DNA of 64,000 nucleotides, taken from positions 1,860,001 through 1,924,000 of the forward strand of contig OX344752.2 in assembly GCA_947034885.2 (NCBI GenBank), read 5' to 3'. The notes beneath the pieces were generated by a model. The model made no database searches and was not told where the DNA came from. It saw only the letters and a program-made list of their open reading frames with translations. Position numbers and translations under genes: made by a program. Of this stretch, positions 1 through 64,000 are shown in pieces (positions within the stretch are counted from its first letter, which is position 1; every line of letters starts with the position of its first letter). This DNA comes from Thuidium tamariscinum (Eukaryota > Streptophyta > Bryopsida > Hypnales > Thuidiaceae).

Positions 1-2058
1 AGACCGGTACATCTTGATGGGCTTGGGTTTCGGTTTGGTCTTACCCCGCGCCTTGGCCCTAGTCTTCGTGGTCTCTGCCAATGCCTGGTCCGCATCTGAG
101 TACTGTTCCGACTCATCACCGGAGTCGGTCTCTTCCTCCGAGTCCTCATCTTCCTCATCTGACTCCTCTTCCTCTTCTGACTCCTCTTCCTCTTCATCCC
201 GGGCCTTCCGCTTCACCTTGGATGTCTCCGCGGTCTTCTTCTTGAATCCGGTGATGGGCGGGTGGTGCACTATCTTGCTTTGCGGGGTCTGCTCTCCCAC
301 TTTCTCGGCAGTCCGGGCTGGTCCCTTGCTTGGTGACTCGGATCCAGATCCGGTCTTCAGTATAGAGCGGACCTGCACCGTTGCCTTCGCTTCCCCTCCG
401 GTCTTTGGTTGTGTGATGACCGTGGGTGATGACTTGCTTGGAGAATCATCCAACAAGGTGATGAACTTGGTCTTCTCCCTTGGTGGTGTAGTTCCCCGGA
501 TTATCTCCCTCAATACAATCGGCTCGGGTTCCGGCTCCTTGGTCTTCTTGGGTTGAGAAACCCTGGGCTCTTCAATCCGGGCCGGTGGGACAGGTTCCTC
601 CTCCAGTGCGTCGGTCCTGGTTCCCTCTTCCTTCGCTGGTTCAGATATGCCGGCTTCTACCTCGACAGCTGCTGGTGGTGGCTGATCCTTCGGTTGCTCC
701 TCCTCCATCTTTGGCTCTTCCGGTCCTGAGACCGGAGCAGAACTAGCTTGGACCTCCGTGACTACTAACCGCCACTTCTCCAGCGTTGCCTCCATTTTCT
801 TGTTGTAGGCCACCAGAGCTATAAGCATCTGAGGACCCACCATCTTGCCTGCTTCTAAGACCTTCCTGTCGAAAAGCATGGCTTTGTTGACGACTTCGCC
901 CGGATGCGTGATGAACTCTCGGATTTCTCCGAGTGTGTTCCGGGCCTGCGTGGTGAGGCGTCTCTCTTCATCCAGCTCCTCTTGAGTGTGATGGAGCTCC
1001 CTCCTCAGGGCTGAGACCTGATTTGTTAGCCGGAGTACCTCCTCTCTGTCCCGACTATCATGAGCCTCTTGAATCAATTCTCCCAACACCTCCATGATCT
1101 TGGAGGGGGGAATAGAGCCTAAGGCTTGGCTTATGGCCCGCAATAACCCTCTCTCCTCTAGGTGGTGCTTTCTGAAATCCTCCAAGTCTCGTAGGATCCT
1201 TAGTAAGGGATCCTGTTCCCAGACCGGATCTAACCTCTGGGCTTCCCCGGCTACTACAGGGGTTTCTAGAGGTGGATCCTCTCTTCCTACCTCTGGGACC
1301 TCATCTACCTCCTGCGTGCCTCCTTGATGCCCCTCCTGACTCTCATCCTCGGAGTCCTCCTCATCCTGGTCATTTTCAGCTTCCGGGTCTGCAATCTCAT
1401 ACTCTATCAATGCAGCCCCTACCTCGTAAGCTTCCATCTCCTTCTCTCTCAAGAGGTCTAACGAATGATACAGATGAAACAGGAATGGTGAAATGGGAGA
1501 GGGTTTAGATTTCCCAATTCCTTTTACCATTCGGTCCATCCGGTCCCTCATAACTAACCCCCAATCTATCTTCCTGTCTCCCGACAGTGCACCAAAGACG
1601 GTGTTGGCTACGGTGACCGTAATCCTACTAGGTCTATCTGGGTTCAAGATCGCCATCATGAACCGCAGTAGCCTCTTGTGTCTAGCAGACACACACTCTG
1701 CTACCGTAAAGCCGTCCTTCGGGTTGGTGGGCCTACGGAACTTCCCTTGGTGGAATTTGTCCGTTCGGGTGCCCGTTGCATCTCCTCCTTGCTCGAAGGC
1801 GTACACCTTGCGCCACATCGTCGCACTCCACTCCTTTGGCAGCGCTCGGAGCGTCCCTTTCCACTCATTGGACTAGCCGGCCAGTAGCTCCTCCACCATC
1901 GCCTCATCCTTCAGGTTCCAGGGATGAGCCATGAACCCCTCGCAGCCCATTTGCCTGAGGTCTTCCTCCAGCTCCCGCTTGTCTTGTGCGTCAGTTGGCA
2001 CGACCGGATTCACATTCCGGAAGGCTAGAATCCTTCCTTCCTGCACCTCTTCTGCCAT
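1..2058 (-). pseudogene. Gag-like retroelement protein, copy 1; one in-frame TAG; 3' end outside the window
   Basis: From the ATG at 2058 the frame stays open to the window edge (about 686 codons) apart from one TAG at 1873-1875. The first ~200 residues form a globular block with PKDGF, ARHKRLLRF and DRKIDWG motifs. Next come an acidic linker, a predicted coiled coil (about residues 320-370), a Pro/Glu-rich stretch, a long Glu/Ser run and a basic tail (KTRAKARGKTKPKPIK). The same order of parts, with clear alignment of the N-terminal block, recurs in the plus-strand ORF at 27064-28680, so this is a repeat family and not a host gene. No zinc knuckle, protease or reverse transcriptase is visible. 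It resembles gag-type or 'putative plant transposon protein' ORFs, but the family name is inference. A single stop in ~686 codons suggests a fairly young copy. It may continue beyond position 1. Confidence 0.6.
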
Positions 2059-2991
2059 CTCTCACTTGACGCCTACACAATCTAGGCGCGGTCCAACTTA
2101 ACTGAACCTCCCGCGCTCAAGAACCTGCCAGCTAGCGTAGTGCTACTCGCTCAACTATGTACCAGACCGGATTGACAGTTTATCTATCCTTTCTCTTTGT
2201 CTGTAGACCGAATACTCTATCTCTGGCCGGAAACACTTTCTCGAACTGCGTGCAAGAAAGTGGCAGGACCTGGCCTTGCTTCCCTGGTCTTATACCTTTT
2301 CCCCCGGCATTAATTACTGACCATTAGGTTTAAACCAGTCTGGTCACGTGGGAGAGATCCCTACGATCTCTAGACTCGGTAGCCACTCATTGCCTATCCA
2401 GTCTCGGTCGCTAGGTGGGCGGAATCCGGGATTTCATACGCTGTCCCTTAACGTAGTTTCTGGTTTACGGTCTAGGGTTTTTCGGTTTCCGGTCTTGGTC
2501 CTAATTATGCGTAAAAACTAAGAAAACAACAAAAAAAATGGGGATTGAATAGATCCCTCTTCCCGTATTTTGCTTAAGAACCTGCTTAGGTGAATTCTAG
2601 GTTGCCACAATACACCAACAGGGTCACCCACTGGAATACACGCCGCCACCTCAATGTGAACCAGAAAAGCTTATTTGAATTGCACAATGCTAGGAAAACA
2701 AGGTATGAAAATGCACACTAACAAACTGAAAACTAACACCTAAATACTTTACAACCCAAGGAAAACTACAGTCCAAGGGAAATCAAAGCCAACCACAAGG
2801 GAATGACACGTGTCATTCGCCTTATCCAACTCTGAGTTGACTTCCACTGGAGTCCAGAGCTGTCCGTAAAAAGTGGATCTCAGATCCGAAAAATCCGGAT
2901 CCAATGGAGTCAAAATTACCTACTCACCTAAAAGCAACTTGAAAAGTGTTTTCTACCAAAAACTTAGATTTTTAGCCGCCTACCTATTGCT
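2059..2991 (-). promoter_or_regulatory. Leader/promoter region upstream of gag-like copy 1
   Basis: Non-coding stretch between the tail fragment at 2992-3330 and the start of copy 1. On the minus strand a TATA-like TATAAG lies at 2289-2294, about 230 bases upstream of the ATG. The second gag-like copy also has a TATA box upstream of its ATG (26715-26721), so a promoter here is plausible. I could not recognise LTR ends or a primer-binding site. Confidence 0.3.
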
Positions 2992-3330
2992 TTACCTAAC
3001 CCTAAACCTATTTTGTTGGCCGCTTCCCTGGAGTCTCTTCCGTCTTGGCGGCGCCCTTCCTTGGTGGTTGTTTCCGGGCAAAACCGGAAGTGTTCTTGCG
3101 CTCCTCGCCTGGGTGGATTTGGCCTTCAGTTGGGCCTTGACCTTCCTTGTCATGGCCAACTTGGCATCCGGATCAGAATCCAGTTCTGACTCCTTGCTTC
3201 CATATCCAAAGGTGGACTCTTCATCCTCCTCTTCCTCCAAAGAGGTATTCCGGTTCCGGTTCCGGTAAAAAGAAAATTTCTCTCTTAGCAAATTTATCTC
3301 TTTACTGTTTCCCAATCTTCCGGTTTTCAT
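2992..3330 (-). pseudogene. C-terminal tail of another gag-like element copy
   Basis: A minus-strand frame ends here with an acidic run (LEEEEDEES) followed by DSDPDAKLAMTRKVKAQLKAK-type sequence. This aligns with the acidic and basic tail of copy 1 (YSDADQALAETTKTRAKARGK) just downstream. Only the tail is present, and the globular N-terminal block is missing upstream. I read it as the 3' remnant of a second element of the same family, in the same orientation as copy 1. It is a fragment with no independent function. Confidence 0.45.
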
Positions 3331-3445
3331 TACTATACTATAAATCTGGATTTAGACTAGTAAATCACAAATTTATATGAAAAATCAAAAGAATTAAAAC
3401 CTAATTTATACTTTCTAGACTAAAGATGACTTTCCAGGTTGCGAC

Positions 3446-3990
3446 ACCTCGCCTCCAAGATGAGCTCCACATCCTAGACATCACAAAAATCCAAAATTCC
3501 CATGGTTGCATCTCAATTTGGGATGTCGGTGTTGTCCGAGGCGGAGAGTTCATTTCGGAAAAGAAAAGAACACATTGACTGGAGGAAGAAGCTCATTGGA
3601 GCTATTGGGCATACATCACATGTACCTGCATTGGAAGTACACGCGTTTTTAGTGAAATATTACAATGAACCGTTCCAAGACCAAAGAAAGATTCAAGAAC
3701 AAAGACATGATTGAAGAGGTGAAATGTGCATGTCTAATAGCTCTAATGAGCTTCTTCCTTCCGTCAATCCATCTTCCTTGCCTCCAAGATGAGCTCCACA
3801 TCCTAGACATCACCAAAATCCAAAATTCCCATGGTTGCATCTCAATTTGGAATGTCAGTGTTGTCCGAGGCGAAAAGTTCATTTTGGAAAAGAAAAGAAC
3901 ACATTGACTAGAGGAAGAAGCTCGTTGGAGCTATTGGGCATACATCATATGTACCTGCATTGGAAGTACACACGTTTTCAGTGAAATAGA
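3446..3990. repeat. Two ~212-bp direct repeats with ~331-bp offset
   Basis: The segment starting near 3446 (GCCTCCAAGATGAGCTCCAC) recurs near 3778 and runs to about 3660 and 3990. I count about 12 substitutions between the copies. About 11 are transitions, including CTGG in the first copy against CTAG at ~3906 in the second. Short ORFs here are not recognisable proteins. Confidence 0.75.
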
Positions 3991-4765
3991 AAGTACAACG
4001 TACAAAATTCCAAGGCCTGACTTCCGTTTTTGCACTTCTACGTCTTCCTTCATATTTCATTATTTACAATGAAGCAAAAATTATTGGATGGGGGTATTTG
4101 TTCTCCACATTCTAGCAAAGGCATTGTTCGTTGAAATCCATGTTCTACAAAGCAACCCTCTTCTAATTGCAACGCCAACCTAACATTTCTAATCTTAAAT
4201 CAAAGTTTGAAGTAGACAAGTGTTGCAACAAGGACTACCTTACTCACAGTCGTACCTTCCCTAGTATTCCAGGGAAATTAGTATCCCATAATCTTCGGCA
4301 TATCCTATTTGGAACACCGCAAAGGAAGCTGGACATGGATTTTGTGCCATCTAAATCTGACAACAAAAAAAAAAGACAACAAAGACATGGACCTCTCAGA
4401 TTTCTCCAATGACGAAGGGGACTACAAACTAAGAAAGACTTTTAGGATGAAGAAGGCAGAGATCGTGGCGAATGTCCACGGTACTTTGAAGGTATGTAGT
4501 ACAAGAAAATGGGCGTAATCATTATTCATATTGAGAAGTTGTCATTATTGACGATGAAGAAATAATTGGGGTGTGCCCTTACTATTCTATTGTTTTCCAC
4601 ATCTATAAAATCATGCATCACATCATGTAGAAAAATGTTTTGACAATAAAGGGCAATACACGGGAAGCTTCGTTTTCCAAATTCCCCACTCTCCTGAAAG
4701 AAAGAAATTCCAAGGTACCTACATTCATATCTTTGAACTCAGATTTCCCAGCATTCATTCTGTGG
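3991..4765. other. Intergenic, nothing recognised
   Basis: Moderately AT-rich sequence between the direct repeats and LTR A. Short ORFs exist (for example 4167-4412) but have no recognisable motif. I see no RNA gene. Confidence 0.4.
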
Positions 4766-6299
4766 CCATGTGTGAGCCCTTGAGATGGCACTTAGGACTC
4801 TGGGTCCATTTTTCGCGATTAAATAGCAAAAATTAGCCAAAATATTCAAGAAAAAGACATAAAAAGAGTGTTGAAGGAGTTTTGGTGTCAGTATATGCCA
4901 AAATGGTGGAAAACCAACTTAGAAGGTGGAAAATTCCTAATCCTAGAAATTTGAATCATTCTAAGTCTCCAAAGTAAGTTGGTGTGAAAATTTAGTAGTT
5001 TTGAGAGAATTGAAGGATTGAGAGTTGGTCAGTTTTAGTGGCTATCTGTGCAAAATCAACCTTTTAAGGATGCACATGACATACTGGCTAAGCCAAAAGA
5101 GTCTACAACGAACCTAGAAGATTTACCAAGGCCTAAATTCAATATTGGAACAAATTGGATTTAAAAGCAAAACGACTGCAAATGACTTGGAGAATTCGAG
5201 ATTTACGAGACAAAAGATGGAGGATTGGAGATTGAAGACTACAGAGAGGTGTTCCAAGGGTAGGAGCATGCCAGAAGCGAACAAGAATCAAACAATTGTC
5301 CAAGATTCCCGGGCATTGGGAATTAAATTGTCCAATTGGGCAAAGTAATTCCAAATTACTAAAATTAGAAAGGTGCAAGGTCGCGTGGGACTTACACCAA
5401 GAATCTAGGAGTGCCCTAGATGTTACCCAAATTATTTCGTATTTTTCCGAAATCCCACGTTGACTCCATGGGAAGTCAACCACACATAGAAATGTTCGTA
5501 AATTCCTAGAAATTACGTATGATGTGGTAAAATCTCACTAAAAATTAGGATAGGTTTTTGTGTGCTTAATAAGCGTCCGGTCAAGTTTGAAGACATTCCA
5601 ACATTCCCAACTACCAGAACCGGCATCGACATCAAATTTCACTGGAATTTACAAGTTGGCGGCGGGTTGACCGGCGTATCAGGAGCGAATGATGTCCGAT
5701 TGTCGCAAACAAGGAGTCATTCCTTACTCTCATGGACATTCCTAACAACCCTGGCCTGACAGATTCATCAAAATGCGCAAATCCTAGAAGTTAGATTTTT
5801 GACTTTTAATTGGAGTTACCGTAATTCCAATTTGGGCACGCATACGGCCTAGGAGTGAGGGGTAAGGGATCCCTTAAGCTAATTGAGGTCTTTTGAAGAC
5901 AATGGCACAGACGATTTTCCGTTTTGAGTTGTTCCCTAAAAGATAGAGAGGGTCAACTCTTAGTTTGACTTTTTAATCATTAATTGTGGTTAATTAGAAG
6001 TGATTTTGGAAATATCTCTTGGAAAATCAAAGATTGGATTTGGTCAAGATCTCTTTCTTGCATAAAAATCCATCTTTGGGCTAAAGAAAGACAATTTTCA
6101 AAATGACTTTTGGTTAATTTGCAAAATATCTACGTAAATTAGGGTTAATTCCAAAATATTTTGGATTAAGATCTTGGATTTGATTTGGCCAAGATTTTGT
6201 TAGCCAAATGGGGATGTTTTTAGAAATTTCCACCATTAAACAAATATTATTTTGGAATTACATTAGGTAGTTTAGGATAAGAAGTAACAAAGTGTTTTC

Positions 6300-6362
6300 A
6301 CTGGCAATTACCGAGAGGGGCCCGGCCACGGGTATATAAGGGCCCCCCTCGAGGTTGCCAGT
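6300..6362 (+). promoter_or_regulatory. LTR A core promoter: TATA box inside an inverted repeat
   Basis: TATATAA at 6333-6339 sits between two imperfect inverted copies: ACTGGCAA..GAGAGGGGCCC from 6300 and GGGCCCCCCTCGAGG..TTGCCAGT up to 6362. The arrangement is repeated in LTR B (17061-17124). The transcription start should lie about 30 bases downstream of the TATA box. Confidence 0.6.
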
Positions 6363-6950
6363 ACCCTTATTTCTCGCACCGACACTTTGTTATTCTTCTG
6401 TGCTACCAGCGTTGTCGGGGCACCACTTGGACCAAAGATTTTGGCCAAGTCTTGTTTTGTGTTTAGTTTTTTAAGATTTGAAGGCTTAGGGCCCCTTCAT
6501 TTTCTATTCATTTGTCACATATACTCAGGAGGCAAAGCCTCAACACTTCCTTTGCCACTCATTCACAAAAATTTTGAGCATTGAGTGCCAAAGTTCAGTT
6601 TAAACACTGTCATGTGTACCTCCTCTTGCAATTAAAATTCCTAAAATACTAGAGGAACGCATTATAGCCAACCGCAACCCATTGGCAAGAAAGTGGATTA
6701 AACGGCGAAGCTTTGAACTTGAAACCCATAAAACCCAAACGGTCTTCATATTATAATACATTAAAGGGATCCCTCGAACTTGAAAGAAAAGGGGTCAAAC
6801 TTTGGATGTAATTGAAGTTTAGGGGACGTTAGTTCATCCATTTATGATATTTCACCTTTCATTCCATTGTCATGCTCAATAATTAGTCAACCTTCAAAGT
6901 AAAGTTATTAGTGTTGGAAAACCAAAAAATATTAGATAACACCCAGCCTT

Positions 6951-7170
6951 GGTGCGGCGCAGCCCTAGCTCGGGCCACTCACGCCGGGACACGTGGCGAG
7001 AAGCCAGTGCGGCAGCGGGGAGGGGTCCGGCGAATCGCAGAGCGACAAGTGGCGCTGGAGCACGGAGGTCCAGCGACGGGGCGCAGAGGTCCAACGATTG
7101 AGCACGGGTCCAGCGACGGAATACGGAGAGCCAGACTCGGTGAGTCCAGGGCTCACCAAGTTACACTTTG
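6951..7170 (+). repeat. GC-rich variable block in LTR A
   Basis: A sharply GC-rich island in AT-rich surroundings, with short degenerate repeats such as GGTCCAGCGACGG and GAGGTCCA. The same position in LTRs B and C holds GC-rich repeats of different sequence. ORFs overlapping it are not credible proteins. Confidence 0.6.
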
Positions 7171-8128
7171 ACATCACAAAAATTTGATTTTCTTGAAAAT
7201 CTTTGGATTGGCAGTAGAAGCCACAACCCCACAATCTTTGATCTTCACTAAAAATCTAACCTTTGGGATTTCAAAAACTTGGTCACTAAATTCTCCGCAA
7301 CATTCGGCCGCCATAGCCAACTCTCTCTCTCCCAACTTTACAACTCATGACAAAAACAAGAATGAAAGAGAAAAGAGAGAATTAGGAGATTAAGGCATCG
7401 GAACCTCAAGATCCATTAAAAAACTAATTGATGAAGAATAATCACTATTGAATTTGGTTCTTGTTCCCTTGCCTTGACCCTTGTTTGTTTTAAAAACTAA
7501 TTCTTAGGAATCTTACTATTGAATTGATTCTTGTTCTTTAGGAATGTTCTTTGTTCTTTGGTAGTTAGTCATTAATTAGATTCTTAGAAGGTTTGGATTT
7601 TGTTGGTTTTGTTTTATTAGGCCTAATAAGCCAAAAAGGAAACAAACAAATTGACAACTAATTTCTTTACAAATTAACGCAAATTTAAAATTAATTAGAT
7701 TTGAAAAGATTTGATGATAGTTTTTGATTAAAATATTCTAATAAGCCAAAAAGGAAACAAACAAATTGACAACCAATTTCTTTAGGATTAAAATAATTTC
7801 AAAAATTAATTGGATTTGAAAAGATTTGAAGGAAATTTCCCATCCAAATTAATTTAATTCAATTGGAATTCGTTGGAATTTTATAATATCAATTTAGAAC
7901 TAAAATAAAAACTAAAAACAACAAATAGTTAACCATTAGATTTCCATTGATTTATTTAATAGAACATTAACAAACTAGGTAGACTAATTTAATTGCAGTA
8001 TTTTCTAATTACCGGGGATTTAGAAATTAAAAGAATTACGCAATTGAATTAACGCTACATAACCTTTAGTTTCTCTTTAATCAGGACAGAATTAATTGAC
8101 CAACAACGTGAGAATTACTATAGATTAG

Positions 8129-8224
8129 ATGGAGAGCCGGGATGATTTCGATGGCAAGGTTGTGGAAGAATATCTACACATGATGATGTTTGACGACGGG
8201 ACTATGGAGATTTACGCAGAGGAG
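8129..8224 (+). CDS. Short conserved ORF (32 codons) ending at a splice donor, LTR A
   Basis: The frame starts MESRDDFDGK and continues to IYAEE, followed at once by GTAAAC, which fits a 5' splice site. LTR B has the same 96-base frame (21857-21952), also ending just before GTAAAT. Between the copies about half the codon differences are silent and there is no indel or stop. LTR C has a shorter, diverged candidate at the same place (42758-42823, then GTAGGC). I infer a 5' coding exon lying in the LTR that is spliced to an internal region now lost. It has no recognisable domain. Confidence 0.4.
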
Positions 8225-8543
8225 GTAAACCGCTCACATTTGATTTTCATTCTCATTGTTTTACTGTTAAGTTTCTTTTTACCAAATGCTTGGAATTAAA
8301 TTTAGGCACAATATCATTTGATAGGATAGAGTAGAGTAGGATCGCTTGGTTGAATTTTAGAATAGAATAGATAGAATTATAACCACGAAATTAGATTAGA
8401 AACACTTAAAAGACGTGACTAAAAGAGTTCATTGCTTGGAAGGCTTTCTTTTAATACCCAATTAGAAAGAAAACTCAATTAGACACAGGACCCGTGTGAT
8501 AAACTCTTAGCTCTAGGGTGGAGTCAGGAGTGCTCACACCATG

Positions 8544-10769
8544 CACTTTTGACCAACCAATTTATCTTTGGTCAAATTCCCAATGCCGTACTGTTTCGAC
8601 AACTTTGAAGTACAAACTACTTTGATTCGTAGTTGGCCAAGCGCAAACTTTTATGGAGAACCTTAAAAAAAGGTGAAGCTCAAATCAACGTCTCTACCAT
8701 CGTTGTTTTGTATGTTGACTTGGGGTGGACTCCCGTGCGATGCAAGGTCGCCTTGGAAACCACTCTCTGCATCGTCCCATACAATCATGTCCCTTCCTCC
8801 CCCCTCTCCAAATGCATAGTGACTTCACAACTACTTCTGTTTCCCTCCTCGTGTCCAACCCCTCCGAAAACGACGCACTCCTCCATAGACCCACCTCAAG
8901 TGCACCCAAGAACGCCATTTTAATGGAATAACGTCCTGTTCGTAGGAAATGTCGCGCCATTATAATCGAATGCCGTGCGATTCTAATCGAAAGCCATACC
9001 ACTGTAATGAAATGGAATGCCACTGTACTGCAATATCACCATTTTAACAAAATTGCCCTTATACTCATTAACAACATCCATAATCAAGAATTGGTTAATC
9101 AACATCCATAATCAACAATTGGTTAATTAACATCCATGATCCAACAATTGGTTAATCAAAATCCAAGTTTGAGTTTATCAACTATAATATTCTACCTTGA
9201 CTATTTGTAATTAAAAATCTCCTGTGACAATTTGGTTAACTGTAAATATTGTCATTTTAGATTGTATTTTTTGAACAATATATGAATAAATTTTAAAAAA
9301 TTGAATTTGTTTATTTATAAATTTAAGGTATTACTAATGGTTCAATCACACCAACAATGTAATTTTAGAAAACACTTAATAATCAGAAAACTTACCAAAA
9401 TTACTTGTGGCCTAAAGCCCTAAACTCGTAGGGGAAGCCAAACCAATTGTTGGATCATCCACAATTCCTCTCATTTGTTTCCCTCCGTTGCATTGTTTGT
9501 TTACTCCAACAAGTTGTTGGTCACCGGCCCATCTATAACAATTCCCCATTCACACACACAATTGGCTTCACTCCTTAAATCGATAAATCCAGCAATCCCA
9601 GCATTCAAAGACAACCGAAACTCACAAACAAAAATATCCACATCCACATAAACAATTTGTGGTATATCACACGCACAACCAAACAAATTGTTAAAACTAT
9701 ATTCACCGATTCATACACCAAAAATTACTTAAACAATTTGTTCAATACAACAATAGATAATAATTAAATCACTGAGCAAGAATATGCACAAAGTAAATCA
9801 ACAACTGGTTTAGACAATCAAGCACACCAACACAACTAGTCACTCAAACATTCACAAATACACACCAAATCTCCACAAAATCCAATCACTAGATAATACA
9901 ACAAACAAATTACATACACCTCCACCTCCACCAACCACAAAGTCCAATCCCTGGACTATACACACAAACACGAATAATTTGTAAAATATACTTATATTAA
10001 AATTTGAAGGAGTTCATCATTACAACAAGGACCAGTTTGACTAAAAACTGAAATGAAAATTGAGAAGACCGAGAGAGTGGGGGGAAAAACTTCGAATTGT
10101 CAAACTATATTCTCCCCAAAAGATGATAGTTCATTTTAAATAACTACCAAACCATTTGTCCCTTTCACATTGTGTCCTAATTACACCTTTTGGAATCCTA
10201 ATGAAAAGTAGTCTAAAATAGTTCATCAATGTGACAACTAATTGACAATTAGCCGTAAATTACTTTGCTAAATCAACTACTTAGGAATTTAAGAAAATAT
10301 GTGGTGACTACAACATCCCAATTCCAAAATATTCCTCCAAATAGTACTTTATGATGACTTTTTTGAAATCATCAATTCTAGAGATGAGTCTCAACACTTA
10401 GAGGTTAAAGACAAAGGGTGCATTCAAAATGTTTTGTCTAATACAACCAATTTTTTGGTACATTGAACAAAATTAAATATTCATTTTGATTTTTATCCAA
10501 TTCAACCTTGCAGAAGTGTAATCGCATTAAAAGAGATTTCAGGCCTCCAAGAGACTATAGGTTTCTAAACTACATGAAGACAAAAATTGTTGTGGGAACG
10601 TAGAAATGCACGAATTTGATGTGGTCAATATATTTTTGTTTGCCCTTGTGTGGAAGCAAGAGAATGAAGATATATTTGGTGTATTTTCTATTCATTTCAT
10701 ATTTTTAAGAAGTTACAATTATTTATTATGATGTTTTGCAAGTGATCTTCTTGTATTTAGTTCAAGCAC
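8544..10769. repeat. AT-rich intergenic; ~29-bp tandem repeat at 9071-9166
   Basis: No gene recognised. Three degenerate copies of a unit containing AACATCCATAATCAACAATT lie at 9071-9166. A looser ~25-bp repeat with AATCGAATGCCGTGCGATT-like units lies at about 8920-9035. The rest is low-complexity AT-rich DNA. Confidence 0.5.
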
Positions 10770-11702
10770 TTAACCCCTAAAGGACCAACATGCATTTATT
10801 GGCAACACAGCAATTTTGGGCAGGTTTGTGTGGCTAGAGATTTCTATATTTTAGAACCAAACTTTAATAGAAGGTGTGGACAAGGAGTATCTTCAAAGAC
10901 CAACAATTTTCATGACTTTTGACTACATGGTTGAAAAGTTATCGCATAATATGTTGTTTGTTTCTCAACTCAGGTAGTTTGGGTAGATTAGAAAAAATCA
11001 CTTTTTTTGGAAATAAGAATTTGAAATTGGTTTTATAGATTTGTATATACATGTAAAGCTTTGAATCATTTCATTTGGATTAATGAGTCAAAAGTTATGA
11101 AGAATTTTAGTTTGTGGGTAGTTATGGATTCTCTTCTCTAAAATAACCTTTAAAGTCCTTTATTTTACTCAATTTTCAATATTTTTGAAAAAAATTAAAA
11201 AATTGGGTTTAGGTTGTTTATTACAACATTTGAACCATTGGGATTGGCATTTTTCAATTCAATAAATAAATTGTTACCATTTTTGTATTTTGAAGCATTC
11301 ACTACTTCTTTCTACTTACTATTTTTTTTGTACATGTTGTACAATTTCAAATGATATGAAAATTTTCAAGCTTGTAGCCAACTTGAATTGGAAAATGAAT
11401 CCAAAGAGTATCACCCATTTTGGACATTTTTTCATACAAATGTGGCCTTCTGAAGTGCAACTGCTCGGATTTTCGCAGTGAAAAATATATGATTTTTGTA
11501 ACTTCAAACTCTAATATCTTGCAATCTACATGGTGTAAATTTCTGAAATTTTGTGTACATCTTTCTAAACTAGTGCACTAAAAGATCCTACGGTTATATA
11601 TGTCAAAACATGTTTTTTTTTCTGAAATTTGATAGCTATCCTAGAAATGACAGTTTTGAAGCATTTTTGGTAGAAACATAGTTGTGGTCCTTTAGGGGTT
11701 AA
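10770..11702. mobile_element. Non-autonomous DNA element E1 (TTAA flanks, CCCCTAAAGG ends)
   Basis: TTAA at 10770-10773 is followed by CCCCTAAAGGACCA. The right end reads TGGTCCTTTAGGGG followed by TTAA (11699-11702). The ~925-bp interior is AT-rich and non-coding. A second copy lies at 24628-25582, and a third, split copy surrounds LTR C. The TTAA target with CCC-starting inverted repeats matches piggyBac habits. A PIF/Harbinger reading (TTA/TAA target) is also possible. Confidence 0.65.
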
Positions 11703-12655
11703 TCCCTTAGTGCTCAAAACCTTTGTGAAAGCAAAGCAACAAATAGGTTTGGATAATTAAGAAGTTTTTAGTCAAAAAATCTCATAACCTCTCTAGTCAT
11801 TATAAGTTTAAAATTGGGAAGTTAAAGCTCTAAGGGATTAAACTCTATAAGATCATTGTAGCCAAAAAGTGGGATGTGGATGACTTTCCAAATAAGTGTA
11901 GAAGTGAAGAATGCACCTATTGGTCCAAAAATAAGATCATTCTTGACAAAGTACCTTGTTAATAGGTTTCTCCTTTCCTACATTAAGGGCTAAATGAATA
12001 AGCACAATAAATAAATGAAATGGATGAGGGGGTGGGCGCTACAGTTTCCTGTATCCCTATGTGAACTGGGGGAGGCAGTCGCTAATGCCGACCTACGGCT
12101 ACCAAGCCAGCCGGGACTATAGAGCCTGTACGTAATGACTTAGCATGTAAGTTACCAATATCACTCCCCGTTTGAGTTGAACTGTAGTGAAGTACAATGC
12201 CGGATGGATGTTACGGAAGGGGGTCGTAAGTAGGACGGCAGCGTAGAAGCAAGACCGGGATCATGTTGCACGACGCGAGTCGCCTCATCACTCGCAGTGA
12301 GTGGACTGCCAGTCCACGTTCGAACACGCTCATTGCTCGCAACCAACCCGAATCGAATACTCACCGTAGTGCCGGACTGACCCATTTGCCGTCGTCCGTC
12401 CGGTACATCGCCACTGAGGGATCTACGAAATCGCCAAGATCGCCGCCACGCTCCCCCCCGAGGACATCATCTCCCGGCCGCCGTGAGACTGCAAGCAAGC
12501 AGCAACAACTCGCTGCAGTAAGTTAATCATAAGTTCGTCGCGGATCCGTTGCGGCTTAGCCTAATTATCCGAGCCAACCCATGCTGCGCATACCGCTTTG
12601 ATCGTGGCCGCCGCATGCGGGAGCTAGCCGAGCGAGGCAGGGCAGGCTGACACAC
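11703..12655. other. Upstream region of the glycosyltransferase gene
   Basis: AT-rich to about 12000, then markedly GC-rich up to the start codon. Short ORFs on both strands at 12160-12530 have no recognisable motif. The promoter and 5' UTR of the next gene must lie here, but I see no clear TATA box. Confidence 0.35.
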
Positions 12656-14640
12656 ATGGGCGCGGGGCAGAGATGGCGGCCAGGGGCTGGAGCCAAGGCC
12701 AGCTCTTTCATGAGTGGTGCGGGTAGTCGCGAGCTTGGAATGGCGATGGTGGTGTCATGGCGGTCCGTGTGGGCGCTGGTGGTGGCGCTGGCGCTGCTGT
12801 GCTATGTCATGGCGTTCATGGGCTCTGCGTCTTGCCGCTGGGGTGCGCTGCCTTTGCTGCCCGGGGGTTTCGACGGCGATGGCTCTTCCGCCAACGCCAA
12901 AGCCGTGGATGTCGTAAATTGGGCTGGTGATGTGCGCGATTTGGACACGGCGTGGAACCGGCTGTGCTACGGCTCGAAGCCACCTGTGAGCCTTCGTATC
13001 GCGTTGTTTGTAAAGAAGTGGCCGACCGGCGGCACGCCCGGTGGGTTAGAGCGGCACGCCATGACGTTGCATCGTGCGCTGGCGGATCGCGGACATGTGG
13101 TGCATGTGTTCACGATGCGGCAGTCGGGCGCGACCACCACTGAAGCGGAGGACGAGGCCGAGGAGGAGCGGCAGCATGCGAACTTGCACCTGCATTTCGT
13201 GGAGCCCGGTGCGGGCGGTGCGTTCGACCACAATCGCGCGCAGGAGAAGTTCTTCGCGGTGAATGCGACGAGTGCGTTTGACATCGTGCATTCGGAGAGC
13301 GTGGCACTGCCGCACTGGAGAGCCCACAGTTTTGAGAATTTGGCGGCGTCTTGGCACGGAATTGCGTTCGAAGTGATTCACAGTGACATCGTGCAGGACC
13401 TCATTCGGAAGCCTGGCGAGACGAGGACGCCGGAGCTGGAGCATAGCATGAGTAGCCGGTTGATGCGCGTCGCTGACGAAGTGCGCTTCTTCCCGAGCTA
13501 CCGCCACCACGTGGCGACCAGCGACTACGTGGGCGACGTGCTGCGCACGATCTACGAGCTGCCTCTGCGCAATGTGCATGTCATTCTCAACGGCGTCAAT
13601 GAGCAGGAGTTTCGGCCCAACCCTGCCGCCGGTGCTGCTTTCCGAGCCAAGTAAGTTAATCAATCCTCATCCGATTTTTTCTGCAAAATGATTTTTTCAG
13701 TGTGGATGAGGCCCAAATGAATCAGCCTTCCCACCGTGTTGCATGAAATCTTGATTGTTTTGAACAACATATTGAGCTGCTCGGGCCGGGTCGTCGCCCT
13801 TTGCTGCAACGAATTTTCAAAATCCTAATTATCCCTCCCTTGAAACCCTATTCTTGAATTTTGTGGCTGTACATGAATTGAGCCGGAATCTTGCAAGAGA
13901 ATGTCGCAGACTTGATTGTCGTTAGTAAGGACAATCCTATGTTAGGATTGGGTTTGGGAAGAGGGTTTCTGAGAATTTTGAACTTTTTAAATGTTGGACC
14001 CAGGTACGGGGTGCCGGAGAATGCGAGTTTGGTGCTGGGAGCAGCGGGGCGCCTGGTGCGAGACAAGGGCCATCCGCTGCTCTTCGAGGCCTTCTCCAAA
14101 GTTGTGCGGAAGCACAAAGGCGTGTATCTGCTGGTGGCAGGCAGCGGTCCGTGGGGGGACCGGTACGAGGAGCTGGCGCCGTATGCGAAGACGCTGGGGC
14201 CGTTGGTGCCTTCGCAGCTGGCAGAGTTTTACAACGCGGTTGACATCTTCGTGAACCCGACGCTGCGGTCGCAAGGGCTGGATCACACGCTGCTGGAGGC
14301 CATGCAATGCGGCAAGCCTTTACTGGCCACGCATTTCTCCAGCATCGTCTGGAGTGTCATCACGGACAAGACCATCGGCTACACATTCTCCGCCAACGTG
14401 GACTCGCTTGTTGCCGCGCTGGAGGCCGTGGTGCACGACGGCGTCGACAAGCTGCAGCTCATGGGGCAGGCGTGCCTGACCACCGCCTCGCGCCTGTTCA
14501 CGGCCACCAAGATGGCGTCCGCCTACGAGCGCCTCTTCCTTTGTATGACCGATGAGCGCTACTGCCTCTACCCCTTGCCCTCCGACCTTCACGAATGCAC
14601 GTTTTCCCCACCTCGACGGAATCATCGCACTCTTTTATGA
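12656..14640 (+). CDS. GT4-family glycosyltransferase, type II membrane protein (two exons)
   Basis: Exon 1 is 12656-13650 and exon 2 is 14004-14640. The intron starts GTAAGT and ends CCAG, and joining gives an uninterrupted 543-residue protein. A hydrophobic segment at about residues 32-55 suggests a type II Golgi/ER anchor. It is followed by the family signature LRIALFVKKWP, GGLERHAMTLH and a C-terminal GT-B half with AAGRLVRDKGHPLL, VAGSGPWGDRY, NPTLRSQGLDHTLLEAM and a conserved tail ERLFLCMTDERYC. These match the plant glycosyl transferase family 1 (CAZy GT4) group typified by Arabidopsis At1g19710/At1g75420. Donor and acceptor are unknown. A second Met at residue 19 is an alternative start. 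It is intact and GC-rich unlike its surroundings, and is the best-supported host gene here. Confidence 0.9.
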
Positions 14641-15537
14641 TTTACCTCACCCAATGCAACTCAACCCAACCCCTTGCCATTAGACTCATGCACTTCCTTA
14701 GTTTCTTTCTGCTGCAACAATAGATAAATTTCGAAATTCCCCCACAGCCTGCGCGCCTGCCTGCCTATTCTCACCCAATTTTACCGATCTCTCTCTTTTC
14801 TTGTTTGCTCGAATTGATTCCATAGAAGGTGGTCATGGCAGACATGGAGCACGACTGGACCTTACCTTAATTGCCTACCCTGCCCTCTGCTGGCATGGGA
14901 TCAGGCTTCAGATCATTCATTGCTATGGGGTTGGTGTATTTGTAGATAATCTGCATGCCGTACAGATCAGATAGATATAACAAAGTAGGGAGGGCCGAGA
15001 GATCTGGAAGGTAGACCTCAGCCCCTTGTTCGAAGACTCTCATTTCACTTCAGATACTCCATGCCGGACTTCAATTTGGAACGAATTTCGTTGTAAGTTG
15101 CCCTTGGAATCAGGTGTGCAAGTTTGGAATGCTACTTGGTCGTCTTCGCCCTCTAGGGAACAATTAACGTGGCTGGCAACTTTGCTCGGGACAGGAAATC
15201 CATTCCCAGAAGCAGGTTTTAGAGCTTTGAATCTGAAAAATTAATGCCAGACAGTCTTTATATCAATGAGCACTGAACAATCTGAGTAGGGCGATGACTA
15301 TGTCGGGCTAGAATTCTTGCCTATATCTTCCTTCTGCATCTTGCTACTAAGGTTACTGAGGTAAGTCACCCTATTTGTGCCCCTATTACGTACTAGTAAT
15401 GTGCACTTCAAAATTATATGCACTTCGAAGTTTGAAGTCTGTAGCAATTGTGACAATTGAATTGAGGGTATTTGCAATGCAGCAACGGCAAATAAGCTCT
15501 GTAATGGCAAATGAGGGGCCATTCCATGTGATCCACA
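14641..15537. other. Intergenic, 3' of the glycosyltransferase gene
   Basis: This should hold the 3' UTR of the glycosyltransferase. No further gene is recognised; the short plus ORF at 15026-15244 has no known motif. Confidence 0.4.
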
Positions 15538-17060
15538 TAGTGTGTGAGCCCTCAAGATGGCACTCAAGACTCTGGGTTCATTTTTCGCGATTAAATAACA
15601 AAAATTAGCTAAAATATACAAGAAAAGGACATAAAAAGAGTGTTGAAGGAGTTTTGGTGTCAATCTATGTCAAAATGGTGGAAAACCAACTTAGAAGGTG
15701 GAAAATTCCTAATTCTAGGAATTTGGATCATTCTAAGTCTCTAAAGTAAGTTTGTGTGAAGATTTAGTAGTTCCGAAAGAAATGAGGAATTGAGAGTTAG
15801 TCACTGTCTATGAAAAATCAACCTTTTAAGGATGCACATGACATACTGAATAAGCCAAAAGAGTCTACCACGAGCCTAGAAGATTTACCAAGGCTCAAAT
15901 TCAATTTTGGAACAAATTCGATTTAGAAGTAAAACAATTACAAATGACTTGGAGAATTGGAGTTTCACAAGATGAAAGGTGGAGGATTGGAGATTGAAGA
16001 CTACAGAAAGGTATTCCAAGGGTAGGAGCATGCCAAGAGCAAACAAGAATTAAACAATTGACCAAGATTCCTGGGCATCGGGAATTAAATTGTCCAATTG
16101 GGCAAAGTAATTCCAAATTACTAAAATTAGAAAGGTGCAAGGTCGCGTGAAACTTACACTAAGAATCTAGGTGTGCCCTAGATGTTACCCAATTTATTTC
16201 GGATTTTTCCGAAATTCCACGTTGACTCCATGGAAAGTCAACCGCACATAGAAATGTTCGTAAATTCCTAGAAATTACGTATGATGTGATAAAATCTCAC
16301 TAAAAATTAGGATAGGTTTTTGTGTACTTAATAAGCGCTCATTTAAGTTTGAAGACATTCCGACATTCCCAACTACCAGAACTGGCATCGACATCGAATT
16401 TCAATGAAAGTTACAAGTTGGCGGCGAGTTGACCGGTGTATCAAGAGCGAATGATGTCCGATTGTCGCAATTAAGGAGTCATTCCTTACTCTCATAGGCA
16501 TTCCTAACAACCCTGGCCTAGCAAATTCATCAAAATGCGCAAATCCTAGAAGTTAGATTTTTGACTTTTAATTGGAATTACTAGAATTCCAATTTGGGCG
16601 CGCGAACGACTTAGGAGTGATGGGTAAGGGGTCCTTTAGGCTAATTGGGGTCTTCTGAAGACAATGGCACAAACGGTTTTTCGTTTCGAGTTGTTCCTAA
16701 AAGATAAAGAGGATCAGCTCTTAGTTTGACTTTTTAATCGTTAATTGCAGTTAATTAAGAGTGATTTTGGAAATATCTCTTGGAAAATCAAAGATTGGAT
16801 TTGGTCAAGATCTCTTTCTTGCGTAAAAATCCATCTTTGGGCTAAAGAAAGACAATTTTCAAAATGACTTTTGGTTAATTTGCAAAATATCTACGTAAAT
16901 TAGGGTTAATTCCAAAATATCTTGGGTTAAGATCTTGGATTTGATTTGGCCAAGATTTTGTTAGCCAAATGGGGATGTTTTTAGAAATTTCCATCATTAA
17001 ACAAATATTATTTTGGAATGACATTATGGTAGTTTAGGATAGAAAGTAACAAAGTGTTTT

Positions 17061-17124
17061 CACTGGCAATTACCGAGAGGGGCCTAGGCACAGGTATATA
17101 AGGGCCCCCCTCGAGGTTGCTAGT
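17061..17124 (+). promoter_or_regulatory. LTR B core promoter: TATA box inside an inverted repeat
   Basis: TATATAA at 17095-17101 lies between ACTGGCAA..GAGAGGGGCC and GGGCCCCCCTCGAGG..TTGCTAGT, the same design as in LTR A with a few substitutions. Confidence 0.6.
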
Positions 17125-17475
17125 ACCCTTATTTCTCGCACCTACACTTTGTTCTTCTGTTACTTGTGCCACCGACACCGTGTCGGGTAATAAGAGTTTG
17201 CTTAGGAGAAACATAAGGTTTTTTGCTGCAACTAGAAGTAATTAGGTTTGGGAGCAAGTGAAAACAAAGTCAAGTCTTTGATTTATAACACCAAACTAAA
17301 AGAATACAATAGAAGATAAAACCTCAAGTGGAGGGAACTAAAGCTGTCCGTAAATAAATGGATGAACCATCAAGGTAAAAGAATAACTTGAACACGCAAG
17401 AGTATGTATACAAGTATAGATAGAAATACATGTATTCAAATACAAACGTCTTTATATCAAATATATAATATATAT

Positions 17476-17616
17476 AAAAGTCGTGTACATATAGTTGTAC
17501 AATACAAGTATAAAATATGCATAAAAGTCTTATATATATAGTCGTATATTACACGTATAAAATATGTATAAAAATCTTGTACATATAATTGTACCATACA
17601 AGTATAAAATACGTAT
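17476..17616. repeat. 47-bp AT-rich tandem repeat, three copies
   Basis: Units start at 17476, 17523 and about 17570, each resembling AAAAGTCTTGTACATATA followed by a GTATAAAATAYGTAT end. More diverged TATA-rich sequence flanks them on both sides. Confidence 0.75.
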
Positions 17617-19096
17617 AAAATTTGTATACATACATATATATATGTGTATAAATATGTGTATGTAAATATGTAGAATACGTATATATTAGACTATATCTGC
17701 ACCATATAAATACTAATACAAGTATTTGTGTGGCTCTAAATGAAGTAGGAATAAAAACTGCAAGCATTGAAACCCCTCGAAGAAAGCAGCAACACTAAAA
17801 TGGATGCTCCAAACACATCATAATCTCAAATTAAGTGTGTTATAAGTTTTTGGAAAGCTAACAACATCATCTACTCTTCTTCCAAATATCAACAGAATCG
17901 AACTTACAAGTCAAAAGTTATAGTCTTTCAAATTTAGTGCTCTAAAATCACTTGGCAGCTGAACATGCATACACCTTGTAAGACATAAAATGCTCAAAAA
18001 CGCTCTAAATTGCTTGAGATTTGAGTCTTTGAAAAGCTTAAAATATCATAAAGATCTACTCCAAAACTGAACTCAAAATTCCAAATACTCCTCCTTTTAT
18101 AGCACCCCAAACTTAGGCACTCCAAATTTGCTTGACAACTGAATGTGCATGTGCTAGTTTCGGCCACAAAATGTTCAATAATACTCCAAATCTCTTGAAA
18201 CTTGAATGGTTGGAATTGTAACTTGCCTTAAAACTCTACACCAAAATTTCAACTCCAAATTTCACCCTCCCTAAGTTCTATGACACTCCAAATTCAAAGC
18301 TAAAGTTTGTAAAAGCGGTCTCTAACTTCATCTTCTTCTTTTTATCACTCCTTCACATTTCCGTCTATAACCTTTGATTCACAAACTCAATTTATAAGTG
18401 TGATAGCTTTTTGAAAAGCTAACAATAAGACCTACACTTATTTTAAATTTCACTTGAATATAAGAAATATTGAGTCTGTAGGAGAGGCTTGAAGTCTCCA
18501 CTTCTCTAATCAGATAGCAGCAAACCCTTCCTTCACTTTTATACTCATAACTTTCTCATAACAACTCCAAATCAAGTGAAACTAGTGCCAAAAGAATTGC
18601 AAGAACAAGATGTGCAACTCTGCCAAATCTCAAATCAAAATTCGTCTCCTACACAAAGTCATAGTCGCTCAAAATTATAGTATGCAAAAAAAACTTTCTC
18701 TTCCACCACAACCATACACAACAAAGAAGAAGCGGAGGAGGAGGATCTCTCCTTCCTTATCTCCTCTCTTAAGGACCACATCAGCCCATGTCTTGACCCA
18801 TAAGGCATCTAGAAGCCCATTGGTTGAGGTACTACTCCCTCTTATTTCCACTATATCTTCTATTCATTTACTAAAAGCTTAGAAATTCAACTAGAAGGGA
18901 AAAACCAAGTAGGAAGAAAACCCTTCTCACAACTTATCGTAGGAACTTTAGAACAAATTAAGGTTCCTCTAAACTCAACATACAAACATTAGAATACAAA
19001 TCAACTGCTCTTAAAGATATTTTAAGAGGAAATAAATGACTAAACATGTAAAAACTCAAGGACTTGAAGAACTACTTCAGAAATGAAGCTAGCCCT

Positions 19097-19462
19097 CTAT
19101 TGACTACTCAAATGACTAAGTTGCCCTTGAAGCCAAAGGCGATGGCCAACTTCACTTGAAATGCGACTAACCATCTGCCTTTTAGTATTATTCTCAAAAC
19201 GTCCTTCAAATATCATTTGATGATCTCCAGAAAGCATTGATTCAACCTCCAAAACAATAACCAAGGCCTTGGTATCAAGTTGAATACTTGCAACTGCAAA
19301 TTGAAAAATACTTGGGTCTGGATCTGTTTGCAATTGAACACAACGCTCAGAAAGCTCAGCTTCATCGCGTACACGACGTCTTGAAGTAAAAGGCAAATCA
19401 GGATCAAACAACCGTTGAGATAATGGTAGCTCCCAATCCTCAGAATTCTGCGAGTTCATCAC
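19097..19462 (-). CDS. Unrecognised ORF (121 aa) downstream of a primer-binding-like site
   Basis: A minus-strand frame starting MMNSQNSEDWELPLSQRL, about 200 bases downstream of the tRNA-Met primer-like site at 19666-19675. This is where an LTR element's gag would begin. The protein is mixed in composition and has no motif that I recognise. It may be the N-terminal remnant of a gag or a chance frame. Confidence 0.25.
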   Translation of the reverse strand: MMNSQNSEDWELPLSQRLFDPDLPFTSRRRVRDEAELSERCVQLQTDPDPSIFQFAVASIQLDTKALVIVLEVESMLSGDHQMIFEGRFENNTKRQMVSRISSEVGHRLWLQGQLSHLSSQ

Positions 19463-20629
19463 TATAAATAATTGAATCCAAAATCAAAGCCTAAACATGT
19501 TCTTCTAAACCAAGGAATGTAACCCATTCCCTTTATACAAAACTAATAGCTTCATTGAGAAGCTAATTCCAACTAACCAATTCCAAGTCAAATATTTATA
19601 GGTATATGTTTTTGTCTCAAAAGAAAACCTATGTAGAAATGGATCAAAATATACTGCTTCGTTCATCTGATACCACACGATGCAACCATCAACGGTATAA
19701 AACCATTATGGGGCTAACAATCAACGCCAAGTTGCGGACTTGGCTGGCTGTTGAAGTCTTCGTTAGTTGTCGACTGGTTTCGGGTTCGAATACCATCGAG
19801 TCCGTTGAAGCAATCTGAGTAGCGACAACTTGGCACCGCTAGTGAAGGCAGGAAATAACCAGTCAGCCAACCTCCTACTTTCCCTTAGCTAAGCGACAAG
19901 ATGCAGTACAAACCCCAAATCATGGATTTTTCCACGCCCCCACCTTTTCTAACTCAATTCTTATACTCCATTGACGTTCTGAAGAGTTCTTTTCATAGTT
20001 TTTAAACACCACACCTATTTACAACATGACAACGGTTGGGGCACCGCTTGGACCAAAGATTTTTTGGCCAAGTCTTGTTTGTGTTTAGTTCTTCGAATTT
20101 GAAGGCTTAGGGCCCCTTCAATTTTTATTCCTTTATCACATGTACTTAAGAGGCAAGGCCTCAACACTTTCTTTGCTACTAGTTCACGAAAATTTTGAGC
20201 ATTGAGCGCCAAAGTTCGGTTTAAACGCTATCATGTGTATCTCCTTTGGTTGCAAAATCCCAAAAATACTAGGAAATTTTAAGAGTTTAAAATGAAAGTC
20301 CGGTTCAAACACTGTCATGTGTACCTCCTTTTACGAATAAAATCCTTAAAATACTATTACAAAGATTCAAGACGGCGAAGCTTTGACTCTCCCTAACTAT
20401 TAGGTGAGGGCGTTAGAACCCAAAGTCATATCACCTTAATATGCATACAACACCTTCGTGGTGGAAAAACCGCGTGTGTTAAACAAATTCCCAAGTCATT
20501 CGACTAATAACGATTCACCGTTGTGAGAAATTGGCCAAATTAGTGATCCCCATCCTTAATAGTTATAGATTCTATTCCCATCTTTTTTTTAAAGATACTT
20601 AAAAAACCAAAATTAAGTTCAAAAGCCAG

Positions 20630-20890
20630 TCCAGTGAAGGCCAAACCAGCCAGTCCAGTGAGGAGGACCAGTACATGGGAGTTACCAGTACACGGGGCGA
20701 CCAACGGACGGGGGGCGGGCTAATTGCGCCCCACCACGTGGCGTTACTTGAGGGTCCGAGAGCGGCAGTCTGAGGAGAGAGCGGCGGTTTGAGGGTCCGA
20801 GAGCGTAGTCTAGGGGGTCCATGAGTCGGAGTCCAGGGAGCAATTCGGGGTCCAGGGGCTGGAAGTTGGAATTTGGTGAGTCCAAAACTC
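20630..20890 (+). repeat. GC-rich variable block in LTR B
   Basis: Short repeats such as CCAGTCCAGTGA, GAGGGTCCGAGAGCG and GGGGTCCAGG. It occupies the same place in the LTR as 6951-7170 in LTR A but has a different sequence. Flanking LTR sequence on both sides is well conserved. Confidence 0.6.
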
Positions 20891-21856
20891 ATTGTGAAAC
20901 CACAAAAATTTGATTTTCTCAAAAATCATTGGGTTGGCAGTGGTAGCCACAACCCCAAAAAATTTCTTTTGATTTTTGCAAAAAATCCAAACTTTGAGGT
21001 CTCAAGGATTTCTTACTCCAACACACTCAATCTTCTAACGCCATAGCCAAGTCTCTCTCAAAATCATTGCAAAACTCTACAACAATAAAAATGAGGGAGA
21101 AGGGGAGAGATTAGGAAGATTAAGGTGACGGAATCTCAACACAAGAAGCAATTCCCATAAACAACGAATTTCCGAAGGAATAACACTATAGAGTTGATTC
21201 TTTATTCTTGGGGGTTGACCCTTGGGAATAAACAACTAATTTCTTTAGAATATTACTATTGAAATTATTCTCGTTCTTTAAGAATGTTCTACATTCTTTG
21301 GTAGTTAGTCATTAATTAGATTCTTAGAAAGTTTGGATTTTGTTGGTTTTGTTTTATTAGGCCTAATAAGCCAAAAAAAAAATTGCCAACCAATTTCTTT
21401 TCAAATTAACACCAATTCAAAATTAATTAGATTTGAAAAGATTTGATGATAGTTTTTTATTTTAAAATATTTAATAAGACAAAAGGAAGAAGACAAATTG
21501 ACAACCAATTTATTTAAGAATTAACAAGAATTAAAAATTAATTAGATTTGAAAGGATTTGATGATAATTTCTATTCAAAATAATTAATTTCATTTGAAAA
21601 TTCGAATATTGATCAAAAGAATAAAACTAACAATAACAAAAACTAACCATTAAATTTCCATTGATTATTTAAGATAGAGGATTTACTAAGGACTTAACCA
21701 AATAGGTAGACTAAGCCGAATTGCAGTATTTTCTAATTACCGGAGGTTTAGGAATTAAAAGAAGTACGCAATTAAATTAGATCTACATAACTTTTAGTTT
21801 TCTTTTAATTAAGATAAATTTAATTGACCAACAACGTGAGAATTACTATGGATTAG

Positions 21857-21952
21857 ATGGGGAGCCGGGATGATTTTGATGGCGAAGTCGTGAGAGAATA
21901 TCTCCACATGATGATGTTTGACGACGGGACCATGGAGATTTACACAGAAGAG
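21857..21952 (+). CDS. Short conserved ORF (32 codons) ending at a splice donor, LTR B
   Basis: The frame starts MGSRDDFDGE and ends IYTEE, followed by GTAAATCG. It has the same length and frame as the LTR A copy at 8129-8224, with no indel and several silent changes (for example TTC/TTT, CTA/CTC, ACT/ACC). The middle YLHMMMFDDGTMEIY is identical in both. Confidence 0.4.
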
Positions 21953-22270
21953 GTAAATCGATCTCATTTGATTTTTATTCTCATTGTTTTGTTACTAAGT
22001 TTCTTTTTACCAAATGCATGGAATTAGATTTGGACAATTTCATTTGATAAAGTAGAATAGGATAGGATAGCCTAGTTGAATTTTAGAATAGAATAGTTAA
22101 AGTCATAGACTCAATTTAGATAAACAAAACGCTTTAAAGATATGACTAAAAGAGTTCATTGCTTGGAAGACTCTCTTTGAACACTCAATTAGAGAGAAAA
22201 CTCAATTAGACACAGGACTTGTGTGATAAACTTCTAGCTTGAGGGTGGAGTTAGAAGCACTCACATAGTG

Positions 22271-24627
22271 CCAATTTTTTCTTGGAACAAAATGACCCAA
22301 TGCAAAACTGGCTATGCAAATGTCAAACACATTATTTTGTATTATAAAAAGAAAGAAATGAATCTCCATTTAAAAAGGGCTTTCTGAGAAAACAAGGGAA
22401 AGTTACATCGATTAGCACTCATATCAATGCTTGAGAGTAATGATTATTTCCAAAATGGCTAACTTGCGGGCCCTCCATATATTGCATATTAACTAATCCT
22501 AGGTGGTCGCATACTGAGGCCATGGAATTGAAGGCCCCAATAACGGTTACATTAGAGCCCAAATTCAAATGAAATTTTTGTCTGTACCCGGCACAATGCC
22601 AATATTGGCCATGTTACCAAAAGAATTGTAGATGCTTTAAAGCATGAATAGGGTGGTTTACCTTTTAGGGATGGTACCATGTAGACATATTTATCATTGT
22701 CATATCTCATAAATATGTTGGGATGTGCACACATGGTTTTGCAATCTTGACATGTTACTTGCTTCTTGGGTTGTTTGGTTGTAGACATAGTTGAATACCC
22801 CATTTCAATCCAAACTCCCATTTCAAACACTTAGAAGTTAGAACAACCCCATTCTAGTTGTTTGTATCATGAAAATAGAAAATTCAAATAAAAAAATGTT
22901 TGCTTCAAAGAGCTAATTGCACAAATGAGGATAATGAAAGTTTAGAGTAGGTACATATATAGAGTGAATGCACTAATTAGTCATTGTCATCAATTTACTT
23001 AGAGTTAGTATCAAATCAATGCATAAGAGGAAATTTGGCTTCATTGAAGCCTCTTAATTCCCACATAGTTAAGAACACTGGAAATTGTGCCACAATCACA
23101 TCTAATGTGGTTGGGAGAAGGCCAAGTCATAATTTTTTTAAATTTTAATTTCAACTTTTTTTTCAATTTCAAGACCAATTTTTTTTATTTTTTTTATTTT
23201 TGGTATTTAAGAGGGATAACAATAGTCAATCATTCCCTCATTGCTATGGGAACAACTAAGGGAATTGGTGTGAAATGGCCCCTTATTCTCCAAATCTCAT
23301 CTTATGCAAATTGGTCCATTCTAGCAATACAAGTATGTAGTTGGTAATGAAGTCTCTATGAATTGAATTGGATATATGTTCAAGTCCTACAAAAGCTATT
23401 TTTTGGATGTTGATGAGAATCTCTATAGATATTCATGGGAAGCCGAATGCAATATCTTTCTATAAATTAATAATAAATCAAATGAAATTTGATTATTATT
23501 TTTTCATATGTGTTATTTTTTCTTATTGTGTGTTTGTCATTTAAGTTTATTTCTATATTTTCCAAATAGCAATATCATACTACACTAGCCAATCAATCCT
23601 ACTTGTAATGAAGTAGTTTTCCTTCATCTTATATTATCTAAAGTCACTCAATGTAACAACAAATGACCAAATTAGAGGAAATGCTAACTTTACAAAGATA
23701 GGAGAGATGAAATTCATTTCATCAAAATCATTAGAGGAGATTTGAAAGACTATGAGTTCATAAACGTGGGGAATGTTGGAAGAATGATGGGAATGCTACC
23801 ACATCAACAATTTCATGTAGTTGGGCAATTGCCATGTCAATATTTTTTGTCTTTCTAATATAATCTATATTAAAGAAACTTAATTAAAAAAAATTTAAAT
23901 TCAAACTAGTACTGGCTAGTTCGCAATATTAAAAAAAAATTCAAAAATTAACCCTAAAACAATCTCTTGGAGGCCAAAAACTCCTTTAATGGATGAGTTT
24001 CAAGGAATTTTAGTCTTCTATTGAAAACTAGTCTTCTGTGACATTAGTCCTAGTTTTCTTTGATCTTTGGGCACTAGATTGTTGCAAGTTTGGTGCTCTA
24101 AACTATAAGAGTCCACCCAAAAATCTTTAGAAACTGTTGTTCTATAACTCCAAGTTTAGTTATTTTTGATAATGTTTTATTTCAACAAATTAAAACTTTA
24201 ACATTCCAAAGAGTTAATACCTTACTAAATCAATTCAATGATGGCAAATCTCATCAAAATGGAGGTATTCCATTAGTTTGACACTTTTTACAGGTCAAAC
24301 CGTATGGTTTGAAATCTAAAACAATCATAGATTTTTGAAATCTAACTGTGGTGTAGATGTTTGAAATATTTACCAATCCAAAATGTTTCAAATAGTGCAA
24401 TTTGAAATCTAAATGTGTCATAGATTTTTAAAATCTACAAGTGTGTTGGATGTTTGAAATCTATATCCTTCCTAGATGTCATTTTTCAGTTTAGATTGTG
24501 CAGTCTAAAAAATAGCATCACGAATACCGCCATTTTAATAAAAAAATTCAAAATATTTTTTGGTTAGAATTCCTTCAAAATATTCAAATTAAAAACTAGG
24601 TTGAATTCTTCATCTATATTTATTACA
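22271..24627. other. AT-rich intergenic, nothing recognised
   Basis: Long AT-rich stretch with homopolymer runs. The minus frame at 22552-22830 contains CQDCKTMCAHPN but no complete known domain, so I do not call it. No RNA gene is seen. Confidence 0.4.
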
Positions 24628-25582
24628 TTAACCACTAAAGCTCCAAATTGTGTTTTTTGGCAAAATAGCGATTTTGGGCAGCTCATTACGAATGGAGTTT
24701 TTATGTTTTTTCTTTGAAATTTTCACACAACATGTGTCCAAGGAGTATCTTCAAGGTCCAAAAAATTTCATAACTTTTGACCACATGGTAAAAAAGATAT
24801 GGCATGATATGTTGTTTTGTTTGAATTGCAGGCAACCTGGGAAGCAAAAAAAACTTCTTTAAAAATTACTTTTTCTAAAAATAAAAATTTGAATTTGATT
24901 TATTAGATTTTTATCTATGTAGAAATCTTTCATTCATTCCATTTCGATAAATGAATCAAAAGTTATGAGGAATTTTAGTTTGTGGTAGTTTGAAGGTAGT
25001 TATAGAATCTTCACTCTACAAAAAAGTTTGAAATTCTGTATTTAATTCTATTTTTTAATATTTAAGAAAAACTAGCTAATAAATTGGATGAATATTGATT
25101 ATTAAAATGTTTTAACCATTGGAATTGACATTTTTAATTTTTATGAATAAATTGTTTACAATTTAGTATTTTCAAGCATTTTCTACTTCTTTCTACTAAC
25201 TATTTTTTTCCTATATGTTATACAATTCCAAATGATTTGAAATTTTTTGAGTATATAGCCAACTTGCATTGTAAAACTAATTCTAAGAGTAACCATCATT
25301 TTGAGTATTTTTTCATAAAAATGTGACCTTGTGAAGAGCAGCTACCCGAATTTTTGCAGGGATAAAAAAAGGATTTTTGCTAGTTCAAATGTTAATATCT
25401 TGCAATCTACAAAATGGAAATTTTTGAAATTTTTTCCACATCTTTTGAATCCATTTAACTACAAGATCTAATGGTTAAATATCTCAAAAAATGTTTTTTT
25501 TCAAAAAAATTGCACTTGTATTAGAAATCATAGTTTTGGAGTGATTTTGGTGGAAACATAGTCAAAAACCTTTAGGGGTTAA
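24628..25582. mobile_element. Non-autonomous DNA element E2 (same family as E1)
   Basis: TTAA at 24628-24631 followed by CCACTAAAGCTCC; the right end ACCTTTAGGGG is followed by TTAA (25579-25582). The interior aligns with E1 in the same orientation, including GCGATTTTGGGCAG near the left end, AATCAAAAGTTATGAGGAAT in the middle and GTGGAAACATAG near the right end. More diverged than E1 at the left terminus. Confidence 0.6.
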
Positions 25583-26714
25583 CAAAATTATGTAAGATCC
25601 TTTTGTTAATTTATTAGAGTATCTTGATCTCTTGAAATTGAAAGATCATGATTCTTGAATTTCTTAAAAATCTCTTTCATCTCTTCTCAAAAGTATAGGT
25701 TTAATCTCTTAAACTTTTTACACAAAAATGTGTATTTTCTACAACTTGTTTCCCTCCATAATAAGTTGAAGGAATAAGTTGAGGATAAATATAAAAACCG
25801 CAACAAAAAATATTTCATACTCATCCTTGAAAAAAATATAAGTAGAAAGAAGTAGAGTACAATTTAAAATAGTAAAAAGTTAAGAAGTTAATTATATGGG
25901 ATTGAATTACTAGTAGAAGTCCCTGTTTTTTTGAATGTTAGCAACAAAGAAGAATGTTTTTTAGAACAAAAATTTGAAGATGAGATTCAGGAGATGAAGA
26001 CAAAATTTACTTGAATGTCTCAAAAAACAAGTAGATGTCTCAAACAAAATAAGTCCATGTCTCGTGCAATAGGAATGTTTTGGCAGAGATAATAAAAAAC
26101 ACAAGTGTGCTATAGAGAACGTCCCAAAAAATGCAAACTTGCCACATTGGCATGGGATTTTGTTTTGACTCCAAGTAATTTTTAGAAGTGACTAGGAGCT
26201 AAGGTAAAATGCTAAACAAATGTGAAAGGAGAAGGGCAACTTCAAAGCAAATTTTTCAAAGAAGCAAACAAATTTAAATTTAAAAAAAAAAAGTAATGTG
26301 GCATGCCACATCATCACATTTAGATGCTTTTTGAGAATTCTAAAGTTATTTTTAAATGTTAGCTAACTTGTCAATTGAGAGATTGGTGGTCATGTTGTGG
26401 CAAGGCATATTTTTGATTTTTTCCGTTTAGTAAGTTTTGGGAGCAGAAGTCAGGAATTTAGCATCTGGATTTGTTCATGGAACAGGTAAGATCCAGCAAT
26501 GATACCGGATAATGCTGTAGAGATTGTGGTGGAACAATCCGGTCCATAATGCTAGAGAACCGGAACGGAAATGTTTCCGGACTCGTGTTGAACCGGATCG
26601 GGTTGTATCCGAATTCAGTTCCAGAGTGGAACGGATCCTTTCCGGACTTGGGTACTGACCGGATGAGCAGGAGCAGAAGATCGGGAACGGATGACCGGAT
26701 CCATTTTTGGAGAC
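25583..26714. other. AT-rich intergenic, then region rich in CCGGA words
   Basis: No gene to about 26460. From there the composition changes and the word CCGGA or TCCGG occurs roughly every 20-30 bases, as it does through the downstream gag-like ORF. This marks the approximate left limit of that element. Confidence 0.4.
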
Positions 26715-26721
26715 TATATAA
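26715..26721 (+). promoter_or_regulatory. TATA box of gag-like element copy 2
   Basis: TATATAA followed by GGCC, about 343 bases upstream of the ATG at 27064, in a GC-richer segment. It plausibly drives the element. Confidence 0.45.
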
Positions 26722-27063
26722 GGCCTGACATTTTCAATCGGCCCATTTGCTCTGAGGCGTTCCGTCGTGTGTTTTTCAACCCTCAACGTTTTGAGCTCAC
26801 CTGCTTTCTGTGAGTTGGTTTTTCCGCGTAGTTTCTGTGGCGCAACTATTTATGGCGCGGCTGTCAGTGGTAGTGGCTGGTATTTGTCAGAGTGGGCGGC
26901 TGTCAGTGTGCGCGGGTGACAAACGGCTGCGAGGGTGTGTTTGTGCGAGCGGGAGAGGTGTATGTGTGTGTAGGTGGTTCTCTGTGTTTGTGTGAGTGAT
27001 TGTGAGGAATGAGACGTGCGGCTAGGAGAGAAGTGAGGTAGTTTTGGTTTCCGGATAGCTGTG

Positions 27064-28680
27064 ATGCCGCAGCTACGCCGGAAGAGGACCGAATCAACTA
27101 CTCCCCCTCCCGTAGGAGTGAAACTTAGAAAAGTGGTTCCACTCATCCCTTCCACTGAGCCGGAGAAGTCCAACTTGATGGAGGACTTGACCTTCATGGG
27201 TTGTTTGGGGTTTGCGGAGAAACCCTAGGGGTTCAAGGAGGAACGGATGGTGAAGGAGTTGTTGGGGAAGGTGTTGAATCAGTTCGACAATACGGAGAGG
27301 GGAGTGGCGCATAAGTGGACGGAAGCTCACTAGAGGGCAGTCTACGGATTCAAGCTCCAGGGGTATGGGCCGGTCGGGAGGAAGGTGGACTTCCTCCAAA
27401 ATAAGTTCCATGGCACCCCTCACCCGAAGGACGGATTCTGGGTGATGGACTGCATCGACGACAGGCACAAGCGCCTATTGAAGTTCATACTTCCGGTTTT
27501 GCATCCGGAAAAGCCGACTAGGGTGACGGTCGGCTTGGCGAACACGATCTTCGACGCCCTAAACGGAGAGCGGAAAGTGGACTAGGGCCGAATCGACGTT
27601 GTGGAACTGATCACTTGGTTGTTCAACAACATCGGGAAGAGTAGGGCGACTCCAATCTGCCCCTACATCTTCCACCTCTACCGCACCCTGCAGCTCCTCA
27701 CGGATACGGAGGAGAAGACGTGGAAGGCTCAAGAGCAGGTCCTGAAGTATGGGGAGTCGGAGACGGATGATGAAGAGGTCTACTCCGAATCCGACACCGA
27801 ACCGGAAGACAAGGACAAGGACGAGGAATCGGCAATTCCGCTCGTGAAGCGGCAGAAGACCACATCGCCGAACACGAGAGGATTGCCTCCGGTCCATCAG
27901 AATCCGGTTACGGAAGAGAGACCGGAACCATCTCAGCCGGCACCGGAAGGAACGGATCCAAGTGATCCGTTCGAGAAGTTGATGGATATTCTGTGCAATA
28001 TCCGAGCGGATTGGGAGGTCAAGCGCCAAGTTCTGGAATCAATTGTGGATATGGTGAACGGCCAACCGGATAGTACTCTTCCGGGCATAGTGGCGAACTA
28101 CATCGTTAGTCCCATGGACCTTGCCAAGCAGGAGGCGGAGAACCGAAGATTTCAAGAGGAAGTTGACGGTTTGAAAGTGGAACTCCTTGTCCTCAGGGAC
28201 AACGAGGCTGCTACAAAGGAAATCGCGGAGGAAACCGTCAAGCTGGCGAGTCAGGTGAAGGCCATATTCGGGGAACCCGGATCGGTCGCCATCCGGTCCC
28301 GGCTGTTTGACGAGGAGGTCCATAAGGAGAAGAAGATATCCGGAAGTCAGATAGTACGGATTCTTTCCGACTTCTCCGAGCAGGTAGAGACAACTCTCGT
28401 GGATGTTTAGAAGGCTGCGGATCGGATGGAAGACTGTACCCGGAGATTGATGGAAATTCCGGTCAGACTTTCCGATCTGTCTCTTCCGAATCTTTCCGAA
28501 GGATTGCCTCCGAGGGCAGGAAAGGATAAGATGCCACAGTCGAAGAAGTCGGAGCGAGCGTCTACCGGTCAACAGGGGAAGACAATCGAATTGTTGGAAT
28601 CGCTTGCAAGCCCGATCGCTGGAACTCCGATTGCAGTAGACGAGGAAAGGAATTGGAACCTCACTGATTTTTTTGAGTAG
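27064..28680 (+). pseudogene. Gag-like retroelement protein, copy 2; four in-frame TAG codons
   Basis: One frame of 538 codons runs from ATG 27064 to TAG 28678 without a frameshift. It is broken by TAG at 27226, 27331, 27583 and 28408. The N-terminal block aligns with copy 1 (PKDGF, DRHKRLLKF, GERKVD, CPYIFHLYRTLQLL). It is followed by an acidic linker (EVYSESDTEPEDKDKDEES) and a helical, coiled-coil-like region at about residues 300-450. At the first three TAGs, copy 1 has Trp (TGG). No catalytic domain is visible. The element is probably non-autonomous or its pol is missing. The reading frame has otherwise been kept, so the stops look recent, or are tolerated by readthrough, which I consider less likely. 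Confidence 0.6.
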
Positions 28681-30200
28681 ATAGATAGAAGGGCAGAAAG
28701 CCCAACTATAGGCTCTAGAGTAGCGGAAGCAGATAAATAGTTGTTAGCTTTCTTGTATTTCTAGTTTTTCACTTAGAATCGGATTAGGAAGTAATCCAGT
28801 CCGGATTTAGGAACTTAGAACGGGTTGGAATCCGGTCCGATTCAGGAGTAGGTAGGAACGGATCCGCCGAGCGTTAATTGCGGCGGACTTGTATGGCGCT
28901 TTTTGCTTTTTGCTGATTATTTAAGTCAGTCCCCTCGCGGTGGACTGGGAGTCTTTCTTTTGCATTTTCCTTGTGTATTTTATTTGCTCTTGCTTTGCGC
29001 GTGTATCTCCCGAGTTTGGCAGGGCGGCGTGACGCGGAGTTAGGAAGGCGCAAGTGGTTTTGCAGGCGACATTCTCCCTTTGGTGTTCATTTTTTGTATC
29101 TAAGTGTATGAGAATGGGTAGAGAAGGGGTGGGAGTGTATTTCCAGTGCCTCAGCGCTTCTAGAACTTAATATTCCGGGTGAGAAAGCCATTAGGCTAGA
29201 CGATAGGGAGGGATTCCTTAGTCGTGCTAGAGCTCCTGGGTGGGAAATTCGGTTGAGTGTCCAATCTCCTGTGAGGTCTCACTGTCCTAGTGGCAAACGG
29301 AAGAGTTCTGGTTGACGTTGGAATGGACGGGTACACTTGTAACCACCTGACTCCATATGAACGGAAAGTAGTTCCAAAGTCATTGTAGTATGAGAAGATT
29401 GTACGGGGGATCTCTGTATGACCTACAATCCGGATTTCTATCCGTGCTGCTATGAGAGATCAAACCGGATTTGAGAAGTTAGAGGATAGGAAAGTGGGTC
29501 TTCAGCCACTATAAGTCACAGAAGGACTACCGCTCACAAAATCAAGCGACGACCTTTCTGATGGTAAAACAGAGGCAAAGCTAAAGTGGATTAAGGAGCG
29601 GATACGTACGGATCATCCAGAACGGATTGATCTCGATAGGGAATCAAGAGTGGAATCCATTAGAATACGGATCTGCTATAGTTGGATGGAACGGATTAGT
29701 TCTGGGAAGCCAGAATAGTCAGGGACCGGATCCGTATAGGACCGAATTGACAGAATACCAGTGTACGTGTGAAAAGCGGGTCATTATCTTTGGGTTGTTT
29801 GGGTATTTCTAGTTCTATTCCTAGGACCGAATTAGAGAGATTTTGGACTAACTCCTCTTAATCGCTTAATAAAGCCAGATACTTCACAAAATCTCGTGGG
29901 TTCGATCTTTAGAGTCACTTAGTTATACTCTTTGGTGATTTTTGTGAGTATAATGGGGAATTTACTTACCATGTATTGCAACAGATGTCAACAAAGACAT
30001 ATAGATGTTTTACAACGTCCACTACAATGTTCAAAACTTCAAATAAACAAGATTTGAAGCCCATGGGATCAAATATATCCCATATGGTTTGTCTTCACTC
30101 CTACCACCCCACCTCAGGGTTGACATGATGTTTGAACATTCAACGTTACATTCGGAAGTCCCGCAATAGCGTCCGGGGTCCTTTGGATGTCATTTGACAT
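28681..30200. other. Non-coding 3' part of gag-like element copy 2 and flank
   Basis: CCGGA-type words continue to about 29730, supporting membership of the upstream element. No second ORF, protease or reverse transcriptase is seen. No repeat of the upstream flank was found, so I cannot define LTRs. Confidence 0.4.
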
Positions 30201-30517
30201 TCACAATATTATATGTCCAATGGTCGGGGGGACATGCGGTTGGGTAGACGGGCGGACAAATCGATGCACAGATGGCCAAGCTGGGGTGGACGAGTGGACG
30301 CGCGGTTCAACGGCTGAGATAAAACAGCAGGGCAGACACTCTGACAACCGAGATGTGCCGGAGGTGTGGATGGATGTTTGGACGGCCAAGATGGAGCGGA
30401 CGTGCGGATGCACAATCAGACAATCGAAATAGAGCGGGCACGCAGTTGGACGACTAAGATGGAGCGAACGGACGGACACGTGGAGCCGGACGAGCGAGCT
30501 AATAAATGGACAAGTGG

Positions 30518-33093
30518 GCGAATGGACATGCATTGTAGAAGACATAAGATTCGGAGCCAAAGGCTAGAAGGTTGGATGGACGGATGGGCCGACAAGGTGT
30601 TTTACGGAGTAGAATAGAATGCTTCAAAACTTGAAGAAATCAATTCATCAAAATGAGTAAATTAAACTTAAAGAAGGGATATTTTCAACATCAACAAACA
30701 AACTCATATTATAATGTAAATTCCTTGACTAGGAAATTGTCAAAGATTTTGTACCTTATAATTGAGGTGATTGATGCCCCTTTTAGGCATTAGTCACAGT
30801 ACTTAAAATCTAGCAAATCTTCTATAATTCTACCTCATCATCTCCAAAAATGCATAAGACATTCAAAAAAATTGTAAGAAATCCTAAACAATCATACTAA
30901 CAAATGAAATCAAACAAGTCAACTCTTTATTTATTTATTTATTAGTAACAAGGTAAAACCATCAAAAAATTGCAAAAAATTCTAAAAGTGTTCTTTGCTT
31001 TTGAAAATTTGCAAGTAGGTGTCTTACATCATGAAAAGCATACATAAAAAAGTTTAAAATTTTTTAATTGCCCATGCAAAATTTGTGGCCAATTTACTAA
31101 ACTGTGACCAATGCCTCTAAAAAGCATTAGTCACATTAGTCACAATTGAACATATCTCCCAAATTCCTAGCCTTTTCTATTTCAATGTTTTTTGAGAATT
31201 CCCAAATACTTCCAATGCATCCTAATGGATCATATTGACATTTGAAGCAGGAAAAGTGACTTAGAATTTTTAAAATTTTTGGGTTGTAAGCCAAAACCAT
31301 CAAAAAATTGCAAAAAATTCTAAAAGTGTCCTTTGCTTTTGAAAATTTGCAAGTAGGTGTCCTACATCATGAAAAGAATATATTAAAAAAAATTTAATTT
31401 TAATTGCCCATGCAAAAGTTGTGGCCAATTTACTAAACTATAACTAATGTAACTAATGCCCTTAAGGGGCATTAGTCACATTAGTTGGAATTGAATAAAT
31501 CTCCCAACGTCCTCGCTTTTTCTATTCAAGTTTTCTTGCAAAATTCTCCAATAGAAAATATTTACATATGAAATTAGACAAGTCAACTTTAATTTTATTT
31601 ATGTTTGGGTTGAAAGTTAAAACGATGAAAGAATTGCAAAAAACTCTAAAAGTGTCCAATGCCCCTACACATTTGTATTTTTGCAAGGAGGGATCTTAGA
31701 TTATATTGAGCATATATAATAATTCTTATGTAGGTTCATTACAAAAAACCTCCAATGATTACTTACAAACATGTTTACTACTCTAGCTTAGAGTACTATT
31801 GGATTTGTAGGCATTGATTATAGTTAGCTAAATTCATTCTTTAATATTAAGCATGAAGGTTAAAGAACAAACTACAAGATAAAAATAGAACTCAAAACAA
31901 GAAATAGACTATAGAGGCCCGAAGGATCATAAGTGAAATAGTTAATTCACCCTAGGCCTAAATGCTTATTGAATTTTTGAATGTTTTTCCATTCCACCAC
32001 ATGCCTATCCATCTGTTTGAAAGCTTGTTCAAATGCCTAAATTCTAACAAGACTACGCCCATGCCAATTTGCCTGTTTGAAAGCGCATCTAAAAGCTTGA
32101 TTGTCCACCCCATTTTAGCCGTTAGACCATCCGCCTTATTAGAGCTGTCTAAATGCTCATTCACCCGTCCACCCTATCAAACCCATCTAATCTTCCACTC
32201 GGTCGCCTGGAGGCGCGTCCACTCCATCCAAGTTGTCTCAAGCCGTCTAAAGTCGTCCAAAGGCCCATCCATCCATCCGCCCTATCAAAGTCGTCCCGAT
32301 CTTTCATTTGTCCGCCCGTCCGCCCCATCGAAGCCGTCGATCTCTACCCATCCACACGTCCACTTTATCCAAGTAGTCCGAAAGTCCATCCGAATATCTA
32401 AACTTTTACAAGTCCATGCCCTTGCCAATCTGCTTGTCTAACCTCCTTTTGAAATCCCGTTTAAAAGCCTGATTGTCCACCCCATGACTCCGAGCGTTCA
32501 ACCAAACATCTAGCCGTCCGTGTGCTCTACGTCCAATGAGCCGTCCGCCCATCCGCACATCCGTGCATCCGCCAAAATGCTTGCCTATTTGTTCACTATA
32601 TATTCAGTGTTTTAGAATTTTGAAAGTCCTCAAGTGCAAGAACATTGGATTTTGAGAAAGACCAATTCACTTCTATTCTTTAATTGACAACTATTGAATG
32701 GTAGAAGTATCCAATGTAGTATGAATGCATAAAATGGTAATTCAAGTTATTTCTCCACACATTGACACTCCAAACCGTAAACCCTAAACCCTATCCAAAC
32801 TTCAAATTGTATATTACTTACCAAAAACATTAGTGCAATGTGTACAATATATTTGACCTTCAATTTTTTTTTAATGTCATTATTAAAATGTAGTGCATAT
32901 GTAGACTTCTCTAACTCATTTATTTTGTTTTTCAAATGTTTTGTGGGATTTAGGGCATCAATTTTTGTTTGGCTTTGAAGTACTCTACATTACTACTACC
33001 TATACAAAAGTGAAACATTCACATATGACCTAAGGATTGAAGGGTTTCTTTTGATTTTGTACTTATATTGTAAAATGCATTGATAGTTGAGAA
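30518..33093 (+). repeat. Left arm of the giant inverted repeat
   Basis: Matches 35064-37641 in reverse complement. It contains three degenerate ~340-bp tandem units with central hairpins (about 30767-31700) and a GC-richer CCGTCCGCCCATCC-type minisatellite (about 32150-32590). ORFs here mirror ORFs of the other arm and show only a single residue change over 159 codons. They are read as repeat-derived, not as genes. Confidence 0.8.
30767..31700. repeat. Three ~340-bp tandem units, each centred on a hairpin
   Basis: AAAACCATCAAAAAATTGC begins near 30956 and recurs near 31304, with a weaker third start near 31620. Each unit has a dyad around GTGACTAATGCC / GGCATTAGTCAC: 30767-30797, 31104-31134 and 31442-31486. 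The last pairs about 20 bases around a TTAA loop with one mismatch. The mirror set lies in the right arm. Confidence 0.7.
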
Positions 33094-35063
33094 TACAAAA
33101 GTATACATCCTACAAGAAATAAATAAATCATTTCTATTATATCATGTTATTATTCTATTAGAAGATGTTGTTGAGAACAATTGAAGCACTTTAATGTAAT
33201 TTAATGTGATATACTATAATAGGTCAAGGTTAAATATTACATTCATACAACAAAATATTATTGAAATTTTTGTTGTATACTCTTTTACCTATATGTACAT
33301 CGTAAGTTATAAGCCATCAATAATATATTGCATTTCAAAATTATTGGTGCTTAGGGAGTAAAAAATGAGATTGACCTTCAAATGTAATAACTATTGTTAG
33401 TCATGTATAATAATCAATGAATATTGGACCTCATACATATACATTTGTAATGTGTTTCACTGTTTCTGCATTAAAAATGATGTCATGATATTATTCTATT
33501 ATAATATGAAAGTGTCAAATATATATTTAGTGATTTGAAGGATTTTCCCAAATGTAGGTTTAGGCCTTAGGCCTAAGGGTGCATGCCTAATTGAAAGAAT
33601 CAATATTGTTGTACTAAGTATAATTGTACAAGGTATTTCATTAGATGTTTGATGAGATGGTGTTGTATTAAAAAAAATGAAAAATAGAGTATGACTTATG
33701 TCCTCATAAGCTCCTAAAGTATTACAAAAGCCAAGCATAGATTTTCTGTAGTATTAATGTTTGAAGGACCATTTGTCCCTTGGAGGCTTGGAGAGGCACC
33801 TTGGATTTTGAGAAGGTACCAATAGTCTCAATTTTTTATTTTTTTTCATCATATTTAAAAACTCTTTTTGAAAATAGAAAAATTGATTGTCTTTATAGGA
33901 ATAATTTTTTTCTTCAATTGATGGGCAAGAATACAAAGTATGTCTACAAACAAAAGTTCTTCTCAAAATTAGGGAGAGTGGACAACGCAAAGAAATTTCA
34001 AAAACCATCATTTTTATTTTTATTTTTATTTATTTTCTCTTGTACATTAAATTTTTGTCTACATAGAAAGTTTAGATTCATTTTATTTGGACAAGTGATG
34101 TAAAATTTATGGACAATCTTCTTTATTGGGCATTGTAAGCATGTTTTTAGAAAAAAAACATGCTTGTACAAGTCATTTGTAAATGCAATTTTCTAGATTT
34201 TTTTCAAAAAAAGAAATTGTACATAGTTTAGTTTCTTTACTAGAAAAACCTCACCAATTTGATATTAATACTAAGGGAGGACACTTCCTGTTTTTTAATA
34301 ACCTATGTGCGGCGGAATATAGGGTACATTTAAATAATCTTAGGTAAAATTTATAAAAAATTTACACATAAAATAGGGGGCATTAAAAAGGCAAAGTGTT
34401 TTAAAAATAAAATAGGGATGATAATATGGCTGATTTTTCCGCTTTATGGTAAAATAGGGGCTCTTTTAATGTTGCCAAGTAATGATTACAAGTAATTGAT
34501 AGCCCCCCTAAAAATACCCCACCACCGCACGTGGGTCCTCCAAATATACAAGAAGTGTCCTCCCCGGGTATTAATAAGCTCTTATTCCATGTTAAATATG
34601 TTAATTAATTTAGATTTTCCTATCATAACAAACCTACTAGTTCTAATTAGTTATTTTTTTGAAAATCACAATTAATTTTTTTCTTTAAATTTTTTCTCCT
34701 AGAACCTCACCCATATTCTGCACTATCAAGATTCAAAGCTCAAAACTTTAAACCTTCAGCACTATCAAGATTCAAAGGTTTAAAACTATCAAGATTCAAA
34801 GGTTTAAAACTAAATATTGTAGTTCCACAATTAACAATTTGTATATAACTTTTTTTTAAAATTCTAAACCTATAATTCTTCCAATTAGTGTTGTTGAAAT
34901 TTATGAAATTCATTTCCAGCATTTTGCTACATTTAGGTGTAAGATCCTACCATTACTTCAAAAATCACAAGGATTTGATTGGGATAAATCATCAAATAAT
35001 ATTTAACATTCAAAGAAGAATGCTATCTTAGATCTGATTTAATCAATTATGGATACCTTAACG
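33094..35063. other. Spacer of the giant inverted repeat
   Basis: Unique AT-rich sequence of 1970 bp between the two arms, containing the 298-bp MITE at 34271-34568. No gene is recognised; short ORFs are low-complexity. Confidence 0.5.
34271..34568 (+). mobile_element. 298-bp MITE, copy 1, with 8-bp duplication TATTAATA
   Basis: Flanked by TATTAATA at 34263-34270 and 34569-34576. Ends are inverted: CTAAGGGAGGACACTTC at the left and GAAGTGTCCTCCCCGGG at the right. The 8-bp duplication is typical of the hAT superfamily. A second copy of identical length lies inverted at 45144-45441. No coding capacity. Confidence 0.8.
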
Positions 35064-37641
35064 CCTTCAATTATCAATGCATTTTACAATATAAGTACAA
35101 AATCAAAAGAAACCCTTCAATCCTTAGGTCATATGTGAATGTTTCACTTTTGTATAGGTAGTAGTAATGTAGAGTACTTCAAAGCCAAACAAAAATTGAT
35201 GCCCTAAATCCCACAAAACATTTGAAAAACAAAATAAATGAGTTAGAGAAGTCTACATATGCACTACATTTTAATAATGACATTAAAAAAAAATTGAAGG
35301 TCAAATATATTGTACACATTGCACTAATGTTTTTGGTAAGTAATATACAATTTGAAGTTTGGATAGGGTTTAGGGTTTACGGTTTGGAGTGTCAATGTGT
35401 GGAGAAATAACTTGAATTACCATTTTATGCATTCATACTACATTGGATACTTCTACCATTCAATAGTTGTCAATTAAAGAATAGAAGTGAATTGGTCTTT
35501 CTCAAAATCCAATGTTCTTGCACTTGAGGACTTTCAAAATTCTAAAACACTGAATATATAGTGAACAAATAGGCAAGCATTTTGGCGGATGCACGGATGT
35601 GCGGATGGGCGGACGGCTCATTGGACGTAGAGCACACGGACGGCTAGATGTTTGGTTGAACGCTCGGAGTCATGGGGTGGACAATCAGGCTTTTAAACGG
35701 GATTTCAAAAGGAGGTTAGACAAGCAGATTGGCAAGGGCATGGACTTGTAAAAGTTTAGATATTCGGATGGACTTTCGGACTACTTGGATAAAGTGGACG
35801 TGTGGATGGGTAGAGATCGACGGCTTCGATGGGGCGGACGGGCGGACAAATGAAAGATCGGGACGACTTTGATAGGGCGGATGGATGGATGGGCCTTTGG
35901 ACGACTTTAGATGGCTTGAGACAACTTGGATGGAGTGGACGCGCCTCCAGGCGACCGAGTGGAAGATTAGATGGGTTTGATAGGGTGGACGGGTGAATGA
36001 GCATTTAGACAGCTCTAATAAGGCGGATGGTCTAACGGCTAAAATGGGGTGGACAATCAAGCTTTTAGATGCGCTTTCAAACAGGCAAATTGGCATGGGC
36101 GTAGTCTTGTTAGAATTTAGGCATTTGAACAAGCTTTCAAACAGATGGATAGGCATGTGGTGGAATGGAAAAACATTCAAAAATTCAATAAGCATTTAGG
36201 CCTAGGGTGAATTAACTATTTCACTTATGATCCTTCGGGCCTCTATAGTCTATTTCTTGTTTTGAGTTCTATTTTTATCTTGTAGTTTGTTCTTTAACCT
36301 TCATGCTTAATATTAAAGAATGAATTTAGCTAACTATAATCAATGCCTACAAATCCAATAGTACTCTAAGCTAGAGTAGTAAACATGTTTGTAAGTAATC
36401 ATTGGAGGTTTTTTGTAATGAACCTACATAAGAATTATTATATATGCTCAATATAATCTAAGATCCCTCCTTGCAAAAATACAAATGTGTAGGGGCATTG
36501 GACACTTTTAGAGTTTTTTGCAATTCTTTCATCGTTTTAACTTTCAACCCAAACATAAATAAAATTAAAGTTGACTTGTCTAATTTCATATGTAAATATT
36601 TTCTATTGGAGAATTTTGCAAGAAAACTTGAATAGAAAAAGCGAGGACGTTGGGAGATTTATTCAATTCCAACTAATGTGACTAATGCCCCTTAAGGGCA
36701 TTAGTTACATTAGTTATAGTTTAGTAAATTGGCCACAACTTTTGCATGGGCAATTAAAATTAAATTTTTTTTAATATATTCTTTTCATGATGTAGGACAC
36801 CTACTTGCAAATTTTCAAAAGCAAAGGACACTTTTAGAATTTTTTGCAATTTTTTGATGGTTTTGGCTTACAACCCAAAAATTTTAAAAATTCTAAGTCA
36901 CTTTTCCTGCTTCAAATGTCAATATGATCCATTAGGATGCATTGGAAGTATTTGGGAATTCTCAAAAAACATTGAAATAGAAAAGGCTAGGAATTTGGGA
37001 GATATGTTCAATTGTGACTAATGTGACTAATGCTTTTTAGAGGCATTGGTCACAGTTTAGTAAATTGGCCACAAATTTTGCATGGGCAATTAAAAAATTT
37101 TAAACTTTTTTATGTATGCTTTTCATGATGTAAGACACCTACTTGCAAATTTTCAAAAGCAAAGAACACTTTTAGAATTTTTTGCAATTTTTTGATGGTT
37201 TTACCTTGTTACTAATAAATAAATAAATAAAGAGTTGACTTGTTTGATTTCATTTGTTAGTATGATTGTTTAGGATTTCTTACAATTTTTTTGAATGTCT
37301 TATGCATTTTTGGAGATGATGAGGTAGAATTATAGAAGATTTGCTAGATTTTAAGTACTGTGACTAATGCCTAAAAGGGGCATCAATCACCTCAATTATA
37401 AGGTACAAAATCTTTGACAATTTCCTAGTCAAGGAATTTACATTATAATATGAGTTTGTTTGTTGATGTTGAAAATATCCCTTCTTTAAGTTTAATTTAC
37501 TCATTTTGATGAATTGATTTCTTCAAGTTTTGAAGCATTCTATTCTACTCCGTAAAACACCTTGTCGGCCCATCCGTCCATCCAACCTTCTAGCCTTTGG
37601 CTCCGAATCTTATGTCTTCTACAATTCATGTTCATCCGCCT
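35064..37641 (-). repeat. Right arm of the giant inverted repeat (inner part)
   Basis: Reverse complement of 30518-33093, collinear without net indel. The arm breaks at 37641, where a solo LTR is inserted, and resumes at 38997. Confidence 0.8.
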
Positions 37642-38996
37642 TGTAACAACCCTCCTATATTTTATAACATAAAATGACAATGGACTCCAATTGCAAATAC
37701 AAAATGTACTTAATAGACAAATTGTTTCACAAAAGCTCAAACCACCCGACCATAGAGAGAGATCAATCTCCAAAAAGAGAGTCCCTCCACCCCCGAGCTT
37801 CCTTATATAATGGAGACTAAAGACTATTAGTCTTAAAATTAGACTAAAGTTCTCTTCTATCTTTCACTTTCTATCTTGGATTCTATCTTGAACCATACAT
37901 TAAAGTAAAAGTCCTATTTTCCTTCTCCAATCATATCTTATTTTTTATTCTAAATCATCATTTTCTACTTGGAGTTATCATTCTAACTCCAAGTTCCAAC
38001 ACACTTGTGTTCATCTAGGGTCATTGCAAGAAACACTTACCGGTTTTGGCTCAAAATGGCTCAAAATCTGTGAGTCCTGTGAGTCCTGTGACCCTTTGAA
38101 ATAAAAAATTGAAAAATTGAAAAAAAAATATATAATTTGAAGAGTAATGAGAATATCATGTCTCTTGAAATTCAGACCTAAGAAATTTTTTCTCTAAATG
38201 TTATAGACAATGGAAAATTCAATGAAAATAGCTCTTTTTTCACTAATTTGGTAAAAATAGTAAAAAAATTCAAAAGATGAAAATGAAAAATCCTTTTTTT
38301 TCCAAGTAAAGGTCTTTCTTTTCCAACAAATTTCATCTTTGGAAAAAATTAATTCTATTCTCTATACTTACGCAAAGTCAGCCACTTTGACGACATGTGG
38401 AGGTTGAACAGTATAGTATTTTCAAAAAATCTCTTCGTGGTCTTGTGTAACTTTAGGTGAGGTCTTTGCATGCCAATTTTCAACTCAAAATTTGCATTTT
38501 TGGGTCAAAAATAGGACTAAAACCCCCCAAAATGGCCAAAGTAGACACCCAATTGGGGGCAATTTAAAAATAGTAAACTAATTTTGAAAAAATTGAAAAC
38601 ATTACAAAAAATGTAAAACTTTTGTAAGCACCTTTATTTCAAGTTTCAAGTCAAATGAAAAAAAGATGCAAAAGTTATGAGCAAAAAACTACCTTGTAAA
38701 GGTCAAGGGGACAAAAAACAGGACAAGTGTTTCTTGCAATCACCCTCTAGTGCATTAATCATCCAAATGAAGTTGTACCACTTAGGTCCATCGTTTGCAT
38801 CCATTTATCTTTAGGCAATTCACTACCTTTGTCTTCCAATTGGAGTTGTCTAACTTCAATGCACAAATTCATCATTTAGAGATATCTATCTCCGAACAAT
38901 CTCTACTTATCTAGTAGTGCACATTCCATCATGAATTAGTTCACGATCATTCAGAAATGCATTCATCCATCAAAGATTGTGACAAGGGTCGTGACA
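37642..38996 (+). mobile_element. Solo LTR-like insertion (1355 bp) in the right arm
   Basis: Starts TGTAACAACCCTCC and ends GGGTCGTGACA, that is TG..CA with short inverted termini. The left arm supplies the empty site CGCCC. The flanks here are CGCCT (37637-37641) and TGCCC (38997-39001), each one C-to-T change away from it. Another element (38017-38746) is nested inside. No internal retrotransposon region is present. Confidence 0.65.
38017..38746. mobile_element. Foldback-type element D1 nested in the solo LTR
   Basis: Termini are inverted: AGGGTCATTGCAAGAAACA at the left and TGTTTCTTGCAATCACCCT at the right. The same terminus and some of the interior (GTTTTTTGCTCATAACTTTTG on the minus strand) recur in D2 at 61844-62918. 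Non-coding and AT-rich. Confidence 0.6.
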
Positions 38997-39300
38997 TGCC
39001 CGCTTGTCTGTTTATCAGCTTGCTCGTCCGGCTCAATGTGTCTGCCTATTTGCTCCATCTCGGTCGTCCATGTCCGTTCGCCCGTCCGCCACATTGAGCC
39101 GTCCATATCTGCCCGTGCATCCGCCACATCTGAGCTGTCTGCGGCCATCCGCGTGTTCACCACATCTCCACTGTTTGAAGCCGTCTACCTGTCCACACGT
39201 TTGATGAGCCATCCGACACTACAACCTCCAGACGGCGTTCGCCGTCCAGTAGCCCCTGTGTCTATTGCGTTCGCTATGTGCGGACGTCTGGACATTTGGA

Positions 39301-40016
39301 TTTTGGACGTGATTTTGCTCTAGACGTGACAATTCGTCAACCTTGCACTACGTGCTTACATATTTGATTGTTCTCTCATCTAAATGTACTTATAATAAAT
39401 GGATTTTCAAGCCATATACTATAAATACCATATATGATGTATGGTGTATTGTATATAATAGAATGTGTATGATTTATGATATATTGTATATTTTGTATTT
39501 AATATCATGTATGGCTTTTTTGTACATGGTGTATTGTGTACCATAAACATTTAAGAAAACATTTCAAAAAATGTTTAGACATCTAATTCAGTTGACGTCA
39601 AAAAAAAACAATTAGACAATCTTTCTATACGTCTTTGTCAATGTTGCTAGAAACAATATAAGGTTTTTTTGCGACATAACATTGATGTCACTGAAAACAA
39701 TATTTATCCTCTCTGATGTAGTGATGTCAATTGCTGTTCAAAAAATCTTATGTGGCACTACCTACTTGCTTGGCACTTATGTGGAGGTGATGTGGCTACT
39801 AGTCTCCCATATGACATACTTTTGAGATATTCTTTGACTGTGTTTGCAAATATGTCGATCTAAAAAACATATTACATTTTTTCAAATTTTCTTGTGTTTT
39901 TGCAATGTCAGTCTTGACAGATTTTTCTAGACATTCACAATAGACATGTCTAATGTTTAACTAAACATCTATCCATGTTCACAAGCTTGTCCAAAAAACT
40001 GTAAGTTTTTTCTAGT
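39301..40016. other. AT-rich intergenic between two repeats
   Basis: No gene recognised. The right edge contains TTTTTTCTAGTAAATG, weakly reminiscent of a CACTA terminus, but no matching left end was found. Confidence 0.35.
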
Positions 40017-40155
40017 AAATGCTCCTATCCCAATGGCTATGATAATGTACTAAAAAAAACTAGGTTCAATGATTTTATTTATTTTCAAGAATATTCAAAC
40101 TTGAGTTAAATAAACGACTTCAAATTTATTTTAGAATACCAATTTTGTAACAACC
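40017..40155 (-). mobile_element. E-family element, left piece of a copy split by LTR C
   Basis: In reverse complement this aligns with the middle of E1 (ATTCTAAAATAAATTTGAAG and CATTGGGATAGGAGCATTT stretches). The remainder of the same copy, including its TTAA terminus, is at 43595-43938 on the other side of LTR C. The part beyond 40017 is missing. Confidence 0.5.
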
Positions 40156-41548
40156 TGTGAGCCCCCAATTCGTCACTGGGGACTCACGGGTTTTTTTTAG
40201 ATTCCTACACAATCCAAGGCATAGTTAGTCCCATAAAACCCATAAAAGAGTATTAAACTGGTATTGGCATTACACATACCAATATGCCATTTAGTTGTTA
40301 GAAGGGGTTTATGATAGTTTGTATCCAAAAAGGGTCTTGTCTTGGTCAAATAGACGTCAAACAGACGTCAAACTGATAGTGATGTGCAGATTTAGGGTAA
40401 GAAGCCTAAAAAGGCCCTAGCTAGGTTAGGAAGTCCTCATGGGGGAATCAAGGAGAGATCCCCCACTCTCCATAGCATCGAAGAGAATATGGGCGGAATA
40501 CTAACCTTGAATTGTAGGTACCGGGCATTTTCCCAATTCCAAGGACACGCAATGGGGATGCAAGTTTGCATCTAAGTGGGGGGATCCCATGGGTGGTCCC
40601 CTCCAAAATTTGGTAATTTTCCAAGATAGTTTGGATATTTTCCTAGGCGGTCAACCGCAACAATCTTTAGGTGGGAATTCAAAAGAATATTCCAAAGTGT
40701 GGTAAAATCCCACTAAAAATCCGGCGAGGCGGTCTCATACCAATGGAGCGCTTCTCTAAGTTTCAAGACAAATTAATAGGTGGAAGACCCCAAATCGGCG
40801 ACATCCCTCAACAAATGACAATTTAAATGACGGTATTAGAAGTTGACCGGCGTACCAGGGGCATACGGCATCGTATCAAGGCCTAATTTAGGTCTATTCC
40901 TATCCCTTGCTATCTGCTTAAGAGCTTGGTGAAAGATTGAGGTCCAAAAAAGTCAAACTCCAAAAGTTGGGAATTTATCCCAACTTTGACCCCAGCCTAT
41001 ACTAGGTTTTATTAAGATTTAGGGCATAGTCCAGGGGGTGAGGGATTTATTAGACTAATTATAGCCTTCTGGACCGAACAGCGCAATCCGTTTGCCAATC
41101 GGAGCTAAACTCCAAAAGTTAGCCTTTTGGAGACAGCACATGGAAGAAAAAATGGGGTTTAAGGCCCCTCAATGTCAATTTGGAGGATTTGGGCCTTAAT
41201 GGACATGGGGAACGTGTAGGGAACGCGTGGGGAACTCCGGGCACATGTGGGAGCAAGTACCACCTAAAAAAAGTTAGTGGAGGTGGCTCCAAATGCTTGG
41301 TGTAAGTAATTTCAAAATTTGAACTAAAAGTAGGTGGGAACACATGGGAACCACTCCCATGTGGGAACTTGTAGATTTTGGGAAGGTAAAAGTAGGTAGA
41401 TTTGCAAGTTCTTGTAAGGTTTATGCGAGATTTGAATCCTCAATTCAAATTATATAGATCTTAAGTGGATAGTTAGATTTGGGATTGATAAGCATGTACG
41501 GACCGCCTAAATTCCCTTATCTAGTTTTTCTTAGTAAATTAAGGGGGG

Positions 41549-41574
41549 GTGCTCCCTTTTGAGTATAAAAGGGG
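41549..41574 (+). promoter_or_regulatory. LTR C core promoter: TATA box beside inverted repeat
   Basis: TATAAAA at 41564-41570; CTCCCTTTT just upstream can pair with AAAAGGGG overlapping the TATA box. This echoes, more weakly, the TATA-in-hairpin design of LTRs A and B. Confidence 0.4.
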
Positions 41575-42360
41575 CAACATTCTCCTCTCATTCTCTCTCT
41601 TTCTCACTCCACACCATTTAAGGGAGGAGGACTATTGGGCCCGGGTTATGTTGGATTTCTTTTGGCTTATTATGCCAAATGAGCCTTTGATAGTTTTTGG
41701 GGGGTTTTACACCCTTGGTACTTGTGGTTTACACTTGGAGACTTGAGACCCCCCCAAGTTCGGTGGGAACTTATATAAATTGATGTTGGGCCACTCTTTG
41801 TATTGTGAAACTATTGAAAGTTGTTGTGGGAGAGAACTTGGGAGAAACCAAAGGGTTACTAGTGAGGTGACTTTGAAAGTATGTTGCACATTGTATCCAC
41901 CCTCTTCTCCCTCTTCTCTTGTTCATGGAGTTAAGTTAGTCCGATAGGGGACGGCGGAGCTTTGATTGTTAGTCTTAAATAGTTATGTGCAAACCCTCTT
42001 CTTCTTCTTCTCTTGTTCACGAGATTAAATCAAACCCATGAGGGATAGCGGAGCTTTGGCTCTCCAATGTCTTTAGAAAGTTGAAGTCTTAGCCAGGTGT
42101 CAAAATCCTCACCCTCACGGCGAAGCTTTGAACCCCCCAAGTCTTAGCGGGGTGTCAAATATAATTCCCCTTGAGTTAGTATCAACGTTTAGTGTCTAAC
42201 ACGGTTGGCACTAAGTCAACATTTAGCATCCAACAAGTAGCACTTGTGGGTCCTTTGGGTGGAGCAACCATTGGGTTAACCTCTTGGGCAACCATTAACT
42301 CGTTTTAATTAGACAACTCTTAGTTCCACTTGAGTGATAAAACCAAATATTACTTTTGAG

Positions 42361-42590
42361 ACCCCAACACCAGCCAGGGCACCCCAACGGCACCAGCTAG
42401 GGCGCCCCAGTTACAACGCTGGAGCCAGCCATCCGGGGTCTACAGCCAGCTCGGTATCGCAATCATGCCGGTCAGCCAGGTACCGCAGCTGGGCCAACAA
42501 CCAGTCCGCAGCCAGTCCAAGGGTTCGAAGGGCCTTGGGGGTTCGAGGTCTAGGGGTCTCAAGGGGTCTAGGGGCCTTGGGTTCCGAAAT
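42361..42590 (+). repeat. GC-rich variable block in LTR C
   Basis: Repeats such as GCACCCCAACGGCACCAGC and AGGGGTCTAGGGGCCTTGGG. Same relative position as the GC-rich blocks of LTRs A and B, but with unrelated sequence. Confidence 0.5.
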
Positions 42591-42757
42591 TAGTTTAGGA
42601 AATAGTGGGGTTAGACAATAGTTTAGGGATTAGTGGAAGTAGGAAATAGTTAGGAAGTAGTAGAAGTAGAGGATAATTTAGGAAGAAGTCTATTTGTAAA
42701 CCAATCAAAGAGGAATAATTAAAAAAAGCGGGATCAGGAACCAACTGGAACCAAGGG

Positions 42758-42823
42758 ATGGCTATGGTAGACATGGTGTGGGGCGCGGCGGAACCAAAAG
42801 ATGCCGCCACACACACATTAGAG
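42758..42823 (+). CDS. Short ORF (22 codons) ending at a possible splice donor, LTR C
   Basis: A frame starting MAMVDMVWGAAEPKD and ending in GAG followed by GTAGGC. It occupies the place of the 32-codon ORFs of LTRs A and B but its sequence is not clearly related. It could be the counterpart exon or a coincidence. Confidence 0.2.
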
Positions 42824-43019
42824 GTAGGCTTCTAACCTTAAACTCATATCCTCCTTTCCTTGATGCAAATGTTAGAACAAGCAAGCAGTTAGAATCAAGG
42901 GCCATGAGCTAATTGTAATTAGGGACCCGCGATTAGCGAGTATGGAATGAAACTTAGGCACAACCATGAGTTAAAAGGGACAAGTGGAAAAAAATGCAAT
43001 ACATAGGCTAGAATAAATA

Positions 43020-43345
43020 CAAATAGGTAGAGTAGATTAATCAAATCCAAAATACGTAGAATAGAGTAAGAAAATACCATATGTAGAGTAGATTAACCGA
43101 ATCCAAAATACGTAGAGTAGAGTAAGCACATATAGTACGTAGAGTAGATTAATCCAATCCGAAATACATAGAGTAGAGGAAGCACATACAATACGTAGAG
43201 GTAGAATAGACACATACAAGACGTAGAGTAGATTAATCGAATCCAAAATACATAGAGTAGAATAACCACATACAATACGTAGAGGTAGAAAAGACACATA
43301 CAAGACATAGATTAGATTAATCGAATCCACAATGCGTAGAGTAGG
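43020..43345. repeat. Degenerate tandem repeat of GTAGAGTAGATTAA units in LTR C
   Basis: GTAGAGTAGATTAA followed by AATCCAAAATACGTAGAGTA recurs about five times with spacings of roughly 55-85 bases. It lies near the 3' end of LTR C. ORFs overlapping it are repeat-derived. Confidence 0.7.
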
Positions 43346-43594
43346 GTAGGAAAAAACTACAAGTAGAAATAGGAAAGCATAATATAGAAAGGAAACTCAA
43401 ATGACTTGGGCAAGAAGGGAACCACACCCTAAGTAGAAATAACACACATATTAGGACAGGTAGATTAGTAAAAAGATTCATTGCTTGGAAGGCACAATGG
43501 ATTGACGCTTAGACACCCGTAGGTAGTAAGAATCATTAGGACCAGAGCCTGGTTGTGATCGCTTGATTCCAAGAAGGGGAATAAAGCACCCACA

Positions 43595-43938
43595 CTATCC
43601 TCAAACTAAAACTGCTCATAACGTTAATCTTGTCAATCAAAATGGAATGATCCAAAGCTTTTCACATATATACAAATCTAAAAACTAATTTTAAATTTTT
43701 ATTTATTTTTTAAATCATTTTCTTAAGTTTCCCACGGAGCAACTTCAAATACATATCATACATTCAATAATTCCTTAAACATATAGTAAGAAGTTACAAA
43801 AATTGTTGTACCTTAAAGCTACTCCTTAACCACATATTATATAAAAATTTCAAAGAAAAAAGTGAAACCTTTGTTCTTAATGAGCTATCCAAAATTGCTA
43901 TGTTGCAAGAAAATGTAGTTTGGTTCTTTAGAGGTTAA
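43595..43938 (-). mobile_element. E-family element, right piece of a copy split by LTR C
   Basis: In reverse complement it starts at TTAA (43935-43938) with CCTCTAAAGAACCA. It follows E1 through GCAATTTTGGATAGCTC to TAGTTTGAGGATAG, where LTR C is inserted. Confidence 0.6.
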
Positions 43939-45143
43939 ATTGATTGTTATCAGTAGTGTGGATGAGAGCCGCCTTGGGTAATTGTATCAAATCAATACAT
44001 ATACTATCCCTTAGATACATGAAAGAAATATAAAAGATAGGTTTTATTTGGTGGCCTTTTGAAGTTTGTTCAACCTCTAAAGGTTCAAAATACAAAAATG
44101 GGGTTTTAAGAAATTTGGACAAGTTCCTTTTATGCCAAATTTTATTGTAATCTTTTAGAGTCATACCTTGAGGGTAATTAAGTGAATGTATTAGCTTTCT
44201 AAGAATTTAATTTTGTTTTTATTTCATTTGGTGTCTAGGAGGAAAAATTATGCCCTCTTAAGAATAAAATTCTTGAACTTGGTTACCAAAACAAGACATG
44301 TGGGCCCTAAAGAATCACCTACAAAATCACACATTGAAGAAAGTTAGATCTTTTGAAAAGATTAATTTTTTAATTAATAATCTTAATTTTTTTATATTTA
44401 AAAAAAAACTATAAAGATAGAACTATATAGACTATCTTGGGACTATTTGTAATGAATGCTCAATGTTTAAATTTTTTTGAATGAGGTAGAATCTCCATGT
44501 CCTCTTATAGGTAGGAAGAAGTGGAAGTATTTGTCATCTCTAGTGAAAGTTTAATTGAAAAATTCTACATTTTTTGAATTAAAACTTGTGTGTGTTTTGA
44601 CATTGTATAAAGTAAATATTCCATAGAACTAGATGCAAGAAAATATAAGAATTTTAAAAAGAGTTAATTTGAGTGCAATGCCATTGAAACCAAAAATCAA
44701 ATAGATTTTCAAAATGAAAAGTCAAGCTTCTAAAAGTCGATCAAAAATATGCAAAAATATTTGAAATACGTAATTCATTCAAAGGACATCTAACACTATG
44801 ATAGCTCTACACTAACAAATACAGATGTGATTGAAAATTAGAGAAAACAATAAAAATGCCTTCACCAATAGCATTCTAAAATTGGCTAACCACATAAATG
44901 CTATATTGCAATCTCGACACGGGGACAATATGCTTGGGAAGCTAGACAAACCTTAGTAGCAATCTTATTCCCCTTAAGATATTTGTTTATATCATTCACT
45001 TCAACTTGCATTGACTCTAGAAGGACGCTAGGTCCTCTGTGAAATTCATGATTTCTAAAACCGTGGAAATCATTGGTAATATAATATTCAAAAAAAATTC
45101 ATTTGAAGTCAAAGAACTATAGAAGATCTCTACTTTCTACACC
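43939..45143. other. AT-rich intergenic
   Basis: No gene recognised. ACAAGACATGTGGGCCCTAA at about 44290-44309 closely resembles the right terminus of the element at 55051-55404. I did not find its partner end, so it may be a truncated copy. Confidence 0.4.
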
Positions 45144-45441
45144 CCCAGGGAGGACACTTCTTGTATATTCGGGGGATCCACGTGCAACGGTGGGGTATTT
45201 TTAGGGGGGCTATCAATTACTTGTAATCATTACTTGGCAACATTAAAAGAGCCCCTCTTTTACCATAAAGCGGAAAAATCAGCCATATTATCATCCCTAT
45301 TTTATTTTTAAAACACTTTGCCTTTTTAATGTCCCCTATTTTATATATAAATTTCTTATAAATTTTACCCAAGATTATTTAAATGTATCCTATCTTCTGC
45401 CGCACGTAGGTTATTAAAAAACGGGAAGTGTCTTCCCCTAG
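45144..45441 (-). mobile_element. 298-bp MITE, copy 2, opposite orientation to copy 1
   Basis: Reverse complement of 34271-34568 with moderate divergence and identical length. Ends are CCCAGGGAGGACACTTC and GAAGTGTCTTCCCCTAG. Flanking 8-mers do not match, so no target duplication is visible. Confidence 0.75.
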
Positions 45442-46156
45442 ATTGAATTTTAGAAATTTTGACTATATAAATTGTAAGATATCAATGTTTAAAGTGGAAA
45501 AACATTAGATGAAATTTAGCTCTAAAGAAGACTATAAAATCCCAGACTGTGGGGAATCAAGAAACCGCACAATGGCAAGCTGAAAACAATGTGACTTGGT
45601 CGGACTTTGGATATTTTATTTTTTGTAAAATTTCAAAAATTAAAGTTAAATAAGATATCAACTTTTTTCTTGCACTTTAGCACCAAAATTTTATTTATTT
45701 ATGTTTTGGTAATTACTAGACTGATAATAGCTAAATATTTTATTAATATTTTAAGAATGGCAAGAAATAGGCTTGACATTGCTTCAAATTTCTTCTTCTA
45801 CAAGTTTTTTTGTACATTTGGTAGGACTACAATATTCAATGACTTTGAACCTTTATAATTAAATTTTTTTTACACAATAGAGTTTTAGTCTTTAAAATTT
45901 TGTTGTAAGAAATTGAATTGAGACTCTAGGATGAAAACTTCAAGAAAAAACTAATTTTAAGAAAAAATTAATTTTACTATCTTTAGGTCAAACATTTAGA
46001 GATTAATCCCTTAATCTATGAAGTCCCACCTTTCTATCATCAAAAAACACTCAAATCTACCACTAGTATTGCAAAAAGAAAAAAATTTAATCTAATTTTT
46101 TTTTTACAAATTTGACTAATAGACTAAACTAATATAATAATGTGTAGAAATTTTTT
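45442..46156. other. AT-rich flank left of the gene-capturing element
   Basis: No gene recognised. The last ~17 bases before 46157 (TAGAAATTTTTT) are also roughly inverted on the far side of the element, so the terminal repeat may extend a little further. Confidence 0.35.
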
Positions 46157-46161
46157 ATGGG

Positions 46162-46213
46162 CCCCTTGGTAGACGCTTACGCTCCATTCACTGGAGCTGC
46201 GTCTACCAAGGGG
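46162..46213. repeat. Hairpin overlapping the left terminus of the large TIR element
   Basis: CCCCTTGGTAGACGC (46162-46176) is perfectly inverted as GCGTCTACCAAGGGG (46199-46213). A nested GCTCC/GGAGC pair (46181-46185 and 46193-46197) lengthens the stem to about 20 pairs. The right terminus has only the outer half of this palindrome. Confidence 0.8.
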
Positions 46214-46330
46214 AACGGGGAACTTCGGGAGTAAAGAGGAAGCAGTGCAAATCGCGAATTGTGAAGCCGACGTTGCCATGTCGCGGGTGCGTCCTTTTAC
46301 TCCTACATCAGACGAGGTAGGTGTTGAAGG

Positions 46331-46641
46331 TGTTGAAGATCATGCACATATTAGTGTAGACCATGTACATACAACCTTAGGAGTATGTTGAGGAATATGT
46401 ACATATAAGTGTAGCCCATGTACATTCAGCCCTAGGTGTAGCATTAGACACTAGGTTAGTCTTAGAGTCCATTGGGTATTGCTCATAGTAAAAGGCAGCC
46501 CATGAAAGGTAGTTATCCCATATGGTTTGTGGATAACTCCCATAAGGCTTCTAGCTTAAGTTCAGCCCACTCATGTGGCTTGGTATCTTCCTACCATCTA
46601 AGTAAAGCCTTTCATCCATCAATACCTTTGTAATCTCAATA
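46331..46641 (+). repeat. Copia 5' LTR
   Basis: 311 bp, TGTTGAAG to CTCAATA. Aligns end to end with 50256-50566 without net indel. Confidence 0.9.
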
Positions 46642-46655
46642 GGTTATGGGCCCAC
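46642..46655 (+). promoter_or_regulatory. Copia primer-binding site matching the anticodon arm of initiator tRNA-Met
   Basis: GGTTATGGGCCCAC directly follows the 5' LTR. It is the complement of the anticodon loop and stem of plant initiator tRNA-Met (GTGGGCCCATAACC), not of its 3' end. Priming from an internally cut tRNA is known for Drosophila copia and yeast Ty5. Confidence 0.75.
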
Positions 46656-47050
46656 GCACTTGGAGTTGCGCTTGAGGGTGAAATTCAAATCATTTGGAGG
46701 AGATCTTGGAGCTTGGAGGAGCAATCAACCTTTTGTGTCTTTTCACCTACAAACCATATGGTGTGAGTATTTTTTTGAAAACACACTTTGAGTGCATTTT
46801 TTTAAAAAGGAAGAGGAAAGTTTTGTTGCTTTCTCATTGGCTGGTTTGTGAGGTTTTGAGTACATTTTGGAGGAGAGGTTGCTTATGGTGGTAATCAGAC
46901 CTAGTTAAGACTGGTTGCATGCTCCTAGTTTGAGTTTGCTTTTAGAAGTGTGCATTGAGAGTCATTTGAGGTTGAATTGTGCACTTGGGTGCATTGTTGA
47001 GAGTGATTGTGAGCCTTGGAAGTATGTTTGGGATGCTTGAGGCGTTTGCC

Positions 47051-47390
47051 ATCCATTGAGGGCTGATTAGTACCCTTGTGAGTGAGTGAGGCGAATTTGT
47101 GGACTTGGTGAACTTAAGAAGGCTGATTAGTGCCCTTGTGAGTGAGTGAGGCGATTTAGTGGATTTTTGTGAACCCTAGAGGGCTGATTTGAGCCCTTGT
47201 GTGTGAGAGAGGTGAATTAGTGGATTTTGCAAACCCTAGAGGGCTGATTTGAGCCCTTATGTGTGAGAGAGGCGAATTAGTGGATTTTGTGAACCCTAGA
47301 GGGTTGATTTGAGCCCTTGTGAGTGAGAGAGGTGAATTAGTGGGTTTTGTGAACCCAAGAGGGCTGAATTGTGCCCTTGTGAGCCTTGTG
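47051..47390 (+). repeat. 60-bp tandem repeat in the Copia leader, about 5.5 copies
   Basis: Units start with GAGGGCTGATTTGAGCCCTT at about 47118, 47178, 47238, 47298 and 47358, with an earlier diverged unit from about 47054. The 60-bp period keeps one minus-strand frame open as a 20-residue repeat, which is a shadow and not a gene. A second, ~90-bp duplication lies at about 47660-47850. Confidence 0.75.
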
Positions 47391-47873
47391 GAGCCATTGA
47401 AAGCAAAGTAGGATTCTTTGGTGGCTTGGTCATCCAACTAGGGTTGTTGGAGACCATTGTTGTCCTTGAGGTGTTGATTGTGAGTAGGAGCTTCCATCTA
47501 GGGATGATTGGAAGCCTAGAGCTCCTTGGAGTGTGGAGTACCCTCTTTGTGAGGAGGGCTTGTTGAATTGAAGTAGCACTAGCTCATGATGTCCATGTGT
47601 TGGACTTGAGCTTGATTAGGGTTTGAATTGGTGTTGAGAGGAGGTGATGCACATGTGAGGAGTGTTTGGCCATCCTCGGTGTTCAAAGGATCTTTAGAGG
47701 TCCTTGTAAGGGCTTATTGGTGCCATTTCAGCCCTATTGGCTGCCAAGGGAATGTTTGGTCGTTCTTGGAGCTAAGAGGATCTTGGGAGGTCCTTGTGAG
47801 GGCTGAATTATGCCATTTCAGCCCCATTGGCTGCCAAGGGAGTGTTTGGAGGCTGAATTGAGTTTTTCAACTC

Positions 47874-50170
47874 TTGGAGACACATTGGGTGTTGCCAATA
47901 AGTGGGAGGTGCTTTACCATGGCATCAAGTGGAGGAGAAGGCGTGCACATCATTGACAAGTTTGATGAGGAGAATGAGTCCCAAGGGGAGGGATCAGCCC
48001 TGGTCTCAAGACATGGGAGAGGAGGCAACACCAAGGCGTTCAAGGAGACAAGGACGTGCTTCAAGTGTAGCAAACCAGGCCACATTGCTAGGGATTGCAA
48101 GGGCAGCGAAGCCAAAGACAAGGAGAGTGCACACCAAACCTCTAAAGAGGAGGAGGAGGAGATCGCCTTTGCCACCCATGGAGGAGGGGAGAAGGCCAAC
48201 ATCTTTACTTGGATTGTAGACTTGGGGGCCACCCAACATATGACCAGCCATCGGGATGCCTTCCACACCTATCAGCCCATTTCGGGGAAGAAGATTTATT
48301 TGGAAGACAATGGCATGGTGGAGGCCCTTGGCAAGGGGGAGATCCTTGTGGAGGTGCAAGTGAAGGGGCTGACCAAGAGGATCTAGATCCAAGAGGCCCT
48401 CCATGTCCCCAAGTTGCATGCCAACTTGCTTTCGGTGAACCAATTGTCTTTGGGAGGTTTGAAGGTTCATTTCAACAAGGTGGGGTGTGTTGTGAAGGCA
48501 CCAAGTGGAGTTTTGATAGCATCAGCCCCTCGTGAGGGCCACTTGTACCCCCTCCACTTCACCAAGGTGAATGGTACTTCTTTGGCTTGTGTTGCCCAAG
48601 GATCAGCCCAAGGATCAGCTCATGGAGACCTTGTGGAGCTTTGGCATAGGAGGCTTGGGCACTTGAATGTGAAGAACATGAAGAGTCTCCAACACTTTGT
48701 GAAGGGGCTGAACTTCTTTTCTTGCAACCATGATTGGAGTTCTATGGTGTGCAAGGGGTGCATTGAGGGCAAGCAAGCAAGGCAGCCCTTCCCCAAGGAT
48801 GGGGCAAGCCGAGCCACCAAGCCATTGGAGCTTGTGCATTCAGATGTGTGTGGGCCGATGAAGACCACAACCATAGGAGGAGCAAGGTATTTTGTGACCT
48901 TCATTGATGATTTCTCTCGCAAGGTGTGGGTGTATATGCTGAAGTACAAGAGTGAGGTGTTTGGGCGTTTTGAGACTTGGAAGGCCTTTGTGGAGGCCCA
49001 ATCTAATTGCAAGGTGAAGGTGCTGCGGTCAAATAATGGAGGGGAATATGTGTCCAAGGCCTTTGAGGAGTACTTGAAGGCCCATAGCATTGAGCACCAC
49101 ATATCAGCACCTTACACTCCTCAACAAAACGGTGTAGCGGAGCGTGCAAATCGCACCATTGTAGAGATAGCAAGGTCTATGATTCATGGCCAAAGGCTGA
49201 AGTATGAGCTTTGGGGGGAGGCGATGTCTACAGCAATTTATACAAGGAATCGGTGCCCCATCCAAGCCTTGACAAGCATGACACCCCAAGAAGCTTAGAG
49301 TGGGATTAGGCCCCATGTGTCTCACATGCGGATTTTTGGGTGCATGGCCTATGCATTGGTCCCAAGTGCCAAGAGGACCAAGTTGGATGCCAAGGGCATC
49401 AAGTGCCTTTTCCTTGGTTATTATGAGGGAACCAAGGCTTATAGGCTGATGTGTGTGGAGAGCAAGAAAATCATCAAGAGTAGAGATGTGACCTTTTTGG
49501 AGGATGGAAGTGTTGATCCAAGCTTTTGGAGATGAGCCCAAGTGGGAGAAATGGAGGACCAGCCCATGTGGTGGACACAACTCCAAGAGTGCACATGGAA
49601 GATGATGGAGATGAAGAGCAAGGAGGGGAAGATGAGGACTTGGTGGAGCCCAAGAAGAAGGTGACTACACCCCAAGTGAAGAGATCAACAATTCCTTCTC
49701 CAAGCACTTCACCAAGAGAGCAAGAGCATGATCAGCCCTTGGAGGAGCAAGAGGAGCCACGTTATCCAACAAGGACTCATAAGCCTCTAGGAGATTGGTG
49801 GCTGAATCACATTCTTCCCCTACAACGTGAAGAAGAAGCCAACCTAGCTTGCTTTGGAGATGCAACCACACTTGGAGAAGTGTTGGGTTGTGAAGATGCA
49901 AGCAAGTGGGAGTTGGCTATGCAAACGGAGTGCAAAGCCCTAGGTACACCACTTAACACTCATGAGGAGTTGCCAAAGCTCATAGATGACGAATTTGAGG
50001 AGGCGAGGGCTGAAATGCAAGGTGTGCCTTATAAGACAGCGGTGAGTTCTTTGAAGCATGCCATAGAAGCCACAAGGACTGATTTGGCATTATCAGTGAG
50101 TGTTGTATGTGAATCCATGTCTAAGTATGGCCCAAAGTGTTGGACAACGGTCAAGAGAGTATTGAGATAG
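47874..50170 (+). pseudogene. Copia gag-pol remnant: zinc knuckle, protease, integrase, reverse transcriptase deleted
   Basis: One frame from 47874 to 49535 carries a CCHC zinc knuckle (CFKCSKPGHIARDC), the protease region, the integrase HHCC finger (WHRRLGHLN, CKGCIEGK) and the integrase core up to AYRLMCVESKK. Lesions: TAG at 48384 and 49296; the protease DSGA motif reads DLGA (TTG at 48222-48224); and the second catalytic Asp of the integrase reads Asn (RSNNGGEY, 49032-49034). There is a frame change near 49530. The next frame (49526-50170) jumps from WELAMQTECKAL at the start of reverse transcriptase to PYKTAVSSLKHAIEATRTDLA near its end. Most of the enzyme core is therefore missing. No RNase H domain was recognised. 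Gag upstream of the knuckle is replaced by repeats. Confidence 0.85.
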
Positions 50171-50255
50171 TTTTATGGCGTACTTGGTAAGCCACCAACC
50201 CAAACTTGATTGCAATGATAATTCATTGCACCTTTGACTACTCTCAAAGTGGGAG

Positions 50256-50566
50256 TGTTGAAGATCATGCACATATTAGTATAGACCATGTACATACAGC
50301 CCTAGGAGTATGTTGAGGAACATATACATATTAGTGTAGCCCATGTACATTCAACCCTAGGTGTAGCATTAGACACTAGGTTAGTCTTAGAGTCCATTGG
50401 GTATTGCTCGTAGTCAAAGGCAGCCCATGAAAGGTAGTTATCCCACATGGTTTGTGGATAACTAGAGAAAGGCTTCTAGCTTAAATTCAGCCCACTCATA
50501 TGGCTTGATATCTTCCTACCATCTAAGTAAAGCTTTTCATCCATCAATACCTTTGTAATCTCAATA
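50256..50566 (+). repeat. Copia 3' LTR
   Basis: 311 bp, preceded by the polypurine tract at 50246-50255 and followed by the GAAGG duplication. Confidence 0.9.
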
Positions 50567-51336
50567 GAAGGCACACCCAGGCAAAGGAGAGGGGAGGAGG
50601 TTGCTGATTGTGGTGAGGAAAGCAGTGCACCCATAAGAGAAGACCGGAAATCGAGTAGATCTGCCCCGAGAGATTGAGATGGCCCTAGACAATGAGGGAC
50701 CCCAAGAGATTGTAGTGACTCAAGAGAGTGAAGGACTCCAAATGATGACCCAGGGCAGCGTTGTACTTCAAGAGAATGCATTGGTCCAGGGTGATGTAGA
50801 GTCCAGTCCCTTGGAGGGAGAGCACCAACTTGTAAGTACTCGAACCTCCTCACTTGAGATATATGTCTCGAATCGGGTTACGGAAAGCCCAGTTCCAGAG
50901 CCTCTTCTGGGAAACTCACTCGAGGATGCTCGCTGTCCAGAGGAATCAGCAACTGGAGTCATGGACAATGCGATTGTCATTTGTTCTGAACCCGTCGTCC
51001 CTTGCCGTCCGAATGGAGCTGGATTCCAGGATTTGCATCGCAAACATGTCGAACTCCTGGATGTGCACCAGAAGGAAGTTGCAGGTTTGCTTTCAGAAGT
51101 AGAGATGACAGTGGTGTCCGATAAGATCTTTTTTCTTTGGAGTATACATACTCTGCGTGCACACAAGGCATCCAAGGCGCTAAGAAAAACATAAACAAGG
51201 ATTAATCGTACGCCTCTTCAGAACTAGGGTAGGAGTAAAGACTATGTCACTTAGATACTCTTAGTGCGAGCCAGTATTGATTATCAAAATTTTGCATCTC
51301 AGATTCAATGGGTTGAGCGAAGAGTGTTACAATTAC

Positions 51337-51428
51337 CTCAGTATGACTCAAAGAAAAGAATGTAAGTTGCCCATCTGCTGAGCCTGAGATGCCTCCCACT
51401 CCTGGCCCATCGAGGACAATGCTAAGGA
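51337..51428 (-). pseudogene. Possible WD40-repeat exon fragment
   Basis: On the minus strand an AG acceptor precedes a 92-base open segment encoding LSIVLDGPGVGGISGSADG..LTFFSLSHTE, then GTAATT. The GISGSADGQL pattern is what one WD40 blade looks like. Downstream of the RPC1 homology, a start [16 protein letters not shown] (about 51666-51713, minus) could be the first exon of the same gene. I cannot name the gene. It may be another captured fragment, fused to the RPC1 piece at about 51714. Confidence 0.3.
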
Positions 51429-51713
51429 CTGCCACTCAAAAACAAAGAACAAAACAATTGAGTTGCGAGAAAACGCATTGCAAAAAACTATTTTCACTGA
51501 CAATGCAAAACTCTTTCCGAAAAACAAACAAGAGCATAATCCTACGCGCCAAGCTATATACACAAAAAGCTAAGCGAACCTGTCTGGCAACACTACTGTG
51601 AGTCCAGTCCCTCAGAGTCTCGCAGGATGTTCGGCGCAGACTCTCGTAGGATGTTCGGCTCATATAGGATGGGCGGAGGAAGTGGAGGAGGAGGCCGACG
51701 GGCGTCCATCATC

Positions 51714-54420
51714 TCGGCCAGTGAAGTCCACTCTTTTCCCAGACAGATTTCCACGAAACCGACCCTGCTTTCCCTTCAGACGTTGTACAAATCCGCGAGG
51801 TTGCTTGCCGGAAGTGGGCTGTTCAGATCGGGGTACTGGTGTTTCACTGTTGATTAGTTGTGACACCTGTGACTGAAGGAGTTCCCAAGTTTCCTACATA
51901 GCATAAAAATCACCCAAATGAAGTTACGAGCGTAATTGATATATCTAGATAGCTCCTCTGCCGTTAAACTTTGCTTTTCAGTCAGTCCGTGCTTCCACCT
52001 CACATAAAATAACGAAAAGGGAGGGCATAATATCAACAAACTGCATCAAATACTGACATTTTGACCTCTTAAAACTACATCCAATTCCAGCTTACCACAA
52101 GCCAAAATCAAGTTTTAGATACAAACACAGTAAAGTACTTTAAACTCGAACATCACGAAGTACAATTTTAAACAAAAAGGAAAAATAACCTACCATGGTT
52201 TTTTCAGCTGCCAACCCTTGCTCCACGCAGGTACGAAGAGAATTGTTGCAGTTCAGAATTCCTAAAAGTCGTACTGTAATGTCATCCTCATTGCTGGTTT
52301 CAATAAGTCCAACAAGAAAGAATTAAATCTCATGGCACATTGCTCACAGGGGTAAAAGTTGACTGCTGATCATTCTGTAGTCCCAAGGAAATTTTCATTA
52401 CAGCTTCGTCATTAACAGAAAAAATAAGAGATCAGCTAACGAATTACAAATTCTAAGAAACCATCACAAGACTAGCATATACAACTGATAGGAACTGGTG
52501 AATTGCCTAAGATCCAATTCTACTCAACCTCTCGAATCGAACACTACTCTTTAAACCCACCTTCCAGCTGTGGATTCCATTTCCACTGAAGGTCGGATGG
52601 CCACTGGGGGCACTATCAAGTGCGTAACAATCAACTTTTCAGGCCTCTCTGCTAAATCTAGTAGCTCGCAATCCTGCACAGATCAAGGGGGCCGATAAAC
52701 TTGTTGCAATGCATGTACTTTGCTCCGCTACAAACATATATTATATCTCAAATTATGGGCAACGGAACAGATAATTCTTACTAAAAAGTGAGCACGGTAA
52801 GCACGAGATACCCGTTCCACCATAGCTTCGAAAAGCTGAAGCACTCGAATAGGATCAAGGTTGTCATAAACGCGATGAACACAATTCTTCAACTCAGGCC
52901 TGCATTTCATCGCATCCTCTAATGATGTTATCATCTCGTCCTTAAGATCCAGAGCCTTGGAATACTTGTCATGGATGAGTTTCACAGGGGGCTGTGCCAT
53001 TTTCTTCACCGTCCCTAGAGAAAAGACCACCGAGTAATACCCATCAACTACTATTACTCCATAGTCTACCCCGCCGCTGGAACTCTACCAGTGTCATGCA
53101 TCCAAACATGTTAAGGCTAATGAACTACCAGCTCCATTGATCAGAATGAAATACAGGATAACAGTAGCAAGGGCTCATACCATTATAATCTCCACAACGA
53201 GTACAAACGCGCACACGTTTACACCTATCCATAACCTTTTTTAAAACTGCTCGTCTCTGCAGCACCTCAATTCTGGGATTTCGCATCTTGCAAAGGATCA
53301 CTTTGCACTCCTCCTCTGGCATTAAAATTCGGGAGCACGACTGCATTCGTTCCAATCTCCAAGAGAATAAGAATCAATAACAGTACAATACAATAAGAGG
53401 AAGATGCATGAATGATAACACTCACCAATGTGACGTTCTGGACAGGTCACAGGCGGACAGCAAATCCCGATTAGAACTAGATTAATGGAGTACAGCCACA
53501 GAAAGACATTGCTGCAGCCCAGACAAAATAAAAAAAGAAGAAATGATTGAAATACCTTGCAGATGCACTGTAAAATCTGTAGAATATTTTTGAGATACCC
53601 AATGTGAAAGACTGGCATCTCGAGCTTTGTGTGACCGAAATGCCCCGGACAGTCTGCCAACTTTCCAAAACAAGTTGTCCCCTTTCTTGTTTGTTGTTCC
53701 CTATTCCAGAACCACCAACATTGTAAGTGCCATGGTGGGACTCGCAACCGCTACTGCCTAGAAGACATGTGGAAGAATTTATTGAGTACACCAAGTAAGA
53801 AAACAGGAACAACACTTTGCACGTCTCATATACAGCTAAACCCTAAACCCTAACTGCCAGGTGTTTCTGCTAAGAGCGTCTTAATTTCCTCATCAAATTT
53901 GGCTAGTCACCTGGCAAAAAATATCTGACACAAGAGAACAGTTGAAAAAAACGTCTGAACCAGATCCCGAGAAGATAGCCATAATAATAATGAGATCATT
54001 TTAATAGACTGTATTGACATGCCACATTCACTTATGAGGCTCTGATTACGTTTCTCATTATATGACTAGAGTGAAGCGAAAATGTGAATAAGAGGCATAC
54101 CAGCCGCGTATCTACAACCGAATATGGAGCTGGCTTCCTCTCAGGCATGGTGTAAAGCATTGACTCGTACACATGCAATTCCGAAGCCTTGACGATGTCT
54201 TGTTTCGACATTGTCCCGAAACTAATGCTTTCGCTGCAACCACCGAACAACGTTAGGCCTTATTTGAGTCTCTAGTATGAATCCATCTCATACGTGGTCT
54301 CAAAAGACGCATATAATCTGCGAGAAGGGAGGGTGAAAAGACTCACATCTTACGAGGTCCAATATCCTCAATGAAGGGCCGTTTGGAGAAATTGATGGAG
54401 GCATGAGCTTGTGGAATTGG
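51714..54420 (-). pseudogene. NRPC1: RNA polymerase III largest subunit (RPC1) N-terminal fragment, eight exons
   Basis: Exons (minus): ~54420-54357, 54233-54101, 53700-53556, 53340-53181, 53014-52812, 52673-52561, 52293-52194, 51893-51714. All internal introns have GT-AG ends and phases agree. The translation follows RPC1 from KRPFIEDIGPRKI and SISFGTMSKQDI through LADCPGHFGHTKLEMPVFHIGY (zinc region), [25 protein letters not shown] and NEDDITVRL to [16 protein letters not shown] and KRVDFTGR, then stops matching. This covers only about the first quarter of the ~1400-residue subunit; the active-site NADFDGD region is absent. No in-frame ATG precedes exon 1. Exon 3 (145 nt) needs a frameshift near 53690, which removes the first zinc Cys. 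It is a captured fragment, not a working gene. Confidence 0.85.
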
Positions 54421-54854
54421 CGCTCTAGTTTTATTGTGCACTTAGGGGCATCTACTGGACACTATTATTGTAACCCTAAATTGTTAATTTCAGTATGTGG
54501 CTATTGGATCAGGGTGTAGAAACGGCTCCTTCAGAATTCGTAAGGATTCGAGATTTAGCTGTCGTAATAGGATCTCCATTCATTTTGCTTTGCGGGATGA
54601 TTTTGGAGGGATAGAAATTAATACCGATGAGAAGTTTTATTTTGTTGGTGCACATTGCAATCCTACACCAGCGAGGGCTTGCGTCTATGTTCGTTTTCAC
54701 TTCTGGTGAACTTGGAGTTCTTGAAATTAAGCTTGTAGTAGATATTGAAGTGTCGGGATCCACTATACTGAGATAGAATCTATAAATTGATCATTTTGGT
54801 ACGTGGCTGTTGGATTAGGGCGTAATAAGGGCTCCTTCGGATTAAGACTTCGCT
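54421..54854. promoter_or_regulatory. Divergent intergenic region between the RPC1 fragment and the OEP7-like gene, with a ~65-bp duplication
   Basis: A segment at about 54487-54550 (TGTGGCTATTGGATCAGGGT) recurs at about 54783-54845 (CGTGGCTGTTGGATTAGGGC), just upstream of the OEP7-like start codon. It may hold a promoter captured together with the genes. No TATA box is clear. Confidence 0.35.
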
Positions 54855-55070
54855 ATGGGGGCGATTGAGACGGCAATTCTTGTGTTGGTGGCCCTGGTTC
54901 TAGGCTGGGGAGCTGTGGAGATAGCTTGCAAGCCATGCATGGAATCAGGCCGAGCGGCTATCAACAGGTCTTTGGATCCCGATTACGACCCGGATGATGC
55001 GATTCCCAACACTCCATATGTGGAAGCTCCTCATCCTGTCGAGGAGCCTAGGGCCCACACGTCTTGTTAA
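54855..55070 (+). CDS. OEP7-like chloroplast outer-envelope small membrane protein
   Basis: A 71-residue protein, MGAIETAILVLVALVLGWGAVEIACKP... It has one membrane segment (about residues 4-24) directly followed by a basic-flanked KPCMESGRAAINRS stretch and the acidic DPDYDPDD motif. This is the layout of plant OEP7/E6.7 signal-anchored proteins, which insert into the chloroplast outer envelope with the N terminus as both signal and anchor. Arabidopsis OEP7 is about 64 residues and has the same EIAFKPF..DP..DPDD pattern. The frame is intact and without an intron. The last six residues (RAHTSC) and the TAA are encoded by the terminal repeat of a small transposon inserted at 55051-55404. It sits inside the large TIR element, so expression is uncertain. 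Confidence 0.65.
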   Translation: MGAIETAILVLVALVLGWGAVEIACKPCMESGRAAINRSLDPDYDPDDAIPNTPYVEAPHPVEEPRAHTSC

Positions 55071-55404
55071 GAACTTTTGACCATGTATATATGGAAGATA
55101 ATTGTGATTAAAGTAAAGAAAACTTGATTTTTTCCAAAGTGTATGATTAGATTGTAAGACTTTCAATCTTATTAAATTAAAAATTTTGTATCCAATATTT
55201 TAAATTTCTAATTCCTTATATTGAAGAGTTAAATTAAGAATTTTAAGAAAAATTAAAGAAAAAATATTAATTATCATCCTTTAAAATTTGTTACATAGAA
55301 GCTCATATGAGATAGAAGAAAAAGCTAATTTGTTAAATAATTCTAAGATGAAATTCAAAATCAATAAAATATTTAGATAACCAAGAAACAAGACGTGTGG
55401 GCCC
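55051..55404. mobile_element. 354-bp MITE with GGGCCCACACGTCTTGTT ends, TA duplication
   Basis: A perfect 21-bp inverted repeat: CTAGGGCCCACACGTCTTG.. at 55048-55068 and its reverse complement at 55387-55407. With TA as target duplication (55049-55050 and 55405-55406) the element is 354 bp. The interior is very AT-rich and non-coding. A TA target fits Tc1/mariner-type MITEs. One related terminus lies at about 44290. Confidence 0.75.
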
Positions 55405-55557
55405 TAGACTCTAAACCCTAAATACACTTGAACATAAATCTGACAGATAATTCATGACAGATAATCCATGCCTGCATAATGCAGTACTTTCAACGGATAT
55501 AGTCCAGATCGTCCAAATCGTTCTCCCTCAAAAGAATGATAGTAAACCTTCGATAAA

Positions 55558-56067
55558 TTAACCCTCAACCGTCACAGCAATGTTCGGTGTAATTTCAAAA
55601 CCTGTGACGTTTAAGAGTTGAGCCTTCTGAAATCCAATTTGCCGAGTATACACAGAAGAAAAGAGAAGCGGTAGCAGGACATGCAGCAACGGGGGCCAGA
55701 CATAACCTTGTCCAGGACGTGGAAGTGCCATTCTTGCTCTCACTCTCGGTGCGCGAGGTCGGTTCCGATTGTGGGAACGATTCGTTTCTAAGTCACAGGG
55801 AATTGAATCCCGAGCTTGACGATGGAGACTTTGCGATTTGGAGTGATTTTGCGCCAACTGAGGTCGTGAACTGGTCCAAGGATTGGCGTTTAGGACGATT
55901 CCTTTATTTGTTGGTTGGAGTCTGAAATTTGGATTGGTTCGCAATCGAAGGATGCGAGTGAGAGCTTGTTTCCAATCTCGAATGTCGAGATACTTGGATC
56001 CCGTATTTTTGGGGGATCTCGTGCAAAACTCAGGATTTGAGGTGGAAGTTTGATTGAGAGCGATCAA
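55558..56067 (-). CDS. Uncertain ORF with a hydrophobic C-terminal part
   Basis: A 169-codon minus frame. Its last 58 residues, from a second Met (MALPRPGQGYVWPPLL), include a hydrophobic segment HVLLPLLFSSVY and look more protein-like than the Asn/Arg/Ser-rich front. I do not recognise it. It lies between the OEP7-like gene and the CPSF-A-like fragment inside the large TIR element and could be a first exon of yet another captured gene, or a chance frame. Confidence 0.2.
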   Translation of the reverse strand: MIALNQTSTSNPEFCTRSPKNTGSKYLDIRDWKQALTRILRLRTNPNFRLQPTNKGIVLNANPWTSSRPQLAQNHSKSQSLHRQARDSIPCDLETNRSHNRNRPRAPRVRARMALPRPGQGYVWPPLLHVLLPLLFSSVYTRQIGFQKAQLLNVTGFEITPNIAVTVEG

Positions 56068-56720
56068 GAACAGGGTTCATAGAGTTTTCTGAATTGAATC
56101 CGTGCTGGTGTGATTGAGGAATTGAATATGTGATAGCTCATTTGACGCTTGTAAATGAAGAAGTGAACCAATGTTCGAGTGGAATAGAATTTCTCGAAGA
56201 TTGTTTTATTTCATTAATAAGTTTATTCAACGGCAACGTGTTATTGCCGTTGTAAATTATTCTACAAGCCTGCCTTCAGGCGGAACATGTATTGTCGCTT
56301 CTGATTTTTAGGGTTTTGAAGGGTTTTCATTCCAGCTGTCGATTTGAGCCAATTGTGCAAGGTTTTCCACTGACGAATTATGTTGGTAAAGTGGAATATT
56401 TACAAGACTCGGCCGAAAGCAATTGGTTAAGAAAGAGAATGAAGAGCTATTGCGACGAGGAAGAAGCGATGTATGGCGATGGTCGTGGTTCGGAATCAGG
56501 CATCTCAATTGTAGTTTTTGGTTTTGTAGAGTTGGAAGCGTTTGGTTGATTAGGACAGTGCTAATTGGAGCAAAATTTTATGAGATGATCGACTGGGTAC
56601 AAATGCAGTACTTACAGCAGATCAACTGCCGTGGTTAGTGGAGAAATTTATCCTCCGTTGACGGAAGTGGAGGCGTTGGAGCCACGATAAGGTCACATTG
56701 AGAATAATAGTGAAGAAGCC
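56068..56720. other. Non-coding interval upstream of the CPSF-A-like fragment
   Basis: Short overlapping plus frames (56292-56549, 56423-56638) lack known motifs. Probably the 5' region of the next gene. Confidence 0.3.
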
Positions 56721-59216
56721 ATGGCGGTCCAGGATGGGGGAGGGGAGGATCCAGGAGAGGCAATTAAAGCGCGCTATGTAGCGAAATGTGTGCAGAAGAG
56801 CAGCGTGGTATTGCACGCTGTTTATGGGCATATTCGATGCTCTTCTACTTTTGATGTTGTACTTGGCAAGGTAAGATAAATTGTTTACTGCGGAGCATTT
56901 TTCTTCTTAAATTTGAAATTTCGAATTTTGTCTTTCTCTCGCGTTCCGATTCTTTTGATTATTCGCTAATTCAGCTCCGGGAACGAGTAATCAAAGAGAT
57001 TTCAATTATGGGTTAGATTCTTCTGCGGGGCTAATTAAAGGTCTTGCATGCCTTGTTTTAAGCCAAAAGCATTTTGAGCGTGTTATTTGTTTAGTTTCAC
57101 CCCGTTTACGGTAGAATACTCTTCGTATGTTAACGAAATTGCTTTCCTTGTAATGCTCATTGAGAGAAAGTGACTAGCTCTACAAATTAATATGAGTCGC
57201 TTTGGCTTTGTAAATTGTATTTTTGGCAATGTCCTTCGTGGGTGAGGCTGTCGAATGCAACGGAACAGCTCAGATTTGACGTTTATACCTCAAATTGAGA
57301 TCTTTGATGAAGGATATCACGTCCAGGGTATTTCTGGCTATCTTTGTAGTAGAAGAGGGAGTTTGTTTTGCTGTTGCATTCTTTGAATGTAGGTAATGCT
57401 TAATCGTGTGTCGCTTAAAATTTTTCCTGACAGGAAACATCACTGGAGCTTGTGGTCGTGAGTGAGGATGGGATTGTCCAGTCAGTTTGCGAGCAGCCAG
57501 TTTTCGGGACTATCAAAGATCTTCAGGCTCTACCCTGGAACGAATCCCGTCGAAGTCCTCTTCCATAGGTTTTTGAATCTCTGAATATCCACTTATTTTC
57601 ATCATCCTTTGCCGTTATCTGAGTTGCCATCTACTGTGTTTAAGTGTAAGAAGTAAGCAAGAGTGCATCTGCTCGTATAGCGTATTGTCGATATTAGCAG
57701 TTGCCTCCCTAGTATTACATGTGTGGATTGCGCATGTAGCTTAATCTGAATAGAGGCAATTTTATGTCAAAGTAGACTTTGCCTAATCTTTGTGAAAACA
57801 CTTGATGTCATTTCATTTTTGTGGCTGTTCTTGTTTGAGAAATTGTCTAATGCAAATGTCTAAGATTAGCGTTCTCAAATTGGTTCATGCAGACATACGA
57901 GAAGGACTTGCTAGTGCTTCTTTCGGATTCCGGGAAACTCTCTTTCTTAACTTTCAACATTGAACTCCATAGGTATTTCTTTCTTTCTTTCTTTTTTTAG
58001 TCTGAAGCAGCACAATAGTGAATTTAGGTGCTTTAGCGGTGTTCTTATTTTTTGACATGACTAATCGACCTTGGATTATACAAAATATTACGTGAACCTT
58101 TATCATGCCTAAGTCTTGATTTGTTTTCTTACAGTGCACAACAGAAGTTGTGACTTTGCTACGTATCTCTATCACCTGTTAGCTTCAAACTAGAGAATTG
58201 CTATCATTTCTTAGAAGACTGAAGATCGACTGTGTCGCTGTGGTTTTGTCAAATTTTTGGTTGTTGCCCATGTCCAAATTGCAGATTATGGAAACTTACG
58301 GCGAGAATTGGGAAGACTGTTGGCGATTGAGCCCAGGTGATTTACTTGACAGAAGTCATGTTTATCACGTAAATATTGTTCAAGAATCAGATAATGCTCA
58401 CATTTGTAGCGTACGTTTTTTATGTTCACGGGCATGGTATCCCTTCAACCATCAAAAGTGGCTTAAATTTTATGATTTTTGCAATGTGCAGGGGTCGTGC
58501 AGTCACTGTCGCTGCTTTTGAAGATAGAATTGCAATTTTTCCCACCTCCATAGCCTCTGGAAATAACATTGTTGATAAGGTTTCTTTGCCTGCCTTCCCT
58601 TTTCCCTTCTGTGAGAAAATGTAGCAATGTGGTTCCTAAATAGTTCTACTTTCTACTATCAAACTGAAGTGCTTCCTTGAGTGATATGGTTTCAGACTTG
58701 GCCTCTCATATACCGGTGTTGCTGATGTGGTTCACAGAGAATGATTTATCCAAAAGAGCTGCTGACCTCGATAGGATTATCGGAAGTAAGCACTAGCGGA
58801 GTCGAAGAGAAATTCACAGGCTGGGGAACGGTCTGGAGTATGACGTTTGTTGGCATGCCAAACGACCACTTACGTTAACAGCCAAGCCAGAGTCGCTTCT
58901 ACTTCTTGTAGTTCTTGTTCACAGGAAAGGTGCTGCAAGCAATGAAATTTTTATCCTTACGTGCGATACCAAAGAGCGGATCATTCAGGCGAAGGCTCGG
59001 TACGACCCGTCTACAATAAGACCCTTCATATCATCCCTTGGGATAAGTATTTTGGATGTTCCTGCAGCTCCTGGTTTTTTACTACTTTCTCAGTCAAGAG
59101 AACTGTTCCTGCGAGATTATGAGCCGAAGATCCTGCGAGAGTCTCCGGCAAACTGCGCCGATTTCTCTCAATTTTTTCGTGCTCCATAGCTCAAGCACTT
59201 GCTTCCGCCTGTGCAT
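56721..59216 (+). pseudogene. CPSF-A/DDB1-like protein (MMS1_N region), N-terminal exons only, broken
   Basis: Exons: 56721-56870, 57434-57568, 57893-57972, 58285-58336, 58492-58579, 58738-~59216, each with GT-AG borders where internal. The translation (VLHAVYGHIR, ETSLELVVVSEDGIVQSVCE, FGTIKDL, DLLVLLSDSGKLSFLTF, LGRLLAIEP, GRAVTVAAFEDRIAIF) follows the N terminus of the plant CPSF-A/DDB1/SF3b3-type protein represented by Arabidopsis At3g11960. Breaks: TAG at 57566-57568, the last codon before the exon 2 donor; the exon expected at about 58136 is not readable; a frame change near 58875; TAG at 59186-59188. Homology runs out at the right terminus of the large TIR element. It covers about a quarter of a >1300-residue protein and is a non-functional captured fragment. 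Confidence 0.7.
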
Positions 59217-59284
59217 CGCGTAAGCCGATTTGACCCCGTTCCACCCGTTCCCCGTTCCCATCAGGGCCGAAGTTCCCTATATTG

Positions 59285-59313
59285 GGAGCGTAAGCGTCTA
59301 CCAAGGGGCCCAT
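59285..59313. repeat. Right 29-bp terminal inverted repeat of the large TIR element
   Basis: Perfect reverse complement of 46157-46185. Just inside it GGAACTTCGG- and GGAACGGGG-type words (reverse complement) are shared with the left subterminal region, though the order differs. Confidence 0.8.
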
Positions 59314-61843
59314 AAAAATCTCTCTAAACTTCAAGATTTTACTTTTTATTTATTTTTTTCATAGATTATATTTATATCTATATGGGAAGAAATGATACAC
59401 TTTATTTAGGTCAATGATGTTAAAGTCATGGCTCAGGGAGGTCTCTCCTTATAAAAATAAGGATATAGGTGCGAACATCTAGTAATAAACAAGGGGTATT
59501 ATTATTTTATTTTATTTTTTGTACACCCTATCATTATGTAATTTTCTAATTTTATTTATTAAAAAGGGGGCATACATTATTTGTAATGTCCAATTGTCAC
59601 AAATATATCACATACTATCTTACTTCAATTTTTTTCTTTATATGCAAAATTTTTATAAAGTCCTATACCATTTGTAAAGTGCCATAGAATTTGTAAAGTG
59701 CAACACATTTGTAAAGTGCCATATAAACTACAAAGAAGGAACTGAATGTCTACATGATAGATGATAACCAAAGTGTGTTATTAAGCTAAAAATGTGTTGA
59801 ACAACACAAAAACCTTAGTGTTCAAATGCTTAGAAATCAGAGTTTACAAAACCTATTACAAGCCTGAAGTTTACAAATGTGCTTTTAGAAGAGTAATGTG
59901 GATAAGCAAAAGTCTCTCAAAACTTACATTGTCCATGGAAAAATGAAAGCACAAATGCTAACTTCCACAGCCCCTAGTTTTTCCATGACAAAATCTTCCC
60001 TTGCACCACAAAAGCACTAGCATTAGAAGTGTTTCTATTCAATCAACAATACCTGTAAAAAGTGTTCATAAAAGTATTACAAGTGCAAAATATGAAGAGG
60101 GTTTAGATTTTAGTTTTTTCAAGTGCACATATCCTAGAACCCAAACAAACTGCAGCCTCAATTTGGACATTGCGATGGAGAGATCCACAATCTTGAATTT
60201 GCCTCAAAATTCCTCCCACTACAACTTTAACCTCCTTGGTACCCCAACCCTTCAACAACTTTGATCACAAGTCCTGTAATATACTCAAGTCTCCTAGTGG
60301 TGTTGTACATAGGGTCTTATGCACATCCATCTACAAAGATCATGTACAAAAAAACATAGAGTAAGCCAAATTATACTTGGTAACTACTCATGTTATATTT
60401 CACTTCCTTGTTGATGACCTAAAACGAGAAACTCCACAAGGTTTCAGCGCAATGAAATTTGCCATTGCAATTTGGAGAATGGCATAATGCAAAAGATTCT
60501 TTACATTGTCACACCATTCCTTGCAGGTTGTGAGCAGGCAAGTAGGTATCCTAAAATCCTAAATCCCAAACCCTAAGTCATGTTTTTGTAATGTGATAAG
60601 TTATCTCTAAGGAATAGTTTTTCCTTGATCTTTTACAATGGTTTTTTGTGCATAATATGGTCTAAGCTCATATAGATACATGTACACTAGTGCAAAGTGT
60701 TTTTAAAATAAATAAAAGTACTAGTAGTATACTTATTCTTTTTGGTCATTATGCCAAAAATGAAAATATAATGTATAGAATATAGCTTATGGCCTTTAAT
60801 ACACATACCATAATTAGTGCTAGCATTATTTATAAAATACTAATAGATGGATCTTTTTTCTGTTAAATATTACACTATATCAAAAGGAAAAAATACTAAT
60901 TGACATATGGCACATATACAATATACATACAAGGAGAAATTGATCAAATGGTATTTGCTTTCAAGTTCCTATTAATATTATTAGTACAACTTAATTTGTA
61001 AAGATCAATATTTTAATTACAAATTCAAGCCTGATTTGAAACTATTAGTTCAAGTACTAATTCAAACATTGGTATTTGGTCCTTTGACCTCAATTAGTTA
61101 TTTGTAGTATTGAGTACAATTTTCCTAATGGATTATAGAAATAACTATTCCATCTTCTCCTTCTATTAACTACCTGATCTTCAAGATTAACGATGGATAA
61201 TTTGATAAATACATGTAAACAATTACTGCACTCAGGCTACTAACATTTGTTATTATTCTTTTAGTTAATCCAAATTGGTGAAGATTTATTAAGCTAATAA
61301 TGTCCACTTGAGGGCTGGCAACCTTTTGAGCCCTACAAATCCTAAATACAAGCACTAATGGAGGGATGTTGAAGCTCCATTGTTTATATACAGTGAAGCT
61401 TGTACCTAGTAGCTAATGGGACTTGAATGAGAGTATAAAGCCAAAGTTAGACACTCATATTCAACACACTTAAAGCTTGCTGGCATATTTGTTTGGTGGT
61501 CTCGGGTGATTGTTGTAATTGTTGAATTTTAGCAAAGGCAAAATGGTAGCTTCACAAGTCACTTTAGAACACATAATGTTGTTATATTATTGGGCAATAC
61601 TATATGGCTATCTTTTTCTTGATTGTTTGTTGAAATTTTTTGGTTTTTAAATTATTTGTGAAGAGTGCTAACAAGCTGTTGCAGGCTTAAGACATCTTAT
61701 CTATGATAAGTACACCAATTTCTTTGTTGTGTTGGCCATAGAGACAAGTGAGGTCCACAACTTCAAGGAATTATTTTCCATATAGCTCTCCTCAAGCTAA
61801 AGGCAGATAACTAACTCAATACTAAGGGGAAATTAAATCATAT
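59314..61843. other. AT-rich intergenic
   Basis: No gene recognised. A ~20-bp repeat (ATTTGTAAAGTGCCATA) occurs three times at about 59668-59730. ORFs such as 60001-60264 lack recognisable features. Confidence 0.4.
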
Positions 61844-62918
61844 AGGGTGAATGCAAGAAACACTTGTACTATTTGTTGCGTTTTTTTTTTCTTTAATAAG
61901 GCTCTAACTTTATTGAATAATAAACTAAATGCAAAAAAACAAACTATTTCTAGATATCTTGATTGAAATTGTTACTCTAATTTTTCAAAAATTTAAAATT
62001 CATTTCATATTTAAAATTTTATTTTATTAATTTGTCACAAATTCCATTGAATGGAGTTTTTAGTACTATTTTGAACCCCAAAAAATGATTTTTTAGGTAA
62101 GACTTTGAGAGAATGGTCTTTTAATATATTTATAGCTATCTACAAATGGAATTTTAAAAATAGTTAATTTTGTGTCGTGTAGAAGTCTACAAAGGGACAT
62201 TTTGCTGCTTCTGTGGTGTTTGTTTTCCAAAACTTATAAAAAATTATTTTGGTATCTTTTTTGTTCAAATCTCATCTCCAAAAAGACTTTCCAAATGGAC
62301 AATTTTTAGATTTTCTTAAAAAAAAATTTCCTATTTTTACAAATAAAAATGTCAAAGTTGTATTTTTCTTCACTAGATGAAGAAAATAGATACTTCAATG
62401 TTTAAATTAATAATAATAAAAAATAAGAATTATTTTTTAAAATTTTAAAAAATTCCATTTGACAAGACTTTTTGACGATGAGATTTGAACAAAAAAAATA
62501 CCAAAGTAATGTTTTATAAGTTTTGAAAAGCAATCACCATAGAGGCAGCAAAAACGTCCTTTTGTGGACTTCTACACCACACAAAATTAACTATTTTTAA
62601 AATTCCTTTTGTGGATAGCTACAAATATATTTAAAGACCATCCTCTGAAAATTTCACCTTAAAGTTCATTTTTCTGGGTTCAAAATAATACTAAAAACTC
62701 CATTCAATGGAATTTGTGACAAATTATCAAGGGCTGTTTAAAAATAATAAAATATTTTTGAAAAATATTCAAAAATTAGGAAAGATATATAATATTTATG
62801 AGTGTTCTCCCTACAAGTTTATAGTCATTTGAAGCTAGAGTACAAAAGTTATAGCCAAAAAACTAGTTATAAAAAATGTATAAGTGAAAATAGTACAATT
62901 GTTTCTTGCATTCATCCT
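61844..62918. mobile_element. Foldback element D2 with ~455-bp arms
   Basis: Left terminus AGGGTGAATGCAAGAAACA; right terminus is its near reverse complement (TGTTTCTTGCATTCATCCT). Arms 61844-~62300 and ~62455-62918 pair around a centre at ~62381, with frequent mismatches. The same termini bound D1 at 38017-38746. No coding capacity. Confidence 0.7.
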
Positions 62919-64000
62919 ATAGCTTCAGTATATGATTTGATTTATACCATGAAATTTTGTCTTGATTTTAGAAATTTGACTATGAAATTTATATCTGTTG
63001 GTATTGATCAATGTAATTGATCCTGAATACAATCTCTATATTATAACTTCACTATTTTGATCATGATAAATTCTACAATTGTTTGATTTTGATTGAACTA
63101 CATTTATTACAAGAGATGATCTTCATTGCTTTACTATGAGTTTTTTTTGCTATGTTTGAATAATTAGCAGTATGATAATAGTCTTCGAAAGTTTGGTAGG
63201 AAAAGTCTTGATAAGGGATGTCCCACCTACCCACCCGAGTCACCTAAACTCTAAAATCTAAAGCCAACTTAAGCTATGAAATCATTGAATATGCTACTCA
63301 CAAGATACCAAAATTTCATATTTTTCACCAAAAAAAAGGATTAAAAAGGGGTATCTTAGGTTCAATTTTTTTCTAATTGAATCTATTTTTTCTATATCCT
63401 ATAGTAGTTATAACACATGGCATGGCATTTTTGGTACCCTATAGTATAAAAAAACAAATTCAAATTTTATCTCAAATGTTTTTTAGGCACCCTATCATTT
63501 GTTCACACATAGTTTTCTACTACTAACTCTTGTGGACCCCCTCCCCCAAGAGTTATGGAGCCCCTTATTTTGCAAGAAATCATAACATTTGATTCCATAA
63601 GTAATAAATCAAATTCATTTTTAATTTAAATTTTTGCAATTATCTCCAAATTTATAGATCCCCTTGTTTTGAAAGCAATCATAACATTTAATTGAATAAG
63701 TAATGCATAAGATTTGTTTTTTATCTCAAATTTTGCAATTATCCCCAAAATTCATTCATAGGTTGCAAATTTCTTATGACAACAATCTAACTATAAGAAT
63801 TGATATGTATCAACTATATAATAGACCTACTTACAATTTAATTATACCTTCCATCTTATAATTACTTCTTTTCAATAATTTAAAAAATAATATTAATTTC
63901 TCCTAAATTTTCAATTCTTTATGATGAAGATTCAAATTTGAAAACTTTGTGGCAGAAAAAATTTAAGTTAAAGAGGTCAAAAGTCTATAAACCTAGTAAA
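62919..64000. other. AT-rich intergenic to the window end
   Basis: No gene, RNA gene or repeat family that I can recognise. Confidence 0.4.

Follow-up and report, generated by a model that had tools for sequence, protein, structure and literature searches.

Most described cases of gene capture by transposons with terminal inverted repeats (TIRs) come from flowering plants, and MULEs are defined by a target duplication of 9-11 bp together with long TIRs. Pack-TYPE and Pack-MULE elements of flowering plants are non-autonomous and hold host gene fragments between inverted termini (PMC8903248, PMC3310237); those of maize often hold DNA from more than one locus, with element width correlating with locus number (PMC8903248), and MULEs with an extra TIR copy at one or both ends, mostly in tandem, are known (PMC3310237). 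The review and papers on gene capture considered here deal with maize, rice, Arabidopsis and tomato. Animal Pack-TIRs hold host DNA between transposon ends, and their gap-filling and FoSTeST models invoke repair or template switching (PMC8277862). The moss Tc1-like elements PpTc1 and PpTc2 (1,584 and 1,709 bp) encode a transposase and have 33-bp TIRs, CAGT...ACTG ends and a TA target duplication (PMC4054914). PIF/Harbinger elements are recognized by a 3-bp TWA target duplication, and the ISL2EU group of the PHIS superfamily by 2-bp AT duplications within A-AT-T (PMC4482050). Among the open-licence papers listed by literature searches, no title or abstract opening reports gene capture by TIR transposons in a moss, which does not establish its absence from print.

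Here, we describe a 13-kb block within a 64-kb window (the whole stretch of DNA analyzed) of what is probably a moss genome; the block is probably a non-autonomous Pack-type TIR DNA transposon, unassigned to superfamily and older than the copia element nested in it. As judged from sequence, it would belong to an already known kind of element, with putative mobility.

Results

The termini and the target site

The sequence-only reading had described perfect inverted termini of 29 bp; perfect they are, over 34 of 34 nt (Table 1), with TIR likeness weak past that point. At up to three mismatches, an 18-nt terminus core occurs three times in the window (shuffle mean 0.01), a count reached in 0 of 100 shuffles, and this control together with the 34/34 identity rules out a chance origin. 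The two termini face outward, like the ends of one element, and a 13-nt module (GGGAACGGGGAAC) is common to both ends a short way inside them. The left terminus is adjoined by a partial inverted copy of itself, and nt 46157-46216 are predicted to form a strong hairpin (-40.3 kcal/mol, computed with RNA parameters and no shuffle control). Neither virus contigs nor the contigs of prokaryote genomes contain an exact match to the terminus, in line with an element of plant origin.

Table 1. Features of the block, with positions in the window.
Feature	Position	Strand	Details
Left terminal inverted repeat	46152..46185	+	34 nt perfect; core TATGGGCCCC.. or GGGCCCC..
Partial inverted terminus copy adjoining left terminus	46188..46216	-	
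Probable 5' coding start of DUF7806-relative fragment	46278..46330	+	MSRVRPFTPTSDEVGVEG; three-frame reading, joined copia flanks
Nested defective Ty1/copia element	46331..50566	+	LTRs and domains
Copia LTRs	46331-46641 and 50256-50566		311 bp each; 19 differences/311
Plant gene fragment, DUF7806-protein relative	50572..51140	+	69/168 positions identical to P0001; end approximate
Two 24-bp tandem units	51613..51664	-	minus strand would read PNILRES; inverted relative to 59118-59153
RPC1 (RNA polymerase III largest subunit) 5' gene fragment	51714..54432	-	residues 20-392/1412
Small "OEP7-like" gene	54855..55049	+	first 65 residues of ~82
MITE-like insertion	55049..55406	.	perfect 20-nt inverted ends TAGGGCCCACACGTCTTGTT
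CPSF-A/DDB1-type 5' gene fragment	56721..59117	+	residues 1 to ~304 of 1383
24-bp-unit repeat tract at CPSF-A breakpoint	59118..59153	+	31/36 identical to inverted partner 51629-51664
Right terminal inverted repeat	59285..59318	-	34 nt perfect

A scan for target-site duplications covering lengths of 2-11 at 15 start offsets, with a control on 12 of those offsets, returned nothing above chance. The 2-bp flank readings, TA or AT, lie beside a palindrome and carry little information, and longer readings reach at best 7/11 or 6/9 nt, the best score being equaled by randomly paired local flanks in 24.6% of 2000 trials. A MULE-type 9-nt flank reading at the TATGGGCCCC start gives 6/9 nt, within the chance range. 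One flank reading, TA, recalls PpTc1/PpTc2, with which the block would also share a moss host, but the ends are TATGGGCCCC or GGGCCCC rather than CAGT...ACTG, which sets a moss Tc1-like element aside (PMC4054914). Another, AT, is shared with ISL2EU, although its context is T-AT-A as opposed to A-AT-T, and this group was rejected on the flanks; the block offers no transposase for comparison (PMC4482050). At the TGGGCCC start, the left flank is TTA and the right flank TAA, which is no direct repeat, as opposed to the TWA duplication of PIF/Harbinger, which was likewise rejected. The termini match no testable superfamily.

Front parts of four host genes

Four host genes are represented between the termini by their front parts: RPC1 (minus strand), a CPSF-A/DDB1-type gene (plus), an OEP7-like gene (plus) and a relative of a DUF7806 protein. 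The proteins of the block match moss proteins best, which makes a moss the probable source of the window. RPC1 had been read from the letters as a truncated, intron-containing N-terminal piece on the minus strand, and alignment to the 1412-aa relative P0002 agrees (residues 91-99 unaligned within the covered part), with eight exons by our reading and introns kept. Its exon 3 holds a frame break, no start codon is seen and the first ~19 residues are missing. The CPSF-A-like piece, compared with the 1383-aa Ceratodon protein P0006, keeps its introns between about six exons; the reading frame shifts once near 58870, and a splice acceptor near 58252 does not read AG. Its identity, strand and introns were as previously read, whereas the homology stops somewhere from about 59100 to 59117. 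This leaves ~200 nt to the right end of the block, at which the gene had been described as cut off. The exon formerly ascribed to a possible WD40 gene is CPSF-A exon sequence, which rules out a separate WD40 gene. The kept introns exclude retro-copied cargo for these two large pieces, i.e., they argue against an mRNA intermediate for both, and no further RPC1 or CPSF-A protein matches were found elsewhere in the window at E up to 0.01.

Two mutually inverted 24-bp-repeat tracts frame the RPC1/OEP7/CPSF-A section, one directly at the CPSF-A breakpoint and the other 49 nt beyond that of RPC1 (a literature search for "EPNILR" gave no match).

The OEP7-like frame is open and comprises 65 conserved residues (up to 97% identity to a relative), followed by an altered C-terminus of six residues and a stop at 55068-55070. 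The gene is present as proposed, with its C-terminus lost; the OEP7 name is that of the sequence-only reading, and no Pfam family reaches its cut-off on this protein; the Ceratodon relative is annotated "hypothetical protein".

Beside the left terminus, the ORF once called unrecognised can be recognized as a relative of the host protein P0001, which rules it out as the element's own protein. In P0001, DUF7806 spans residues 148-243 and the well-matched part stops just before it; P0001 may itself be incomplete, a caveat on calling this piece a gene front part. Besides its truncation, the piece has an apparent frame change, and the copia element splits it by cutting the probable coding start, so that the parts on the two sides of the insertion would continue into each other as one gene fragment. 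Damage is thus seen in three of the four pieces (RPC1, CPSF-A and the DUF7806 relative).

Later insertions and the search for a transposase

The copia element is flanked by a 5-bp duplication, GAAGG (46326-46330 and 50567-50571), and retains zinc knuckle, pre-integrase and integrase domains. It occupies 4.2 of the 13 kb and leaves ~8.9 kb, so that part of the load described as unusually large is a later insertion that the sequence-only reading missed. Given the age of this copia element, the probability of zero differences between the termini is ~0.11. The MITE-like insertion begins at the point where OEP7-like homology stops, and another end of its family lies at 44290-44309. The window also has many other repeats and inverted copies.

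None of the 35 stop-to-stop ORFs of at least 70 aa outside the copia element (35/35 searched) matched a DNA-transposase family, in keeping with the earlier observation that transposase is absent, and no RNA family reached its gathering score in 45000-60500. The minus-strand ORF at 55561-56076 has a single Pfam match, far below the cut-off, and its final 57 residues match one solved chain at E 0.07.

Discussion

The anatomy and gene content of the block fit the Pack-type gene-capturing transposon proposed from the letters. In particular, the outward-facing perfect 34-nt termini with their common module support this reading, as does the fact that all four pieces are gene front parts (with caveats for RPC1, the OEP7-like gene and P0001), and the frameshifts, missing start codon and lost acceptor fit cargo without use. 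Also in favor are the introns of both large pieces, the lack of other matches to either large protein in the window, the Ceratodon locus tags considered below, the negative transposase scan of the 35 ORFs and the multi-locus loads of maize elements (PMC8903248). Part of the load, however, is the later copia insertion. Several observations count against the Pack-type reading: no convincing target duplication was found, the termini match no testable superfamily, and the 34/34 identity is a little unexpected for termini at least as old as that insertion. The open, well-conserved OEP7-like frame would be easier to explain if the piece were young or useful than if it were cargo long dead.

This open frame would also suit a cluster of working host genes bounded by conserved inverted sequences, yet RPC1 and CPSF-A are truncated with frame breaks and further lesions, and the DUF7806 relative is truncated, apparently frame-changed and split by copia, which makes such a cluster highly improbable. 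Hardly more credible is a multi-gene capture by a Helitron: such elements typically carry several genes with their introns, but they are not known to have long inverted terminal repeats, and those of the block are long and perfect. No transposon would be needed if the block were a rearranged region or a segmental duplication in decay, bounded by two independent copies of a single element end in opposite orientation, and this view would agree with the missing target duplication and with the abundance of repeats and inverted copies in the window; we regard it as unlikely because the ends face outward, share an inner module and have gene pieces that stop inside them.

How the cargo was assembled is a related question, and one contiguous ancestral host segment running RPC1 - OEP7-like - CPSF-A (51.7-59.1 kb) could have been taken up once and truncated on either side, the DUF7806 relative being a separate addition. 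Only ~0.4 kb separates RPC1 from the OEP7-like gene, in a head-to-head arrangement such as ordinary neighbors might show, and the inverted 24-bp-repeat tracts lie close to both breakpoints of the section. However, the Ceratodon relatives of the OEP7-like and CPSF-A proteins are tagged to chromosomes 2 and 3 (M758_2G071500, longest contig 26.6 Mb, and M758_3G031700, 24.0 Mb, respectively). This evidence comes from a different species and concerns two of the four genes, for which it speaks against a shared syntenic block. In addition, RPC1 homology does not extend beyond residue 20 to a start codon, which may mark an internal joint. A single uptake therefore seems rather improbable to us. Divergence of a low-complexity N-terminus is an alternative cause of the stop at residue 20.

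If the block is a Pack-type element, a transposase acting in trans would have recognized its termini and moved it, and more than one round of copying from DNA may have brought in the gene pieces. Possible routes of uptake are repair, through gap filling or template switching, and the fusion of neighboring elements, and it is tempting to see old joints between element and cargo in the 24-bp-repeat tracts that mark the breakpoints of RPC1 and CPSF-A. The DUF7806-relative piece was probably present before the copia insertion, since that insertion sits inside the piece or next to it.

The block resembles flowering-plant Pack-TYPE and Pack-MULE elements in its inverted termini around host gene fragments and its non-autonomy (PMC8903248, PMC3310237), and animal Pack-TIRs in holding host DNA between transposon-type ends (PMC8277862). 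It differs from the flowering-plant elements in its probable moss host, in having no target duplication above chance, in being unassigned to superfamily and in carrying large pieces of four genes over ~8.9 kb without copia, while its extra terminus copy is inverted, unlike the tandem copies of MULEs (PMC3310237). The GGGCCC ends, the foldback left end, the putative 24-bp-repeat joints and a possible serial uptake of the 5' ends of several genes into one element could mark a moss TIR lineage outside the named plant superfamilies, although we consider this quite doubtful.

Gene capture in a moss, involving several large pieces with introns and datable through the copia element nested among them, would suggest an early origin of the process in land plants, and the joints of the block would allow models of DNA uptake to be tested.

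Inverted termini and a nested retroelement

On balance, we favor reading the ~13-kb block at 46152-59318 as a Pack-type, non-autonomous TIR element, with a cargo of four genes that probably came from more than one locus. The perfect inverted termini reported from sequence-only reading are present, and extend over 34 nt instead of 29. An 18-nt core of the terminus (up to three mismatches) occurs at three sites in the window, i.e., both ends and a partial inverted copy adjoining the left end, against an average of 0.01 sites in shuffled sequence (0 of 100 shuffles reached three). For the stretch 46157-46216, RNA folding parameters give a strong hairpin of -40.3 kcal/mol, a value without shuffle control. 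A 13-nt module, GGGAACGGGGAAC, lies a little inward of each terminus, and comparison of the two ends gave no clear likeness further inward. Each terminus can also be read inward as an ORF start (MGPLVDAYAP.., from 46157-46159 and 59311-59313), probably by chance; in principle, the termini could derive from a coding exon.

Absent from the earlier account of the block was a Ty1/copia element, identified here by its LTRs, its GAAGG duplication and its domains (zinc-knuckle, pre-integrase and integrase by Pfam). Its reverse transcriptase portion seems mostly missing, and the Pfam scan, covering part of the element's ORFs, gave no domain at 49517-50167. LTR divergence (K about 0.064) corresponds to roughly 2.5-6.4 million years under assumed rates of 1.3e-8 to 5e-9, and should the block's left part predate the copia element, the chance of the termini still being identical is about 0.11 on this divergence. 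When the copia flanks are joined, an open frame with MSRVRPFTPTSDEV heads from the left end toward the ORF at 50637-51191, with a frame change between the two. This ORF had a single match among 29 candidates (P0001, 69/168 aligned positions identical), in which DUF7806 spans residues 148-243. We infer that frame and ORF are one gene, and that the copia element sits within a host gene fragment whose parts flank it on both sides.

Features of the window, in window positions
Feature	Position	Strand	Description
LTR-like direct repeats	4769-6396 / 15541-17158		about 10.76 kb apart
Glycosyltransferase gene	12602-14640		GC-rich
Recurring parts of 6476-11495	within 20097-25376
Long palindrome	30517-37640		arms 2574 nt with 5 differences, spacer 1976 nt
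Inverted pair	34264-34568 / 45144-45448		305 nt, 92% alike
Block termini	46152-46185 / 59285-59318
Ty1/copia element	46331-50566		LTRs 311 bp, 19 differing sites; GAAGG duplication on both sides
RPC1 piece		minus	residues 20-392 of P0002 (1412), 91-99 not aligned; eight exons by our reading
24-bp-repeat probe matches	51614-51659 (two); 59123-59144 (one, inverted)
59-bp direct repeat	54477-54535 / 54783-54841		80%
MITE-like family, ends TAGGGCCCACACGTCTTGTT	55049-55406; 44290-44309		complete copy at the OEP7-like cut; additional end left of block
ORF upstream of CPSF-A piece	55561-56076	minus	172 aa
CPSF-A/DDB1-type piece		plus	residues 1 to about 304 of P0006 (1383)

Gene pieces, probably captured

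All four gene pieces represent the front of their genes, RPC1 lacking about 19 starting residues and the OEP7-like gene being nearly whole (for the DUF7806 relative, P0001 may itself be incomplete). Pack-MULEs are known to favor 5' gene ends, and these four front parts are suggestive, not proof, of such a preference here. The spliced RPC1 query covers positions 2-312 of 312 in the Pfam profile RNA_pol_Rpb1_1; among the best 120 of 778 proteins, the RPC1 piece shows 84% identity to P0002, a protein from a metagenome, and 77% to one of Sphagnum jensenii. Its third exon has a frame break, and a search for its start codon found none. The CPSF-A piece (85% identity to P0006 of Ceratodon purpureus) has a frameshift near 58870, and AA in place of AG at an acceptor near 58252, the exon start being set by homology. 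Its alignment to a further relative, P0007, stops at 59117, and the P0006 BLAST alignment extends to 59174 via a gap at low identity, an extension that we read as repeat, not gene. The possible WD40 exon once listed separately belongs to this gene. No Pfam family scored above cut-off for the upstream 172-aa ORF.

In contrast to the other pieces, the OEP7-like piece has no lesion ahead of its cut. It has 71 aa, all 13 relatives listed being longer (81-94 aa), and diverges from them after HPVEEP, at the start of a MITE-like insertion whose 20-nt ends are perfect. Its identity (97% to a metagenome protein, 86% to Ceratodon, 83% to Physcomitrium; 13 proteins) does not suggest great age, and the Pfam scan gave no family in support of the inherited name "OEP7-like." Together with the Sphagnum and Ceratodon matches of the two large pieces, these identities make a moss the most likely source of the window. 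A 59-bp repeat lies between RPC1 and this gene, its second copy directly preceding the start codon.

Other repeats in the window

The arms of the long palindrome contain ~330-bp repeated units, and a target duplication was not seen; it is either a foldback element that arose very recently or an artefact of assembly. The glycosyltransferase gene is enclosed by the LTR-like repeats. The members of the 305-nt inverted pair, the second just left of the block, are probably copies of one small repeat.

Origin of the block

As stated earlier, no transposase was found: across all 35 stop-to-stop ORFs of at least 70 aa outside the copia element, only RNA_pol_Rpb1_1 exceeded the Pfam cut-off. At the block flanks no target-duplication candidate stands out (best 7/11, 6/9 or 2 bp), and randomly paired local flanks equal the best score in 24.6% of 2000 trials. 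A non-mobile rearranged zone appears an unlikely, though possible, explanation.

A 22-nt probe blended from a 24-bp tandem repeat (up to three mismatches) matched three times in the window, always inside the block. One tract begins at the end of CPSF-A homology (59100-59117), and 49 nt separate the other from the end of RPC1 homology (51714), so that, adjoining both breakpoints, they frame the RPC1/OEP7/CPSF-A section like an inner pair of inverted ends. These tracts may be old element-cargo joints, or a common host repeat where capture broke off. That the framed section was taken up in a single step seems unlikely to us. The Ceratodon relatives are M758_2G071500 for the OEP7-like gene (longest contig 26.6 Mb) and M758_3G031700 for CPSF-A (longest contig 24.0 Mb), and thus not neighbours if tags follow chromosomes; none for RPC1 or the DUF7806 protein was among the matches listed. 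Judged from these tags, the counter-case raised by the sequence-only reading, one syntenic host block, would be disfavored, although such a block may exist in Thuidium tamariscinum.

A Pack-type element is an already known kind. In maize, one such element often holds several loci (PMC8903248), MULEs bearing extra terminal copies are described (PMC3310237), and capture has been treated in repair-based models (PMC8277862) and in review (PMC13317346). We found no moss case of such capture in open-licence literature, judged mostly by titles and abstract starts; in a paper on the Sphagnum genome (PMC9946827), the term "gene capture" applies to sex chromosomes. What is unusual is a moss as host, gene pieces of this size, and termini as yet assigned to no superfamily.
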